Part shown: one piece after another, positions 1 through 64,000 of the stretch
How the letters are laid out: each line of letters starts with the position of its first letter
Position numbering within the stretch: position 1 is the stretch's first letter
Notes under the pieces: generated by a model
What the model was told of the DNA's origin: nothing
Databases searched by the model: none
Seen by the model: only the letters and a program-made list of their open reading frames with translations
DNA from: Saccharomycopsis phalli
Lineage: Eukaryota; Ascomycota; Saccharomycetes; Ascoideales; Saccharomycopsidaceae
DNA length: 64,000 bases
Assembly (NCBI GenBank): GCA_020342235.1
Contig: CP073216.1
Location: forward strand, 1,178,001 to 1,242,000
Direction: 5' to 3'
Translations under genes and position numbers: made by a program

Positions 1-3000
1 CTGAGTTGTACCGGATGTATTACTGGTAAAACTGTTGACTCTGCTCCTAAAGAACGGACCACCAATCCTTCTCAGCCACTTGAGTTAGTCCATGTGGATC
101 TTTGTGGGCCATTTAACTACGGATCCTACGATGCATCTCGGTATTTCTTGACTATTGTTGACGGCTATACAAAATGGACCACTGTTGTTTGCCTCAATAA
201 GAAATCTGGATGCACTCAAGGTATCATTAATTTTATTAATACCTCTGAAACAATGTTCCGCAGCAAGGGCTTGACCTACTGCGTTGGTACTCTCCGTACA
301 GATAATGGAGGTGAGTTTGTGAGTGAAGAATTGACTAACTTCCTCACCAAGCGTGGCATCTCTCACGAAACCACGGTTCCCCATCATTCGTATCAAAATG
401 GCGTTGCCGAACGAATGAACCGTACACTTCAAGATAAAGCCCGCGCTCTTATGCTTCATACCAATGTTCCAGCTCAACTTTGGCCTGAAGCAATCAATAC
501 TGCTGTTTTTTTGGCTAATTGTACGCCATCACGCTCTATTGATTTTGATGTCCCATACAAACGATGGTATGGTCGCTCTTTCAACTACAAATTTCTCCGA
601 GAATTTGGATGTGTTGCTTATGCTATTATTCCTAAGGCCCTCCGTCAAGGAAAGCTCGATGCTAAAGCCTCTCCTTGTGTCATGATTGGCTATGAATTGC
701 AACGAAAAGCATATCGACTCTATGACCCCAGAACAAATAAGGTTATTTGCGCTGCTCAAGCAATTTTTGAGGAGGATAAATTCTTTTATCCAACTGTGTC
801 TCTGGCGCTGACTAGCACAATCAATCCTCCTCAAATTTCTGGGGTTGGCAATCCAAAGATTGGAGGGATTCATTCTCTACCTATGAATTCTCAGCCAGCT
901 ATTTCTATGACTAGAGATGAATTGATAGTTGAATCCGAGCTTGACCCTCTGGACACCTCGTTGATAGTGGACGATAATGATACAGTATCTAAATCAGATG
1001 CATACGGTAATGCGTCTGAGTTGGCTGAAGATACTGGATTTGAGCTTGGTTACTTAAGGGATCATAATACTGCCTTAATTCGCACTGCTGCTCGCGAAAT
1101 TGGAAATGAATTAGTCGTTTCTGGTTCATCCAAGTCAAATGAACTAATCATCGCTGACGCTTCAGAGGCTGAAATTGACCTGACCTCTACTATTGATCTG
1201 ATTGATGTGAGTAATCCTAATGGTTCTAATAAGAATCATCTTGTCCTTGATGATCCTCAACCAAGTCGTGAAGCCATCACGTACCCTGGATTTCTGCACA
1301 CACCAGATGAGCCTGAGTCTCATGCGGATGAGATCAGTGACTCAGAGATACTCGACCCCAGACGGTTGGAATATATCCCTGGAACTACTGACCTGGTTGC
1401 AGGTAGTACTTCGGGATCACCCCAACTTCAGGTTGTGAAATATGTATCACAATCTACTTCTGCGGAGTCTGATGCTTCACTGTCGCTGGACAATCATGTT
1501 GCCCAACAAACATCACTGTCTCGTCCTGCTACTCCTCAAGCACAAGAAGTTCCTTACACCAATCCCATTGATTATAAGAACTCCAGTTCATCTCACAATC
1601 TCTTCAAGTATGATCGGTCTCCGTCAGACAAGCGGCCTATCCCATATCCAAGGGTTAAGCGCTATGATCCCAACTATAACCCGTTTTGTGGTGATATACC
1701 TCCGACTACTTTTGATAATCTTCCAAAGACACCTCAAAATGAGATTATCTATAAGTACTACGGAAAGCTGAAGATTTCACATACTAAAATCCCGGATTCT
1801 GATCTCAGATATCTGGAAGGTGTATCTACTTCAGCTGGTCCTCCTCCTCCGCCTCCGCCTCCACCTTCTGCTTTGCCGCAAAAGCGTCTTATCCGTCACA
1901 AAGGCTCCCAACCTAAGCCACTTTTTCCTGGTCCGCTTAGTTCTGATGAACATGATCCTACTACCCACCGTTCGTCTTCAGGGAGGGATAAGAAGCCTCG
2001 TGTCTCTGATATTGTCACAAATGGTTCTTCTAATGATGGTGTCCTGACATCTGTTAAGACGCCACTCTCAGATGACACGGATGAATCCGAAATGAATACG
2101 AATGGTGTGAATTATCCTGCTACTTGTCTTTTGGCTGCTAAGCATTCCCTTGAGAATGTACCTATGACATTTGATCAAGCTGTTACTTCTGATGATGCTT
2201 ACTTATGGAAAGATGCTATTCAAAAGGAAATGGAAGCCCACTATGAGAATCAGACTTTTCTGTTAGTTCCACCTAAGCAGGGTCGTCGACCTATCACTTG
2301 CCGTTGGGTTTTTACAATTAAGAGTGATGGTCAACACAAGGCACGACTTGTGGCTAGAGGTTTTACTCAGATTAAAGGACTTGATTATGTGGAGACTTTT
2401 GCACCTGTCATTAGGTATGCTTCTATTCGAATCATGTTGTCCATTGCTGCAAGATATAGACTTACTATTCATCAGATGGATGTGAAAACGGCTTTTCTCA
2501 ATGGTGATTTAAGGGAAGACCTTTACATGATTCAACCTGAAGGTTTTGTGGTCAAAGGAAAAGAAGATCATGTTCTTAAGCTTAATAAGTCGATTTATGG
2601 TTTGAAGCAAGCTCCAATGGTTTGGAATGACAAAATCAATGAAGTGTTACATGTGATTGGTTTTAAGCAAAACTCTGCGGAGTATTGTTTGTATTCTAAG
2701 AAAAATGGGAATTTGTTTATTATGGTCGCACTTTATGTCGACGATCTTCTCATTGCTGGAAATGATCAGACTGAAATTGATAAGGTTAAAGCTCAATTGA
2801 TGCTGCACTTTAAGATGAAAGACCTAGGAGTTGCTAGCAAGTTTCTTGGAATGAACATTAGTCAAGATAAGGCCTCAATACTGCTTTCTCTTCATGATTA
2901 TGTTCACCTGATGCTAAAGGAGTATCAGATGGTAGATTGCAATCCTATCTACACACCAGCGGATCCTAATCAGGATCTAACTATAACTGATGACTCAAAG

Positions 3001-3681
3001 GACTGGGATGCCACAATGTATCGATCCTTGGTTGGCAAATTACTTTTTGCCGTTAATACAGTCCGGTTTGATATTGCTTATATTGTTGGTGTGTTATCAA
3101 GATATTTACAATCTCCAAAGGAAAAGCATTGGGTTGCTGCAAAGCGTGTTCTTAGATATTTGAAGGCAACAGAGGATATGAAAATTGTTTATTCCAGAAA
3201 GGATTATGGGAATTATTTTTTGGGATATTGTGATGCTGACTGGGCTACTGATAAGACGGAAAGAAAGTCAACTACTGGTTTCATGTTTAGGTATAGCGGT
3301 GGTGCTATTACTTGGAGATCTAGAAAACAGTCGACTATTGCTTTGTCGACAGCAGAAGCCGAATACATGGCATTAACTGACGGTATTAAAGATGCTCTAT
3401 GGTTACAGCAGGTGTTTGCAGAACTTGGTATCCCCTTGGCAAAATTGATAGTTCATGATGACAATGTGAGCTGCGTTAATATTGCTAAAAACCCAGTGTC
3501 ACATGATCGAACTAAACATATTGATATCAAGCATCACTTTATCAGGCATCATGTGAAAAATGGCAACATTGAACTACGACACCTAACTACTGACAAGATG
3601 CTAGCTGATATGCTTACCAAGGGATTATCAAGAGAGCAATTTCAAAAACTTCGGATGCTGAGTGGTATGAGGAAATTTTAA
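1..3681 (+). CDS. Copia Pol polyprotein (integrase-RT-RNase H), family A, 5' partial
   Basis: The frame is open from base 1 and stops at 3681. The integrase core shows the DDE residues in VHVDLCGPF, LRTDNGGEF and NGVAERMNR. A long acidic, Ser/Pro-rich linker follows, with a run of nine prolines near 1840-1866. The reverse transcriptase begins at RWVFTIKSDG and carries the YVDD box (ALYVDDLLIAG). RNase H shows GYCDADWATD, STAEAEYMAL and RTKHIDIKHHF. The order integrase before RT is diagnostic of Ty1/copia. Gag and protease lie outside the window, but the related copy at 18591 shows them in the same frame as integrase, with no visible frameshift site. The product would act in cytoplasmic virus-like particles and the nucleus. 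Confidence 0.93.
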   Translation: MSCTGCITGKTVDSAPKERTTNPSQPLELVHVDLCGPFNYGSYDASRYFLTIVDGYTKWTTVVCLNKKSGCTQGIINFINTSETMFRSKGLTYCVGTLRTDNGGEFVSEELTNFLTKRGISHETTVPHHSYQNGVAERMNRTLQDKARALMLHTNVPAQLWPEAINTAVFLANCTPSRSIDFDVPYKRWYGRSFNYKFLREFGCVAYAIIPKALRQGKLDAKASPCVMIGYELQRKAYRLYDPRTNKVICAAQAIFEEDKFFYPTVSLALTSTINPPQISGVGNPKIGGIHSLPMNSQPAISMTRDELIVESELDPLDTSLIVDDNDTVSKSDAYGNASELAEDTGFELGYLRDHNTALIRTAAREIGNELVVSGSSKSNELIIADASEAEIDLTSTIDLIDVSNPNGSNKNHLVLDDPQPSREAITYPGFLHTPDEPESHADEISDSEILDPRRLEYIPGTTDLVAGSTSGSPQLQVVKYVSQSTSAESDASLSLDNHVAQQTSLSRPATPQAQEVPYTNPIDYKNSSSSHNLFKYDRSPSDKRPIPYPRVKRYDPNYNPFCGDIPPTTFDNLPKTPQNEIIYKYYGKLKISHTKIPDSDLRYLEGVSTSAGPPPPPPPPPSALPQKRLIRHKGSQPKPLFPGPLSSDEHDPTTHRSSSGRDKKPRVSDIVTNGSSNDGVLTSVKTPLSDDTDESEMNTNGVNYPATCLLAAKHSLENVPMTFDQAVTSDDAYLWKDAIQKEMEAHYENQTFLLVPPKQGRRPITCRWVFTIKSDGQHKARLVARGFTQIKGLDYVETFAPVIRYASIRIMLSIAARYRLTIHQMDVKTAFLNGDLREDLYMIQPEGFVVKGKEDHVLKLNKSIYGLKQAPMVWNDKINEVLHVIGFKQNSAEYCLYSKKNGNLFIMVALYVDDLLIAGNDQTEIDKVKAQLMLHFKMKDLGVASKFLGMNISQDKASILLSLHDYVHLMLKEYQMVDCNPIYTPADPNQDLTITDDSKDWDATMYRSLVGKLLFAVNTVRFDIAYIVGVLSRYLQSPKEKHWVAAKRVLRYLKATEDMKIVYSRKDYGNYFLGYCDADWATDKTERKSTTGFMFRYSGGAITWRSRKQSTIALSTAEAEYMALTDGIKDALWLQQVFAELGIPLAKLIVHDDNVSCVNIAKNPVSHDRTKHIDIKHHFIRHHVKNGNIELRHLTTDKMLADMLTKGLSREQFQKLRMLSGMRKF

Positions 3682-3692
3682 TTATGGGAGGG

Positions 3693-3949
3693 TGTTGTGA
3701 TGATTAAAATCCGAGACGGCATTAGCTAAACGGCATTAGCTAAATGGCATTAGCTAAACGGCATTACAATACGCCGTAGCTAAATGGCATTAGTTAAGCG
3801 GCATTACGACACGCCGTAGCTTATAAGAGGACTATAAATAAGAGGCAATGTGCCCACAATAAGTAAGTAGTTTACCTAAAAGATAAATAAGTTAATACAA
3901 ACAGTTTATCAAAGATGTCAGCTAAAGAAAGACTTTCCAAATTACAACA
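3693..3949 (+). repeat. LTR-A, 3' LTR of element A1
   Basis: 257 bp, beginning TGTTGTGATG and ending TTACAACA. The U3 part holds tandem copies of a 14-bp unit (GGCATTAGCTAAAC and variants), then a TATA-like ACTATAAATAAG. An ATG at 3915 opens twelve codons (MSAKERLSKLQQ) that run to the LTR end. In complete copies this frame continues into gag. Confidence 0.95.
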
Positions 3950-4196
3950 AGGAGTGGCTACGAAATTTCTTGGGATGAATATTAACCAAGATGGAGAGAA
4001 TATTAGGCTACTGTTAGATGACTATATTGAAGACATGTTATCTCAATTCCAAATGAAAGACGCAAATCCAGTGGCTATACCGGCTGCAACAAATCAAGAC
4101 CTTACAGATGATGATGATGAATCAAAGCCATGTAATGGTACAGAATATCGGTCTTTAGTTGGTAAATTGTTATTTGCAGCTAATACGGTTCGTTTT

Positions 4197-4452
4197 TGTT
4201 GTAATTTGGAAAGCCTTTCTTTAGCTGACATCTTTGATAAACTGTTTGTATTAACTTATTTATCTTATAGGTAAACTACTTACTTATTGTGGGCACATTG
4301 CCTCTTATTTATAGTCCTCTTATAAGCTACGGCGTGTCGTAATGCCGCTTAACTAATGCCATTTAGCTACGGCGTATTGTAATGCCGTTTAGCTAATGCC
4401 GTTTAACCAATGCCGATAGCTAATGCCGTCTCGGATTTTAATCATCACAACA
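4197..4452 (-). repeat. Solo LTR-A in element B
   Basis: 256-bp LTR-A in reverse, flanked by GTTTT at 4192-4196 and 4453-4457. The 5-bp target duplication and the absence of internal sequence make this a solo LTR, left when two LTRs of one element recombined. Confidence 0.95.
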
Positions 4453-5080
4453 GTTTTGATATCAGTTATATTGTTGGAATGTTATCCAGATATCTCAAGA
4501 CACCAAAAGAAATACATTGGACAGCAGCGAAAAGAGTTGTGAAATATTTAAAAGGAACCAAGAATCTGGGAATCACATATACCAGGAGTAACAATCCTGT
4601 TTTAAATGGTTTTTGTGATGCAGATTGGGGAAAGGATAAATCAAACAAAAGATCAACTACAGGGTACATGTTTAAATTTGGGGATGGTGCTATCACCTGG
4701 AAGTCGAGAAAACAATCAACGGTGGCTTTATCCACAACTGAAGCGGAATATATGGCACTTGGTGAAGGCATCAAAGAAATAATATGGTTAAAACTGTTAT
4801 TCAAAGGAATAGGTATTGACTTGAAGGGATTGGTCATTCATGAGGATAATGCAAGCTGTATTAGCCTCGCTAAGCATGCCGCCGTACATGGCCGGACGAA
4901 GCACATTGACATTAAACATCATTTTATCAGGGAATATATTGCTTCAGGAGAAGTAGTATTACAACATCTTGGAACCAAAGAAATGTTAGCCGACATGCTT
5001 ACCAAAGCCCTCCCAGAGATTCAATTTACACGACTAATTTATATGTGTGGAATGAGAAGTGTTTATTAGTTATGGGAGGG

Positions 5081-5306
5081 TGTTGATGAATACCATGTGA
5101 GGATAAGGTTTAACCAAACACTATTAGAGCTAACATTCCATAATAAGGTTCAACTGACAATGAGACAAGTATCCGGAATAGGAACAAACTGGTAAACAGA
5201 ATGTGAGTATAAATAGTATAGGATACGTATAGTTAGAATAACAAGAATTGACTTATTTACACCAAGTAAATATGGAAGCCGTACAAAGAGAAGCTAGATT
5301 ACAACA
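5081..5306 (+). repeat. LTR-B, 3' LTR of element B
   Basis: 226 bp, TGTTGATGAA to GATTACAACA, directly after the purine tract GGGAGGG. It holds a TATA-like stretch (GTATAAATAG) and an ATG at 5272 opening MEAVQREARLQ. This layout is the same as in LTR-A although the rest of the LTR is unrelated. Fragments of the same family lie at 30742-30816 and 39251-39298. Confidence 0.9.
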
Positions 5307-5449
5307 CATGATGATCTCACTTGGACGATAAGGTTAGGTTTACCCTACTTAAGAGAAGGATAAATAGAAAAGAGAACAACATGAACGGACTGGTATTCTG
5401 AGCTCATCTTACAACTTATATTTGTAGTTAACTTCATTGCCCTATAGGT
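5307..5449 (+). repeat. Fragment of gypsy-type LTR-L
   Basis: Matches, in the other orientation, the central part of the LTR at 45995-46287 (shared GATGATCTCACTTGGACGAT and CTGAGCTCATCTTACAACTT). It is bounded by LTR-B on the left and LTR-C on the right, so both ends are missing. Confidence 0.75.
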
Positions 5450-6053
5450 TGACGTCATACGAAGTATGATACAAGAAGATGGTCACGTGATAAGCGGAAT
5501 AAGCAACATGGGAAGCATAGGCGCCGATCTATGATGATACGCAATATGACTCCGCCACCTCACAGTGGACACGTATATGTGAGAGATGTTGTGATGATTA
5601 AAATTCGAGACGGCATTAGCTACCGGCATTGGTTAAACGGCATTAGCTAAACGGCATTAGCTAAACGGCATTACAATACTCCGTAGCTAAATGGCATTAG
5701 TTAAGCGGCATTACGACACGCCGTAGCTAATAAGAGGACTATAAATAAGAGGCAATGTGCCCACAATAAGTAAGTAGTTTACCAATAAGATAAATAAGTT
5801 AATACAAACAGTTTATCAAAGATGTCAGCTAAAGAAAGACTTTCCAAATTACAACAAGAGATGCAGGTATAAAAGATATTAGTTTAGACCTGAAGATTTT
5901 TAGTTCAAAATAAATATAGTATACGTTTGTAAGATAGCCCGGCACTATCAATAATACCTCGTATCCTACTGAGCTCACTACTACTACTTATTATTTATTT
6001 ATTACTATTAGTGCAAGGTCCCCATCAGAGAAGAGACAACACTAAGTACGTCA
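5450..6053 (+). repeat. LTR-C, 5' LTR of element C, with an inserted LTR-A
   Basis: Starts with the palindrome TGACGTCA and ends TAAGTACGTCA. Without the solo LTR-A at 5587-5856 it is about 329 bp, agreeing with the 332-bp copy at 46849-47180. It has a TATA-like GGTATAAAAG and a purine/TTA-rich 3' part. Confidence 0.9.
5587..5856 (+). repeat. Solo LTR-A in LTR-C
   Basis: 270 bp, flanked by AGAGA at 5582-5586 and 5857-5861. Uninterrupted LTR-C copies (30817-31083 and 46849-47180) show the empty site, confirming the insertion. Confidence 0.95.
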
Positions 6054-6093
6054 GATTAGAAGTCAGAAAACAATTCAAAAACTATTTAACAGG

Positions 6094-9000
6094 ATGTCAT
6101 CATCGGAAGACAAACAAATGAAAGGGAACTCCGAAGTCGATGACTTGAAAAAATTAATTGAAAACTTGCGTTTAGATGCTAAGCAACGTGAAAAAGAATA
6201 TGAAGAAAGAGAAAAACGACATGAAGAAAGAGAAACAATGTTCAACAACATCTTGATGAGAATGGAAATGTCAAAGGCGGTAGCAGAACCTGCATCGACA
6301 ATTGACGAAAATAAGAAAAACGCGAGAAAAGAAGCTGAAGAAATTTGCAGACCATACAATGAAGAATGGAAGAGCTTACCTACTATCGATGATTTCAAGG
6401 GAAGAAACAAGTGGAGACATGCAATTGAGGAATTATGTGGTGAATCAATTTTTGGGGAACATATCAAGGAATTTTTGGAGGGCAAAACACCAGAAAAAGC
6501 AGGAAAAGCCTCCCACGAAGGAAATGCGAGAGATGCCTGGTGGGAAACGATCAACAGGCAAATCACCCGAAATGTGCAAGTCCGAGCTGGAAAACTGATG
6601 CGACTTGATCAAATCTACCAGGAATTGCAATACGAGAGAAAATTTGATCTTGAAAGAGAATTTGAAAGGTATGTGGAAATTTTCGAAGAAGCGAGAAAGA
6701 AACGAGAGACAGCTGGGAACTTCCTTCTAGCGCGGGATATAGCAATATTATACCAGCGTGATTGTGATACAGTATATCAGGCTCTCAACAACACTCCCGC
6801 TGATGAATACATAACACTATTGGACGCAGTACGAAGATCACACAACAACCGAAAAATTGCGGGGAAAGAAATTCTGGACATCATTATGGAAGGAGGTTGC
6901 GTAGCTAAGGCTGATATCATAAGTAGGGTCAGAAATAATCCGTCATTTAACTTGTGGAACCCATTACAATTTGGAAAAAGATATGACAACAAACCAACGA
7001 AGCACGAGGTATATGCAAATCATGTCAAAACTGAGGGACAAACAAAACTGGATTCGAATAATATAGTACTTGATACAGGTGCAACTGCATCGGTGGTAGA
7101 CAAGAAATTTTTTAATACACAAGATGCGTATGAGAGTAGAGCAACCCAGATGGTTACCTTACATCTACCTTTCGGCAAACCAAACATCCAAAAACGGGCT
7201 GAAATAGGGAATTTTCGACTCTTTCCAAACACCAGATATCAGATTCAGATTGGGACACTCGGTTTTGACAACATCCACCAGAACTTACTCGCGATTAACG
7301 ATATAACTCAGAACGGAAACGTGGTAATTTTTGACGACGACAACACTTTCTTATACCATAAGGACACGGGCGACATAATCAAGATCGGAGTTAAAAGACA
7401 GGACGGTTTAAGATATCTACTTCCATCGGTGTTCTCAGCATCCCCTGCTATAATGCAGAGCAAAAACAAGGGACAAGTGGCAACAACTATTGAGGAAGCA
7501 GGAGAACGGGTGATTGAAATGAATTTATTTAATGTGATCAGGAACTACAAGACAATTCCACATTTTAGAGGCAAGACACTTTTTGATTATCACCTAATTA
7601 CTAACCATATGAGCTATGAGAGTTTAATCCAAAGATTGAAAATTATGAAAGTTGAGGTAAAGTATAACGAGGAGGACAAAAAACAAGTTATGGGGTGTCC
7701 AATTTGTACAATGTGTGGCGCTACGGAGGTGTCTCACCAGGGCAAGCGAATTCCGGCACCAACACCGTTATATAGATTGCATACTGACACATTAGGACCT
7801 TTTAGAGATCGAAACGGGGAAGAAGTCTATATGACATCATTGGTTGACGAATACTCGGGCTATTGTTGGCCGACTATTACGACTGGGAAATCTGTAAAAG
7901 CAGCGTATAAAGCGACTTTGACGGGTGTGAGAAAGGAATTCCCAACAAATCATATCAGGAGCCTCGGATGTGACAATGCACCAGAATTTCCATCAGAGGC
8001 GGAATTAAAGGAATTGGGAATCACAAAGCATGCTACTCCAGCTTATCAACCATACAAGAACGGCCTTGCAGAGAACTACAACAGGAAAATTTTAAAACAA
8101 ATCTACAAGATCACGGCCAATTTTGACGCGATGAAGATCTCAATTTTTTTGAAAGATATTATTCGGTACGCGATTGACTTGGTAAACCAAACACCAGTTC
8201 GTCGAAACAATTGGAAGTCACCAGCAGAAATGATGTACCCTTACGATGCGACACACCACATGCTACCATTCGGAATTGATGTTATCGTCAGAGTTAACAA
8301 TCCACAACAGCAAAAAATCCTAGGTATCCCACAGCACAAGTATACCAGCAACACAACTACTGGTTTCATCACAGGAATGGACATTGGAGGAAACTGTTTC
8401 AGAGTATTAACCAGCAGCGGAAAAGAATTTATCACAAGCCATATATCAGCATTGTCATCTTACAACAACATAAAACAGTACTGCCATGAACACCGAGATC
8501 AACAATCAGAGACAAACATTGAGTACTTTCGCAACGCTTTTGAAAAAATTTATACTGAACAATCAGAAACGGAAGATGAATTAATGAGAACACAACACGA
8601 AAATGAATCTGAAGGAACCATTAAGGAAACGGCGGCACAGAGCAGAGGGGTAACTGGTGACACGACTGAGGAGATGATACTGGAAACGGAACTGGAAACG
8701 AGAATAACAACCGAACTGGATATGGAGGAAATTCAAATGTTGAAGCAGTTGGATATCGACAATTTGGAATACGGAAAGGCACAAGAAAATGTTATAGAGG
8801 GCAAGAGAAACCGAAACGTGATCAATTACGACGAAGAACCAACCAGCGACGAACAAACTAACTTGTCACTGGAGAAAGACGAGATTGACAGTGGACGCGA
8901 ATCCGAATACGATACATGCATGGAAGACGAAGAAACATGGGCGGACGAAGAATTCACGGACGACCAAGCGATTGAACAGGAAGAGGCAAGATTAATTGAG

Positions 9001-10022
9001 CAAGAAAAGGCAAAGGCGATTGAGAAAGAAAAGGCGAAGGCGGTTGAACAGGAAAAGGAAAGGGGTTAATTGAGCAAGAAAAAGCGATGGCGATTGAAAA
9101 GGAAAAGATTGAAACGCAAAGAAATCAAAAGAGAGAAAGGGCATCGTCGGATGACACGTCCACAGAAGAGATTTACAGGAAGATCATGAAAGCAGACCAT
9201 GAGAAACGGATCGCACGACTTCTCAAGGTAAAGAAGAACTACAGACACCCAATTTTGAGGAAGAAGAACCATGCGAGAATTAACAATATTGCGATAAGAG
9301 GAAGAAGATCAAACTACTACGACTGGCAAGACGCAAAACTACGGGAATTGGAAAAATTTAAGTCATTACAAGTAGCAGAGGTAGTGAAGCGACCATCTCA
9401 TCCAATCATTGACGCGATGTTCGTGTACTCACAGGACCCAACTAACATAAAAGGAGAAGAGTACAAGGCCAGATTGGTCGCACGAGGTGACAAGGCATTA
9501 CCACTAGTTGACTATAACCCAAATGAACGCGCGGTAGAAGTTATAAATCCAATGACACTACGAACGATATTGGCAGTTGCGAGCTACAACGGTATGGCAA
9601 TAACTCATTGCGACATCAAATCGGCATATTTGAATGCACCATTGGAAAACAATAAAGTTTATATCAGACCACCAAAGGAAGCGAAGGTACCAAAGGACAA
9701 GTGCTGGCTACTCAAGAAGGCAATGTATGGGTTACCACAAGCAGGATACTACTGGAACGAAGTATTAAAAAGAAACTTAAAGAAGATTGGAATGAAACAG
9801 ATTGATGGGCATGCAACAATATTCGTGAAAGGAAGACTAGGGAAACCAGACTGTGTTATATTAATAGCATATGTGGACGATTTATTATGCATTGGAAAAG
9901 AAGAACCGGCCGCCGCAATAATTGAGCAGTCACAACAGAAATTTCCACTCAAGAAGCTAGAAACAATGGATGGAAATGACCAGCAGCTAAAATTTCTAGG
10001 GATAAAGATTGCAAACAACGAA
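6094..10022 (+). pseudogene. Gag-Pol coding region of copia element C (broken fossil)
   Basis: Starts with ATG at 6094. A charged, coiled-coil-like N-terminal stretch (about residues 15-85) opens a Gag region without a CCHC knuckle. The protease motif is LDTGATASVVD. Integrase has an H-H-C-C finger ending CPICTMC and the DDE residues HTDTLGPF, CDNAPEF and NGLAENYNR. A Glu/Lys-rich repeat (EQEKAKAIEKEK type, about 8960-9110) separates integrase from RT. RT shows KARLVARGDK, CDIKSAYLNAP and AYVDDLLC. Gag and pol appear to have formed one frame. The copy is broken about once and lacks its 3' part. Confidence 0.85.
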
Positions 10023-10278
10023 TGTTGTGATGATTAAAATCCGAGACGGCATTAGCTATCGGCATTGGTTAAACGGCATTAGCTAAACGGCATTACAATA
10101 CGCCGTAGCTAAATGGCATTAGTTAAGCGGCATTACGACACGCCGTAGCTTATAAGAGGACTATAAATAAGAGGCAATGTGCCCACAATAAGTAAGTAGT
10201 TTACCTATAAGATAAATAAGTTAATACAAACAGCTTATCAAAGATGTCAGCTAAAGAAAGACTTTCCAAATTACAACA
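10023..10278 (+). repeat. LTR-A (5' LTR of a truncated copy)
   Basis: 256 bp, followed at once by the primer-binding-site-like GGTTATGATGCATCC and the gag start, as in the full copy at 18315. It cuts off element C at 10022. Confidence 0.93.
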
Positions 10279-10741
10279 GGTTATGATGCATCCTGCAAGC
10301 GTCCTGCAGTTCCCCTCTGAATTAACATTGACTGGTCCAGAGACTTATCATGTTTGGATGAAGGAACTCGAGGACTTTCTTTTTGGCTTCGGGGTCGGCT
10401 TACTTCAATACGCCGAAAATGGAACTCTGAGCATTGAACTGAACGATGTCTCGGACATTTCTTCTGCTTTCTTTATTGAACAATTGGATAGCGTGTTTGG
10501 TATTATTCTCAAGGCAAGCATTAGCCAAGAGATTCGCGGAATTATTCGCTCCACGCACTCACGTCTGACTGCTAGAAATCAATTTTTGTTTCTTCAAGAG
10601 AAGTATGGTACTCTTCCACTCCCAGTGGCTCTCACTAGCGCTGGGATTCTGGAAGAAGCTACTAGGCCCACTGAGTTTGTTGACATCAGGGCAATGCTTC
10701 AACGCAAAAATTTGTTGGTTAGACAGCAATTGACTAAGGAG

Positions 10742-10997
10742 TGTTGTAATTTGGAAAGTCTTTCTTTAGCTGACATCTTTGATAAACTGTTTGTATTAAC
10801 TTATTTATCTTATAGGTAAACTACTTACTTATTGTGGGCACATTGCCTCTTATTTATAGTCCTCTTATAAGCTACGGCGTGTCGTAATGCCGCTTAACTA
10901 ATGCCATTTAGCTACGGCGTATTGTAATGCCGTTTAGCTAATGCCGTTTAACCAATGCCGATAGCTAATGCCGTCTCGGATTTTAATCATCACAACA
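10742..10997 (-). repeat. LTR-A (3' LTR of a reverse copy)
   Basis: 256 bp in reverse, followed by the purine tract and the pol 3' end of a minus-strand A copy. It begins inside the gag of the preceding forward copy, just after AGGAG. Confidence 0.93.
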
Positions 10998-13900
10998 CCC
11001 TCCCATAATTAAAATTTCCTCATACCACTCAGCATCCGAAGTTTTTGAAATTGCTCTCTTGATAATCCCTTGGTAAGCATATCAGCTAGCATCTTGTCAG
11101 TAGTTAGGTGTCGTAGTTCAATGTTGCCATTTTTCACATGATGCCTGATAAAGTGATGCTTGATATCAATATGTTTAGTTCGATCATGTGACACTGGGTT
11201 TTTAGCAATATTAACGCAGCTCACATTGTCATCATGAACTATCAATTTTGCCAAGGGGATACCAAGTTCTGCAAACACCTGCTGTAACCATAGAGCATCT
11301 TTAATACCGTCAGTTAATGCCATGTATTCGGCTTCTGCTGTCGACAAAGCAATAGTCGACTGTTTTCTAGATCTCCAAGTAATAGCACCACCGCTATACC
11401 TAAACATGAAACCAGTAGTTGACTTCTTTCCGTCTTATCAGTAGCCCAGTCAGCATCACAATATCCCAAAAAATAATTCCCATGATCCTTTCTGGAATAA
11501 ACAATTTTCATATCCTCTGTTGCCTTCAAATATCTAAGAACACGCTTCGCAGCAACCCAATGCTTTTCCTTTGGAGATTGTAATATCTTGATAACACACC
11601 AACAATATAAGCAATATCAAACCGGACTGTATTAACAGCAAAAAGTAATTTGCCAACCAAGGATCGATACATTGTGGCATCCCAGTCCTTTGAGTCATCA
11701 GTTATAGTTAGATCCTGATTAGGATCCGCTGGTGTGTAGATAGGATTGCAATCTACCATCTGATACTCCTTTAGCATCAGGTGAACATAATCATGAAGAG
11801 AAAGCAGTATTGAGGCCTTATCTTGACTAATGTTCATTCCAAGAAACTTGCTAGCAACTCCTAGGTCTTTCATCTTAAAGTGCAGCATCAATTGAGCTTT
11901 AACCTTATCAATTCAGTCTGATCATTTCCAGCAATGAGAAGATCGTCGACATAAAGTGCGACCATAATAAACAAATTCCCATTTTTCTTAGAATACAAAC
12001 AATACTCCGCAGAGTTTTGCTTAAAACCAATCACATGTAACACTTCATTGATTTTGTCATTCCAAACCATTGGAGCTTGCTTCAAACCATAAATCGACTT
12101 ATTAAGCTTAAGAACATGATCTTCTTTTCCTTTGACCACAAAACCTTCAGGTTGAATCATGTAAAGGTCTTCCCTTAAATCACCATTGAGAAAAGCCGTT
12201 TTCACATCCATCTGATGAATAGTAAGTCTATATCTTGCAGCAATGGACAATGATTCGAATAGAAGCATACCTAAAGACAGGCGCAAAAGTTTCCACATAA
12301 TCAAGCCCTTTAATCTGAGTAAAACCTCTAGCCACAAGTCGTGCCTTGTGTTGACCATCACTCTTAATTGTAAAAACCCAACGGCAAGTGATAGGTCGAC
12401 GACCTTGCTTAGGTGGAACTAACAGAAAAGTCTGATTCTCATAGTGGGCTTCCATTTCCTTTTGAATAGCGTCTTTCCATAAGTAAGCATCATCAGAAGT
12501 AACAGCTTGATCAAATGTCATAGGTACATTCTCAAGAGAATGTTTAGCAGCCATAAAACAAGTAGCAGGATAATTCACACCATTCGTATTCATTTCGGAT
12601 TCATCTGTATCATCTGAGAGTGGCGTCTTAACGGATGTCAGGACACCATCATTAGAAGAACCATTTGTGACAATATCAGAGACACGAGGCTTCTTATCCC
12701 TCCCTGAAGACGAACGGTGGGTAGTAGGATCATGTTCATCAGAACTAAGCGGACCAGGAAAAAGGGGCTTAGGTTGGGAGCCTTTGTGACGGATAAGACG
12801 CTTTTGCGGCAAAGCAGAAGGTGGAGGCGGAGGCGGAGGAGGAGGACCAGCTGAAGTAGATACACCTTCCAGATATCTGAGATCAGAATCCGGGATTTTA
12901 GTATGTGAAATCTTCAGCTTTCCGTAGTACTTATAGATAATCTCATTTTGAGGTGTCTTTGGAAGATTATCAAAAGTAGTCGGAGGTATATCACCACAAA
13001 ACGGGTTATAGTTGGGATCATAGCGCTTAACCCTTGGATATGGGATAGGCCGCTTGTCTGACGGAGACCGATCATACTTGAAGAGATTGTGAGATGAACT
13101 GGAGTTCTTATAATCAATGGGATTGGTGTAAGGAACTTCTTGTGCTTGAGGAGTAGCAGGACGAGACAGTGATGTTTGTTGGGCAACATGATTGTCCAGC
13201 GACAGTGAAGCATCAGACTCCGCAGAAGTAGATTGTGATACATATTTCACAACCTGAAGTTGGGGTGATCCCGAAGTACTACCTGCAACCAGGTCAGTAG
13301 TTCCAGGGATATATTCCAACCGTCTGGGGTCGAGTATCTCTGAGTCACTGATCTCATCCGCATGAGACTCAGGCTCATCTGGTGTGTGCAGAAATCCAGG
13401 GTACGTGATGGCTTCACGACTTGGTTGAGGATCATCAAGGACAAGATGATTCTCATTAGAACCATTAGGATTACTCACATCAATCAGATCAATAGTAGAG
13501 GTCAGGTCAATTTCAGCATCTGAAGCGTCAGCGATGATTAGTTCATTTGACTTCGATGAACCAGAAACAACTAATTCATTTCCAATTTCGCGAGCAGCAG
13601 TGCGAATTAAGGCAGTATTATGATCCCTTAAGTAACCAAGCTCAGATCCAGTATCTTCAGCCAACTCAGACGCATTACCGCATGCATCTGATTTAGATAC
13701 TGTATCATTATCGTCCACTATCAACGAGGTGTCCAGAGGGTCAAGCTCGGATTCAACTATCAATTCATCTCTAGTCATAGAAATAGCTGGCTGAGAATTC
13801 ATAGGTAGAGAATGAATCCCTCCAATCTTTGGATTGCCAACCCCAGAAATTTGAGGAGGATTGATTGTGCTAGTCAGCGCCAGAGACACAGTTGGATAAA

Positions 13901-14398
13901 AAAATTTATCCTCCTCAAAAGTTGCTTGAGCAGCGCAAATAACCTTATTTGTTCTGGGGTCATAGAGTCGATATGCTTTTCGTTGCAATTCATAGCCAAT
14001 CATGACACAAGGAGAGGCTTTAGCATCGAGCTTTCCTTGACGGAGGGCCTTAGGAATAAGAGCATAAGCAACACATCCAAATTCTCGGAGAAATTTGTAG
14101 TTGAATGAGCGACCATACCATCGCTTGTATGTGACATCAAAATCAATAGAGCGTGATGGCGTACAATTAGCCAAAAAAACAGCAGTATTGATTGCTTCAG
14201 GCCAAAGTTGAGCTGGAACATTGGTATGAAGCATAAGAGTGCGGGCTTTATCTTGAAGTGTACGGTTCATTCGTTCGGCAACGCCATTTTGATACGAATG
14301 ATGGGGAACCGTGGTTTCGTGAGAGATGCCACGCTTGGTGAGGAAGTTAGTCAATTCTTCACTCACAAACTCACCTCCATTATCTGTACGGAGAGTAC

Positions 14399-14695
14399 TG
14401 TTGTGATGATTAAAATCCGAGACGGCATTAGCTAAACGGCATTACAATACGCCGTAGCTAAATGGCATTAGCTAAACGGCATTAGCTAAACGGCATTAGC
14501 TAAACGGCATTACAGTACGCCGTAGCTAAATGGCATTAGTTAAGCGGCATTACGACACGCCGTAGCTTATAAGAGGACTATAAATAAGAGGCAATGTGCC
14601 CACAATAAGTAAGTAGCTTACCAATAAGATAAATAAGTTAATACAAACAGTTTATCAAAGATGTCAGCTAAAGAAAGACTTTCCAAATTACAACA
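14399..14695 (+). repeat. LTR-A next to tRNA-Glu
   Basis: 297 bp with an expanded 14-bp U3 repeat. No target duplication is visible. The next 50 bp (14696-14745) look like a decayed copy of the LTR-A 3' end, so it landed in or recombined with an older LTR-A. Confidence 0.9.
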
Positions 14696-14763
14696 ACAGT
14701 TTCTCACATATCTCAGTTAAAGAAATCTCTTCCAAAAAACAACTTATATAACAAAAATATAAA

Positions 14764-14835
14764 CTCCGATACGGGGAATTGAACCCCGATCTGCGCTGTG
14801 AGAGAGCACCGTGCTAGCCATTACACTATATCGGA
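14764..14835 (-). tRNA. tRNA-Glu (CTC)
   Basis: Read on the minus strand it starts TCCGATATAGTG, with anticodon stem GTGCT/AGCGC around the loop CTCTCAC (anticodon CTC), T arm GGTTCAATTCC, acceptor end TATCGGA and discriminator G. It is close to yeast tRNA-Glu and has no intron. A T-rich stretch lies downstream. Gypsy element D begins 15 bp upstream of its 5' end. Confidence 0.93.
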
Positions 14836-14850
14836 ATATTTTATTTAGTT

Positions 14851-15154
14851 TGTAATATTTTAGGTCCGTTAGGGTAATGGGCCTAATAATTACCTCCTTA
14901 TATTATTATTGTTATAATCCGGTTTTCAAGGAAAACAAGCTTACAAGATGTAGGTAAAAGGTTAGTTGGCCATAAGGCCTGGCGTCATGTATTTATAGTT
15001 CTTTCTAGTGGCATCCTTCTCCTCTTTCTCGAGGCTTTGCATGTTGGCTTTTAGATACAACCTGCAGGTTGGCCGCTTACCCTAGGGTAACACGTAGAGT
15101 GATTCACGTGCCAGTCATATACCAAAAGGGAGGTACCGGGAATTGCCCGTTACA
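14851..15154 (-). repeat. LTR-D, 3' LTR of gypsy element D
   Basis: 304 bp, TGTAATATTT to CCGTTACA on the plus strand. On the minus strand the polypurine tract ends right at its border. It lies 15 bp upstream of tRNA-Glu. Related, more diverged copies are at 31825-32089 and 39533-39973. Confidence 0.93.
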
Positions 15155-15187
15155 GTTTCCCCCCTCAAGCGTAGGTCGTCCCTTGAC

Positions 15188-18100
15188 CTACCAAGACTGG
15201 GCGGAATCTAGTTTTTCGAGGTCCTGCATGAGTCGTTCTTTTAGTTCGTCTGGTATCCTTTCAATCCAGCGCGCGGGGATGGTAACAGGTGTTGGTTTAT
15301 CTCTGTAAAGTACCACCGCCGTGTCGTTGTTAATTTCAATAATTAAGACAATCAGTTCTAAGTTTTGTTCATGCCATCCTCCGGTCGCGACAAGTTCCGT
15401 TGGGTAGTATTTCCGTAAGTTCTTCACATTCACCGTTATTCTCTTCCGGGGTCCAACCTGGACTATAAAACTATTAGGATTTTCTGTAGCAGTTAGGCGG
15501 AAGGGACCCTCGAACGGGGATTCGAACTTCTTTTCTTTTTCGGAACCGGTAGAAATGGCTTTTCTGTTTAACAAGGCAACCTCTCCATTTTTAAACGTGA
15601 TGTCAGAGCGATGTTTGTTATATTGATAACTCTGACGGATTTGGGCTTCTGCCATGTTCAGTTTGAGTATTTGGAGCGTCTGATCTTGTATTTCCACAAA
15701 ATGATTTCCGGCGACAATGGGAGGGTCATTGATTAATCGCGTAATATCATATCCCACCACAATTTCCCAATATCTTGGATGGTACCCGAGATCCGCGAAG
15801 AATGGTGTTGTTTTGATGGATTCTTGATATTGGCTATTGTACGCGAATTGGACCACTGGTAACATTCTACACCACAGCTTGCCTTTGGTGTAGCGACATA
15901 TACGTAGGGCTTGTACTAAGTTTCTGTTCATTCTCTCTGTTTGTCCGTCTGTTTGTGGGTGGGCAGAGGTGGATAAGCGGTGATCAATACCCATTCGTTC
16001 CGTGACTGTTTTCCAGAAGTTGTTCACAAACAATGTCCCTCTATCCGATACTAACGTTCTCGGAACGCCATGTTCGCAAATAATATGTTTGAAGAAAAGT
16101 TCCGCAAATTGTTCGGCGGTACATGTTTTCTTACACGGAATGAATTTCGCCCTCTTTGAAAGACGGTCGACCACGACCAATATGCTGTTAAAACCCTCAT
16201 CTTCCGGAAAACCTGAGATAAAGTCCAACGAAAGGTCCGTCCAACGGGCCATAGGAACTTCAAGTGGTTGGGCGAGCCCATTAGGTGGTTGATTAGATGG
16301 TTTAGTAGCCCGGCAGGCCTCACAGCGAAGTAGATGTTTTCGAATAGTTCGCTCCATTCCTGGCCAGTAAAATCCCAGGGCTTGGATTTGACGAGTCATT
16401 TTGTGCGGGCCCATGTGAATGCTGCCGGCGGCGTTATGAAATAAGTGTATGATCTTTGTCTGCCATCGTCCACGTGGCAAACAGACTTTGGTGGTGTCAA
16501 ATTTGGACGTTCTGAAAACCAAAAGTTTGTTGTTGTTAACTTTCTGAATCAGGTAGAACTTCAATAAGGCCTGGTGCTCCTTAGGACACGGGGCGTTTTC
16601 AAATAGGACTTGATACATTAATTTAAAATTGGGGTCTGAGAGGTATTCCTCCTTCTCAATGGGTTGTAAACCTGGGTGTGTGGTGATTTCAGTATATTGT
16701 AATGAAGTGCCGGTATTTGTATTGGCGGTGAAAATGGCGCTGAGCGCACAGCGGCTAAGCGCGTCTGCGGCTCCGTTAAGATGGCCTGATTTGTAGTTGA
16801 TGGTAAAATTAAAGTCGGCAAGGAAGTGGAGCCAACGAATTAAACGTGGATTGTCTTCACTTTTGGAGGAGTTGAGGTATTTTAAAGAGTGATGATCCGT
16901 AAAGACTTCAAAAGGTTTGGTCAAATAGTGTCTCCATTGTCTGAGAGCTAGGACGATAGCGAGTAGTTCTTTTTCTCGCACGGGGTAACGAAGTTGTGCG
17001 TCTTGAAGTTGTTTAGACATATAAGCAACTACGCCTATTGTTGTTCCTTCGTCAGTTAATTGTTCAAGGACGGCTCCTGTAGTATAATTGGACGCGTCCG
17101 CCGTAACTCGGCATGTCAATAAGGGATCAAACACGATCAATGTCGGAGCGGTAGTTAGTGCTGCTTTCAAAGTCACAACCGCCTTTTCTTGTTCTTCCGA
17201 CCATGGTAATTTCTTATTGTAATATGCATGTAGGGGTCTAACAATACTCGCAAAATCGCGAATAAATCGTCGGTAGTAGCTAGCAAGACCGACAAACGAG
17301 CGAGTTTGCTCTGGGGTCTCAACGATGAAGCGACGTACAGCATCGATCTTTTCATCATCCACGTGGATTCCTTTGGCCGAAACGCGGTAGCCAAGGAAAC
17401 TGACATTTTCAAGGTAGAATTCAGATTTCTTGGTGCTAACTGTTAAGCGCGCTTGCCTGAAGACTTCCATCACGGATTGGATATGTCGCGTGTGAGTCGC
17501 CTCGTCAGGTGAGAAGATGAGTACGTCGTCAAGGTACACGACACAAAATGTTTCAAGTGGGAGGAGGAGCTTATTCATAACTGCTTGGAACGTAGCTGGT
17601 GCGTTGCATAATCCAAACGGCATTACGTTCCAACCATACTGACCAAAAGGCGTCACCATGGCTGTCTTGTGTCTGTCCTGTGGTGACACCAAAATTTGAT
17701 GATATCCGCTGACAAGGTCGAGTTTGGAGAAAACTTTAGCTCCGTGTATTAAGTCCAATAGGTCCTCAATACGTGGGAGAGGGAACCGTGATTTCACCGT
17801 GATGTCGTTTAAGCCTCTATAGTCCACGCAAAGGCGTTTGCTTCCGTCTTTCTTTTTGACAAATAACACCGGTGCTCCATAGGGAGACGAGGTGGGGAAG
17901 ATTCGATTGCTTCGAATAAGGTCTTCGATTTGTTCTTTAAGTTCAGCCCTGTTGTCCGGACTCAACCGGTATGGGTGTTTGTAACTGGGTAGACGGCCCG
18001 GAATAATGTGGATGTGATGCATTACCTGTCTAAATGTGGGTCCACCATCTGGTAGTTTTTCGTTAATCACATCCTGATAATCCCGGAGTACCGCTTGCAC

Positions 18101-18292
18101 TTTTGTATTGCGTGCTGTTATGGCCGAGAGGGAGTTAATTTTTAATTGTTGCCGCGAATTTGTCGGGGCCCTCCGGCTGTGAGAGTCTTCTGGCTCACTG
18201 GCTAAATCGCCGACAAATTCAATTAGGTTTGCAGTGTTTTGGTTTGGCGTGTCTCCGCGCGAGATGTTATGAAACGCCGCGGACTTCGTCAT
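15188..18292 (-). CDS. Ty3/gypsy Pol (RT-RNase H-integrase), element D, partial
   Basis: An open frame of about 1034 codons. RT shows FVKKKDGSKRLCVDYRGLND, FSKLDLVSGYHQI, MPFGLCNAPATFQ and the YLDD box (VVYLDDVLIFS). RNase H follows (TADASNYTTGAVL, FTDHHSLKYL). Integrase has the H-H-C-C finger ending CEACRATK and a DDE core (LSLDFISGF, VSDRGTLFV, QTDGQTERMNR). The order RT-RH-IN defines Ty3/gypsy. No clear chromodomain is seen at the C-terminus. Gag and protease are not present. The first residues are simply where the surviving frame opens, not a proven start. Confidence 0.92.
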   Translation of the reverse strand: MTKSAAFHNISRGDTPNQNTANLIEFVGDLASEPEDSHSRRAPTNSRQQLKINSLSAITARNTKVQAVLRDYQDVINEKLPDGGPTFRQVMHHIHIIPGRLPSYKHPYRLSPDNRAELKEQIEDLIRSNRIFPTSSPYGAPVLFVKKKDGSKRLCVDYRGLNDITVKSRFPLPRIEDLLDLIHGAKVFSKLDLVSGYHQILVSPQDRHKTAMVTPFGQYGWNVMPFGLCNAPATFQAVMNKLLLPLETFCVVYLDDVLIFSPDEATHTRHIQSVMEVFRQARLTVSTKKSEFYLENVSFLGYRVSAKGIHVDDEKIDAVRRFIVETPEQTRSFVGLASYYRRFIRDFASIVRPLHAYYNKKLPWSEEQEKAVVTLKAALTTAPTLIVFDPLLTCRVTADASNYTTGAVLEQLTDEGTTIGVVAYMSKQLQDAQLRYPVREKELLAIVLALRQWRHYLTKPFEVFTDHHSLKYLNSSKSEDNPRLIRWLHFLADFNFTINYKSGHLNGAADALSRCALSAIFTANTNTGTSLQYTEITTHPGLQPIEKEEYLSDPNFKLMYQVLFENAPCPKEHQALLKFYLIQKVNNNKLLVFRTSKFDTTKVCLPRGRWQTKIIHLFHNAAGSIHMGPHKMTRQIQALGFYWPGMERTIRKHLLRCEACRATKPSNQPPNGLAQPLEVPMARWTDLSLDFISGFPEDEGFNSILVVVDRLSKRAKFIPCKKTCTAEQFAELFFKHIICEHGVPRTLVSDRGTLFVNNFWKTVTERMGIDHRLSTSAHPQTDGQTERMNRNLVQALRICRYTKGKLWCRMLPVVQFAYNSQYQESIKTTPFFADLGYHPRYWEIVVGYDITRLINDPPIVAGNHFVEIQDQTLQILKLNMAEAQIRQSYQYNKHRSDITFKNGEVALLNRKAISTGSEKEKKFESPFEGPFRLTATENPNSFIVQVGPRKRITVNVKNLRKYYPTELVATGGWHEQNLELIVLIIEINNDTAVVLYRDKPTPVTIPARWIERIPDELKERLMQDLEKLDSAQSW

Positions 18293-18314
18293 AAGGGACA
18301 GTTGTTCTTTCGTG

Positions 18315-18625
18315 TGTTGTGATGATTAAAATCCGAGACGGCATTAGCTATCGGCATTGGTTAAACGGCATTAGCTAAACGGCATTAGCTATCGGCATTG
18401 GTTAAACGGCATTAGCTAAACAGCATTAGCTAAACGGCATTATAATACGCCGTAGCTAAATGGCATTAGTTAAGCGGCATTACGACACGCCGTAGCTTAT
18501 AAGAGGACTATAAATAAGAGGCAATGTGCCCACAATAAGTAAGTAGTTTACCTATAAGATAAATAAGTTAATACAAACAGTTTATCAAAGATGTCAGCTA
18601 AAGAAAGACTTTCCAAATTACAACA
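18315..18625 (+). repeat. LTR-A, 5' LTR of the outer element
   Basis: 311 bp. The U3 contains several shuffled copies of the 14-bp repeat, in a different order from the 3' LTR at 29110. TATA-like ACTATAAATAAG. The gag ATG is at 18591, inside the LTR. Confidence 0.93.
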
Positions 18626-21615
18626 GGTTATGATGCATCCTGCAAGCGTCCTGCAGTTCCCCTCTGAATTAACATTGACTGGTCCAGAGACTTATCATGT
18701 TTGGATGAAGGAACTCGAGGACTTTCTTTTTGGCTTCGGGGTCGGCTTACTTCAATACGCCGAAAATGGAACTCTGAGCATCGAACTGGACGATATCTCG
18801 GACATTTCTTCTGCTTTCTTTATTGAACAATTGGATAGTGTGTTTGGTATTGTTCTCAAGGCAAGTATTAGCCAAGAGATTCGCGGAATTATTCGCTCCA
18901 CGCACTCACGTCTGACTGCTAGAAATCAATTTTTGTTTCTTCAAGAGAAGTATGGTACTCTTCCACTCCCAGTGGCTCTCACTAGCGCTGGGATTCTGGA
19001 AGAAGCTACTAGGCCCACTGAGTTTGTTGACATCAGGGCAATGCTTCAACGCAAAAATTTGTTGGTTAGACAGCAATTGACTAAGGAGGCAATCATTGCA
19101 TTATGGACTTTGGATAACATGATGCAACTTGGTGTGCCATATCCGGTTATCTCAAGCGTGATTAAAGAGCTTGAACACAAGGGGATTACTACTAATACTC
19201 TTCTGTATCAGGTCTTGCATGAGATAACTGGATCGCATGAGTATGTTCGTCTGAACAGTCTTGCACTTTTGGGTCACGATTCTCTGTCTAAGAAGACGTC
19301 CAAACCTCGTCGCAAAGGTAAAAAGAAGGAAAAGCAACAACCATATGATGAAGAGTATCCTCAAGGTATGTTGGCTTATTCCTTCCTTGGACATCTGTTA
19401 CTGATACCAACATTTCTTGATACTGGTGCCAGTGGACATTTCTTCTCTGACATTCGTTTCTTTCAAAACATGATTCCAGAGAATGGCTCTATTCTGGGTG
19501 TTGCTGGAAACCTTGCGATTGTTGGGAAAGGTACAGTTCGGATTTCTACTCCAGCTGGACCTTTTATTCTACATGATGTTGGTTACACTCCTAACGGTAT
19601 TGCTAACCTTATCTCGGTTGGAAAAGCTTCTAATCATAAGTTAGAGTTTCTCTTCAATCATCAAGGTGCCACTATCCGCTCCACCAAGAAAATGTTTGCT
19701 CATCGAGATCCACTTTCAAACCTTTACACTGTTTCATGTGAACCTTCTACTGTGATTCCGAAGCAGATTGCTTACAAGGCTGTGTCCTCTGGCCGTGATA
19801 TTGATCGCTGGCATAGAAGACTTGGCCATCCTAGCGCTTCTGTTATGGCCTCGCTTGTTAAGATTCATCCACTCTGGAAGGCTGGTCAGAGTTTACTGAG
19901 TTGTACCGGATGTATTACTGGTAAAACTGTTGACTCTGCTCCTAAAGAACGGACCACCAATCCTTCTCAGCCACTTGAGTTAGTCCATGTGGATCTTTGT
20001 GGGCCATTTAACTACGGATCCTACGATGCATCTCGGTATTTCTTGACTATTGTTGACGGCTATACAAAATGGACCACTGTTGTTTGCCTCAATAAGAAAT
20101 CTGGATGCACTCAAGGTATCATTAATTTTATTAATACCTCTGAAACAATGTTCCGCAGTAAAGGATTGACTTACTGCGTTGGTACTCTCCGTACAGATAA
20201 TGGAGGTGAGTTTGTGAGTGAGGAATTGACTAACTTCCTCACCAAGCGTGGCATCTCTCACGAAACCACGGTTCCCCATCATTCGTATCAAAATGGCGTT
20301 GCCGAACGAATGAACCGTACACTTCAAGATAAAGCCCGCGCTCTTATGCTTCATACCAATGTTCCAGCTCAACTTTGGCCTGAAGCAATCAATACTGCTG
20401 TTTTTTTGGCTAATTGTACGCCATCACGCTCTATTGATTTTGATGTCCCATACAAACGATGGTATGGTCGCTCTTTCAACTACAAATTTCTCCGAGAATT
20501 TGGATGTGTTGCTTATGCTATTATTCCTAAGGCCCTCCGTCAAGGAAAGCTCGATGCTAAAGCCTCTCCTTGTGTCATGATTGGCTATGAATTGCAACGA
20601 AAAGCATATCGACTCTATGACCCCAGAACAAATAAGGTTATTTGCGCTGCTCAAGCAACTTTTGAGGAGGATAAATTTTTTTATCCAACTGTGTCTCTGG
20701 CGCTGACTAGCACAATCAATCCTCCTCAAATTTCTGGGGTTGGCAATCCAAAGATTGGAGGGATTCATTCTCTACCTATGAATTCTCAGCCAGCTATTTC
20801 TATGACTAGAGATGAATTGATAGTTGAATCCGAGCTTGACCCTCTGGACACCTCGTTGATAGTGGACGATAATGATACAGTATCTAAATCAGATGCATGC
20901 GGTAATGCGTCTGAGTTGGCTGAAGATACTGGATCTGAGCTTGGTTACTTAAGGGATCATAATACTGCCTTAATTCGCACTGCTGCTCGCGAAATTGGAA
21001 ATGAATTAGTTGTTTCTGGTTCATCGAAGTCAAATGAACTAATCATCGCTGACGCTTCAGATGCTGAAATTGACCTGACCTCTACTATTGATCTGATTGA
21101 TGTGAGTAATCCTAATGGTTCTAATGAGAATCATCTTGTCCTTGATGATCCTCAACCAAGTCGTGAAGCCATCACGTACCCTGGATTTCTGCACACACCA
21201 GATGAGCCTGAGTCTCATGCGGATGAGATCAGTGACTCAGAGATACTCGACCCCAGACGGTTGGAATATATCCCTGGAACTACTGACCTGGTTGCAGGTA
21301 GTACTTCGGGATCACCCCAACTTCAGGTTGTGAAATATGTATCACAATCTACTTCTGCGGAGTCTGATGCTTCACTGTCGCTGGACAATCATGTTGCCCA
21401 ACAAACATCACTGTCTCGTCCTGCTACTCCTCAAGCACAAGAAGTTCCTTACACCAATCCCATTGATTATAAGAACTCCAGTTCATCTCACAATCTCTTC
21501 AAGTATGATCGGTCTCCGTCAGACAAGCGGCCTATCCCATATCCAAGGGTTAAGCGCTATGATCCCAACTATAACCCGTTTTGTGGTGATATACCTCCGA
21601 CTACTTTTGATAATC
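18591..21615 (+). CDS. Gag-protease-integrase part of the outer A element
   Basis: Begins at ATG 18591 in the LTR (MSAKERLSKLQQ) and runs through the primer-binding site into Gag. Gag has no CCHC zinc knuckle; a basic stretch (KPRRKGKKKEKQQ, about residues 240-252) may bind RNA instead. The protease motif is FLDTGASGHFF. Integrase has the pre-integrase finger (RWHRRLGHP, CTGCITGK) and the DDE core. There is no frameshift between gag and pol: one frame covers all, as in Ty5 and copia. The reading frame stops where the reverse A element was inserted (21616). Confidence 0.9.
18626..18640 (+). other. Primer-binding site, probable half-tRNA-iMet type
   Basis: Directly after the LTR comes GGTTATGATGCATCC. 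Its first bases, GGTTATG, are complementary to the CATAACC of the initiator tRNA anticodon loop and stem. Copia and Ty5 are known to prime from the cut 5' half of initiator tRNA in this way. The same sequence follows the LTR at 10279 and, in reverse, ends at 26849. The tRNA itself is not in the window, so the match is from general knowledge. Confidence 0.6.
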
Positions 21616-21898
21616 TGTTGTAATTTGGAAAGTCTTTCTTTAGCTGACATCTTTGATAAACTGTTTGTATTAACTTATTTATCTTATAGGTAAACTACTT
21701 ACTTATTGTGGGCACATTGCCTCTTATTTATAGTCCTCTTATAAGCTACGGCGTGTCGTAATGCCGCTTAACTAATGCCATTTAGCTACGGCATATTGTA
21801 ATGCCATTTAGCTACGGCCTATTGTAATGCCGTTTAGCTAATGCCATTTAGCTAATGCCGTTTAGCTAATGCCGTCTCGGATTTTAATCATCACAACA
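21616..21898 (-). repeat. LTR-A, 3' LTR of the nested reverse element
   Basis: 283 bp, identical by eye to 26850-27132. The purine tract CCCTCCCATA (reverse) follows on its right. Confidence 0.95.
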
Positions 21899-24800
21899 CC
21901 CTCCCATAATTAAAATTTCCTCATACCACTCAGCATCCGAAGTTTTTGAAATTGCTCTCTTGATAATCCCTTGGTAAGCATATCAGCTAGCATCTTGTCA
22001 GTAGTTAGGTGTCGTAGTTCAATGTTGCCATTTTTCACATGATGCCTGATAAAGTGATGCTTGATATCAATATGTTTAGTTCGATCATGTGACACTGGGT
22101 TTTTAGCAATATTAACGCAGCTCACATTGTCATCATGAACTATCAATTTTGCCAAGGGGATACCAAGTTCTGCAAACACCTGCTGTAACCATAGAGCATC
22201 TTTAATACCGTCAGTTAATGCCATGTATTCGGCTTCTGCCGTCGACAAAGCAATAGTCGACTGTTTTCTAGATCTCCAAGTAATAGCACCACCGCTATAC
22301 CTAAACATGAAACCAGTAGTTGACTTTCTTTCCGTCTTATCAGTAGCCCAGTCAGCATCACAATATCCCAAAAGATAATTCCCATGATCCTTTCTGGAAT
22401 AAACAATTTTCATATCCTCTGTTGCCTTCAAATATCTAAGAACACGCTTCGCAGCAACCCAATGCTTTTCCTTTGGAGATTGTAAATATCTTGATAACAC
22501 ACCAACAATATAAGCAATATCAAAACGGACTGTATTAACAGCAAAAAGTAATTTGCCAACCAAGGATCGATACATTGTGGCATCCCAGTCTTTGAGTCAT
22601 CAGTTATAGTTAGATCTGATTAGGATCCGCTGGTGTGTAGATAGGATTGCAATCTACCATCTGATACTCCTTTAGCATCAGGCGAACATAATCATGAAGA
22701 GAAAGCAGTATTGAGGCCTTATCTTGACTAATGTTCATTCCAAGAAACTTGCTAGCAACTCCTAGGTCTTTCATCTTAAAGTGCAGCATCAATTGAGCTT
22801 TAACCTTATCAATTTCAGTCTGATTATTTCCAGCAATGAGAAGATCGTCGACATAAAGTGCGACCATAATAAACAAATTCCCATTTTTCTTAGAATACAA
22901 ACAATACTCCGCAGAGTTTTGCTTAAAACCAATCACATGTAACACTTCATTGATTTTGTCATTCCAAACCATTGGAGCTTGCTTCAAACCATAAATCGAC
23001 TTATTAAGCTTAAGAACATGATCTTCTTTTCCTTTGACCACAAAACCTTCAGGTTGAATCATGTAAAGGTCTTCCCTTAAATCACCATTGAGAAAAGCCG
23101 TTTTCACATCCATCTGATGAATAGTAAGTCTATATCTTGCAGCAATGGACAACATGATTCGAATAGAAGCATACCTAATGACAGGCGCAAAAGTCTCACA
23201 TAATCAAGCCCTTTAATCTGAGTAAAACCTCTAGCCACAAGTCGTGCCTTGTGTTGACCATCACTCTTAATTGTAAAAACCCAACGGCAAGTGATAGGTC
23301 GACGACCTTGCTTAGGTGGAACTAACAGAAAAGTCTGATTCTCATAGTGGGCTTCCATTTCCTTTTGAATAGCGTCTTTCCATAAGTAAGCATCATCAGA
23401 AGTAACAGCTTGATCAAATGTCATAGGTACATTCTCAAGAGAATGTTTAGCAGCCATAAAACAAGTAGCAGGATAATTCACACCATTCGTATTCATTTCG
23501 GATTCATCTGTGTCATCTGAGAGTGGCGTCTTAACGGATGTCAGGACACCATCATTAGAAGAACCATTTGTGACAATATCAGAGACACGAGGCTTCTTAT
23601 CCCTCCCTGAAGACGAACGGTGGGTAGTAGGATCATGTTCATCAGAACTAAGCGGACCAGGAAAAAGGGGCTTAGGTTGGGAGCCTTTGTGACGGATAAG
23701 ACGCTTTTGCGGCAAAGCAGAAGGTGGAGGCGGAGGCGGAGGAGGAGGACCAGCTGAAGTAGATGCACCTTCCAGATATCTGAGATCAGAATCCGGGATT
23801 TTAGTACGTGAAATCTTCAGCTTTCCGTAGTACTTATAGATGATCTCATTTTGGGTGTCCTTGGAAGATTATCAAAAGTAGTCGGAGGTATATCACCACA
23901 AAACGGGTTATAGTTGGGATCATAGCGCTTAACCCTTGGATATGGGATAGGCCGCTTGTCTGACGGAGACCGATCATACTTGAAGAGATTGTGAGATGAA
24001 CTGGAGTTCTTATAATCAATGGGATTGGTATAAGGAACTTCTTGTGCTTGAGGAGTAGCAGGACGAGACAGTGATGTTTGTTGGGCAACATGATTGTCCA
24101 CGACAGTGAAGCATCAGACTCCGCAGAAGTAGATTGTGATACATATTTCACAACCTGAAGTTGGGGTGATCCCGAAGTACTACCTGCAACCAGGTCAGTA
24201 GTTCCAGGGATATATTCCAACCGTCTGGGGTCAGATATCTCTGAGTCACTGATCTCATCCGCATGAGACTCAGGCTCTTCTGGCGTGTGCAGAAATCCAG
24301 GGTACGTGATGGCTTCACGACTTGGTTGAGGATCATCAAGGACAAGATGATTCTCATTAGAACCATTAGGATTACTCACATCAATCAGATCAATAGTAGA
24401 GGACAGGTTAATTTCAGCATCTGAAGCATCAGCGATAGTTAGTTCATTTGACTTGGATGAACCAGAAACGACTAATTCATTTCCAATTTCGCGAGCAGCA
24501 GTGCGAATTAAGGCAGTATTATGATCCCTTAAGTAACCAAGCTCAGATCCAGTATCTTCAGCCAACTCAGACGCATTACCGTATGCATCTGATTTAGATA
24601 CTGTATCATTATCGTCCACTATCAACGAGGTGTCCAGAGGGTCAAGCTCGGATTCAACTATCAATTCATCTCTAGTCATAGAAATAGCTGGCTGAGAATT
24701 CATAGGTAGAGAATGAATCCCTCCAATCTTTGGATTGCCAACCCCAGAAATTTGAGGAGGATTGATTGTGCTAGTCAGCGCCAGAGACACAGTTGGATAA

Positions 24801-26849
24801 AAAATTTATCCTCCTCAAAAATTGCTTGAGCAGCGCAAATAACCTTATTTGTTCTGGGGTCATAGAGTCGATATGCTTTTCGTTGCAATTCATAGCCAAT
24901 CATGACACAAGGAGAGGCTTTAGCATCGAGCTTTCCTTGACGGAGGGCCTTAGGAATAATAGCATAAGCAACACATCCAAATTCTCGGAGAAATTTGTAG
25001 TTGAAAGAGCGACCATACCATCGTTTGTATGGGACATCAAAATCAATAGAGCGTGATGGCGTACAATTAGCCAAAAAAAACAGCAGTATTGATTGCTTCA
25101 GGCCAAAGTTGAGCTGGAACATTGGTATGAAGCATAAGAGCGCGGGCTTTATCTTGAAGTGTACGGTTCATTCGTTCGGCAACGCCATTTTGATACGAAT
25201 GATGGGGAACCGTGGTTTCGTGAGAGATGCCACGCTTGGTGAGGAAGTTAGTCAATTCTCACTCACAAACTCACCTCCATTATCTGTACGGAGAGTACCA
25301 ACGCAGTAAGTCAATCCTTTACTGCGGAACATTGTTTCAGAGGTATTAATAAAATTAATGATACCTTGAGTGCATCCAGATTTCTTATTGAGGCAAACAA
25401 CAGTGGTCCATTTTGTATAGCCGTCAATAATAGTCAAGAAATACCGAGATGCATCGTAGGATCCGTAGTTAAATGGCCCACAAAGATCCGCATGGACTAA
25501 CTCAAGTGGCTGAGAAGGATTGGTGGTCCGTTCTTTAGGAGTAGAGTCAACAGTTTTACCAGTAATACATCCGGTACAACTCAGTAAACTCTGACCAGCC
25601 TTCCAGAGTGGATGGATCTTAACAAGCGAGGCCATAACAGAAGCGCTAGGGTGGCCAAGTCTTCTATGCCAGCGATCAATATCACGGCCAGAGGACACAG
25701 CCTTGTAAGCAATCTGCTTCGGAATCACAGTAGAAGGTTCACATGAAACAGTGTAAAGGTTTGAAAGTGGATCTCGATGAGCAAACATTTTCTTGGTGGA
25801 GCGGATAGTGGCACCTTGATGATTGAAGAGAAACTCTAACTTATGATTAGAAGCTTTTCCAACCGAGATAAGGTTAGCAATACCGTTAGGAGTGTAACCA
25901 ACATCATGTAGAATAAAAGGTCCAGCTGAGTAGAAATCCGAACTGTACCTTTCCCAACAATTGCAAGGTTTCCAGCAACACCCAGAATAGAGCCATTCTC
26001 TGGAATCATGTCTTGAAAGAAACGAATGTCAGAAAGAAATGTCCACTGGCACCAGTATCAAGAAATGTTGGTATCAGTAACAGATGTCCAAGGAAGGAAT
26101 AAGCCAACATACCTTGAGGAGACTCTCATCATATGGTTGTTGCTTTCCTTCTTTTTACCTTTGCGACGAGGTTTGGACGTCTTCTTAGACAGAGAATCGT
26201 GACCCAAAAGTGCAAGACTGTTCAGACGAACATACTCATGCGATCCAGTTATCTCATGCAAGACCTGATACAGAAGAGTATTAGTAGTAATCCCCTTGTG
26301 TTCAAGCTCTTTAATGACGCTTGAGATAACCGGATATGGCACACCAAGTTGCATCATGTTATCCAAAGTCCATAATGCAATGATTGCCTCCTTAGTCAAT
26401 TGCTGCCTAACCAACAAATTTTTGCGTTGAAGCATTGCCCTGATGTCAACAAACTCAGTGGGCCTAGTAGCTCTTCCAGAATCCCAGCGCTAGTGAGAGC
26501 CACTGGGAGTGGAAGAGTACCATACTTCTCTTGAAGAAACAAAAATTGATTTCTAGCAGTCAGACGTGAGTGCGTGGAGCGAATAATTCCGCGAATCTCT
26601 TGGCTAATACTTGCCTTGAGAACAATACCAAACACGCTATCCAATTGTTCAATAAAGAAAGCAGAAGAAATGTCCGAGATATCGTCCAGTTCGATGCTCA
26701 GAGTTCCATTTTCGGCGTATTGAAGTAAGCCGACCCCGAAGCCAAAAAGAAAGTCCTCGAGTTCCTTCATCCAAACATGATAAGTCTCTGGACCAGTCAA
26801 TGTTAATTCAGAGGGGAACTGCAGGACGCTTGCAGGATGCATCATAACC

Positions 26850-27132
26850 TGTTGTAATTTGGAAAGTCTTTCTTTAGCTGACATCTTTGATAAACTGTTT
26901 GTATTAACTTATTTATCTTATAGGTAAACTACTTACTTATTGTGGGCACATTGCCTCTTATTTATAGTCCTCTTATAAGCTACGGCGTGTCGTAATGCCG
27001 CTTAACTAATGCCATTTAGCTACGGCATATTGTAATGCCATTTAGCTACGGCCTATTGTAATGCCGTTTAGCTAATGCCATTTAGCTAATGCCGTTTAGC
27101 TAATGCCGTCTCGGATTTTAATCATCACAACA
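26850..27132 (-). repeat. LTR-A, 5' LTR of the nested reverse element
   Basis: 283 bp. On its left lies the complement of the primer-binding site and the gag start. The target duplication TAATC follows at 27133. Confidence 0.95.
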
Positions 27133-29098
27133 TAATCTTCCAAAGACACCTCAAAATGAGATTATCTATAAGTACTACGGAAAGCTGAAGATTTCACATA
27201 CTAAAATCCCGGATTCTGATCTCAGATATCTGGAAGGTGTATCTACTTCAGCTGGTCCTCCTCCTCCGCCTCCGCCTCCACCTTCTGCTTTGCCGCAAAA
27301 GCGTCTTATCCGTCACAAAGGCTCCCAACCTAAGCCACTTTTTCCTGGTCCGCTTAGTTCTGATGAACATGATCCTACTACCCACCGTTCGTCTTCAGGG
27401 AGGGATAAGAAGCCTCGTGTCTCTGATATTGTCACAAATGGTTCTTCTAATGATGGTGTCCTGACATCCGTTAAGACGCCACTCTCAGATGACACGGATG
27501 AATCCGAAATGAATACGAATGGTGTGAATTATCCTGCTACTTGTCTTTTGGCTGCTAAGCATTCCCTTGAGAATGTACCTATGACATTTGATCAAGCTGT
27601 TACTTCTGATGATGCTTACTTATGGAAAGATGCTATTCAAAAGGAAATGGAAGCCCACTATGAGAATCAGACTTTTCTGTTAGTTCCACCTAAGCAGGGT
27701 CGTCGACCTATCACTTGCCGTTGGGTTTTTACAATTAAGAGTGATGGTCAACACAAGGCACGACTTGTGGCTAGAGGTTTTACTCAGATTAAAGGACTTG
27801 ATTATGTGGAGACTTTTGCACCTGTCATTAGGTATGCTTCTATTCGAATCATGTTGTCCATTGCTGCAAGATATAGACTTACTATTCATCAGATGGATGT
27901 GAAAACGGCTTTTCTCAATGGTGATTTAAGGGAAGACCTTTACATGATTCAACCTGAAGGTTTTGTGGTCAAAGGAAAAGAAGATCATGTTCTTAAGCTT
28001 AATAAGTCGATTTATGGTTTGAAGCAAGCTCCAATGGTTTGGAATGACAAAATCAATGAAGTGTTACATGTGATTGGTTTTAAGCAAAACTCTGCGGAGT
28101 ATTGTTTGTATTCTAAGAAAAATGGGAATTTGTTTATTATGGTCGCACTTTATGTCGACGATCTTCTCATTGCTGGAAATGATCAGACTGAAATTGATAA
28201 GGTTAAAGCTCAATTGATGCTGCACTTTAAGATGAAAGACCTAGGAGTTGCTAGCAAGTTTCTTGGAATGAACATTAGTCAAGATAAGGCCTCAATACTG
28301 CTTTCTCTTCATGATTATGTTCACCTGATGCTAAAGGAGTATCAGATGGTAGATTGCAATCCTATCTACACACCAGCGGATCCTAATCAGGATCTAACTA
28401 TAACTGATGACTCAAAGGACTGGGATGCCACAATGTATCGATCCTTGGTTGGCAAATTACTTTTTGCCGTTAATACAGTCCGGTTTGATATTGCTTATAT
28501 TGTTGGTGTGTTATCAAGATATTTACAATCTCCAAAGGAAAAGCATTGGGTTGCTGCGAAGCGTGTTCTTAGATATTTGAAGGCAACAGAGGATATGAAA
28601 ATTGTTTATTCCAGAAAGGATTATGGGAATTATCTTTTGGGATATTGTGATGCTGACTGGGCTACTGATAAGACGGAAAGAAAGTCAACTACTGGTTTCA
28701 TGTTTAGGTATAGCGGTGGTGCTATTACTTGGAGATCTAGAAAACAGTCGACTATTGCTTTGTCGACGGCAGAAGCCGAATACATGGCATTAACTGACGG
28801 TATTAAAGATGCTCTATGGTTGCAGCAGGTGTTTGCAGAACTTGGTATCCCCTTGGCAAAATTGATAGTTCATGATGACAATGTGAGCTGCGTTAATATT
28901 GCTAAAAACCCAGTGTCACATGATCGAACTAAACATATTGATATCAAGCATCACTTTATCAGGCATCATGTGAAAAACGGCAACATTGAACTACGACACC
29001 TAACTACTGACAAGATGCTAGCTGATATGCTTACCAAAGGATTATCAAGAGAGCAATTTCAAAAACTTCGGATGCTGAGTGGTATGAGGAAATTTTAA
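27133..29098 (+). CDS. RT-RNase H part of the outer A element
   Basis: Frame open from the border of the nested element to the stop at 29098. It shows the polyproline linker, the RT with YVDD and RNase H as in element A1, differing from A1 by only a few bases. It has no start codon of its own; its natural upstream part lies left of the nested insertion. Confidence 0.88.
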
Positions 29099-29109
29099 TT
29101 ATGGGAGGG

Positions 29110-29421
29110 TGTTGTGATGATTAAAATCCGAGACGGCATTAGCTAAACGGCATTAGCTATCGGCATTGGTTAAACGGCATTAGCTAAACGGCATTAGCTA
29201 AATGGCATTAGCTAAACGGCATTAGCTAAACGGCATTACAATATGCCGTAGCTAAATGGCATTAGTTAAGCGGCATTACGACACGCCGTAGCTTATAAGA
29301 GGACTATAAATAAGAGGCAATGTGCCCACAATAAGTAAGTAGTTTACCTATAAGATAAATAAGTTAATACAAACAGTTTATCAAAGATGTCAGCTAAAGA
29401 AAGACTTTCCAAATTACAACA
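29110..29421 (+). repeat. LTR-A, 3' LTR of the outer element
   Basis: 312 bp after the purine tract ATGGGAGGG. It has the longest run of the 14-bp U3 repeat in the window. Gypsy LTR-D sequence follows directly at 29422. Confidence 0.94.
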
Positions 29422-29564
29422 CATCCTTCTCCTCTTTCTCGAGGCTTTGCATGTTGGCTTTTAGATACAACCTGCAGGTTGGCCGCTTACCCTAGGGTAA
29501 CACGTAGAGTGATTCACGTGCCAGTCATATACCAAAAGGGAGGTACCGGGAATTGCCCGTTACA
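29422..29564 (-). repeat. LTR-D, remaining end of the 5' LTR of element D
   Basis: 143 bp identical to 15012-15154. The target duplication TAGTT follows at 29565-29569. Confidence 0.92.
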
Positions 29565-29568
29565 TAGT

Positions 29569-29950
29569 TGTAACGATAAAATATCGTTTACACTAGACAC
29601 GTGGAATACACGTGTTGGTCACATGGCATGACACGTGAACATCACATGTCAACGTGCGGATAAGGGATGATGCCGATAGTGACGAGAAGGGAAATCAAAA
29701 CACTGTTGAATGGAAGGACGAGTCAGGAAGAATCCCAAAAGGGATTTGAGGCAACCCTTAATTAAGGAAGTAACCCTGTCTCTGGAGTAATATAAATACA
29801 GAAGGAAATAGCTAATAAATCATCAAGTAACTTAGAGATATATTCTGAGATAACTTTACAACTTATATCTTGTAGTTAACAATACTTCATATTGTTAATT
29901 AGCCAGTTTATAAGTGATTGTAACGATACCACCAGGATTTTATCGTTACA
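29569..29950 (+). repeat. LTR-E (gypsy type), recombinant copy
   Basis: 382 bp, TGTAACGATAAAAT to ATTTTATCGTTACA: 14-bp inverted ends. TATA-like ATATAAATACAG gives the orientation. It differs by about two bases from the copy at 36565-36946. Left flank ATAGT and right flank AACTT do not match, unlike in the other copy. It ends 13 bp before tRNA-Val. Confidence 0.9.
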
Positions 29951-29963
29951 AACTTTAAATTAC

Positions 29964-30037
29964 GGTTTCATGGTCTAGTAGGTTATGGCATCTGCTTAAC
30001 ACGCAGAACGTCCCCAGTTCGATCCTGGGTGAAATCA
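29964..30037 (+). tRNA. tRNA-Val (AAC), copy 1
   Basis: 74 nt, GGTTTCATGGTC to GTGAAATCA. Anticodon stem TCTGC/GCAGA with loop TTAACAC (anticodon AAC), T arm CAGTTCGATCCTG. No intron, followed by a T run. It matches yeast tRNA-Val(AAC) closely and is identical to the copy at 36960. Confidence 0.95.
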
Positions 30038-30159
30038 TTTTTAGCATTTTTTTGTAGCGATTTAATATGTAGTGCATATGATTAACTCAATTGATGTTGA
30101 CCGGAGAGTAAGAACAATAAATATACTGGAACTTGACTGATATCATACGTGATACGAAG

Positions 30160-30516
30160 TGTCGTAAGCTAGCGTTTCTCTCAATGGCTTTCATATCTTA
30201 CTATTGTAGATATTCTTATTCTTGTTACTATACTAACTATTTCCTGTTCTATTTATATTCTTTCTGAGATGCCTTCAGTTATCTTTATCTCATGACATCA
30301 TTATTAGTATGACCTCATATTATTATCAGTTCACTATTAGTATGACCTGATAACTTTATTAGATTGCTAATACTATGACCTCATACTCTTAATATACCAT
30401 AAACAGTATGATATCATGGTACTGAAGGATTGCTATTTCTCAATACCAGCTTATTTATCATGCATGATGTATATCACCATGCATTAACTCCTTCAATACT
30501 TTCAGCACTTTCAACA
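30160..30516 (-). repeat. LTR-F (copia type), copy in the duplicated block
   Basis: 357 bp, TGTCGTAAGC to CTTTCAACA. Flanks CGAAG and GATAG do not match, while the sister copy at 37156-37512 has CGAAG on both sides. Confidence 0.85.
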
Positions 30517-31083
30517 GATAGTGCCGGGCTATCTTACAAACGTATACTATATTTATTTTGAACTAAAGATCTTCAGGTCTAAACTAATATCTTTTATACC
30601 TGCATCTCTCACATATACGTGTCCACTGTGAGGTGGCGGAGTCATATTGCGTATCATCATAGATCGGCGCCTATGCTTCCCATGTTGCTTATTCCGCTTA
30701 TCACGTGACCATCTTCTGGTATCATACTTCGTATGACGTCAGTTAGAATAACAAGAATTGACTTATTTACACCAAGTAAATATGGAAGCCGTACAAAGAG
30801 AAGCTAGATTACAACAGCATAGACGTCGATCTATGATGATGAACAACATGACTGCGCCACCACGCAGTGGACACGTATATGTGAGAGATGCAGGTATAAA
30901 AGATAGTAGTTTAGACCTGAAGATCTTTAGTTCAAAATAAATATAGTATACGTTTGTAAGATAGCCCGGCACTATCAATAATACCTCGTATCTTACTGAG
31001 ATCACTACTACTATTACTTATTATTTATTTATTACTACTAGTGCAAGGTCCCCATCAGAGAAGAGACAACACTAAGTACGTCA
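30517..31083. repeat. Mosaic of LTR-C (-), LTR-B and LTR-C (+) pieces
   Basis: 30517-30741 is the 5' part of LTR-C in reverse, ending in the palindrome TGACGTCA. 30742-30816 is the 3' end of LTR-B with its ATG. 30817-31083 is the 3' part of LTR-C forward. The two C pieces are head to head, so this is a recombination product, not a simple nested insertion. Confidence 0.8.
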
Positions 31084-31570
31084 CTGACATCGTTGATAAA
31101 CTGTTTGTATTAACTTATTTTTTGTTGTAATTTGGAAAGTCTTTCTTTAGCTGACATCTTTGATAAACTGTTCGTATTAACTTATTTATCTTATTGGTAA
31201 ACTACTTACTTTTTGTGGGCACATTGCCTCTGATTTATAGTCCTCTGATTAGCTTCCGCGGTTACTTCGTTTTAGGTAAACACGTTTAAGTGAACACGTT
31301 TAAGTAACCTCATTTAAGTAAACACGTTTAGGTGAACACGTTTAGGTAAACTCGTTCATGCAGCCTCGGATTTTAATCATCACAACATTTTTTTTTATCG
31401 GTAAACTACTTACTTATTGTAGGCACATCGCCTCTTATCTATAGTCCTCTGAATAGCTACCTCGGATACTTCGTCTGTTTTCTTTTGGATAGGCTTATCC
31501 AAACCGTGACCTTTATCTGATCTCGTCTAAGTATACTCGTCTATGCAGCCTTGGATTTTAATCATCACAA
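31084..31570 (-). repeat. Old LTR-A relative (A3) with an LTR-A2 inside
   Basis: Outer sequence 31084-31122 and 31393-31570 resembles the LTR-A R/U5 part and its TTTTAATCATCACAA end, but is diverged. Inside it, 31123-31387 is a complete LTR of sister family A2 flanked by TTTTT on both sides. A2 shares both ends of LTR-A but has other U3 repeats (units like AACACGTTTAAGT). Confidence 0.8.
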
Positions 31571-32089
31571 TAATCTGCAAGTGGGATTCCCAAGATGAAG
31601 TGGTTAACGAGGACTTACTCTGGATAGTACGCAGCTGGCATTTTAACAACGTTCCCTCCATACTCCGCAATGTAACTGATGTATGAAATTTCATTTCATT
31701 CTGTAGTTTAAGATTTCGGATGGTCGGTCCCCTTCCTGAACTATGGGGATTTGACTTAACTACTGCCCTTTCAGAGATTTTTCTTTTTTGCCTTAAGCTT
31801 AAGTAACCTTGTAATGTTACTAACTGTAATATTTTGAATCCGATAGAGTAAGGATTCCTAATATTATCAACTTAGTTTATTACTTACTCCAACTGGTTCC
31901 GAGGGAAGCAAGCTTACAAGATGTAGGTAAAAAGTAAGTTGGTCGTAAGGCTGGGTGCTCATGTATTTATCGTTCCCCCTGCTCGGGAATTAGTCTCGTT
32001 TCTCTCAAGGATGTGCATGTTGTCTTTCTAGATACAACCTGCAGATAACCACTTACCCTAGGGTAATACATATGGTAATTCACATGCCA
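31571..32089 (-). repeat. Unassigned 254 bp, then diverged LTR-D (D2)
   Basis: 31571-31824 shows nothing I recognise. From 31825 (TGTAATATTT) to 32089 the sequence follows LTR-D with many differences (shared AAGCTTACAAGATGTAGGTA, CCTAGGGTAA). Its last part is cut off by LTR-A2. Confidence 0.75.
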
Positions 32090-32551
32090 TGTTGTGATGA
32101 TTAAAATCCGAGGCTGCATAAACGAGTCTACCTAAACGAGTTTCACTTAGACGAGTTTCACTTAGACAAAGTATCCGCGGTAGCTAACCAGAGGACTATA
32201 AATAAGAGGCAATGTGCCCACAATAAGTAAGTAGTTTACCAATAAGATAAATAAGTTAATACAAACAGTTTATCAAAGATGTCAGCTAAAGAAAGACTTT
32301 CCAAATTACAACACAATGTTGAAGAAGGTTATTCTGATAAGGATCTCATTTGTTGAAGGAGGTCATCCTAACATGATCATATAACCTTAGAAGTATCGTG
32401 CTGATAAGGATCTCATAAGTTTAAGATAACTAAAGGCATCTCAGAAGAGAATATAAATAGGACAGGAAATAGCTAGAGTATAGTAACAAGAATAAGAATA
32501 TCTACAATAGTAAGATATGGAAGCCATTGAGAGAAACGCTAGATTACGACA
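32090..32551 (+). repeat. LTR-A2 followed by LTR-F
   Basis: LTR-A2 32090-32313, spacer CAA, LTR-F 32317-32551 with a TATA-like GAATATAAATAG and an ATG at 32517 opening MEAIERNARLRQ to the LTR end. The same junction occurs inverted at 34349-34735. Confidence 0.83.
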
Positions 32552-34348
32552 GTAATTTGCGGTATTCAAAAGAAAAATCAACACATGGGCGTTTAATCTT
32601 AATTTGATATGTTGTAATTTGGTGTCTCTTTCTTTTGTTTAAGGAGGTCATCCTAACAGGGATCTCATAAGTTAAGGATAACTGAAGGTGTCGATGTCGA
32701 ATTCCTCTTCCATAGAGTGTGACAACGTTACAAACTTATGTTCGGATATTTAGTTGATTATAGATGAGTTTTGTACTATTATTAATCAGTATTATAATCA
32801 AGGAGTCAACACGGACGCTGCCAACTTTATACATATTTTTGGCAAAATTGATCTAGAATCTCAAGCGAATCATGAGTTGTCGGCTTTTCTAGTACATTGG
32901 AAATCATGGCGTCAGGTAACCTGCTTTAAGTGTGGTAAAAAGGGGCATGTCGAAAAGGATTGTTAGAAGATACTGAATGAGAAAGATGATGGTGACAAGC
33001 ATACATTATCGCAGAACAATCACTCATGGGTTGCATACAATGGGGTTGCGTCACGGTACCCTACGTATCTTGATAGAGGGGCATCGAAACATTTTGTGGC
33101 AAATAAGACACTTTTTGAATTCTTTGAGAATCATAATTTTCTGATTAAAAGTATTGGGGGTCTGTTGGCAATTACTGCAAAAGGTTGTATCCATATGGAT
33201 TTGGTTGGTGGGGGTACTATGCAATTGAAGGATGCATTTCTATACTCCGCACATTGTGAAGTTAATTTTTTGTCAGTTTCATGTGCAACTGACAATGGCG
33301 CTCTGTTCTTATATACTGGTCAGAAGTCTATTGATTGTGTTACAAAACAAGTAATTGCAATCAAAGAACCGGATACAGTATACTCTACAGGATACTAAGC
33401 TCCAATAATAAAGTTGTTGCTTTTAAAGGCGTTTCAAAAGATAATATTGAGACTTGGCGTCGGCGATTAGGACATCCTGGTACTGATGTTATGGAATATA
33501 TTTGTCGTGATCACCAAATGTTCCGATATTACAAGACAGCATTGCATGGGTGGTGCTCACTTGTGTATCAGGGACAATGGACATACTATGGTGATACAAG
33601 GATAAATACTCTTTGTAACAACATAGGATGACCACTGGAACGACTATATAAGGCTAGCTAGAACACTACCTAGGACATCTATCGTTTGAAAAACCTTTGG
33701 TTTAGATTCAATCATTCAATTTTAAAGGAACAACAAAATATATAGAGTCTATAATAAGAGCATCATAGTTATTAACTACCCTTATATTTAATAAACTCTG
33801 ACATATATTAATAAAGAACATGGTCTCTGGAATAGTAGCGATCATATCAGTACTTGTGATGAGTGCTCAGTAACTAAAACTATAGTAAGCATTCCAAAAC
33901 TGCAAACTACACAGCCCATACAACCACTCCAATTATTACATGTTGATATGTATGGACCGTTTAACTATAAGTTGCTGAATGAATCCAAGTATTTCTAACA
34001 CTGGTTGATCGCTATACAAAATGGACTCATGTGGTATGGATTAAGAACAAGTAAGAAAATACAGAGGCATTGACTCAGTTTATTGTCAACAGTGAAAGAC
34101 AATTTCAGAGTAAAGGATTACTGTACTGTGTTGGCATTGTTAGAACTGATAATGGAGGAGAGTTTGTAAACAAATCTCTCCATCAGTTCTTTGTATCAAA
34201 AGAAATTAGTCATGAGTTAACAGTTCTTTTTTATTCGTATCAGAATGGGGTGGCAGAACGCATGCATCGGACCATTCAAGAAAAGACAAGAGATATGACG
34301 CATGCGAGAAATGTTGTGCCGGTGGAACTATGGTCAGAAGCAGTATTG
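32552..34348 (+). mobile_element. Remnant of a Ty1/copia element (family F) internal region
   Basis: Gag end with a zinc knuckle (CFKCGKKGHVEKDC, about 32926-32966), a decayed protease site (LDRGASKHF), pre-integrase (WRRRLGHPG) and integrase pieces (HVDMYGPFN, RTDNGGEFV, NGVAERMHR). RT and RNase H are absent. Several breaks and an unexplained stretch (about 33640-33830) interrupt it. Clearly older than families A-D. A short relative of its gag start lies at 45199-45300. Confidence 0.8.
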
Positions 34349-34735
34349 ACTATCGTAATCTGGCGTTCCTCTCAATGACTTCCATATCTTACTATTGTAG
34401 ATATTCTTATTCTTGTTACTATACTCTAGCTATTTCCTGTCCTATTTATATTCTCTTCTGAGATGCCTTTAGTTATCTTAAACTTAGGAGATCCTTATCA
34501 GCACGATACTTCTAAGGTTATATGATCATGTTAGGATGACCTCCTTCAACAATGAGATCCTTATCAGAATAACCTTCTTCAACATTGTGTTGTAATTTGG
34601 AAAGTCTTTCCTTAGCTGACATCTTTGATAAACTGTTTGTATTAACTTATTTATCTTGTTGGTAAACTACTTACATTTTGTGGGCACACTGCCTCTTATT
34701 TATAGTCCTCTGAATAGCAACCTGGGATACTTCGT
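34349..34735 (-). repeat. LTR-F and LTR-A2 in reverse
   Basis: LTR-F 34349-34584, spacer TTG, LTR-A2 34588-34735 (its U3 is missing). This is a near-perfect inverted copy of 32090-32551 over the shared part, including the junction. Confidence 0.82.
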
Positions 34736-34753
34736 GTTGTGTTATGATGACTA

Positions 34754-35144
34754 TGTCGTAATCCCAACACAGATCCTTATGGCATCCATATCTACTGTTA
34801 TAGATAATTCATCTTCTTGTTACTATACTAGCTATTTCCTGTCCTATTTATATTCTTTCTGAGATGCCTTCAGTTATCTTTATCTCATGAGGTCATTATC
34901 AGTATGACCTCATATTATTATCAGTTCACTATTAGTATGGCCTGGTAACTTTATTAGATTGCTAATGCTATGGCCTCATACTGTTAATATACCATTAACA
35001 GAATGACATCATGGTACTAAAAGATTACTATTTCTCAATACCAGCTTATTTATTATGCATGATGTATTTCAGCATGCATTAGCTCTTTCAACACTTTCAA
35101 CAGGAAGATCTCCTTAATCTCTCAGATCTTCGACATCTTCAACA
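34754..35144 (-). repeat. LTR-F/G relative in reverse
   Basis: TGTCGTAATC to CTTCAACA; shares long parts with LTR-F (30160-30516) and, at its left end, LTR-G (37551-37759). The right end has an extra copy of the GGAGATCTTC-type repeat. Confidence 0.75.
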
Positions 35145-35159
35145 GATTACAATTTGAGG

Positions 35160-35316
35160 GTGCATATCCAAAGTCAAGCGAAGTTGTTATTCAGAGGACT
35201 ATAAATAAGAGGCAGCGTTCCCACAAAATGTAAGTAGTTTACCAACAAGATAAATAAACTAATACAAACAGTTTATCAATGATGTCAGTTAAAGAAGGAC
35301 TTTCTAAATCACAACA
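35160..35316 (+). repeat. Decayed LTR-A relative, 3' part
   Basis: Contains the ACTATAAATAAGAGG and GATGTCAGTTAAAGAAGG landmarks of the LTR-A end, with substitutions, and ends CACAACA. Confidence 0.75.
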
Positions 35317-36183
35317 CATTGAATGCATATATTTGATAAATTACAAATATCATTTATTTAAGGACTTTACGCTACAATACCTTAGAAATTTATATTAACT
35401 TGTCAGACTGCCACTCGCACCCACTCTATAACAGTCTCCTAAATAAGGTTCCACAATAGAGCCGAAATCATTGCTTCCTTTTCAGGATGTAAAGACATAC
35501 CGCTAAACAAAGGAATAGAAAACAGATGCCCAAACTGACTAAGAGTCATGGATCAAACTATTAATTTCTCATTCTATGATACAAGGGCTCTATACCTCAT
35601 CAACCAAGTTGGATTCAATGGCTCTTTTGAAGAGACAAAGAGAGACGTTACCTATAGAAATGATCCTACTTAAAAACTATTAGTAATCAAATGATAATCT
35701 AATATAGTTGGTGCGCTACTTACTGAAGTACGTCGACAAAGAAAAAAAATATCTGGGAAATGGTTCATCTTATATAGTAGTTTGGTTATTACCCGGAAAA
35801 GAAAATTTTTGCCTACAGTGCATGATGCATGCAATTCTAACTGAAATGCTATAATAATTAAGAAGTGGCGGCGTAATGAATCCACAAATAGATTAACGGT
35901 TGTTGACGATCTATGCACATCGCGGCAGAGCAGTGGCATTATCTATGAGATAAAATTATGTAGGCGAGTAGATAGACACATTGACTACCTTACAATTAGA
36001 CTGGAAGTCTAAATACTTGAGCAGGAAGGCGTTGACTACACTTTAATAATGACTACCATTTGTTGGGTAAAATCAGAGTTATTTATCAACAATGGAAATA
36101 TGTATATTAATATACATAAAAAAAATTTTTTTTAATTTTAAACAAACCCACCATTACTGTGGCTCGCAAAATACATTTTCAAA
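35317..36183. other. AT-rich stretch without recognised features
   Basis: No convincing coding frame, LTR end or RNA gene was seen. The longest frame (35670-35939, minus) has no recognisable domain and is probably chance. Confidence 0.5.
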
Positions 36184-36256
36184 TGGACGAGTTGGGAATC
36201 GAACCCAAGACCTCTCCCATGCTAAGGGAGCGCGCTACCAACTACGCCACACGCCC
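36184..36256 (-). tRNA. tRNA-Ala (AGC)
   Basis: On the minus strand GGGCGTGTGGCGTAG to CTCGTCCA, 73 nt. Anticodon stem CTCCC/GGGAG around TTAGCAT (anticodon AGC). T arm GGGTTCGATTCCC. No intron. It points away from tRNA-Val at 36960, and LTRs H and E fill the space between. Confidence 0.95.
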
Positions 36257-36271
36257 AATTTAACATGATTG

Positions 36272-36558
36272 TGTAACGGGAATTGGTCAGGATCATTGAG
36301 CACGTGCGAATTGTCACGTGCCAAGTTTAAAGTTGTGAATCCAGTCAAAGATATCGGGGTGAAAAGATATAAGCCTCCACAGTAGTGGCAAATATTACTA
36401 TATATAGCGCTTAATAAAAGGCGTGAAAAGGAGAAACTAAATCTGAGAAGAATTCTTGGAACATCCTACAACTTATACTGTGTAGTTTTACTAAGATTAA
36501 TTCGACTATTCAGCATAATAAGTGTTTTAACGAGAGTACTTGAACAATTCTCGTTACA
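36272..36558 (+). repeat. LTR-H (gypsy type)
   Basis: 287 bp, TGTAACGGGAATTGG to TCTCGTTACA. It starts 15 bp upstream of the tRNA-Ala 5' end. Flanks GATTG and AAACT do not match, so it may be a recombinant or an old copy. Confidence 0.82.
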
Positions 36559-36564
36559 AAACTT

Positions 36565-36946
36565 TGTAACGATAAAATATCGTTTACACTAGACACGTGG
36601 GATACACGTGTTGGTCACATGGTATGACACGTGAACATCACATGTCAACGTGCGGATAAGGGATGATGCCGATAGTGACGAGAAGGGAAATCAAAACACT
36701 GTTGAATGGAAGGACGAGTCAGGAAGAATCCCAAAAGGGATTTGAGGCAACCCTTAATTAAGGAAGTAACCCTGTCTCTGGAGTAATATAAATACAGAAG
36801 GAAATAGCTAATAAATCATCAAGTAACTTAGAGATATATTCTGAGATAACTTTACAACTTATATCTTGTAGTTAACAATACTTCATATTGTTAATTAGCC
36901 AGTTTATAAGTGATTGTAACGATACCACCAGGATTTTATCGTTACA
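36565..36946 (+). repeat. LTR-E (gypsy type), solo, with target duplication
   Basis: 382 bp, flanked by AACTT at 36560-36564 and 36947-36951. It ends 13 bp upstream of tRNA-Val. This is the intact parent-like copy of the LTR at 29569. Confidence 0.93.
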
Positions 36947-36959
36947 AACTTTAAATTAC

Positions 36960-37033
36960 GGTTTCATGGTCTAGTAGGTTATGGCATCTGCTTAACACGC
37001 AGAACGTCCCCAGTTCGATCCTGGGTGAAATCA
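36960..37033 (+). tRNA. tRNA-Val (AAC), copy 2
   Basis: Identical to the gene at 29964-30037, with the same downstream T run. It belongs to the copy of the duplicated block that keeps its target duplications. Confidence 0.95.
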
Positions 37034-37155
37034 TTTTTAGCATTTTTTTGTAGCGATTTAATATGTAGTGCATATGATTAACTCAATTGATGTTGACCGG
37101 AGAGTAAGAACAATAAATATACTGGAACTTGACTGATATCATACGTGATACGAAG

Positions 37156-37512
37156 TGTCGTAAGCTAGCGTTTCTCTCAATGGCTTTCATATCTTACTAT
37201 TGTAGATATTCTTATTCTTGTTACTATACTAACTATTTCCTGTTCTATTTATATTCTTTCTGAGATGCCTTCAGTTATCTTTATCTCATGACATCATTAT
37301 TAGTATGACCTCATATTATTATCAGTTCACTATTAGTATGACCTGATAACTTTATTAGATTGCTAATACTATGACCTCATACTCTTAATATACCATAAAC
37401 AGTATGATATCATGATACTGAAGGATTGCTATTTCTCAATACCAGCTTATTTATCATGCATGATGTATTTCACCATGCATTAACTCCTTCAACACTTTCA
37501 GCACTTTCAACA
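37156..37512 (-). repeat. LTR-F, solo, with target duplication
   Basis: 357 bp, flanked by CGAAG at 37151-37155 and 37513-37517. No internal sequence. Confidence 0.92.
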
Positions 37513-37517
37513 CGAAG

Positions 37518-38825
37518 ACTAGGCAACATTGGAAGCATGGACGCCAATTCTATCGTAATCTAGCAGATCCTTATGGCATCCATATCTACTGTTATAGATA
37601 ATTCATCTTCTTGTTACTATTCTAGTTATTTTCTGTCCTATTTATATTATTCTCTAAGATGCATTCAGTTATCCTTAACTTCAGATGTCTGTACCGGTGA
37701 TCTCCTTAATTTATGAGATCCCCAATAGGACGATCTTCTTAATCTCTTAGATCTTCGACATCTTCAACAAATCCATGACGACGCATAGTATGGCTCTGCC
37801 CCCGCCGAGTGAACACGTATATGTGAGAGATACAGGTATAAAAGATAGTAGCCTAGACTTGAGGATCTTTAGTTCAAAATATATATAGTTTACATCTGTA
37901 AGATAGCCTGTGTAATGAAGAAGATAAAAGGGTTACCCTAAAAATTTATCTACCGTCTGTTTGGTTCTTAGGAAATGGACTTGGCTAGACCATTTCCTCT
38001 ACACGATAACACTACATCTTCTTCATGACCTCTGATCATTGTCAAGGTCTTCATTGTTCTCCTTGAAACGTTGTTTTCTTTCTTTTTTTCTTTCTTTTTC
38101 TGTTATGCTTGCTTTTTGACCCAGTCTCCTAGTCAAAGGCAATGGTCTAGGCAAGTCCATTCCCTTAGACTAAAGAATGTGTCTTACCTTCTCCAGATAT
38201 AAATAGTCAGACTATTCTCTGAATATTCAAGCGAATATATTTTAGCTATTTTACCAACTTCGTATCCTAGTTACTATATTACAGCCTGGCACTACCATTA
38301 CTACCGCATATCTTATTTGTTGAAGATGTCGAAGATCCTAGAGATTAAGGAAATTGTCCTGTTGAAGATCTGAGAGATTAAGGAGATCGCCCTATTGGGG
38401 ATCTCATAAATTAAGGAGATGTGTTGAAAGTATTGAAGGAGCTAATGCATGTTGAAATACATCATGCATGATAAATAATGTTGAAGATGTCGAAGATCTG
38501 AGAGATTAAATGTTGAAGATGTTGAAGATGTCGAAGATCCTAGAGATTAAGGAGATTGTCCGGTTGAAGATCTGAGAGATTAAGGAGATCGCCCTATTGG
38601 GGATCTCATAAATCAAGGAGATGGACAGTGGGGTCATACATTAAGGAGATCACCGGTACAGACATATGAAGTTAAGGATAACTGAATGCATCTTAAAGAA
38701 TAATATAAATAGGACAGAAAATAGCTAGAATAGTAACAAGAAGATGAATTATCTATAACAGTAGATATGGATGCCATAAGGATCTGCTAGATTACGACAT
38801 TATTGAGCTCACTGGTTCGGGCATG
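37518..38825 (+). repeat. Old LTR-C split by three other LTRs
   Basis: Pieces of LTR-C (37518-37550, 37760-37910, 38289-38317, 38805-38825) are separated by three insertions. LTR-G in reverse is at 37551-37759 (near-matching flanks AATTC/AATCC). LTR-I is at 37911-38283, TGTAATGAAG to ATATTACA with GCCTG on both sides. A longer LTR-G is at 38318-38799, with TTATT on both sides and several internal repeats of GAAGATCTGAGAGATTAAGG. Confidence 0.82.
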
Positions 38826-38842
38826 TGCCTACCAAGTAGATA

Positions 38843-39250
38843 ATAATAATAATATGTTTATTTACTTCTATAGCTATACTTGGCTCCCCAGGAGGGTAAG
38901 ATTGATATTTCACCGTCTAAAAAACTAAGGACGGCGCCGCTAATTTTGGAGTCGAGAGAAAACCCTTTGAATGGGGATAAAAACTTTTGACTTGATCTTT
39001 AAGGAACTATTGATAAGAGATGACTCAGAAGGAGCTATGGAGTCTCGCCCCCGGAGGAACTACCTGCCCGGCCGCCCTTCTTGTGGTGCTGTAAAAAGAA
39101 AAGGAATCTACCCATCCAGCACTAACGTGTAGAATCCTATAAGAGAATGAGTTGATTTGCGTCTGTGAAGAGGCGGCGAATCTGCGCTCTGGTCATAAGG
39201 CCTTCGCCGATTGTTTCCTGAGTTCGGAATTCCTCTAAGCATGGACATGA
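38843..39250 (-). mobile_element. LINE 3' end, 5'-truncated (LINE copy 3)
   Basis: 408 bp in reverse, with an ATTATTATTAT-type tail at its left end. Flanked by the 13-bp duplication TACCAAGTAGATA at 38830-38842 and 39251-39263. It matches the 3' end of the LINE at 47443-48568 and holds only the last codons and the 3' untranslated part. It landed in an LTR-B remnant (39251-39298). Confidence 0.88.
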
Positions 39251-39319
39251 TACCAAGTAGATATGGAAGCCGTACAAAGAGAAGCTAGATTACAATAGTT
39301 ACGAGACCAATAACTCTGA

Positions 39320-39525
39320 TAGAATAAGTACATTGTAACAATGTACGTCACTTTCCCTGGGGGATTTTATTCACAGTTTTTCCTCAACGGGATCATTCCT
39401 TTATAGGACTCTCACCCTGTGACTTTATTAGGTGAAACTTGCGCATCACATGTTACTTCATATCGTGATATGCACGTGCCACGCATATACCGGAGAGAAG
39501 GTACCGGGAATTGCCTGTCACGAAA
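39320..39525 (-). repeat. Decayed LTR-D relative (D4)
   Basis: Retains the right-hand landmarks of LTR-D (GCACGTGCCACGCATATACC, GAAGGTACCGGGAATTGCC) just upstream of LTR D3. The left end is unclear. Confidence 0.6.
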
Positions 39526-39532
39526 ATCCTTC

Positions 39533-39973
39533 TGTAATATTCAATATCCTAAATCGTCAGGATATTCAGTATTACCTCAATAAAATACTATTCCGAGGGG
39601 ATAGAAGAAGCTTACAATAATGTTTGTTATAATAAGCTAAGATGGAATTTCTCCCAAAGTCAGTTGAGCTTATAGCAGGTTTCCCAGCTATTTATATTAT
39701 TCTATATGGTGGAGGTGTTCCATTGTCTTGTGTCTGGTGGAGGCGTAAGAATCCTTTTTAGGACGGTCTCGACCTTCTTTTATCCTTAATAGGAAAGAGT
39801 ATGTCTGACTCTTGGTGCAATGTAACTTAAAGATGTATCCTCGTAGGGCCTAGACCTTGTTCTAGGACTCAAGGTCTTCTTCATGTTGTTCATTGCCTGT
39901 TGTATGCCTTCACGTGCCATTCACGTGTACCTTCTATGTACCAAAGGAGAGGTACCGGGGATTGCCCGTTACA
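39533..39973 (-). repeat. LTR-D3 (gypsy type) upstream of tRNA-Pro
   Basis: About 441 bp, TGTAATATTC to GCCCGTTACA. CCTTC occurs at 39528-39532 and at 39976-39980, a likely target duplication if the LTR end is shifted by two bases. It ends 13 bp before the tRNA-Pro 5' end. Confidence 0.82.
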
Positions 39974-39986
39974 CACCTTCATACAA

Positions 39987-40100
39987 GGCGGCGTGGTCTA
40001 GTGGTATGATTCTCGCTTTGGGTAAGCGAACCTGTTAAACACAGGTATAACTTCATTACAAGCATGTGAGAGGCCCAGGGTTCAATTCCCTGCTCCGCCC
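39987..40100 (+). tRNA. tRNA-Pro (TGG) with intron, copy 1
   Basis: 114 nt including a 42-nt intron after position 37. Starts GGCGGCGTGGTCTAGTGG, anticodon stem CTCGC, loop TTTGGG (anticodon TGG), intron TAAGCGAACC...TTACAAGCA, then T and GTGAG. T arm GGGTTCAATTCCC. Discriminator C, then a T run. Position 6:67 is C-T, unpaired; yeast tRNA-Pro is known to be unpaired there too. Nearly identical to the inverted copy at 45826. Confidence 0.94.
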
Positions 40101-40454
40101 TTTTTTGTTTAAATTGTAAAATAAATTCTTATTCGATATTAACCAAAAATTATAGTTATTTTGAAGAATTGGATATAAATACGTAATAATGAATTGATTA
40201 ACTATTATTTGACCGGCATGAAAGGGTGGATTTTTATCATAATAGTTGTTTTACTGACACACTCCTCGATATGCTTATTAAGGTTTGTATCTATCTCATT
40301 TAATCAGACGATCTTACCACGAAAGAAAGGTACATTTAAAGGAAAATGCTATTCTACTACACACTATAAATATCATCAAGCAAAACCCACCACGTCATCT
40401 TAAACTTTTAAGTATTGACTACGAAATCCTGGTTTCATTTGATACACTGGATGT

Positions 40455-41921
40455 TCAGCTTTTATCATGCTCTAACAAGGAATATTGGCTCAACAAAATG
40501 CAATCACCACCGCGTTCTCCATCCAATGCATACTTTAAAAATAGGCCATTACTGGTGACTATCACTACCTCCAACATATTTCTACTACCGCCCTGATCGG
40601 TACTACTAGGAAGTAAGTCTGAGTCTCTAGAATTGAGATAATTGATCGCAACTATCGATTTAGTACCATTCGAGGCAGGGATCTTAAGTGACGCAAAATG
40701 GCGGATTGGTTTTAATACAGAAGACATTCGTTTTGGCAAGTATATGCCCATAGTTTCGGCAGCACGTCGGCCAAGTGATTGAGAAGATTTCCGAATTAAT
40801 CTACCGACTGATCGACGCGTCTGATCAATGATCGGCTCGACTTTCTTGTCCTCCTCTACTGAGTCATTGGGGAAACTTTGCAACTCGGCCGATGTTGTCT
40901 CGCTAGGCAACGGGCCTACTAGATCATTCTTCTCATATTCGTCTTCATCGTCTTCATCCTCATCTTCCTCGCTGTCCTCATTCACTTCCATGGGCTCGTC
41001 GTCGCTTACTATATCTTTACCGGGCTTACCCGGCTTGTCATCATTCTTCGGGAGACAAACTTGAAACTCGTCGCTCAATTTGAAGATATGAACAGTTTCT
41101 GTAGCTGAACTGGCAGTGAGAAACTTGTTATCTCTGCTGAAACTCAAACTGTATATCTTGGTACCATAAGTTCCACGACGAAACTGGAATAATTTCAATC
41201 CGGTCTCGATATCAAATACTCGGATAATTGTACCTTTTATGGAAGCTGTGGCAAGTAATAATCCATTAGAACTAAGAGCTATAGCTGCCAACGCGGCCTT
41301 GTGAGCCTCAATGACACAGTACGGCTGTAACGTCTTAACATTGAATACAATCACATCTCCCGCACGTGATGCCAATGAGGTTTGGGTTTCTGAGTTATCA
41401 ACGTTTTGGGGCGATGGGTAGGCCAAATAGTTGTTCTCGATGATAGGAGAGAGTGCCACTAATCCGTATGGATTAGGAAGCGTCTCGAGGCTATGAAGGA
41501 GGCGCATTGTGCTTGTCTCATAGATGTATATTTGGTCCTCAAGTACAACCACAACACGGTCTTTGTTGAGTTTGACGCTCAAGATGGAGCCGGGGAATGT
41601 CAACTCACAAATTGTGGCCTGTTTCTTTGTATTCACAATCTTAAGACGGCGCGGAGACATGCTCGGCAGCTCTCCAATTCCCACTATTGCCACAAGGGAT
41701 GTCACATAGAGCATCTCGACCAAGCCGACAGAACTGATGCTCCTGGAATAAAATTTGCCAAAGGGGTCACAGCTGAAAATCTTATACCCCTTAGACGTTC
41801 CCACCGAGACGCATGTGCTGTCCTGGTTGAAATTAATGAAATTAATGGATTCGTCACTTTCCTGTTGCATACAAACAGTAGGGGCGCCAAATTGTTTTCG
41901 TATATGATCACGTGTCAACAT
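40455..41921 (-). CDS. ATG18: Atg18-family PROPPIN, PI3P/PI(3,5)P2-binding beta-propeller
   Basis: 488 residues, close to the 500 of S. cerevisiae Atg18. WD40-like propeller from about residue 25. The lipid-binding FRRG motif stands at residues 247-250 in the usual setting KLFQFRRGTYGTKIYSL. A long acidic insert (about 295-330, DSEEDEDEDDEDEYE) lies in the loop that varies between PROPPINs. The last blade ends near 470 with VVIVTSNGLFLKYAL. Known role: with Atg2 it works in autophagosome growth at the isolation membrane, and it controls vacuole fission with Fab1 lipid. The insert and size favour Atg18 over Hsv2 or Atg21, though Atg21 cannot be fully excluded. Start: the only ATG ahead of the propeller. 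Two CACGTG boxes lie at and just upstream of the start, and a LINE tail begins about 60 bp upstream. No host gene is close on either side. Confidence 0.9.
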   Translation of the reverse strand: MLTRDHIRKQFGAPTVCMQQESDESINFINFNQDSTCVSVGTSKGYKIFSCDPFGKFYSRSISSVGLVEMLYVTSLVAIVGIGELPSMSPRRLKIVNTKKQATICELTFPGSILSVKLNKDRVVVVLEDQIYIYETSTMRLLHSLETLPNPYGLVALSPIIENNYLAYPSPQNVDNSETQTSLASRAGDVIVFNVKTLQPYCVIEAHKAALAAIALSSNGLLLATASIKGTIIRVFDIETGLKLFQFRRGTYGTKIYSLSFSRDNKFLTASSATETVHIFKLSDEFQVCLPKNDDKPGKPGKDIVSDDEPMEVNEDSEEDEDEDDEDEYEKNDLVGPLPSETTSAELQSFPNDSVEEDKKVEPIIDQTRRSVGRLIRKSSQSLGRRAAETMGIYLPKRMSSVLKPIRHFASLKIPASNGTKSIVAINYLNSRDSDLLPSSTDQGGSRNMLEVVIVTSNGLFLKYALDGERGGDCILLSQYSLLEHDKS

Positions 41922-41979
41922 TCACACCCACGTGACTTATCAGAAAATTGAGAGGCAATTGGTGCAATGGGGATCCCAG

Positions 41980-42232
41980 TATAAATATCTATTTTATTTA
42001 AGGCTAAAGCCATACAAGGCTCCCCGAGAGTAGATTGTCATTTCACTGTCTAAAAACTAAGTATGGTGCCGCTATGTAGGATTCGAGAGGAAACCTTTCG
42101 AATGGTGATAAAAACTTTTGACTGGGTCGTAAGAAAGAATCTTAAGAGTAATGATTTAGAAAAAGTTATGGGGTCTCGCACCCGGAGGGGTCTACATTCC
42201 CGCTTGTCCTTTTTGCTGACTTAAATATTTTT
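41980..42232 (-). mobile_element. Diverged LINE 3' end (LINE copy 4)
   Basis: Shares with the copies at 38843 and 47443 the blocks CAAGGCTCCCC, TTTCACTGTCTAAAAACTAAG, GATAAAAACTTTTGACT and GGGGTCTCGC. The ends are unclear and no target duplication was found. It lies in the upstream region of ATG18. Confidence 0.75.
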
Positions 42233-43335
42233 GCGTTAAATTGATAATATGTGGTTGTATGAATCAAATTTAGGCCGCAAACAATTAAGGCCATACGCGA
42301 TCTAGGTAAAAGACACTGACTGTATCATTGTAAATTAACTTTCAAAACGTATATTATAGCCTTAAGCTAGTCTCGAGACGCTTAATACTACAGAATTTTT
42401 TCTAGAACTATGGCCGTATACTCAATCGTGATATACCCGAGCACACATGGTTTCTAGGAAAATAGAGACATATCGATCATAATTTTTATGACAGCTTATC
42501 TTCCGTAATAATAATATTCCTCCAATTACATCGATTATCTATATACACGCTCTAACCGGTTTCTGAGTGGATATAATGTCAACTGTCTTATTTTTTTAGT
42601 AAGAGGCAAGAACAACATATCAAAACAGTCCAGAAAGAGATGTAGGAGGTACTACCAGCTCTCGTACCGTTATAAACATACTCCGATACTATATTGTTAG
42701 TATACCAGAAATAAACAAGAAGGCAGCCATACGCTTCCATCAGAGATCTTGGTGATAATGGTATGTCTCATTCGATATAAATACCGTCCGAAGTAGCAAA
42801 TATTATTTTTAGCATCATCTGGAAATCCGTCGTAGTACCTTATACTTGAAGGTCTATACATACCCAGGCAGATTATCACAGCTAGCTCATTTGGTAATTA
42901 ATATCTGTCATTATGAATAAATTCAACACGGTAATCAATTAGCATCACAATGACTTTCCCAAAGACAAGCAAAAAAAACAGCTGACAAAATCTATGTTAA
43001 ATAATGTGATGGAATCCGGTGAGATCGAATCCATTCCTATCATATTATAAAACAATTAAGGTTTTGTAATTGTGAATATACTTTTGTTCATTATATTCCT
43101 CTTAAGTAACATGCAACAGGAAAGAAATATTCAGCACCTTTTATACTATTACCCAATAACCACGTGACCTCATTTTGACGCTAAAATTCTCTTACTACTC
43201 TAAGATTTGAGTTATTGACATGCCAGAGAGATCTGTTGGAATCATCTGATGAAAATTTTTAACTAGTATACGTTTTGAATGCTATATGTAAGGTCAATTT
43301 GTAACCGGATAGTTCTGCTTACAAAGAACTACTAG
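42233..43335. other. AT-rich intergenic stretch
   Basis: No coding frame, RNA gene or LTR recognised. The short frame at 42697-42879 (minus) has no visible domain. Confidence 0.5.
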
Positions 43336-43348
43336 TATACAATCATAT

Positions 43349-45003
43349 CCCACGACCTCTACAACCGGCTTGAGCGGAAAGGGGCTGTGGCTTTAGGATT
43401 CATTGATGACATTACAATTGTCAAAACGGGATCCCGAGGCGACATTGAGCATACACTTCAACGATGCTTACAGGAATGCCATCAATGGGGTCAAGAGAAT
43501 TTCACAAGCTTTGACTATGGCCCGAAACTACAATACATACGATTCTTCCCGAATCGAAGACGGTTACCCAACTGTGAATCTAGCCTCCAACTTCCGAACG
43601 GAGGACGAAAGGAGGAAACAAACGAGGTCAAGTTATTAGGCATTACCCTTGATTCAAGACTCAGCTTCAGGAGCCATCTAAAACAAACATTGTCCAAGAT
43701 GCGCCGTACTGCTGAACAAATAAGGTACTTAAGCCGAATGACACGAGGAACCACGGGACGTACCACGATAATATTGTTCAAAACGTGCGCAGTCCCCGTC
43801 ATATCGTATGGACTCGAGGTGTTCTATAACAGCATGACAAAAACCCAATGGGGTCAGGTCAGTGTGATATTCAACTCAATCCTACGACTGGCGCTAGGCC
43901 TCCTCAGACCCACGTCCACCCCGATCATCTATATCGAAAGTGGTATTCCACCACCAACGATCCTACTCAAGTCCTTGGCAATAATGAAATCTATGAGATG
44001 GTTCATGAATACATCACGCCAAAACCCAGTCCGCTCAAGTTTGTTCCAAACTACCACGATCAATGGAAGCACGAGAATCATAATTCCAAAGCGCCCTCTT
44101 ATCCAGGACATGTTACAGGCAACAGCCCCCCACAATCCAGATATCAGAACGTTTGACGCAGCCGCTCGATTACTTGAACAACGCGCGGATTATGCACTAG
44201 AGGAACAACGACTCGAGGACGACCCGCCACCGATGCAAGATCCAAGGCGGGCCCGCATCCAGATGCTCAAGAAAATAGCCTCAGACGCAGCAACCAAAGA
44301 GTGGCAAGCAATGATCACCTCAACCAGTGAATCATTCCCAAACCACTATAGGAACGCACGCAAAATCAGCACCACTCCTTTCAAAGTGCACCGAGACAAA
44401 ACCAAGCTCCTCCTCACGGAAGCACTTGCAGGCCCCAAGGCAATCCTCAGTTTGGCATCACAACTACTCAGCGGAAAGAGCCTCACAGACGGATCGTTGC
44501 TTAAATTATTTGGCAATGATGACCCAAAGTGCAAAAGATGCGGGATTCACTCCCCCTCCATCATACATGACCTACGATGTCCAGAGCTCCTAGAAGCTAG
44601 AATTCTATCGCGCATTAATGACATATTAGATTCCACTCATGGCATACGCAATACGCTTGGAAAAGTGTTTGCCGACCAAAAATCAGTCCACAAACTCCTT
44701 GAGTTCTACCAGAACGTGTTGGAATATGATTCCTCCAACACATGATGAGATTCAGCGGTCACATTCAACAACAAGAGTGACCAGGCTTCTTACACAATCC
44801 ATACAAGCACCAAGCACCAACAATATAACTGCCCCCATTGAAGTTTTTAATCCCAAGCAACCAAACGAGGGTTGACAAAGGGTTTTCTTCAACAGCAATG
44901 CTGCCTCAGGATGTTCCTGAGTGAAAATATATCTGTCGAATCACCGTATTGCCGGAGACAATATATAGCTAAATACAAAAATAAATATTATTATTATTAT
45001 TAT
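43349..45003 (+). mobile_element. 5'-truncated LINE (LINE copy 1), ORF2 C-terminal half
   Basis: Flanked by the 13-bp duplication TATACAATCATAT at 43336-43348 and 45004-45016, with an ATT-repeat tail at 44985-45003. The frame is open from the left border to 44745. It starts just before the RT catalytic box (ALGFIDDITIVKTG), then the thumb region (LGITLDSRLSFRSHL), and ends with a CCHC-like motif (CKRCGIHSPSIIHDLRC). Upstream RT boxes and any endonuclease are missing, as expected from incomplete target-primed reverse transcription. There is no own start codon. This is a non-LTR element; I cannot place the clade beyond that. Confidence 0.9.
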
Positions 45004-45016
45004 TATACAATCATAT

Positions 45017-45825
45017 ATCTACTTTCAATTAGATACACGTAATCAATTAATGATCAGCAGCTAATTCCATGATTCATTGATTCACTGAACTATGCATTCC
45101 GAAATTTGATATGCTAGGTATTTGGTACATGCAAATTGGAACTAGTATGCACTAGGTAGGTGATTGGCAAGATCTCTACTTAACATAAATCATATCTGTC
45201 AATATCTATTTCCTCGTCCATTGAGTGTGACATCGTTACAAACTTATACTCAGATATTTAGTTAATTATAGATGAGTTTTGTTCCTTTATAATTGAATAA
45301 TCGGAACGGTAGTGATGATTGGATTGATTTAGTTGTCCCCTTGAACTACGGAAATATCCTCTCTTTGTAGGAGATAATATTCCCTTATAAGATCCTATTG
45401 TTATGAGTTTCACTGGTTATTACAACAGCATAACCGCTAAGTTGTCTTGCTCAGTGAGTACATTCCAACTTAGAATTGCTTCTCCGTTATAGGTGTCTTA
45501 CTTGTGGTTCTCAACCTCAACAATATCATATACTTAAAATCATCAGTTTTAGCTGAGATATAGTCTAGTATATTTGTAACAATTTCATATGTATAGAGTG
45601 TATACTTTCTATAATTTATTATTGTAATTCGATCTTTCGCGGATGGCTAAAAATAGATGCATGTCGAAAATTCTTTAAAGCAGCTGATTTGATATTCTCT
45701 TTTTAATTTCATTTATTAATACAATTAAGTTGACTTATAGTTTTCTCCGTCATAGTGAGTTACAATTTTAGGTATGATATCCTAAACAAAAACTTAAAAT
45801 ATTTTGAATACTCTAAACAAAAACA
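45017..45825. other. Intergenic stretch with repeat crumbs
   Basis: 45199-45300 resembles the gag start region of the copia remnant at 32700-32790 (shared TTACAAACTTAT and AGATGAGTTTTGT). 45450-45525 resembles 59340-59410 (GTGAGTACATTC, GGTGTCTTACTTGTG, CTCAACCTCAACA). Nothing else recognised. Confidence 0.6.
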
Positions 45826-45939
45826 GGGCGGAGCAGGGAATTGAACCCTGGGCCTCTCACATGCTTGTAATGAAGTTGTACCTGTGTTTAACAGGTTCGC
45901 TTACCCAAAGCGAGAATCATACCACTAGACCACGCCGCC
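45826..45939 (-). tRNA. tRNA-Pro (TGG) with intron, copy 2
   Basis: 114 nt on the minus strand, same exons as the copy at 39987 and an intron that differs by one base. Anticodon TGG. With copy 1 it forms an inverted pair about 5.7 kb apart with ATG18 between. Confidence 0.94.
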
Positions 45940-45994
45940 TGTTATTTTTTTATTTTTATAAGCAGATGCGGATCGAAAGTTCTCGTTGAGCTTT

Positions 45995-46287
45995 TATAAC
46001 GAATTTAGTTCGGGCTAATCGTTATAACACTTATAATCCTTATTCAACAGCCCAAGGTCTGTTGACTACAATGTATAAGTTGTAAGATGAGCTCAGAATA
46101 CCAGTCCCGTTTATGTTGTTCTCTTTTCTATTTATCATTCTCTTAAGTAGGGTAAACCTAACCTTATCGTCCAAGTGAGATCATCATGTCTCCTTAACCA
46201 TTCATCCATTACCAGATCATTAACACGTGCCATGTTCACATGACCACGTTGTCACGTGAAAGGTCCACCTGACCTTATATCGTTACA
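45995..46287 (-). repeat. LTR-L (gypsy type)
   Basis: TATAACGAATTTAG to TATCGTTACA, flanked by GCTTT at 45990-45994 and 46288-46292. It lies next to the start of a second L copy (46293-46329 and 47283-47299) that is split by LTR-K. The reverse TATA (GATAAATAG) gives the minus orientation. The start is 55 bp upstream of tRNA-Pro, further than for the other gypsy LTRs. Confidence 0.75.
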
Positions 46288-46439
46288 GCTTTATAACAAA
46301 TTTAGTTCGGGCTAATCGTTATAACACTTTGACGTACATACTACGTATGTGACGAATAATCAAGGCCGTTTCAGAAAGGAATCATAGCAAATATGCGGGA
46401 TGAGGAGGAGAACAATAGGAACAATAAGCAATCAACAAT

Positions 46440-46753
46440 TGATGTACTAACAAAAAACCTTAGACTGTAATCAATCATAAGGAAAAACTTAATACGTAAA
46501 TACGGCCCACAATATTAAATAAATAATATTGTAGGTTCGGAGCACAGAACTATCAGTAGCTACTACAACAATTATACATTGTTCCAATAGATATAAAATT
46601 CTGAACTAAATATTTTGGAGGCAGTAAATCCCTTTTATAAGGTATTATAGGTAGGGTAATACTGCTCCATCCGGTTGTAACCACATCATCAATAATCATG
46701 GTTACGAGACCAAGAACTCTGATAGGATAAGTACATTTCACCAATGTACGTCA
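46440..46753 (+). repeat. LTR-J, solo
   Basis: 314 bp, TGATGTACTA to ATGTACGTCA, with target duplication ACAAT (46435-46439 and 46754-46758). It contains the empty site of the LINE insertion seen in the reverse J copy at 47300. Confidence 0.9.
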
Positions 46754-46848
46754 ACAATTAGTATTTAAGGGACAGGAAGTCCACTAAATCAGGGAGCAAA
46801 TATTTATATATTATTATACATATATTACGGCTGTAATTCGTGCATTGT

Positions 46849-47180
46849 TGACGTCATACGAAGTATGATACAAGAAGATGGTCACGTGATAAGTGGAATG
46901 AGCAGCATGGGAAGCATGGACGTCGATCTATGGTGATGTGCAGTATGACTCCGCCACAACACAGGGAACACGTATATGTGAGAGATGCAGGTATAAAAGA
47001 TAGTAGTTTAGACCTGAAGATCTCTAGTTCAAAATAAATATAGTATACGTTTGTAAGATAGCTCGGCACTATCAATAATACCTCGTATCTTACTGAGCTC
47101 ACTACTACTATTACTTATTATTTATTTATTACTACTAGTGCAAGGTCCCCATCAGAGAAGAGACAACACTAAGTACGTCA
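46849..47180 (+). repeat. LTR-C, solo
   Basis: 332 bp starting with the palindrome TGACGTCA, target duplication ATTGT (46844-46848 and 47181-47185). It is the cleanest copy of this LTR in the window. Confidence 0.93.
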
Positions 47181-47299
47181 ATTGTGACCGACACAACACT
47201 GTTAGCCACTGATACTTTTGCCAACAAACCACCAACAACCCACCAACAACCTAAAGTGGCCCCGTAAATTCGAGGTCCGTCACACTTATAATCCTTATT

Positions 47300-48770
47300 T
47301 GACGTACATTGGTGAAATGTACTTATCCTATCAGAGTTTTTGGTCTCGTAACCATGATTATTGATGATGTGGTTACAATCGGATGTAGCAGTATTACCCT
47401 ACCTATAATGCCTTATAAGAGGAATTTACTGCCTCCAAAATAATAATAATAATAATGTTTATTTACTTCTATAGCTATACTAGGCTCCCCCGGAGGGTGA
47501 GATTGATATTTCACCGTCTAAAAAACTAAGGACGGCGCCGCTAATTTTGGAGTCGAGAGAAAACCCTTTGAATGGGGATAAAAACTTTCGACTTGATCTT
47601 TAAGGAACTGTTGAAGAGAGATGACTCAGAAAGAGCTATGGAGTCTCGCCCCCCGGGGGGGACTACCTGCCCGGCCGCCCTTCTTGTGGTGCTGTAAAAA
47701 GAAAAAGGAATCTACCCATCCAGCACTAACGTGTAGAAACCTATAAGAGAATGAATTGATTTTGCGTCAGTAAAGAGGCGGCGAATCTGCGCTCGGGTTG
47801 TGAGGCCTTCGCCGATTGTTTCCTGAGTTCTGAATACCTCTAAACATGGGCATGATAGGTCATGGAATATTGTTGGGGAGGGATTGTCGCACCTAGGGCA
47901 CTTCGGATCACACTCAGGATTGAATTGTTTCTTGATGGTACATGATACCAAACTTTTTCCACTTAGAAGTTGGCTTATCAGGCTCAAAATATTCTTTGGG
48001 CCAGCTAAGGCCTCGGCTAGTAGGAGTTTATCTTTAGCGGTGGTAACCACCGGTGAATCCGTTCCGCGTAGAGTTCTATAGTGGGCTGGGAGAGTAATCT
48101 CGCCAGTGTCCACTAGTTTTTGCCATTCCTGGGTCATCTTTGTGTTTATTTGGTCTTTAAGGGCCCATTTCTTTCGTCCCTGCAGGGCTGAACTCTGACT
48201 GTCTGGCAGTTCCGAATGGGTTTGGACTAACACTTCTGCATGATGATCTATATTTGATGCAGCTTCTTTAAATGATCTTTGGTATGGCGCACTTATGCCA
48301 AGGCTTTCAAAGGATTCTCGTATGAGAGGGTATGAGTAGGCGTCCCGGTTTGTGACCCCGAGTACTATTTGCTTATTGATGCTATCTTGTATGGGGTTTT
48401 TCAGGTTAGTGTTAGTGAACCATCTCACACACTTTTCTATTGCGGCTCGTTTTAGGAGAAGTTGGATCGGAAGCATCCCTGCTTCGATATTGAGGATTCC
48501 GGTCAGGGTCGGTTTCAACATGCCAAGTGCATTACGCAATGAGATGTTGTAACATACTCTGATGGCTCCCTCCAAAATATTTAGTTCAGAATTTTATATA
48601 CAGAATGTATATTACAATATCTATTAGAACATTGTAGTATGTTATAGTAGCTATTGATATCTCTGTGCTCTGCACTTGTGTTGTTATTTATTTGATATTA
48701 TGGGCCATATTTACGTATTAAGTTTTTTCTTGTGATTAATCATAGCCCAAGGTTTTTTATTAGTACATCA
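47300..48770 (-). repeat. LTR-J in reverse, split by a LINE
   Basis: TGACGTACAT to TAGTACATCA; parts outside the LINE (47443-48568) match LTR-J at 46440-46753. No matching 5-bp flanks (TTATT/GCTAA). Confidence 0.85.
47443..48568 (-). mobile_element. 5'-truncated LINE (LINE copy 2)
   Basis: Inserted in LTR-J with the 11-bp duplication CCTCCAAAATA at 47432-47442 and 48569-48579, tail of TTA repeats at its left end. The open frame (to 47712) covers the region after RT: an EALAGPKNILSLISQLLSGK block shared with LINE copy 1 and a CCHC-like motif (CPRCDNPSPTIFHDLSC). No RT box is left. It belongs to the same broad LINE group as copy 1 but a different subfamily. Confidence 0.9.
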
Positions 48771-48784
48771 GCTAATTCATTTCA

Positions 48785-48880
48785 TTTTCAAGTATGAATA
48801 GTCAAACTTTTTTATTGAATAGTCAAGCGAATATATCTCAGCTATTTTACCAGTTCGTGTCCTAGTTACTATACGACAAA
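48785..48880 (+). repeat. LTR-I fragment
   Basis: The 3' part of LTR-I (AATAGTCAAGCGAATATAT, CAGCTATTTTACCA, CTAGTTACTATA). Similar fragments occur at 50736-50795 and 57690-57766. From 48881 to 49276 nothing else is recognised. Confidence 0.65.
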
Positions 48881-49276
48881 GACTAATATTTAAGAGGCCA
48901 GATGATTATTGAATTGACTAGTAAAATATTTAATCGTAGAATCAGGCACACTAGGGTGAAACCGCTGTAACCAAGCAAGTATCAGACCAATTCAGGTATT
49001 TCAGGTAGCACGTCCTATCGTCGGAGAATACCGTGATTAATACAAATGATTACGGCTGTAACTTGACTGTTAACTACCTGTCGTTTGATTTCTTGTGGAC
49101 GTCTGTGCTGTTCAAGAAACCAAAGGTAGAAGCGTGTGGAACCCTAAAAGAAGAGAAAACCGTGGGATCAATCTGAAACTAGGTGTGAGAATGCGTGTCC
49201 AAAATCCAGAGATATTTCAGAATGGTCATTTCTCAGCTCTTTATGATACTCTCACTAGCCCTCCACATTTATCGAT

Positions 49277-50239
49277 ATGTTGCATATGTCACTGGAAGCG
49301 AGCATGCTTACATCAGCAGGCATTTGGACATGCAAAGCCATGCGCAAATTTTCATCCATGGCATTACTCACAAAAGACAATTCAAAGTTCTATCAGTCGG
49401 CGGGAGCAGGTGCTGTTTCCGGATTGGTTGTGCGGTTTATAATTGCGCCATTGGATGTGCTCAAGATCCGTCTTCAATTGAGCCGCCAGCCGCCCGATTT
49501 CCATAGCGATGGCCTCTTTTGTACTGTGCGCTCGATAGTCAAGAACGAGGGGGTTCTTGGCTTTTGGAAAGGAAATTTGCCTGCGGAGATTATGTATTTG
49601 CTTTATGGAGGCGTCCAGTTCTCGAGCTACTCATTGATGAGCCGTGGGCTAGCGAAATCAGGTCAAAAGGACATGGTTAGCTGGTTTAGCGGGGGACTAA
49701 GCGGGACGATTGCTACGATGGTTAGCTATCCTTTTGACACTATTCGGACGCGGCTAGCGGCCGATAGTAGTAAAGGGTTTCAGAATTTATACCAGACTGT
49801 TTCGAATATGTATGCCCGGGAGTCTTTTCGTGGATTCTATGGAGGCATGCGTCCGACGATATACCAGATATTTCTTGGCACGGCCACGTCCTTTTGGACT
49901 TATGGGAGGTTGAGCCAGCTTCACGGGACATATGGGCTGTTTTTGGTGCCGATTAGCGGGTTTGTGGCCGGGACTATATCGAAGCTAGTGACATTTCCTT
50001 TGGACTCGCTCAAGCGACGGCTTCAGGTTGCTGGGAGTTTGCGGCTACTCAATCAGGGAGAGTACAAATACTTGCAGGATGGTGATTATGGGAGGAACCT
50101 TGTGAGGACATTTTTACAGATTGTGCGAACCGAAGGGTTGGTTAGTTTGTATCGGGGGGTTGCTGTGACGATAATCAAGAGTGGCATGGCTACTTCGTTG
50201 AGTTTTACGGTGTATGAATTAGTCATGAGTATTTGGTGA
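49277..50239 (+). CDS. TPC1: Mitochondrial carrier, thiamine pyrophosphate carrier Tpc1
   Basis: Three Solcar repeats, each with the P-x-[DE]-x-x-[KR]-x-R signature: PLDVLKIRLQ (58-67), PFDTIRTRLA (152-161), PLDSLKRRLQ (241-250). Six membrane segments are expected in the inner mitochondrial membrane. GFWKGNLPAEIMYLLYGGVQF and SLYRGVAVTIIKSG resemble yeast Tpc1 more than other carriers. Known role of Tpc1: import of thiamine pyrophosphate in exchange for nucleotides. The frame's first ATG is 49277, but carriers usually begin some 15-25 residues before the first helix, so the ATGs at 49340 or 49358 (293 residues) are likelier starts. No signal peptide. It is convergent with MEF1, with 830 bp between the stops. 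Confidence 0.85.
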   Translation: MLHMSLEASMLTSAGIWTCKAMRKFSSMALLTKDNSKFYQSAGAGAVSGLVVRFIIAPLDVLKIRLQLSRQPPDFHSDGLFCTVRSIVKNEGVLGFWKGNLPAEIMYLLYGGVQFSSYSLMSRGLAKSGQKDMVSWFSGGLSGTIATMVSYPFDTIRTRLAADSSKGFQNLYQTVSNMYARESFRGFYGGMRPTIYQIFLGTATSFWTYGRLSQLHGTYGLFLVPISGFVAGTISKLVTFPLDSLKRRLQVAGSLRLLNQGEYKYLQDGDYGRNLVRTFLQIVRTEGLVSLYRGVAVTIIKSGMATSLSFTVYELVMSIW

Positions 50240-51067
50240 TGGATGAATAGAGGTGGATGACGAGAAACTACCTGGTGATGTTTGATTTGTGACATCTAAT
50301 GGAATACGAGCAGGTTGAGGCTTTGGCGGAAATTATATTATAACTTATATTATAGTCTTGCTAATTTACTATATGAATTTTGACGTATTGCCGATTCTGT
50401 GATTCTATGGGCATATGCCCTACCTTGTAAATTGTAGACTGCAAATTGGCCCAACGTTCGGGAAACGCCAGCCAGTCACATGACTATGATTTGGGATGGA
50501 TAGGATGTCAAGAGTTGTAATAAGTGTGTACGTAGCTTGATTCTTTTTGCAGGATTCGAACTGCTATGATTATTATTAGATGTTTATTTAAACACATTTT
50601 CTGGGTCATTTGACGTATAAGACACCCGTTTCTTTCCTGCTGCTTGGTCTTGGAGGGGAAGTATAAATCTCCACTGGAGCCTAGTATAGCTGTGGGACTG
50701 AATAAATGTCGTTATTATTAAAGTCTGATGTGTTTCAATAGGTTAAGCGAATATACTAACCATTGTATCAACACGTATCTTAGTTACTATATATACATTG
50801 GATGTTAAGAGTATAGGATGTTAGAGTGTTTGAATGGATAGAAATTAATGGATAGAAATTAATGGATAGAAATTATAGATAGAAATTATAGATAGAAGTA
50901 TAATAGCATTGTGTATCCATACCACCTAAATCTCATTAATACCAGACTCAATCCATAAAATACCTCCAACACTCACCCAAACATCCGAGTCCATTAAACA
51001 CCCTTGCTTACGCCTCTCCCACCCGGCTACAGACTGAATATTGCTATTTACAGCGTGTCTATTTACA
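50240..51067. other. Intergenic region between convergent TPC1 and MEF1
   Basis: Contains a short LINE 3' tail at about 50627-50720 (TATAAATCTCC, GGAGCCTAGTATAGCT), an LTR-I fragment at 50736-50795 and a degenerate tandem repeat of GGATAGAAATTAAT at about 50833-50902. Confidence 0.65.
50627..50720 (+). repeat. Short LINE 3' tail, copy 5
   Basis: Aligns with the last 100 bp or so of the LINE at 47443 (CTTGGTCTTGGA, ATAAATCTCC, GGAGCCTAGTATAGCT, then AATAAA and TTATTATT). Similar pieces lie at 58245-58365 and 63748-63850. Confidence 0.65.
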
Positions 51068-53284
51068 CTACTTCTTTTCCGACTTCTTCTTCTGGTACTC
51101 AGCAATCAACTCCCGCTGCAAATGAGGCGGGGTTGGCGCATAGTGCTTAAACTCCAAGGTAAATTCGCCCTTGCCCTGGGTACTCGCACGCAACGTGGTG
51201 GCAAAGCCAAACATGGCGTTCAAGGAGCACTCGGCCAAGATGGTAAAGTCGTCGTCGCCGTTCTCTGTGTCGGAGACAAACGCACCCAACTTGTTCAACA
51301 AGCCAATCACTGCGCCCTGGAACTCGTTTGGTGCGGTGACAGTGACGGCCATGATCGGCTCCAAGATCACCGGCAGGGCGTTTTCAAACGCCTGCTTGAA
51401 AGCACCCATGCTGGCCAACTTGAACGAGTACTCGCTGGAGTCGACAATGTGGATCTGTCCGTCGTTGATGTCCATCTTCGCGCCAATGACCTTGTGGCCG
51501 ATCAAGGGGCCCTTCATGCAGCTTTCCTCGAACCCACGGGCACAGGCCGCAAGGTACTTATCACTGATACTCCCCCCGACAATGTGGGTCGCAAACGCAT
51601 TGGTCTCGTCGCCAGTGGTGGCCAAAGTGCCGACCACTCGGCCGTACTGACCAGCACCTCCAGACTGCTTCTTGTGGGTGTAATCGAACTCCGCCGAGCC
51701 CGTGATGGACTCGCGGTACGCAACCTGAGGCCGTCCGGTGGTACATTCGACGTTATACTCCCGGCGCATGCGCTCGATGTAGATCTCCAAGTGCAACTCG
51801 CCCATGCCAGAGATGACGGTCTCCTTCAGCTCGCTGTCGAAGCGCACGCGGAACGTCGGGTCCTCCTTCTGGAAGCGGTTCATGGCCTTGGAGAAGTTGA
51901 TGGTGTCTTTGGTGGTGGGTTTCACCGAGAGCGAGATCACTGGGTCCGGCACAAACATCAGCAGCATTGCAATCAGCAGGCCATCAGTGAAGGTGTCGCC
52001 CGATGCACAGTTGATGCCAAACGTGGCGCAGATCTCGCCCGCGGAAATCTCGTCAATGTCCTCCATCTCATCGGAGTTCATGCGCACCAATCGGCTCACC
52101 TTGATCTTCTTCTTGTCCTTGGTGTTGAAGATGTACCCGCCCTTTTTTAACCGGCCCTGATACACCCGGAAGTACGTCAACTGTCCATACTTACCGTCCT
52201 CCAACTTGAATGCTAACGCGACAAACGGCTCCACTGACGACGGCGCAAGCTCCACCGGTTTCTCGCCCTCACTCACATCCAACCCAGTGTTGAGCACTTC
52301 TGACGGCTCGGGCAAATAGTCCACCACTGCGTCCAACACCGGCTGGATGCCCTTGTTGGCAAGTGCTGATCCCATGAGAACCGGACTGAACTTCCGAGCA
52401 ATCGTGGCCCGTCGGATCGCAGCCTTGATCTGCGGCTCCGTAGGCTCCTCCTCGGCCAAGTATATCTCTGCTAGCTCATCGTCCACGTCGGCAAGCGTCT
52501 CGATCAAAAGCGCACGCTTCTCCTCCACAAGCTCGCGCAACTCCTCAGGAACTGGACCCGTGCGAATCGTCTCGCCCTGCTTACCCTCATTGTACAAACT
52601 CACCCGGTCGATAATGTTCACCACGCCCTGGAGCCCGCCCTCCAGACCAATTGGCACCTGGATCGCAGCCGCAGGGATCTTGAGCTTCTGGTTCACCTGC
52701 TCAATGGCCCGGAACGGGTCCGACCCCATCCGGTCCATCTTGTTGACAAACGTCACCCGAGGAACATTGTACCGGCGCATTTGCCGGTCCACAGTCACAG
52801 TCTGCGACTGCACCCCAGACACAGCACACACCACCAAAACCGCTCCGTCCAACACCCGGAGCGCCCGCTCAACCTCAATGGTGAAGTCTATATGGCCCGG
52901 CGTGTCAATCAAGTTGAAATGGTACGGCTGTCCGTCCTTGTCCCACGAGCAAAACGTCGCGGCAGACTGGATCGTAATTCCCTTTTCCCGCTCCAACTCC
53001 ATCGAGTCCATCTTCGCCCCGACCTTATCTCTCCCACGCACCTCGTGGATCTGCTTGATCCGCCCAGTGTAGTAGAGAACTCGCTCCGTGAACGTCGTCT
53101 TGCCAGAATCAATATGGGCACTGATCCCAATGTTCCGCATCAACTTCATCCGCTGCTCGTCCTCCGGCTTCATCTTGCTCTTCAACGCATCAATAGACGC
53201 TTTCTCCGCCGCATAGTTGCGTGTGACCGCAGCCCGGTGGAACTGCCGTCCAGCATACAACCCAAACCGAAGTCGACTCAACAT
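51068..53284 (-). CDS. MEF1: Mitochondrial elongation factor G, GTPase
   Basis: 738 residues (S. cerevisiae Mef1 about 760). The first 30 or so residues are rich in Arg, Ser and Ala without acids ([19 protein letters not shown]), a mitochondrial presequence. G motifs: AHIDSGKTT (56-64), GITIQSAAT (102-110), DTPGH (127-131), NKMD (181-184). Domains II-V follow, with [15 protein letters not shown] and [12 protein letters not shown] typical of EF-G. The product translocates peptidyl-tRNA on mitochondrial ribosomes and is needed for mtDNA-coded respiratory subunits. Start: the first ATG, directly before the presequence. A 15-bp tandem repeat begins 88 bp upstream. The gene is GC-richer than the transposon zone. 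Confidence 0.96.
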
Positions 53285-53371
53285 GTCGAAGTGGCTCGTG
53301 AAAAATTTGATATTTCGATGGCACGTGATGCATGGCCTGACTGCCGAGTGAGTGTTGGACTATGGATGGAC

Positions 53372-53453
53372 AATGTTAAGGAGTATAATGTTAAGGAGTA
53401 TAATGTTAAGGAGTATAATGTTAAGGAGTATAATGTTAAGGAGTATAATGTTA
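53372..53453. repeat. 15-bp minisatellite upstream of MEF1
   Basis: Five full perfect copies and one partial copy of AATGTTAAGGAGTAT, in the 5' flank of MEF1. Confidence 0.95.
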
Positions 53454-54149
53454 TTTGTACAACTGTAATAATGTCCATTACGCAAATGACCATCAACAGC
53501 GGCATTACAAAGACTATTAAATCAAGTACCCAAAAATTACAACACAAACCTTGTAAAACTACTACAATACCACTGGCAAAATACCCAAATATTTGCTAAT
53601 CTATTTAACAAGACCCATTATCTTTCATTACATCTATTTCTATTTAGCCACATCTCCAAATCACGGTTATTGTATATCTTCACTCAGAAAATCCCCTTAC
53701 AATGCCAGTTACATGGACCCAAAACAATTGCCTGATCCAAAGACTTTGGTACTATTTTGATATTTTCAACACATGTGCTCATAGAGCTATGCAAAAGTCT
53801 GGCCATCCTTTGCTGAATATCAACCGCTAGACCATTACCTTGGTAAGGAGATGGATTAAACAGTAAAATGCCTTTTTATACAACAAACATAACCACATCT
53901 GATATTCAAAATCACACCTCCAATTACGGGCTACGCTCTCCACCAAAGTACCGCAACAGCTAGACACATTAGTCATTTCTACCTCGGTCCCGTCACCTCT
54001 TCTCTTCTTCAGTGAAATACGCAACTCACTTGAAAAGTCCTTGCCAATCCGTCCACAAACTTAGTTTCACCAGAACATGTTGATACTTGAATTCTTCATC
54101 ACTCAATGAGATCTAGCAACCAGACTTTCTACACAGCTACCTCGGGATT
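53454..54149. other. Intergenic region upstream of MEF1
   Basis: Nothing recognised. Short frames here (such as 53827-54024, minus) lack domains and an ATG start. Confidence 0.5.
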
Positions 54150-54457
54150 TGACGTACATACTACGTATGTGACGAATAATCAAGGTCGTTTCAGAAAGGA
54201 ATCATAATAAATATGCAGGATGAGGAGGAGAACAATAGGAACAATAAGCAATCACCAGTTAGTATTTAAGGGACAGGAGGTCCACTAAATCAGGGAGCAA
54301 ATTTTTATATATTATTATACATATATTACGGCTGTAATTCGTGCATTGTGACCGACACAACACTGTTACTCACTGATACTTTTGCCAACAAACCACCAAC
54401 AACCCACCAACAACCCACCAACAACCTAAAGTGGCCCCGTAAATTCGAGGTCCGTCA
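54150..54457 (+). repeat. LTR-K, solo, uninterrupted
   Basis: 308 bp, TGACGTACAT to GGTCCGTCA, with four ACCAACAAC repeats near its 3' end. Flanks GGATT and AAAAA do not match. It lies 133 bp upstream of tRNA-Asp. Confidence 0.88.
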
Positions 54458-54590
54458 AAAAAAATATTTGTCAAATCGCCGAATCTTTGGAAAAATGGCT
54501 AAATACAAGAACATTTATCACTAAGTTGATAAAACCAAACTTTTGGATTACGCCTCATATAGTCAAGTTTATTTTCACTCAACAACGAGA

Positions 54591-54662
54591 TCCGTGATAG
54601 TTTAGTGGCTAGAATTTCCGCTTGTCGCGTGGAGGACCGGGGTTCAATTCCCCGTCGCGGAG
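54591..54662 (+). tRNA. tRNA-Asp (GTC)
   Basis: 72 nt, TCCGTGATAGTTTAG to CCCCGTCGCGGAG. Anticodon loop CTTGTCGC (anticodon GTC), T arm GGGTTCAATTCCC, discriminator G, followed by TTTATTTTT. No intron. Close to yeast tRNA-Asp. Confidence 0.95.
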
Positions 54663-55122
54663 TTTATTTTTGCACCTTCGTTTGAGGTGTTTTTTTATAG
54701 ACTAAAATTATAAATATACCACGAACCTCGTCAGTTATTTTTAGTAAAGTACCTTAATAATTAGAATGGTGCATAGGCACGAATAAGAACCAGTAGTTTG
54801 ATAGTCATTAAACACGTCATTTATTTCATATTTTACATTTAAATTTATACACTTGATTAGTATTTATAAGCGTAGTAACCCAGTCGCTCATCCAACTTCA
54901 GAAGAATGTCTTTTCATAACAGCAATGTCATAAGACAGGGCAATTGTACTAGTAATCTACCCATTCCCAATTAGACACTAGCGTATTGAGACTGTAAGAA
55001 CTGTACCTGAAATAGGTACAGTGCGCAGTTGATTTAATCGGTAAGAGTTGTGATAACTTTGAAATCACTTCACTAGCTTGACAACTTTAGAATCACCTCA
55101 ACCTGACAACTTGGAATCACCA
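54663..55122. other. 3' flank of ESA1
   Basis: AT-rich, nothing recognised beyond the tRNA-Asp terminator at its left edge. Confidence 0.5.
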
Positions 55123-56403
55123 TCACCAACCAAATCTCAACTGTGAAGCAGTAAACACCGGGGCCTTCCATATAAGCTTGTCACTATCCAACAAGTGGCG
55201 TTTCTTCTTTGCCAACTTATCATAATGCCGCTCGGCCTCTTCAGTCAAGACAATAATATGCTGTCCCTTGTAGTACCTTAACATATTACTGCTTTGAAGC
55301 GTGTGCAAAATATCTGTGGTGGTCATTGCTGTCAAAGCACTGATTTCGTCAATGGTGACGCTCTTTTCGTTTTTGTCGGCAAGCAAGCAGATGATTGTGT
55401 CGTACCAGTAAGAACGGTATGACAAGAGACCAAGGTCGGAAAGAGGCTTTTCAGGCAGGCCCACTTTGCCCTCTTTCTTGGAAAGCTCGTAGCTAAACTG
55501 GATCAACAACTTGCCAAACCCGTTTCGCTGGTAGCATGGCAAGGTCAAGATACATGCCACGTTATAGCCCTCGACACTCTCCTTTTCCTTGGAAAAGTAT
55601 CCCACCAAATGCTGGCCCAAGTCGTCGCGATAGGTCATCACATAGAACAAGAACGGGTCTACGTCGTAGTACAATGTCTTGTGGTCGAGGAACAACTTCA
55701 GCAATAGGCACAAGTTCCGGCACCACGTCCGCTGTTTGCGGCCGTCGATTTCGAAAAACGACACCTTTGAATCCCGGTATATTTCGTTCCCTGGGGGCTG
55801 GCGAAGCGTGCACTTTTTCCGGAACCGTTCAAACTGCTTACGCGACCCAAAGTAGTTGAGGGTGAAATCACAGACGTAGATTTCCTCTGCCTCGGTCAAT
55901 TCCACTGGATACGGCAGAAAATACCAGGGCTCGACGATATGCTCGCCGATGATTATACGCTGAAGGTTCCGCACTTTCAGGACCTCGGAATGGTTTTGGA
56001 TCATGGAACCTCCCGTGCGCAACTTCTTGATCTCCTGGTCCCGTGTTAGCCCCTCGGTCTCCTGCTTAATTCCTTGGACATTCAAGTTGTCCAAGTCAAG
56101 CACATCTTCGCCGGTCTCTTCTTTCTTCTTGGGCTGCTTCTTGGCAACCTTCTTGACAACCTTCTTGGCCTTTTCTTCCTCCTTCTCCTCGATCTCCGGC
56201 CACACCACGCCTTTTTCCAAGTCAACTCGGCTGGTATCCACCCACTCGTCAAGACGCTTGTTGTAGTTTTTGAAATGGACATAAAACTGGAGTTTTTTCC
56301 GCCTCACGGTGCGAGACAAGACATCTGCCTCGACATACTTCTGCTCCTTGTTCTCAAACACATATACTTTACACCCAACCTGGATATCGTTGACGTCAAC
56401 CAT
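55123..56403 (-). CDS. ESA1: MYST histone acetyltransferase, NuA4 catalytic subunit
   Basis: 426 residues from the ATG at 56401-56403; the frame upstream of it has no ATG. S. cerevisiae Esa1 has 445. A chromo-barrel domain covers about residues 3-65 (GCKVYVFENKEQKYVEADV, YNKRLDEWV). A Lys-rich linker follows (75-95). The MYST domain starts near 150: the finger region (VCDFTLNYFGSRKQFERFRKKC) keeps only part of the zinc ligands, as in yeast Esa1. The active-site Cys in NVACILTLP is residue 284, the acetyl-CoA loop QRNGFGKLL follows, and the catalytic Glu is in LPEKPLSDLG (318). The C-terminus VFTASQLRFGW is classic. It acetylates H4 and H2A in the nucleus. It is divergent from RRD2 with a 110-bp shared promoter. 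Confidence 0.97.
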   Translation of the reverse strand: MVDVNDIQVGCKVYVFENKEQKYVEADVLSRTVRRKKLQFYVHFKNYNKRLDEWVDTSRVDLEKGVVWPEIEEKEEEKAKKVVKKVAKKQPKKKEETGEDVLDLDNLNVQGIKQETEGLTRDQEIKKLRTGGSMIQNHSEVLKVRNLQRIIIGEHIVEPWYFLPYPVELTEAEEIYVCDFTLNYFGSRKQFERFRKKCTLRQPPGNEIYRDSKVSFFEIDGRKQRTWCRNLCLLLKLFLDHKTLYYDVDPFLFYVMTYRDDLGQHLVGYFSKEKESVEGYNVACILTLPCYQRNGFGKLLIQFSYELSKKEGKVGLPEKPLSDLGLLSYRSYWYDTIICLLADKNEKSVTIDEISALTAMTTTDILHTLQSSNMLRYYKGQHIIVLTEEAERHYDKLAKKKRHLLDSDKLIWKAPVFTASQLRFGW

Positions 56404-56513
56404 TGAGCCAAAAACCAAAATGCCCAGTCCCTATACGGTCATGTGACACGTGACAACGTATGGTCATGTGACTCACACACTCCTTCACGTGCCGCGGACC
56501 AGCAATTCACATC
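56404..56513. promoter_or_regulatory. Bidirectional ESA1/RRD2 promoter with E-boxes
   Basis: 110 bp between the two start codons. GGTCATGTGAC occurs twice (56437-56447 and 56462-56472) and CACGTG twice (56447-56452 and 56486-56491). CACGTG is the known site of yeast bHLH factors such as Cbf1, Pho4 and Tye7. No clear TATA box. Which factor binds is not shown by the sequence. Confidence 0.65.
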
Positions 56514-57530
56514 ATGACTTACACCACTCCCACTAAGCGTATTCTTAGCAATGCCGATCTTGAGTTGTGGAAATCGTGCGAAACATACGCCGCAGTCACC
56601 GAATTCATCCAAAAATTGTCCGATTCCGTCAGGGGAATGACCAATGACGCTCCTGTAAACGTGTCGGCCCCGGTACAAAAGGTGCTTGATTTGCTAGATA
56701 AAATCGAGACGTTGGTAGCAGAAAACCCAGTGGTCAAGGACAAGGAGACCAGCCGGTTTGGGAAAGTCGAATTCCGAGACTTTTACGACGCTGTATCTGC
56801 AAAAAGTACGGGATTTGTGCGGGAATTGGTCTCTGAAGAAGCAGCAGCAGAATTGGCAGTGTATCTCAACGAGCTGTGGGGAAACCGAACCCGGATCGAC
56901 TATGGATCGGGCCATGAGTTGAACTTCATGTGCTTCTTGCTCTGTCTTGCAAAATTGAACGTCCTCAACCTCGGCACAGATGCCCTGGCAGTGGTGCTCA
57001 AGGTGTTTCTCCGGTACATTTCCATCATGAGGCATCTCCAGAGAGAATATTGGCTTGAGCCTGCCGGTTCGCACGGCGTCTGGGGCCTTGACGACTACCA
57101 TTTTCTTCCGTTTTTGTTTGGAGCCTCGCAGTTGGCAACCCATCCGCATCTCAAGCCAAAGAGCATCCACAACAAGGAATATGTCGACATGTTCAAGGAC
57201 AAGTACATGTACTTTCATTGTATATGGTTCATCAACTCCGTCAAGACCGCGTCGTTGCGCTGGCACAGTCCCATGTTGGATGACATTAGCGGGGCAAAAA
57301 ACTGGATGAAGATTTCCGACGGCATGATGAAAATGTACAAGGCAGAAGTGCTCAACAAGCTCCCTATAATGCAGCACTTTCTCTTTGGGTCGATTTTGCC
57401 TGCCCCTGAAGGTATGGGAGGCTCCGGACTGGAACCAGAACACGTTCATACTTGGGGGGATTGTTGCGGGATCAAGTTGCCTAGTGCAATTGCTGCTCAC
57501 GAGTTGGAGAAGCCAATTCCATTTGATTAG
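56514..57530 (+). CDS. RRD2: PTPA-type activator of PP2A phosphatases, peptidyl-prolyl isomerase
   Basis: 338 residues from the first ATG. The two hallmark blocks of the PTPA family are present: GNRTRIDYGSGHE (123-135) and LEPAGSHGVWGLDDYHFLPF (181-200). FGSILP follows near the end, and the protein stops soon after, at PIPFD. Known role: Rrd1/Rrd2 fold and activate PP2A-like catalytic subunits in cytoplasm and nucleus. The short C-terminus suits Rrd2 (358 residues) more than Rrd1 (393), but the choice between the two is not certain. Shares its promoter with ESA1. Confidence 0.85.
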   Translation: MTYTTPTKRILSNADLELWKSCETYAAVTEFIQKLSDSVRGMTNDAPVNVSAPVQKVLDLLDKIETLVAENPVVKDKETSRFGKVEFRDFYDAVSAKSTGFVRELVSEEAAAELAVYLNELWGNRTRIDYGSGHELNFMCFLLCLAKLNVLNLGTDALAVVLKVFLRYISIMRHLQREYWLEPAGSHGVWGLDDYHFLPFLFGASQLATHPHLKPKSIHNKEYVDMFKDKYMYFHCIWFINSVKTASLRWHSPMLDDISGAKNWMKISDGMMKMYKAEVLNKLPIMQHFLFGSILPAPEGMGGSGLEPEHVHTWGDCCGIKLPSAIAAHELEKPIPFD

Positions 57531-58328
57531 CGTGGGCTGGTGTGCGGTATATTTAATAGTGAGTACATGGATTTTCTAAGGTAGCAGGGTTTTAAAAGGC
57601 ATTTTGTTTTGCAGGATGGTAAGAAACGGGTTGAGAGTGCTGATTCAAATTGAATGTGGCACCAGGGGCACCTTTACTAAAAGAGCGAGTCTCAGAGTAT
57701 AAATAGTTTTGTCAATATATTTCAGCAATTTTAGCAAATGGTATTCTAGTTATTATATCACAGCCTGGTGCCTATATAATGAATAATCGGACTAGAGTAG
57801 ATTGGAATTAGCCATAGCTCGGTAAATCACTATATGGTATAATTTACTTTCTAATCACCACGACACCTAGTGACTATCCAAATATTTCACAAGCCAGTAC
57901 TACAATCTGAACTCAAGAACAGTTTCACAAAGGTATAACGTCTAAACAACCGGTCTCATTTACTCAGAAAGACAAGACTTGTACTAGTAGAATATATTTG
58001 ATAGTATTGGACTAATACCTCGGCGATTTAGACAAATTTCAATGCTACTTCTGGAAGTTTGTCTGTGGTGCAGTGTTCCAACTACATTGTTACTAGTAAT
58101 TTAAAGCAATTCTCAAAATGAACCATATATACAACAAATTAAATTGCTGGTACTTCTAAAGATCTAGACAAAAGTTCATTGCCCCTCCAATGCCCATTAT
58201 TTTATACATTCACAAGCTCTAGTCAGAAGTCGTTAGTCACAGAGTTTTCTTTCGACAACTATATAGCCGTCCTTGGTCTTGAACGGCAAAGTATAAATCT
58301 CCTCTGGGATCCTATTATAGCTATAGCC

Positions 58329-58359
<31 letters not shown>

Positions 58360-58430
58360 TTATTAAATCACTGGTATCTGCACATCACGTGACCATGGTA
58401 TAAATTTTCAAAACCTGCATAGACTCATCA
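57531..58430. other. Intergenic region RRD2-RRP46 with repeat crumbs
   Basis: 57690-57766 resembles the LTR-I 3' end (GTATAAATAG, CTAGTTATTATATCACA, then GCCTGG). 58245-58365 is a short LINE 3' tail. The rest is AT-rich and unrecognised. Confidence 0.6.
58245..58365 (+). repeat. Short LINE 3' tail, copy 6, just upstream of RRP46
   Basis: CCGTCCTTGGTCTTGAACGG, TATAAATCTCC, CCTATTATAGCTATAG, then AATAAATAAATAAATAATAAT. It matches the LINE 3' end at 47443 and ends about 65 bp before the RRP46 start. Confidence 0.68.
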
Positions 58431-59096
58431 ATGGAAGCAAAGACTCAAGTATTAAACAACGTTGACGGGAGCGCAGAGGTGGTGATAGATGGTGTAAGGG
58501 TTGTGTGTGGAATCAACGGGCCCATTGAGGCCAAGCCTCGTCAGGAATTACCCACTACTGTTGCCATTGAAGTGAATATTGTTCCTGATGTGGGAGGACC
58601 GACGACGCGCCAGAAGTTAATGGGAAGTAAAATCAAGAGTTTCCTTAGCGGGGTGGTTGTGGGAAAAAACTATCCGCGGCAATTGATACAAATAAATATC
58701 CAGATTCTTGAAACCCCAGTGCTGGGTGGATATGATGATAGTGGTGTAAAGGACAGCTTTATGGAGCTCAGCTGTTGTATAAATGCAATTGCGCTTGCCC
58801 TTATGGATGCGAGTATTGGTCTTTATTGCACGTTCAACTCCAACGTGTATTCCTACAAAAAGGGCGTGCTACAGCTTGCAGATGTGGACGGTAGTTCCAG
58901 CAAGCATTTGGTGGTGTATTCGATAAAGGAGAGTCGGGCAGATGCGATTTTGTATAGTGAAAATGTCGGTGGGTTTACCGAGGATCAATTGTTTAAGGTT
59001 TTGGATGCTGGTGCGCGGCAAGCTGAAGAATTTAATCAGGAGTTGAGAGGAGTGGTGGAGGCTGGTGTGAAGCAGAAGTTGGCATTTTTGAATTAA
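58431..59096 (+). CDS. RRP46: Exosome core subunit, RNase PH-like
   Basis: 221 residues from the first ATG (S. cerevisiae Rrp46 has 223). RNase PH fold: NNVDGSAEVVIDGVRVVCGINGPIE (N-terminal), KPRQELPT, YPRQLIQINIQILE, then ELSCCINAIALALMDASI. Near the end GGFTEDQLFKVLDAG matches Rrp46 rather than the other five ring subunits. The phosphate-binding and acidic catalytic residues of bacterial RNase PH are not kept, as in eukaryotic ring subunits. Known role: a structural part of the six-subunit ring in nucleus and cytoplasm. A LINE tail lies directly upstream. Confidence 0.93.
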   Translation: MEAKTQVLNNVDGSAEVVIDGVRVVCGINGPIEAKPRQELPTTVAIEVNIVPDVGGPTTRQKLMGSKIKSFLSGVVVGKNYPRQLIQINIQILETPVLGGYDDSGVKDSFMELSCCINAIALALMDASIGLYCTFNSNVYSYKKGVLQLADVDGSSSKHLVVYSIKESRADAILYSENVGGFTEDQLFKVLDAGARQAEEFNQELRGVVEAGVKQKLAFLN

Positions 59097-60094
59097 TGAG
59101 TAGGAGGCTGTAGTTGGCATTTTGAATTAACGAGTTGCGAGGAGTAGGACAGAGTATTGAATATTGTATATTTCGTTGGTTAGCATGAATATTGTAATTA
59201 TTTTGACATTGGCCTACAAAACATCTATCCGGTGTATGGCTTGAACTAGGTCAGGATATGGAGTTGTGAACAGTCATTGAACCATGAACGTTATTAAAGT
59301 TATGGTAACTAATGGACATGGAAACAATTTCAATTTGTTACCGTGAGTACATTCTAACGTAGAGTGGCTCTCCGATATCGGTGACTTACTTGTGTTCAAC
59401 CTCAACAGAGATGCATTGGGCAAATGTATTGTTATTGATTGCTGATTTGATCAATGCACGTTGACAAAAGACATTTACAGACAAATGCTAGTATTTCGAG
59501 GAGTATTTTCAAATCTATATGAAATTCAGGATCACATTTTGAAGTTTGTATATTCAAGAGTGTGGCATTGTCCAAATGCTTGTACCAAAGCTTTATAATA
59601 ATGTAGGCAATGGAAAATAAAAGCCTGGTTTGAATGGCCCAAGTTGTCAATGGATGTCTCGGATGGAGGTATAGCTGTAAGCGTTATTGTAAAGCAATTG
59701 CCTTGTAATTTGTCAATTTGAAAGGGTGGATCCGGATTGCATGGCATTTCAATTTGGCAGAGTCATTAATTCCAAGACCATCTAAGCATCAATGCTTTGT
59801 ATGTTTGACAATAGAATTACCGTGTTCAAGTGTGAAATAGTACCTTAAGCATTCCAATTGCACAAGCAAAATTGTCTCAGACAGTGCCCATTGTATATTG
59901 TGAGGACTAAATACAGGGATTGTGGAAGGTACCATCAATTTTACCTATCATTAACCACGTATTTATTCTTGGCAAATGTGTCAAGTGTGAAATGTACTGG
60001 TGGTAAATTAGTACTAAAGGTGTACCATGAAAGATGGAAATGGGTGTAATCTACAGCATAAAACAAATCAGCAATGTTTGTACATGTATTGTGC
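59097..60094. other. Intergenic region downstream of RRP46
   Basis: 59340-59410 resembles 45450-45525 (GTGAGTACATTC, GTGACTTACTTGTG, TTCAACCTCAACA). The remaining sequence and its short frames are unrecognised. Confidence 0.5.
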
Positions 60095-60259
60095 TTATAG
60101 CGAGCGGGTTTCGAGCCGGTGGATGTATTCTTGTAAGCTCAGCAAGGAGGTGATGTCGTGAAGATGAAATGGGTCGAGCAAATCCGACTCCATGACATAC
60201 AGAGCTGTTGACGGGGTGATGAAAGTCAAGACACCAACTGTGTAAACGGAAGGGGCCAT
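60095..60259 (-). CDS. Small hypothetical protein, 54 residues
   Basis: ATG at 60257-60259, stop at 60095. The product has a mildly hydrophobic first third (VYTVGVLTFITPSTALYVM) and an acidic, helical-looking end (SLLSLQEYIHRLE). Its codons look ordered (GTTGGTGTCTTGACTTTCAT) and a TATA-like TATTTATAG lies about 30 bp upstream. I do not recognise the family. It could be a true small gene, one exon of a longer gene or chance. Confidence 0.3.
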   Translation of the reverse strand: MAPSVYTVGVLTFITPSTALYVMESDLLDPFHLHDITSLLSLQEYIHRLETRSL

Positions 60260-60350
60260 TTGTGATGATGTAGAAGAAATGGGGCGGTATTTATAGTGAG
60301 AGTGAGAGTGAGACAATGCGGTATGTGTTTAGGAGTAGTGAAGACATGCT

Positions 60351-60482
60351 GACGGGAAGGTATGACGGAAGGTATGACGGAAGGTATGACGGAAGGTATG
60401 ACGGAAGGTATGACGGAAGGTATGACGGAAGGTATGACGGAAGGTATGATGGAAGGTATGACGGAAGGTATGACGGGAAGGT
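60351..60482. repeat. 12-bp minisatellite
   Basis: About eleven copies of GACGGAAGGTAT, nearly perfect. It gives long repetitive frames on both strands (RYDG and SYLP repeats), which are not taken as genes. Confidence 0.93.
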
Positions 60483-60561
60483 AAGACGGGATGGAAGGGT
60501 ATAGCGAGAATGAGATGAAGTTATGGGTAATGGTATGGTGTCGTTTGAGTAGTTGAACAAT

Positions 60562-60756
60562 GTTTTGATTAAGACAGTATTTTGATTAAGGCAGTATTTT
60601 GATTAAGACAGTATTTGGACTAAGGCAATGTTTTGATTAAGGCAATGTTTGAATTAAGTTAGTGTTTGGATTAAGGCAATGTTTTGACTAAGGCAATGTT
60701 TTGATTAAGTTAGTGTTTGAATTAAATGAATGCTTGGAATAAATGAATGCTTGGAT
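60562..60756. repeat. Degenerate 18-20-bp tandem repeat
   Basis: About ten imperfect copies of TTTTGATTAAGGCAATG and variants. Confidence 0.85.
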
Positions 60757-61112
60757 TTTTAAAGTTTTTGAGCTAGCCGAAGGTCTATTCCAGAATCCTG
60801 TACCCATCCAAACGATTGCAATAAATAGTCGACTCATGATCAACTCACGATACATTAATGATACAACATAAACCCATCCACACCCGGTCTAGGTGTATGA
60901 TCAACAGCCAACCATTGGCTGATTTGTAAAATTGAGCTGAATTGAGCTCAATTCAGCTCATCAACAACCCATTGGCCACTACTATATTAAACATTGCTAT
61001 TAACGTCCACCTCTCAACACTCTTGGTGCTTGTAATACTTTAAACTCAATACTCTTGTCTTGATACTCGTAACTCGTAGCTCTTGATCTCAATAGATTAT
61101 AGTATCTCAATA

Positions 61113-61270
61113 ATCATAGTATCATAGTATCATAGTATCATAGTATCATAGTATCATAGTATCATAGTATCATAGTATCATAGTATCATAGTATCATAGT
61201 ATCATAGTATCATAGTATCATGGTATCATAGTATCATAGTATCATGGTATCATAGTATCATAGTATCATA
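61113..61270. repeat. 8-bp microsatellite
   Basis: About twenty copies of ATCATAGT with two single-base variants (ATCATGGT). Confidence 0.95.
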
Positions 61271-61577
61271 GCTCTCAATAATACCATACTATCATACTCA
61301 TACTATCATACCCCTCAATACTACCATATTACCATACTACCATACTCACTCACTACCCACTACAAACTCAGTTACCCGAGACAGCCATCTTGTAGAACGT
61401 TGCAATCTAAAACATTACAGCAAGAATTTTCTCATGCAGTAGTCACGCCCACGAGATCAATGTAAATACAAAAATAAATATCAAGAGCCACCACCCATCT
61501 TGGTTCCAGCACACAGACAACAGTCTTCCTCCAGTGGCATACCAAATTCCACCAATTTTCTACAATCTATTCCAGAT

Positions 61578-61619
61578 ATCCAAATATCCAAATATCCAAA
61601 TATCCAAATATCCAAATAT
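61578..61619. repeat. 8-bp repeat upstream of MDV1
   Basis: Five copies of ATCCAAAT ending about 46 bp before the MDV1 start codon. Confidence 0.9.
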
Positions 61620-61665
61620 TCCCACAGCAATTACCCCAATTACCTAATTACCCCAACTACCCTTC

Positions 61666-63408
61666 ATGGTCCTGGACTCCCCAGCCGAGGAGCTCATTTC
61701 CGCCACCTCGCGGATCGGCAAGGCCGTCACGTCGACTGCCACTGTGCTCATGTCCGGATCCACGTCGTCCAGTGGGCTTCTCCACTCGACCCATTATCAA
61801 AAGGCCATCTACGACACGCTTCTCGCCCCGCACAAGAGAAACGCCCAGGAGAAAGTGAGGTCACAACGGCGTGCGCCGTCGGAGTTTCTCCGTGCGAATT
61901 TCTCGCGCCAGGAGATCCAACATCGCGCAGCAACCGAGATTCCAGACGACTTGCTCATGGACGTGCCCGAGGACTCACAAGGGTTCTCGCTCTTCCAGGG
62001 GTTTGAGGCAAGCATTCCCCAGGTCAATGAGGAGCTCGAGCTCTTCAAGGAGTTGGAATTGGACAAGCAGGAGCCTGTGGGCGACTCGCTCCAGCAGCTC
62101 GAGACCCGGCTCAACAATCCGTTGCCCTGGGATATTACCAAGGCAAAGCTCCGGGACAGCCGCGATGCCGGCGAATTGGCCCGCTACAAAGCACGCATCG
62201 CCCAGAAACTACGGCTCATTGAGGTGAAAAAGGACCTCAGTGCCAATGAGATTCTTGAGCTTGACGAGAAAATCGCAAAACTCCACAAAATCAGAGACGC
62301 AGTGTTCCAGAAAGTCGCCAAGCTCGAAAAGGACCAGATTCTCCTCGAAGATTGTATCGAAATCGCAAACCATCTGTTGGACCACGTGCTGGACTCGTCC
62401 TCGGAAGATTACGCGTTGATCGACTCCGACGACGAGCCACTCATGTCCAAAAGCGTCTACACCAACCTTAAGGACCGCCCCGCCCGCAGGAAAATCAAAT
62501 CCACCCTCCAAACTTTCTACTCCCCAGGCTCCAACATTGGCTCCTTCCAAGCCCACTCTGACACGGTCACGTGTCTCGACTTTGACTATCCGTTCGGAAC
62601 CCTGGTCACTGCATCACGTGACTGCACAGTACGGGTCTGGGACGTTGGCAATAAGACGTCACAAGCTGTGTTGGAGGGGCACAGTTTGCCGGTGCAATGC
62701 ATCCAGATGGAAGATAGTTTTGTTGTCACAGGCAGCGATGACACTACTTTGAAGCTCTGGGACTTGTCCTCCGAGTCGCAGGACTGTCTCCACACATTTG
62801 AGAGCCACGTAGGTCACGTGACAGCACTCCATTTTGACGACTGGAAGCTCGTTTCTGGGTCCTCCGACAGAACTATCAGACAATGGGACATGGCTTCTGG
62901 CCAGTGTATCCAGACATTGGACGTGCTTTGGGTCACGAATCACGAGTCCCGGCCCGTTGACCCAAAGGTGCCATTCATGGGCGCAATCCAGTGTTTTTCC
63001 GTGGCCCTAGCGTCGGGAACCGCCGACGGCGTCGTCCGGCTCTGGGATCTTCGTTCCAGCGAGGTCACCAGAACACTTACTGGCCACACTGGCGCGGTCA
63101 CGTGTCTCCAGTTTGACAGCCAGTGTCTCGTCACGGGGTCGTTGGACTCAAGCATCAAGATCTGGGATCTTCGTATGGGCAAGATTGTTGAGAATTTGGC
63201 GTGTTCCAGCGGCATCGAGAGTCTCCAGTTTGACAGCAAGAACATTGTGTTTTCCAGCGGCCAGAAGCACGTGAGCGTGTACGACCGGGCTTCAAAGGAG
63301 ACTAAAGTGTTGGAGAACCAAGGCAGTGTTGTCAAGTGTGTAAAGTACAAGGAGGGGTATATTGTGGACGGTCTAGCGTCGGGGGAGATTGAGACTTGGG
63401 CGATATAA
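61666..63408 (+). CDS. MDV1: WD-repeat mitochondrial fission adaptor Mdv1/Caf4
   Basis: 580 residues from the first ATG. The N-terminal part (1-170) should bind Fis1: the family's helical hairpin is suggested by PQVNEELELFKELELD. A coiled coil covers about 175-235 (ARIAQKLRLIEVKKDLS, LDEKIAKLHKIRDAV), the family's dimer region. From about 292 to the end there are seven WD40 blades (VTASRDCTVRVWD, VTGSDDTTLKLWD, VSGSSDRTIRQWD, VTGSLDSSIKIWD). Known role: links Fis1 on the outer mitochondrial membrane to the dynamin Dnm1. S. cerevisiae has two paralogues, Mdv1 and Caf4; outside that lineage there is usually one. It is shorter than Mdv1 (714). High GC compared with its repeat-rich 5' flank. Confidence 0.9.
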   Translation: MVLDSPAEELISATSRIGKAVTSTATVLMSGSTSSSGLLHSTHYQKAIYDTLLAPHKRNAQEKVRSQRRAPSEFLRANFSRQEIQHRAATEIPDDLLMDVPEDSQGFSLFQGFEASIPQVNEELELFKELELDKQEPVGDSLQQLETRLNNPLPWDITKAKLRDSRDAGELARYKARIAQKLRLIEVKKDLSANEILELDEKIAKLHKIRDAVFQKVAKLEKDQILLEDCIEIANHLLDHVLDSSSEDYALIDSDDEPLMSKSVYTNLKDRPARRKIKSTLQTFYSPGSNIGSFQAHSDTVTCLDFDYPFGTLVTASRDCTVRVWDVGNKTSQAVLEGHSLPVQCIQMEDSFVVTGSDDTTLKLWDLSSESQDCLHTFESHVGHVTALHFDDWKLVSGSSDRTIRQWDMASGQCIQTLDVLWVTNHESRPVDPKVPFMGAIQCFSVALASGTADGVVRLWDLRSSEVTRTLTGHTGAVTCLQFDSQCLVTGSLDSSIKIWDLRMGKIVENLACSSGIESLQFDSKNIVFSSGQKHVSVYDRASKETKVLENQGSVVKCVKYKEGYIVDGLASGEIETWAI

Positions 63409-64000
63409 ATTGGATGGTCTGTGCAGATGCCATGACTGAATTGCATAGAGGAGATGTAAGTAGATGTCAGATTGTAAGTAGATGAATATCATTGTAAGTA
63501 GATAGTAGGACATGTAAGTAGAAAATAGTATAAGTAGCTCGTGTGCAGTAGCTCATACAACTAATTTAAATAATCCCTTTGTCGGTTTAAATTCACAGCT
63601 ATACATCAAGTGCTGGACTCTCATCACAATACATCCACAATCTTTCAACTAGCAATCTCCCGGCTAATCAAGCCTTGCAATTACCATTGTATCTTACATC
63701 TTCCTGCCACGTCCATTCCCCACACTTTTAGCACTATTCCAACGTTTCATCTGTTGCACAGTTTCTTGCGCCTACAACCGTCCTTTGTCGTGGACAACAA
63801 AATACAAATCTCCAGAGCCTAGAATAGCTACATCCTTGTATAAACATATTATAATCCTCTTGTATTAATATTTAAATGTTAGCCGCTTCACAGTAGCAAA
63901 ATCAGTTTATTCTCATGTAAATTCTACACATTAGTGTTGGATGGGTAGATTTTTAAACCAAGGGTGGCAGGTCATAGGAGCAAAACTCCACAGATCATTC
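63409..64000. other. 3' flank of MDV1
   Basis: 63470-63530 has a loose repeat of GTAAGTAGAT. 63748-63850 is a short LINE 3' tail (TACAAATCTCC, AGAGCCTAGAATAGCT). The last bases (about 63920-64000) include ATTAGTGTTGGATGGGTAGATT, which resembles the LINE 3' part in forward orientation and may start another copy. Confidence 0.6.
63748..63850 (+). repeat. Short LINE 3' tail, copy 7
   Basis: CCGTCCTTTGTCGTGGACAA, AATACAAATCTCC, AGAGCCTAGAATAGCT, then a run towards AATATTATAATCC. Diverged from the copies at 50627 and 58245. Confidence 0.6.

Follow-up and report, generated by a model that had tools for sequence, protein, structure and literature searches.

Ty5-like retrotransposons form clusters at the centromeres of several yeasts (excerpts of PMC8546629, PMC12711049, and PMC7263194). 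In Scheffersomyces stipitis, the centromere clusters are made up of Tps5/LARD elements (PMC8546629, excerpt), which are termed Ty5-like in excerpts of PMC12711049 and PMC7263194. A diagnostic feature of Ty5-like elements is a primer site from the anticodon stem of the initiator tRNA (PMC12711049, excerpt). Ty3 of Saccharomyces cerevisiae, on the other hand, integrates upstream of tRNA genes (PMC7175516, excerpt).

Here we describe a stack of Ty5-like and Ty3-like elements in Saccharomycopsis phalli, on contig C5. (The window is the whole stretch of 64,000 nucleotides that was analysed.) A preliminary description had read the stack as three layers: an element that we term D, one forward copy of a family that we term A within it, and a reverse A copy within that. 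We propose instead that two A insertions in D were fused by recombination, within a Ty5-like cluster that probably marks the C5 centromere, and we put the probability of this reading at roughly 0.7.

Results

The outermost element, D, is framed by the duplication TAGTT (14846-14850 and 29565-29569, by sequence comparison), as the preliminary description had noted. D lies on the reverse strand, with a complete LTR of 304 bp at 14851-15154 (the 3′ LTR in its own orientation, by sequence comparison) and an internal region at 15155-18314 that encodes reverse transcriptase, RNase H, and integrase in one frame (Pfam RVT_1, RT_RNaseH, and Integrase_H2C2; the rve match of the window copy scored below the curated cut-off). 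The frame ends at 18314, where A interrupts it. Beyond A, 143 bp of D's other LTR remain (29422-29564, reverse strand) and are 100% identical to 15012-15154, again as described before. A D copy on contig C1 matches Ty3_capsid (Pfam, 6.6e-11). Given the capsid of the C1 copy and the predicted reverse transcriptase, RNase H, and H2C2 integrase of the window copy, we class D as a Ty3-like element. Ty3 of S. cerevisiae likewise has Ty3_capsid, reverse transcriptase, RNase H, and a zinc-binding integrase, and D also resembles it in inserting just upstream of tRNA genes, with distances counted here from tRNA 5′ ends and not from transcription starts. At this locus, D is 14 bp upstream of a tRNA-Glu (CTC) gene (14763-14836, reverse strand; ARAGORN and Rfam tRNA). 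A tRNA 5′ end is 12-14 bp away for 7 of the 11 D or D-like LTRs that we examined, but not for the other 4 (short LTR fragments were excluded).

The stack is real, but a further layer had been overlooked at its right edge: a solo LTR (29569-29950, forward strand) that is 382 bp long and belongs to a different family, E. The last T of the right TAGTT is the first base of this LTR. The solo LTR, which is probably Ty3-like, lies 13 bp upstream of a tRNA-Val (AAC) gene (29964-30037, forward strand; ARAGORN) and is older than the adjoining D.

The innermost element had been described accurately. It is an A copy on the reverse strand (21616-27132) that is framed by TAATC (21611-21615 and 27133-27137, by sequence comparison), and its 283-bp LTRs, at 21616-21898 and 26850-27132, are identical (0 differences of 283). 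Another A copy lacks this insertion: the alignments of window 1-1721 and 1715-3806 run through the site without a break. The reading frame of the inner A is disrupted by one-base indels. We considered whether it is a decayed element and set this aside, as one-base indels outnumber substitutions (12 versus 5) relative to a copy of its type on C3. (Relative to a C1 copy, there are 16 indels and 18 substitutions.) Only 6 of the 31 indel columns are in homopolymers of at least 4 bases. These one-base indels are likely consensus errors.

Family A is, by its predicted proteins, a Ty5-like Ty1/copia element. Integrase precedes reverse transcriptase in one gag-pol frame, and three C1 copies keep a single frame of 1669 amino acids. 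In the outer A, the 5′ part of the internal region (18626-21615, forward strand) encodes a Ty5-type Gag (Pfam PF17241, E = 6.5e-15 with table 12 and 2.6e-13 with table 1) and the integrase (rve and SH3_retrovirus), and its frame is open as far as the inner insertion. The 3′ part (27138-29109, forward strand) encodes the reverse transcriptase (RVT_2); for much of this part, the nearest relative is another A copy in the same cluster. Directly 3′ of the 5′ LTR is GGTTATGA, which by its position is a candidate primer-binding site and may match the anticodon stem of the initiator tRNA.

We also examined how this yeast reads CTG. When four genes from the window or its flanks were each compared with their best PDB match, 6 of 16 aligned CTG positions fell on serine, 2 on leucine, and 8 on other residues. 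By gene, serine accounted for 3 of 4 positions in the Esa1-like gene and 2 of 2 in the PTPA-like gene; the MEF1-like gene had 1 serine and 1 leucine among 7, and the Noc4-like gene had 0 serine and 1 leucine among 3. These alignments suggest that CTG probably encodes serine (CUG-Ser).

The preliminary description took 18315-29421 for one forward A inserted in D, and this did not hold up. Both LTRs are on the forward strand: the 5′ LTR (311 bp, 18315-18625, placed by LTR alignment and flanks) is preceded by TCGTG, and the 3′ LTR (312 bp, 29110-29421) is followed by CATCC, so there is no target-site duplication. The two LTRs also differ: aligned as a pair, they show 4 mismatches in 298 positions and two indels, and the multiple alignment gives 15 mismatches in 310 positions. 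Furthermore, part of D is missing. As a reference we used an uninterrupted D stretch (C1:2053326-2056179), in which the sequences on both sides of the outer A are found intact. Relative to this reference, the window D is without 1438 bp of gag and protease and 161 bp of its 5′ LTR. This loss (about 1.6 kb, including half an LTR) is bounded exactly by the two A junctions. It is very improbable that a single A entered D cleanly and a reverse A then entered it. Both ends of A are complete where they meet D, and the TAGTT and TAATC duplications are present, as such a scheme would have it, but the outer duplication is absent, the LTR pair is diverged, and the gap in D ends exactly where A ends. If a deletion had followed a single insertion, it would need to have stopped exactly at the end of an LTR.

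The outer A is not a clean insertion. The middle step needs either at least two A insertions together with a recombination in which D lost 1.6 kb, or a collapse in the assembly. In a collapse, two separate A copies in D would have been joined via near-identical sequence and the intervening D dropped. Misjoined repeated A copies could mimic recombination in the assembled sequence, which is what was analysed here. The internal regions of A copies share about 98-99% of their sequence, and the excess of one-base indels over substitutions between the inner A and the C3 copy is what poorly polished repeats would be expected to show. C1 has two A clusters, one with large near-exact duplications, which may signal assembly trouble. 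However, there is no direct sign of a misjoin at the locus, where the target-site duplications of D and of the inner A, to both sides, are preserved. We consider a collapse unlikely.

We also asked whether the D segment was kept elsewhere. The junctions expected for the lost piece had 0 matches each in the whole assembly, with up to 2 mismatches allowed, so an exchange that retained the segment elsewhere in the genome is unsupported. (The absence of these junctions is equally expected if the assembly collapsed.) Two other leads were dropped. First, CAAAA lies to the left of the A copy at C1:784643 and to the right of the one at C6:253345, which might indicate an interchromosomal exchange. As this is one A-rich 5-mer among many unmatched flanks, it is likely a chance match. 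(The C6:253345 copy is a mosaic, with a 5′ LTR of 311 bp and the flank AGGCC.) Second, AGGAG at 3950 and at 10737-10741 might mark split partners. The A sequences that follow the two AGGAG motifs are not the same, however, and we attribute this match to chance as well.

In favour of the recombination reading, LTR pairs differ more in A copies without matching flanks. We paired 15 A copies by hand, leaving out the mosaic C6 copy. LTR mismatches were 0, 0, 1, 0, 0, and 0 in the 6 copies with matching flanks, and 4, 0, 2, 3, 6, 0, 1, 0, and 5 in the 9 copies without (one-sided Mann-Whitney P = 0.024, although duplicated blocks on C1 mean that the 15 copies are not independent of one another). Against the recombination reading, 4 of the 9 copies without matching flanks have 0-1 mismatch, and one copy with matching flanks has LTRs that differ by 41 bp in length. 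Moreover, A copies are mosaic throughout, and a single point of crossover cannot be picked out.

Across the genome (14.1 Mb), every listed A match lies in a cluster. All 45 matches to the A internal region are in eight clusters (40 of 44 candidates were scored). All 100 listed of the 134 matches to the A LTR end are inside clusters, as are all 100 listed of the 120 matches to the LTR start, including each of the 94 that have one mismatch or none. Among the matches listed, there is one cluster on each of six contigs, two on C1, and none on C8. We checked the cluster spans on C5 and for both C1 clusters; the C5 cluster (C5:1169551-1218455) contains no non-transposon frame of 200 amino acids or more. 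A sequence is found inserted within other copies of A, within copies of B, and within all three near-identical D copies for which we annotated the internal region. Deep nesting is normal in this genome. Given this and the published Ty5-like centromere clusters (in the excerpts cited above), it is misleading here to call such stacks rare among compact yeasts, as the earlier description did.

By analogy with those clusters, the Ty5-like cluster that includes this locus probably marks the C5 centromere. Alternatively, the cluster could be a retrotransposon sink without any link to the centromere, as any silent region with few genes might be. In favour of a sink, C1 carries two clusters and C8, among the matches listed, has none. 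Nevertheless, a sink seems quite unlikely: LINE copies and Ty3-like elements related to D are scattered beyond the clusters, while on six of the eight contigs the A matches all fall in a single place, and this confinement resembles the Ty5-like centromere clusters in the published excerpts. The two exceptional contigs differ in their ends. One end of C8 has telomere-like repeats and the other has 18S rDNA. On C1 (2.335 Mb), both ends have telomere-like repeats, and the two Ty5-like clusters are 1.23 Mb apart, with young copies in both. As a long shot, and provided that C1 is not misjoined, this chromosome would have two regions of centromere type, each still a target for Ty5-like insertions; one of them might be a silenced or latent centromere that a chromosome fusion left behind.

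Discussion

We propose that the stack formed as follows. D would have inserted 14 bp upstream of the tRNA-Glu gene, at the edge of the older solo LTR. Two A elements in the same orientation would then have entered D, one in its coding region (duplicating TCGTG) and one in its 5′ LTR (duplicating CATCC). Recombination between them would have deleted the intervening 1.6 kb of D and left one composite A, whose LTRs probably derive from different insertions. Either before or after this recombination, a further A, of the type with 283-bp LTRs, would have entered A sequence in reverse (duplicating TAATC). The preliminary order of D, then A, then A again is right in that D first and the reverse A last fit the sequence, but the middle step was not a single insertion. 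Similarly, LTR comparison had suggested that all three steps are recent. This fits D and the inner A. For the outer A, whose two LTRs probably come from different insertions, the LTRs give no date.

Targeting by A may be the cause of the clustering. If A lands almost only in clusters, then new copies would fall on old ones, leading to self-nesting. The locus would be a base-resolved example of the growth and erosion of Ty5-like clusters at probable yeast centromeres, with growth by insertion into older copies followed by recombination between copies. Where the two LTRs of what looks like one element stem from different insertions, their divergence is a misleading clock, and target-site duplications should therefore be checked first.

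According to the published excerpts, Ty5-like centromere clusters are of a kind already known in other yeasts. The Tps5/LARD clusters of S. stipitis are also LTR-retrotransposon clusters, of about 20-40 kb at regional centromeres, and recombination between copies has been proposed to reshape the genome there (PMC8546629, excerpt). In contrast to S. stipitis, the stack here includes a Ty3-like element and the centromere is a probable one, by analogy. (The two yeasts are distinct species; the match to an S. stipitis xylose reductase is at 64%.) Ty5-like elements also gather at centromeres in Cyberlindnera sargentensis, Wickerhamomyces anomalus, and others, and an isolate of Wickerhamomyces has LTRs from one family lodged inside those of another (PMC12711049, excerpt). 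The C. sargentensis copies are reportedly all non-functional (same excerpt), whereas three of the A copies that we examined keep one frame of 1669 amino acids. Finally, Saccharomycopsis schoenii has an oversized copia locus of 12.4 kb, for which the authors suggest a possible nested insertion (PMC13148404, excerpt). The nesting there was inferred from length, while here the junctions are resolved at the base level.

The nest and its middle layer

The outermost and innermost parts of the nest are as the preliminary description had them. TAGTT lies at both 14846–14850 and 29565–29569, around the element that we call D; the LTR of D starts at 14851, and 15012–15154 is identical to 29422–29564 (143 bp). 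TAATC frames the inner reverse copy of family A (21616–27132), whose two 283-bp LTRs are identical to each other, and another A copy of the window reads through this insertion site uninterrupted. From its Pfam match to Ty5 Gag, we take family A to be Ty5-like, and D is classed as Ty3-like by the pol domains of the window copy together with Ty3_capsid in a copy on contig C1.

The middle layer (outer A, 18315–29421, plus strand) had been described as a single insertion of a forward A into D. This step needs revision: TCGTG precedes the start of outer A and CATCC follows its end, and the gap in D is bounded by the A ends. A D stretch at C1:2053326–2056179 is continuous from pol through gag to the 5' LTR, without a break at either junction point (it reads TTTCGTG-CCCCAC across the first and TAGTGG-CATCC across the second). 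Measured against it, the window copy of D lacks 1438 bp and 161 bp, with the A ends at the exact limits of the gap. Two A insertions united by recombination would explain this layer best. The LTR pair of outer A has 4 mismatches in 298 positions and two indels, and the left LTR is one mismatch away from six 311-bp LTRs on C1. Across 15 A copies that we paired by hand, the LTRs have 0–1 mismatches where the flanks match (n = 6) and 0–6 where they do not (n = 9, P = 0.024); these copies are not independent, because C1 carries duplicated blocks, and four of the nine have 0–1 mismatch. Collapse during assembly would give the same appearance as recombination. We also searched for the junctions predicted if the lost piece of D persisted elsewhere, and did not find them.

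Compared in 300-bp steps, outer A has different nearest copies along its length (the C2, C3, and C6 clusters were covered in part, and C4 and C7 by short loci). In three windows, 20715–21614 has no mismatches to the copy at 10742–14398, and for 27133–28632 the closest copy is the one that ends at 3949 (0, 1, 0, 0, and 1 mismatches in five windows, four of them with ties to other copies). Both copies lie in outer A's own cluster, which fits local exchange among the few copies compared.

Copies with 283-bp LTRs (on C5, 21616–27132; on C3, L034; on C1, L015) have identical LTRs and many internal one-base indels (indels/substitutions of 12/5 for C5–C3, 16/18 for C5–C1, and 10/27 for C3–C1), possibly from an unpolished consensus.

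Nesting elsewhere in the genome

Nesting is common in this genome. Internal sequence was annotated for three near-identical D copies, on C5, C6, and C1, and A interrupts each of them at a different point. A is also inserted in another family, B, at two sites on C1. At the first of these, a tandem A dimer (C1:2107517–2118208) stands between copies of the duplication GAAAA, which also occurs with swapped partners; the duplication of the second, AAGGC, has swapped partners only, in the copies read. Solo A LTRs interrupt A sequence immediately to the left of the window (duplication CCAGC) and on C2 (GTTCC), and others lie at 4197–4452 (GTTTT) and 5587–5856 (AGAGA). Separately, C1 2061–2139 kb (L022–L029) contains large, almost exact duplications spaced by about 29.8 kb, inverted blocks, and tandem A-A dimers with a common LTR; this arrangement would reflect either misassembly or recent segmental rearrangement.

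Neighbouring features

D lies 14 bp from a tRNA-Glu gene. Of the 11 D or D-like LTRs examined (from 36 matches listed; short fragments and distant relatives were left out), seven have a tRNA 5' end at a distance of 12–14 bp (the window copy, C6 288 kb, C1:792742, L037, L039, L040, and L041) and four do not (L038, L042, L043, and C1:2055873). Another solo LTR, E (382 bp), begins at the last T of the right TAGTT, and a tRNA-Val gene lies 13 bp downstream of it. From this tRNA-adjacent place and D-like pol sequence near two C1 copies, we infer that E is Ty3-like. The segment 29568–30516, which holds the tRNA-Val gene, is repeated directly at 36564–37512 (949 bp, 5 mismatches); the block starts with the E LTR and ends in ...CAACA, a sequence that resembles the end of a further LTR.

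A U3 snoRNA gene (35398–35680, minus strand) lies at the edge of the retrotransposon cluster. By eye, 43336–44745 and 47712–48593 are LINE-like remnants (a Pfam search of them gave no match), and the former has near-identical copies on several contigs, some near contig ends. Tandem arrays of 12-, 17-, and 8-bp units (60350–60757 and 61086–61346) lie upstream of a WD-repeat gene. At 16 aligned positions in four genes, CTG codons face Ser 6 times, Leu twice, and other residues 8 times, so the host is probably a CUG-Ser yeast.

Clustering of family A

The genome comprises 14,148,124 bp in 8 contigs, and the window covers positions 1178001–1242000 of C5. A is confined to eight places among the matches listed: C1 ~775–814 kb, C1 ~2046–2139 kb, and a single place on each of C2 to C7. 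These hold 45 of 45 A-internal matches (40 of 44 candidates scored), 100 of 100 LTR ends among the matches listed (of 134), and 100 of 100 LTR starts among those listed (of 120; complete at ≤1 mismatch, 94 of 94). C8 had no A match among the same listed ends and starts (100 of 134 and 100 of 120). LINE copies and Ty3-like relatives of D also occur outside the A clusters. The clusters checked in full were the one on C5 and the two on C1. The C5 cluster is 48.9 kb long, and every frame in it of at least 200 aa belongs to a transposon; those on C1 measure 62.8 kb, where two frames are unassigned, and 102.8 kb. The single frame marked as a possible gene, at C1:2055030, is D gag.

Both ends of C1 consist of telomere-like repeats (units of GGATGTGC), and the contig carries two Ty5-like clusters (775–814 kb and 2046–2139 kb). 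C8 begins with GGATGTGC-unit telomere-like repeats, and its other end is 18S rDNA (recognised by eye).

The nest is real and well preserved, and it probably belongs to a centromere cluster. Three papers report this cluster pattern for Ty5-marked centromeres (PMC12711049, PMC8546629, PMC7263194). A nest in a Ty5-like cluster is a kind of structure that is already known.
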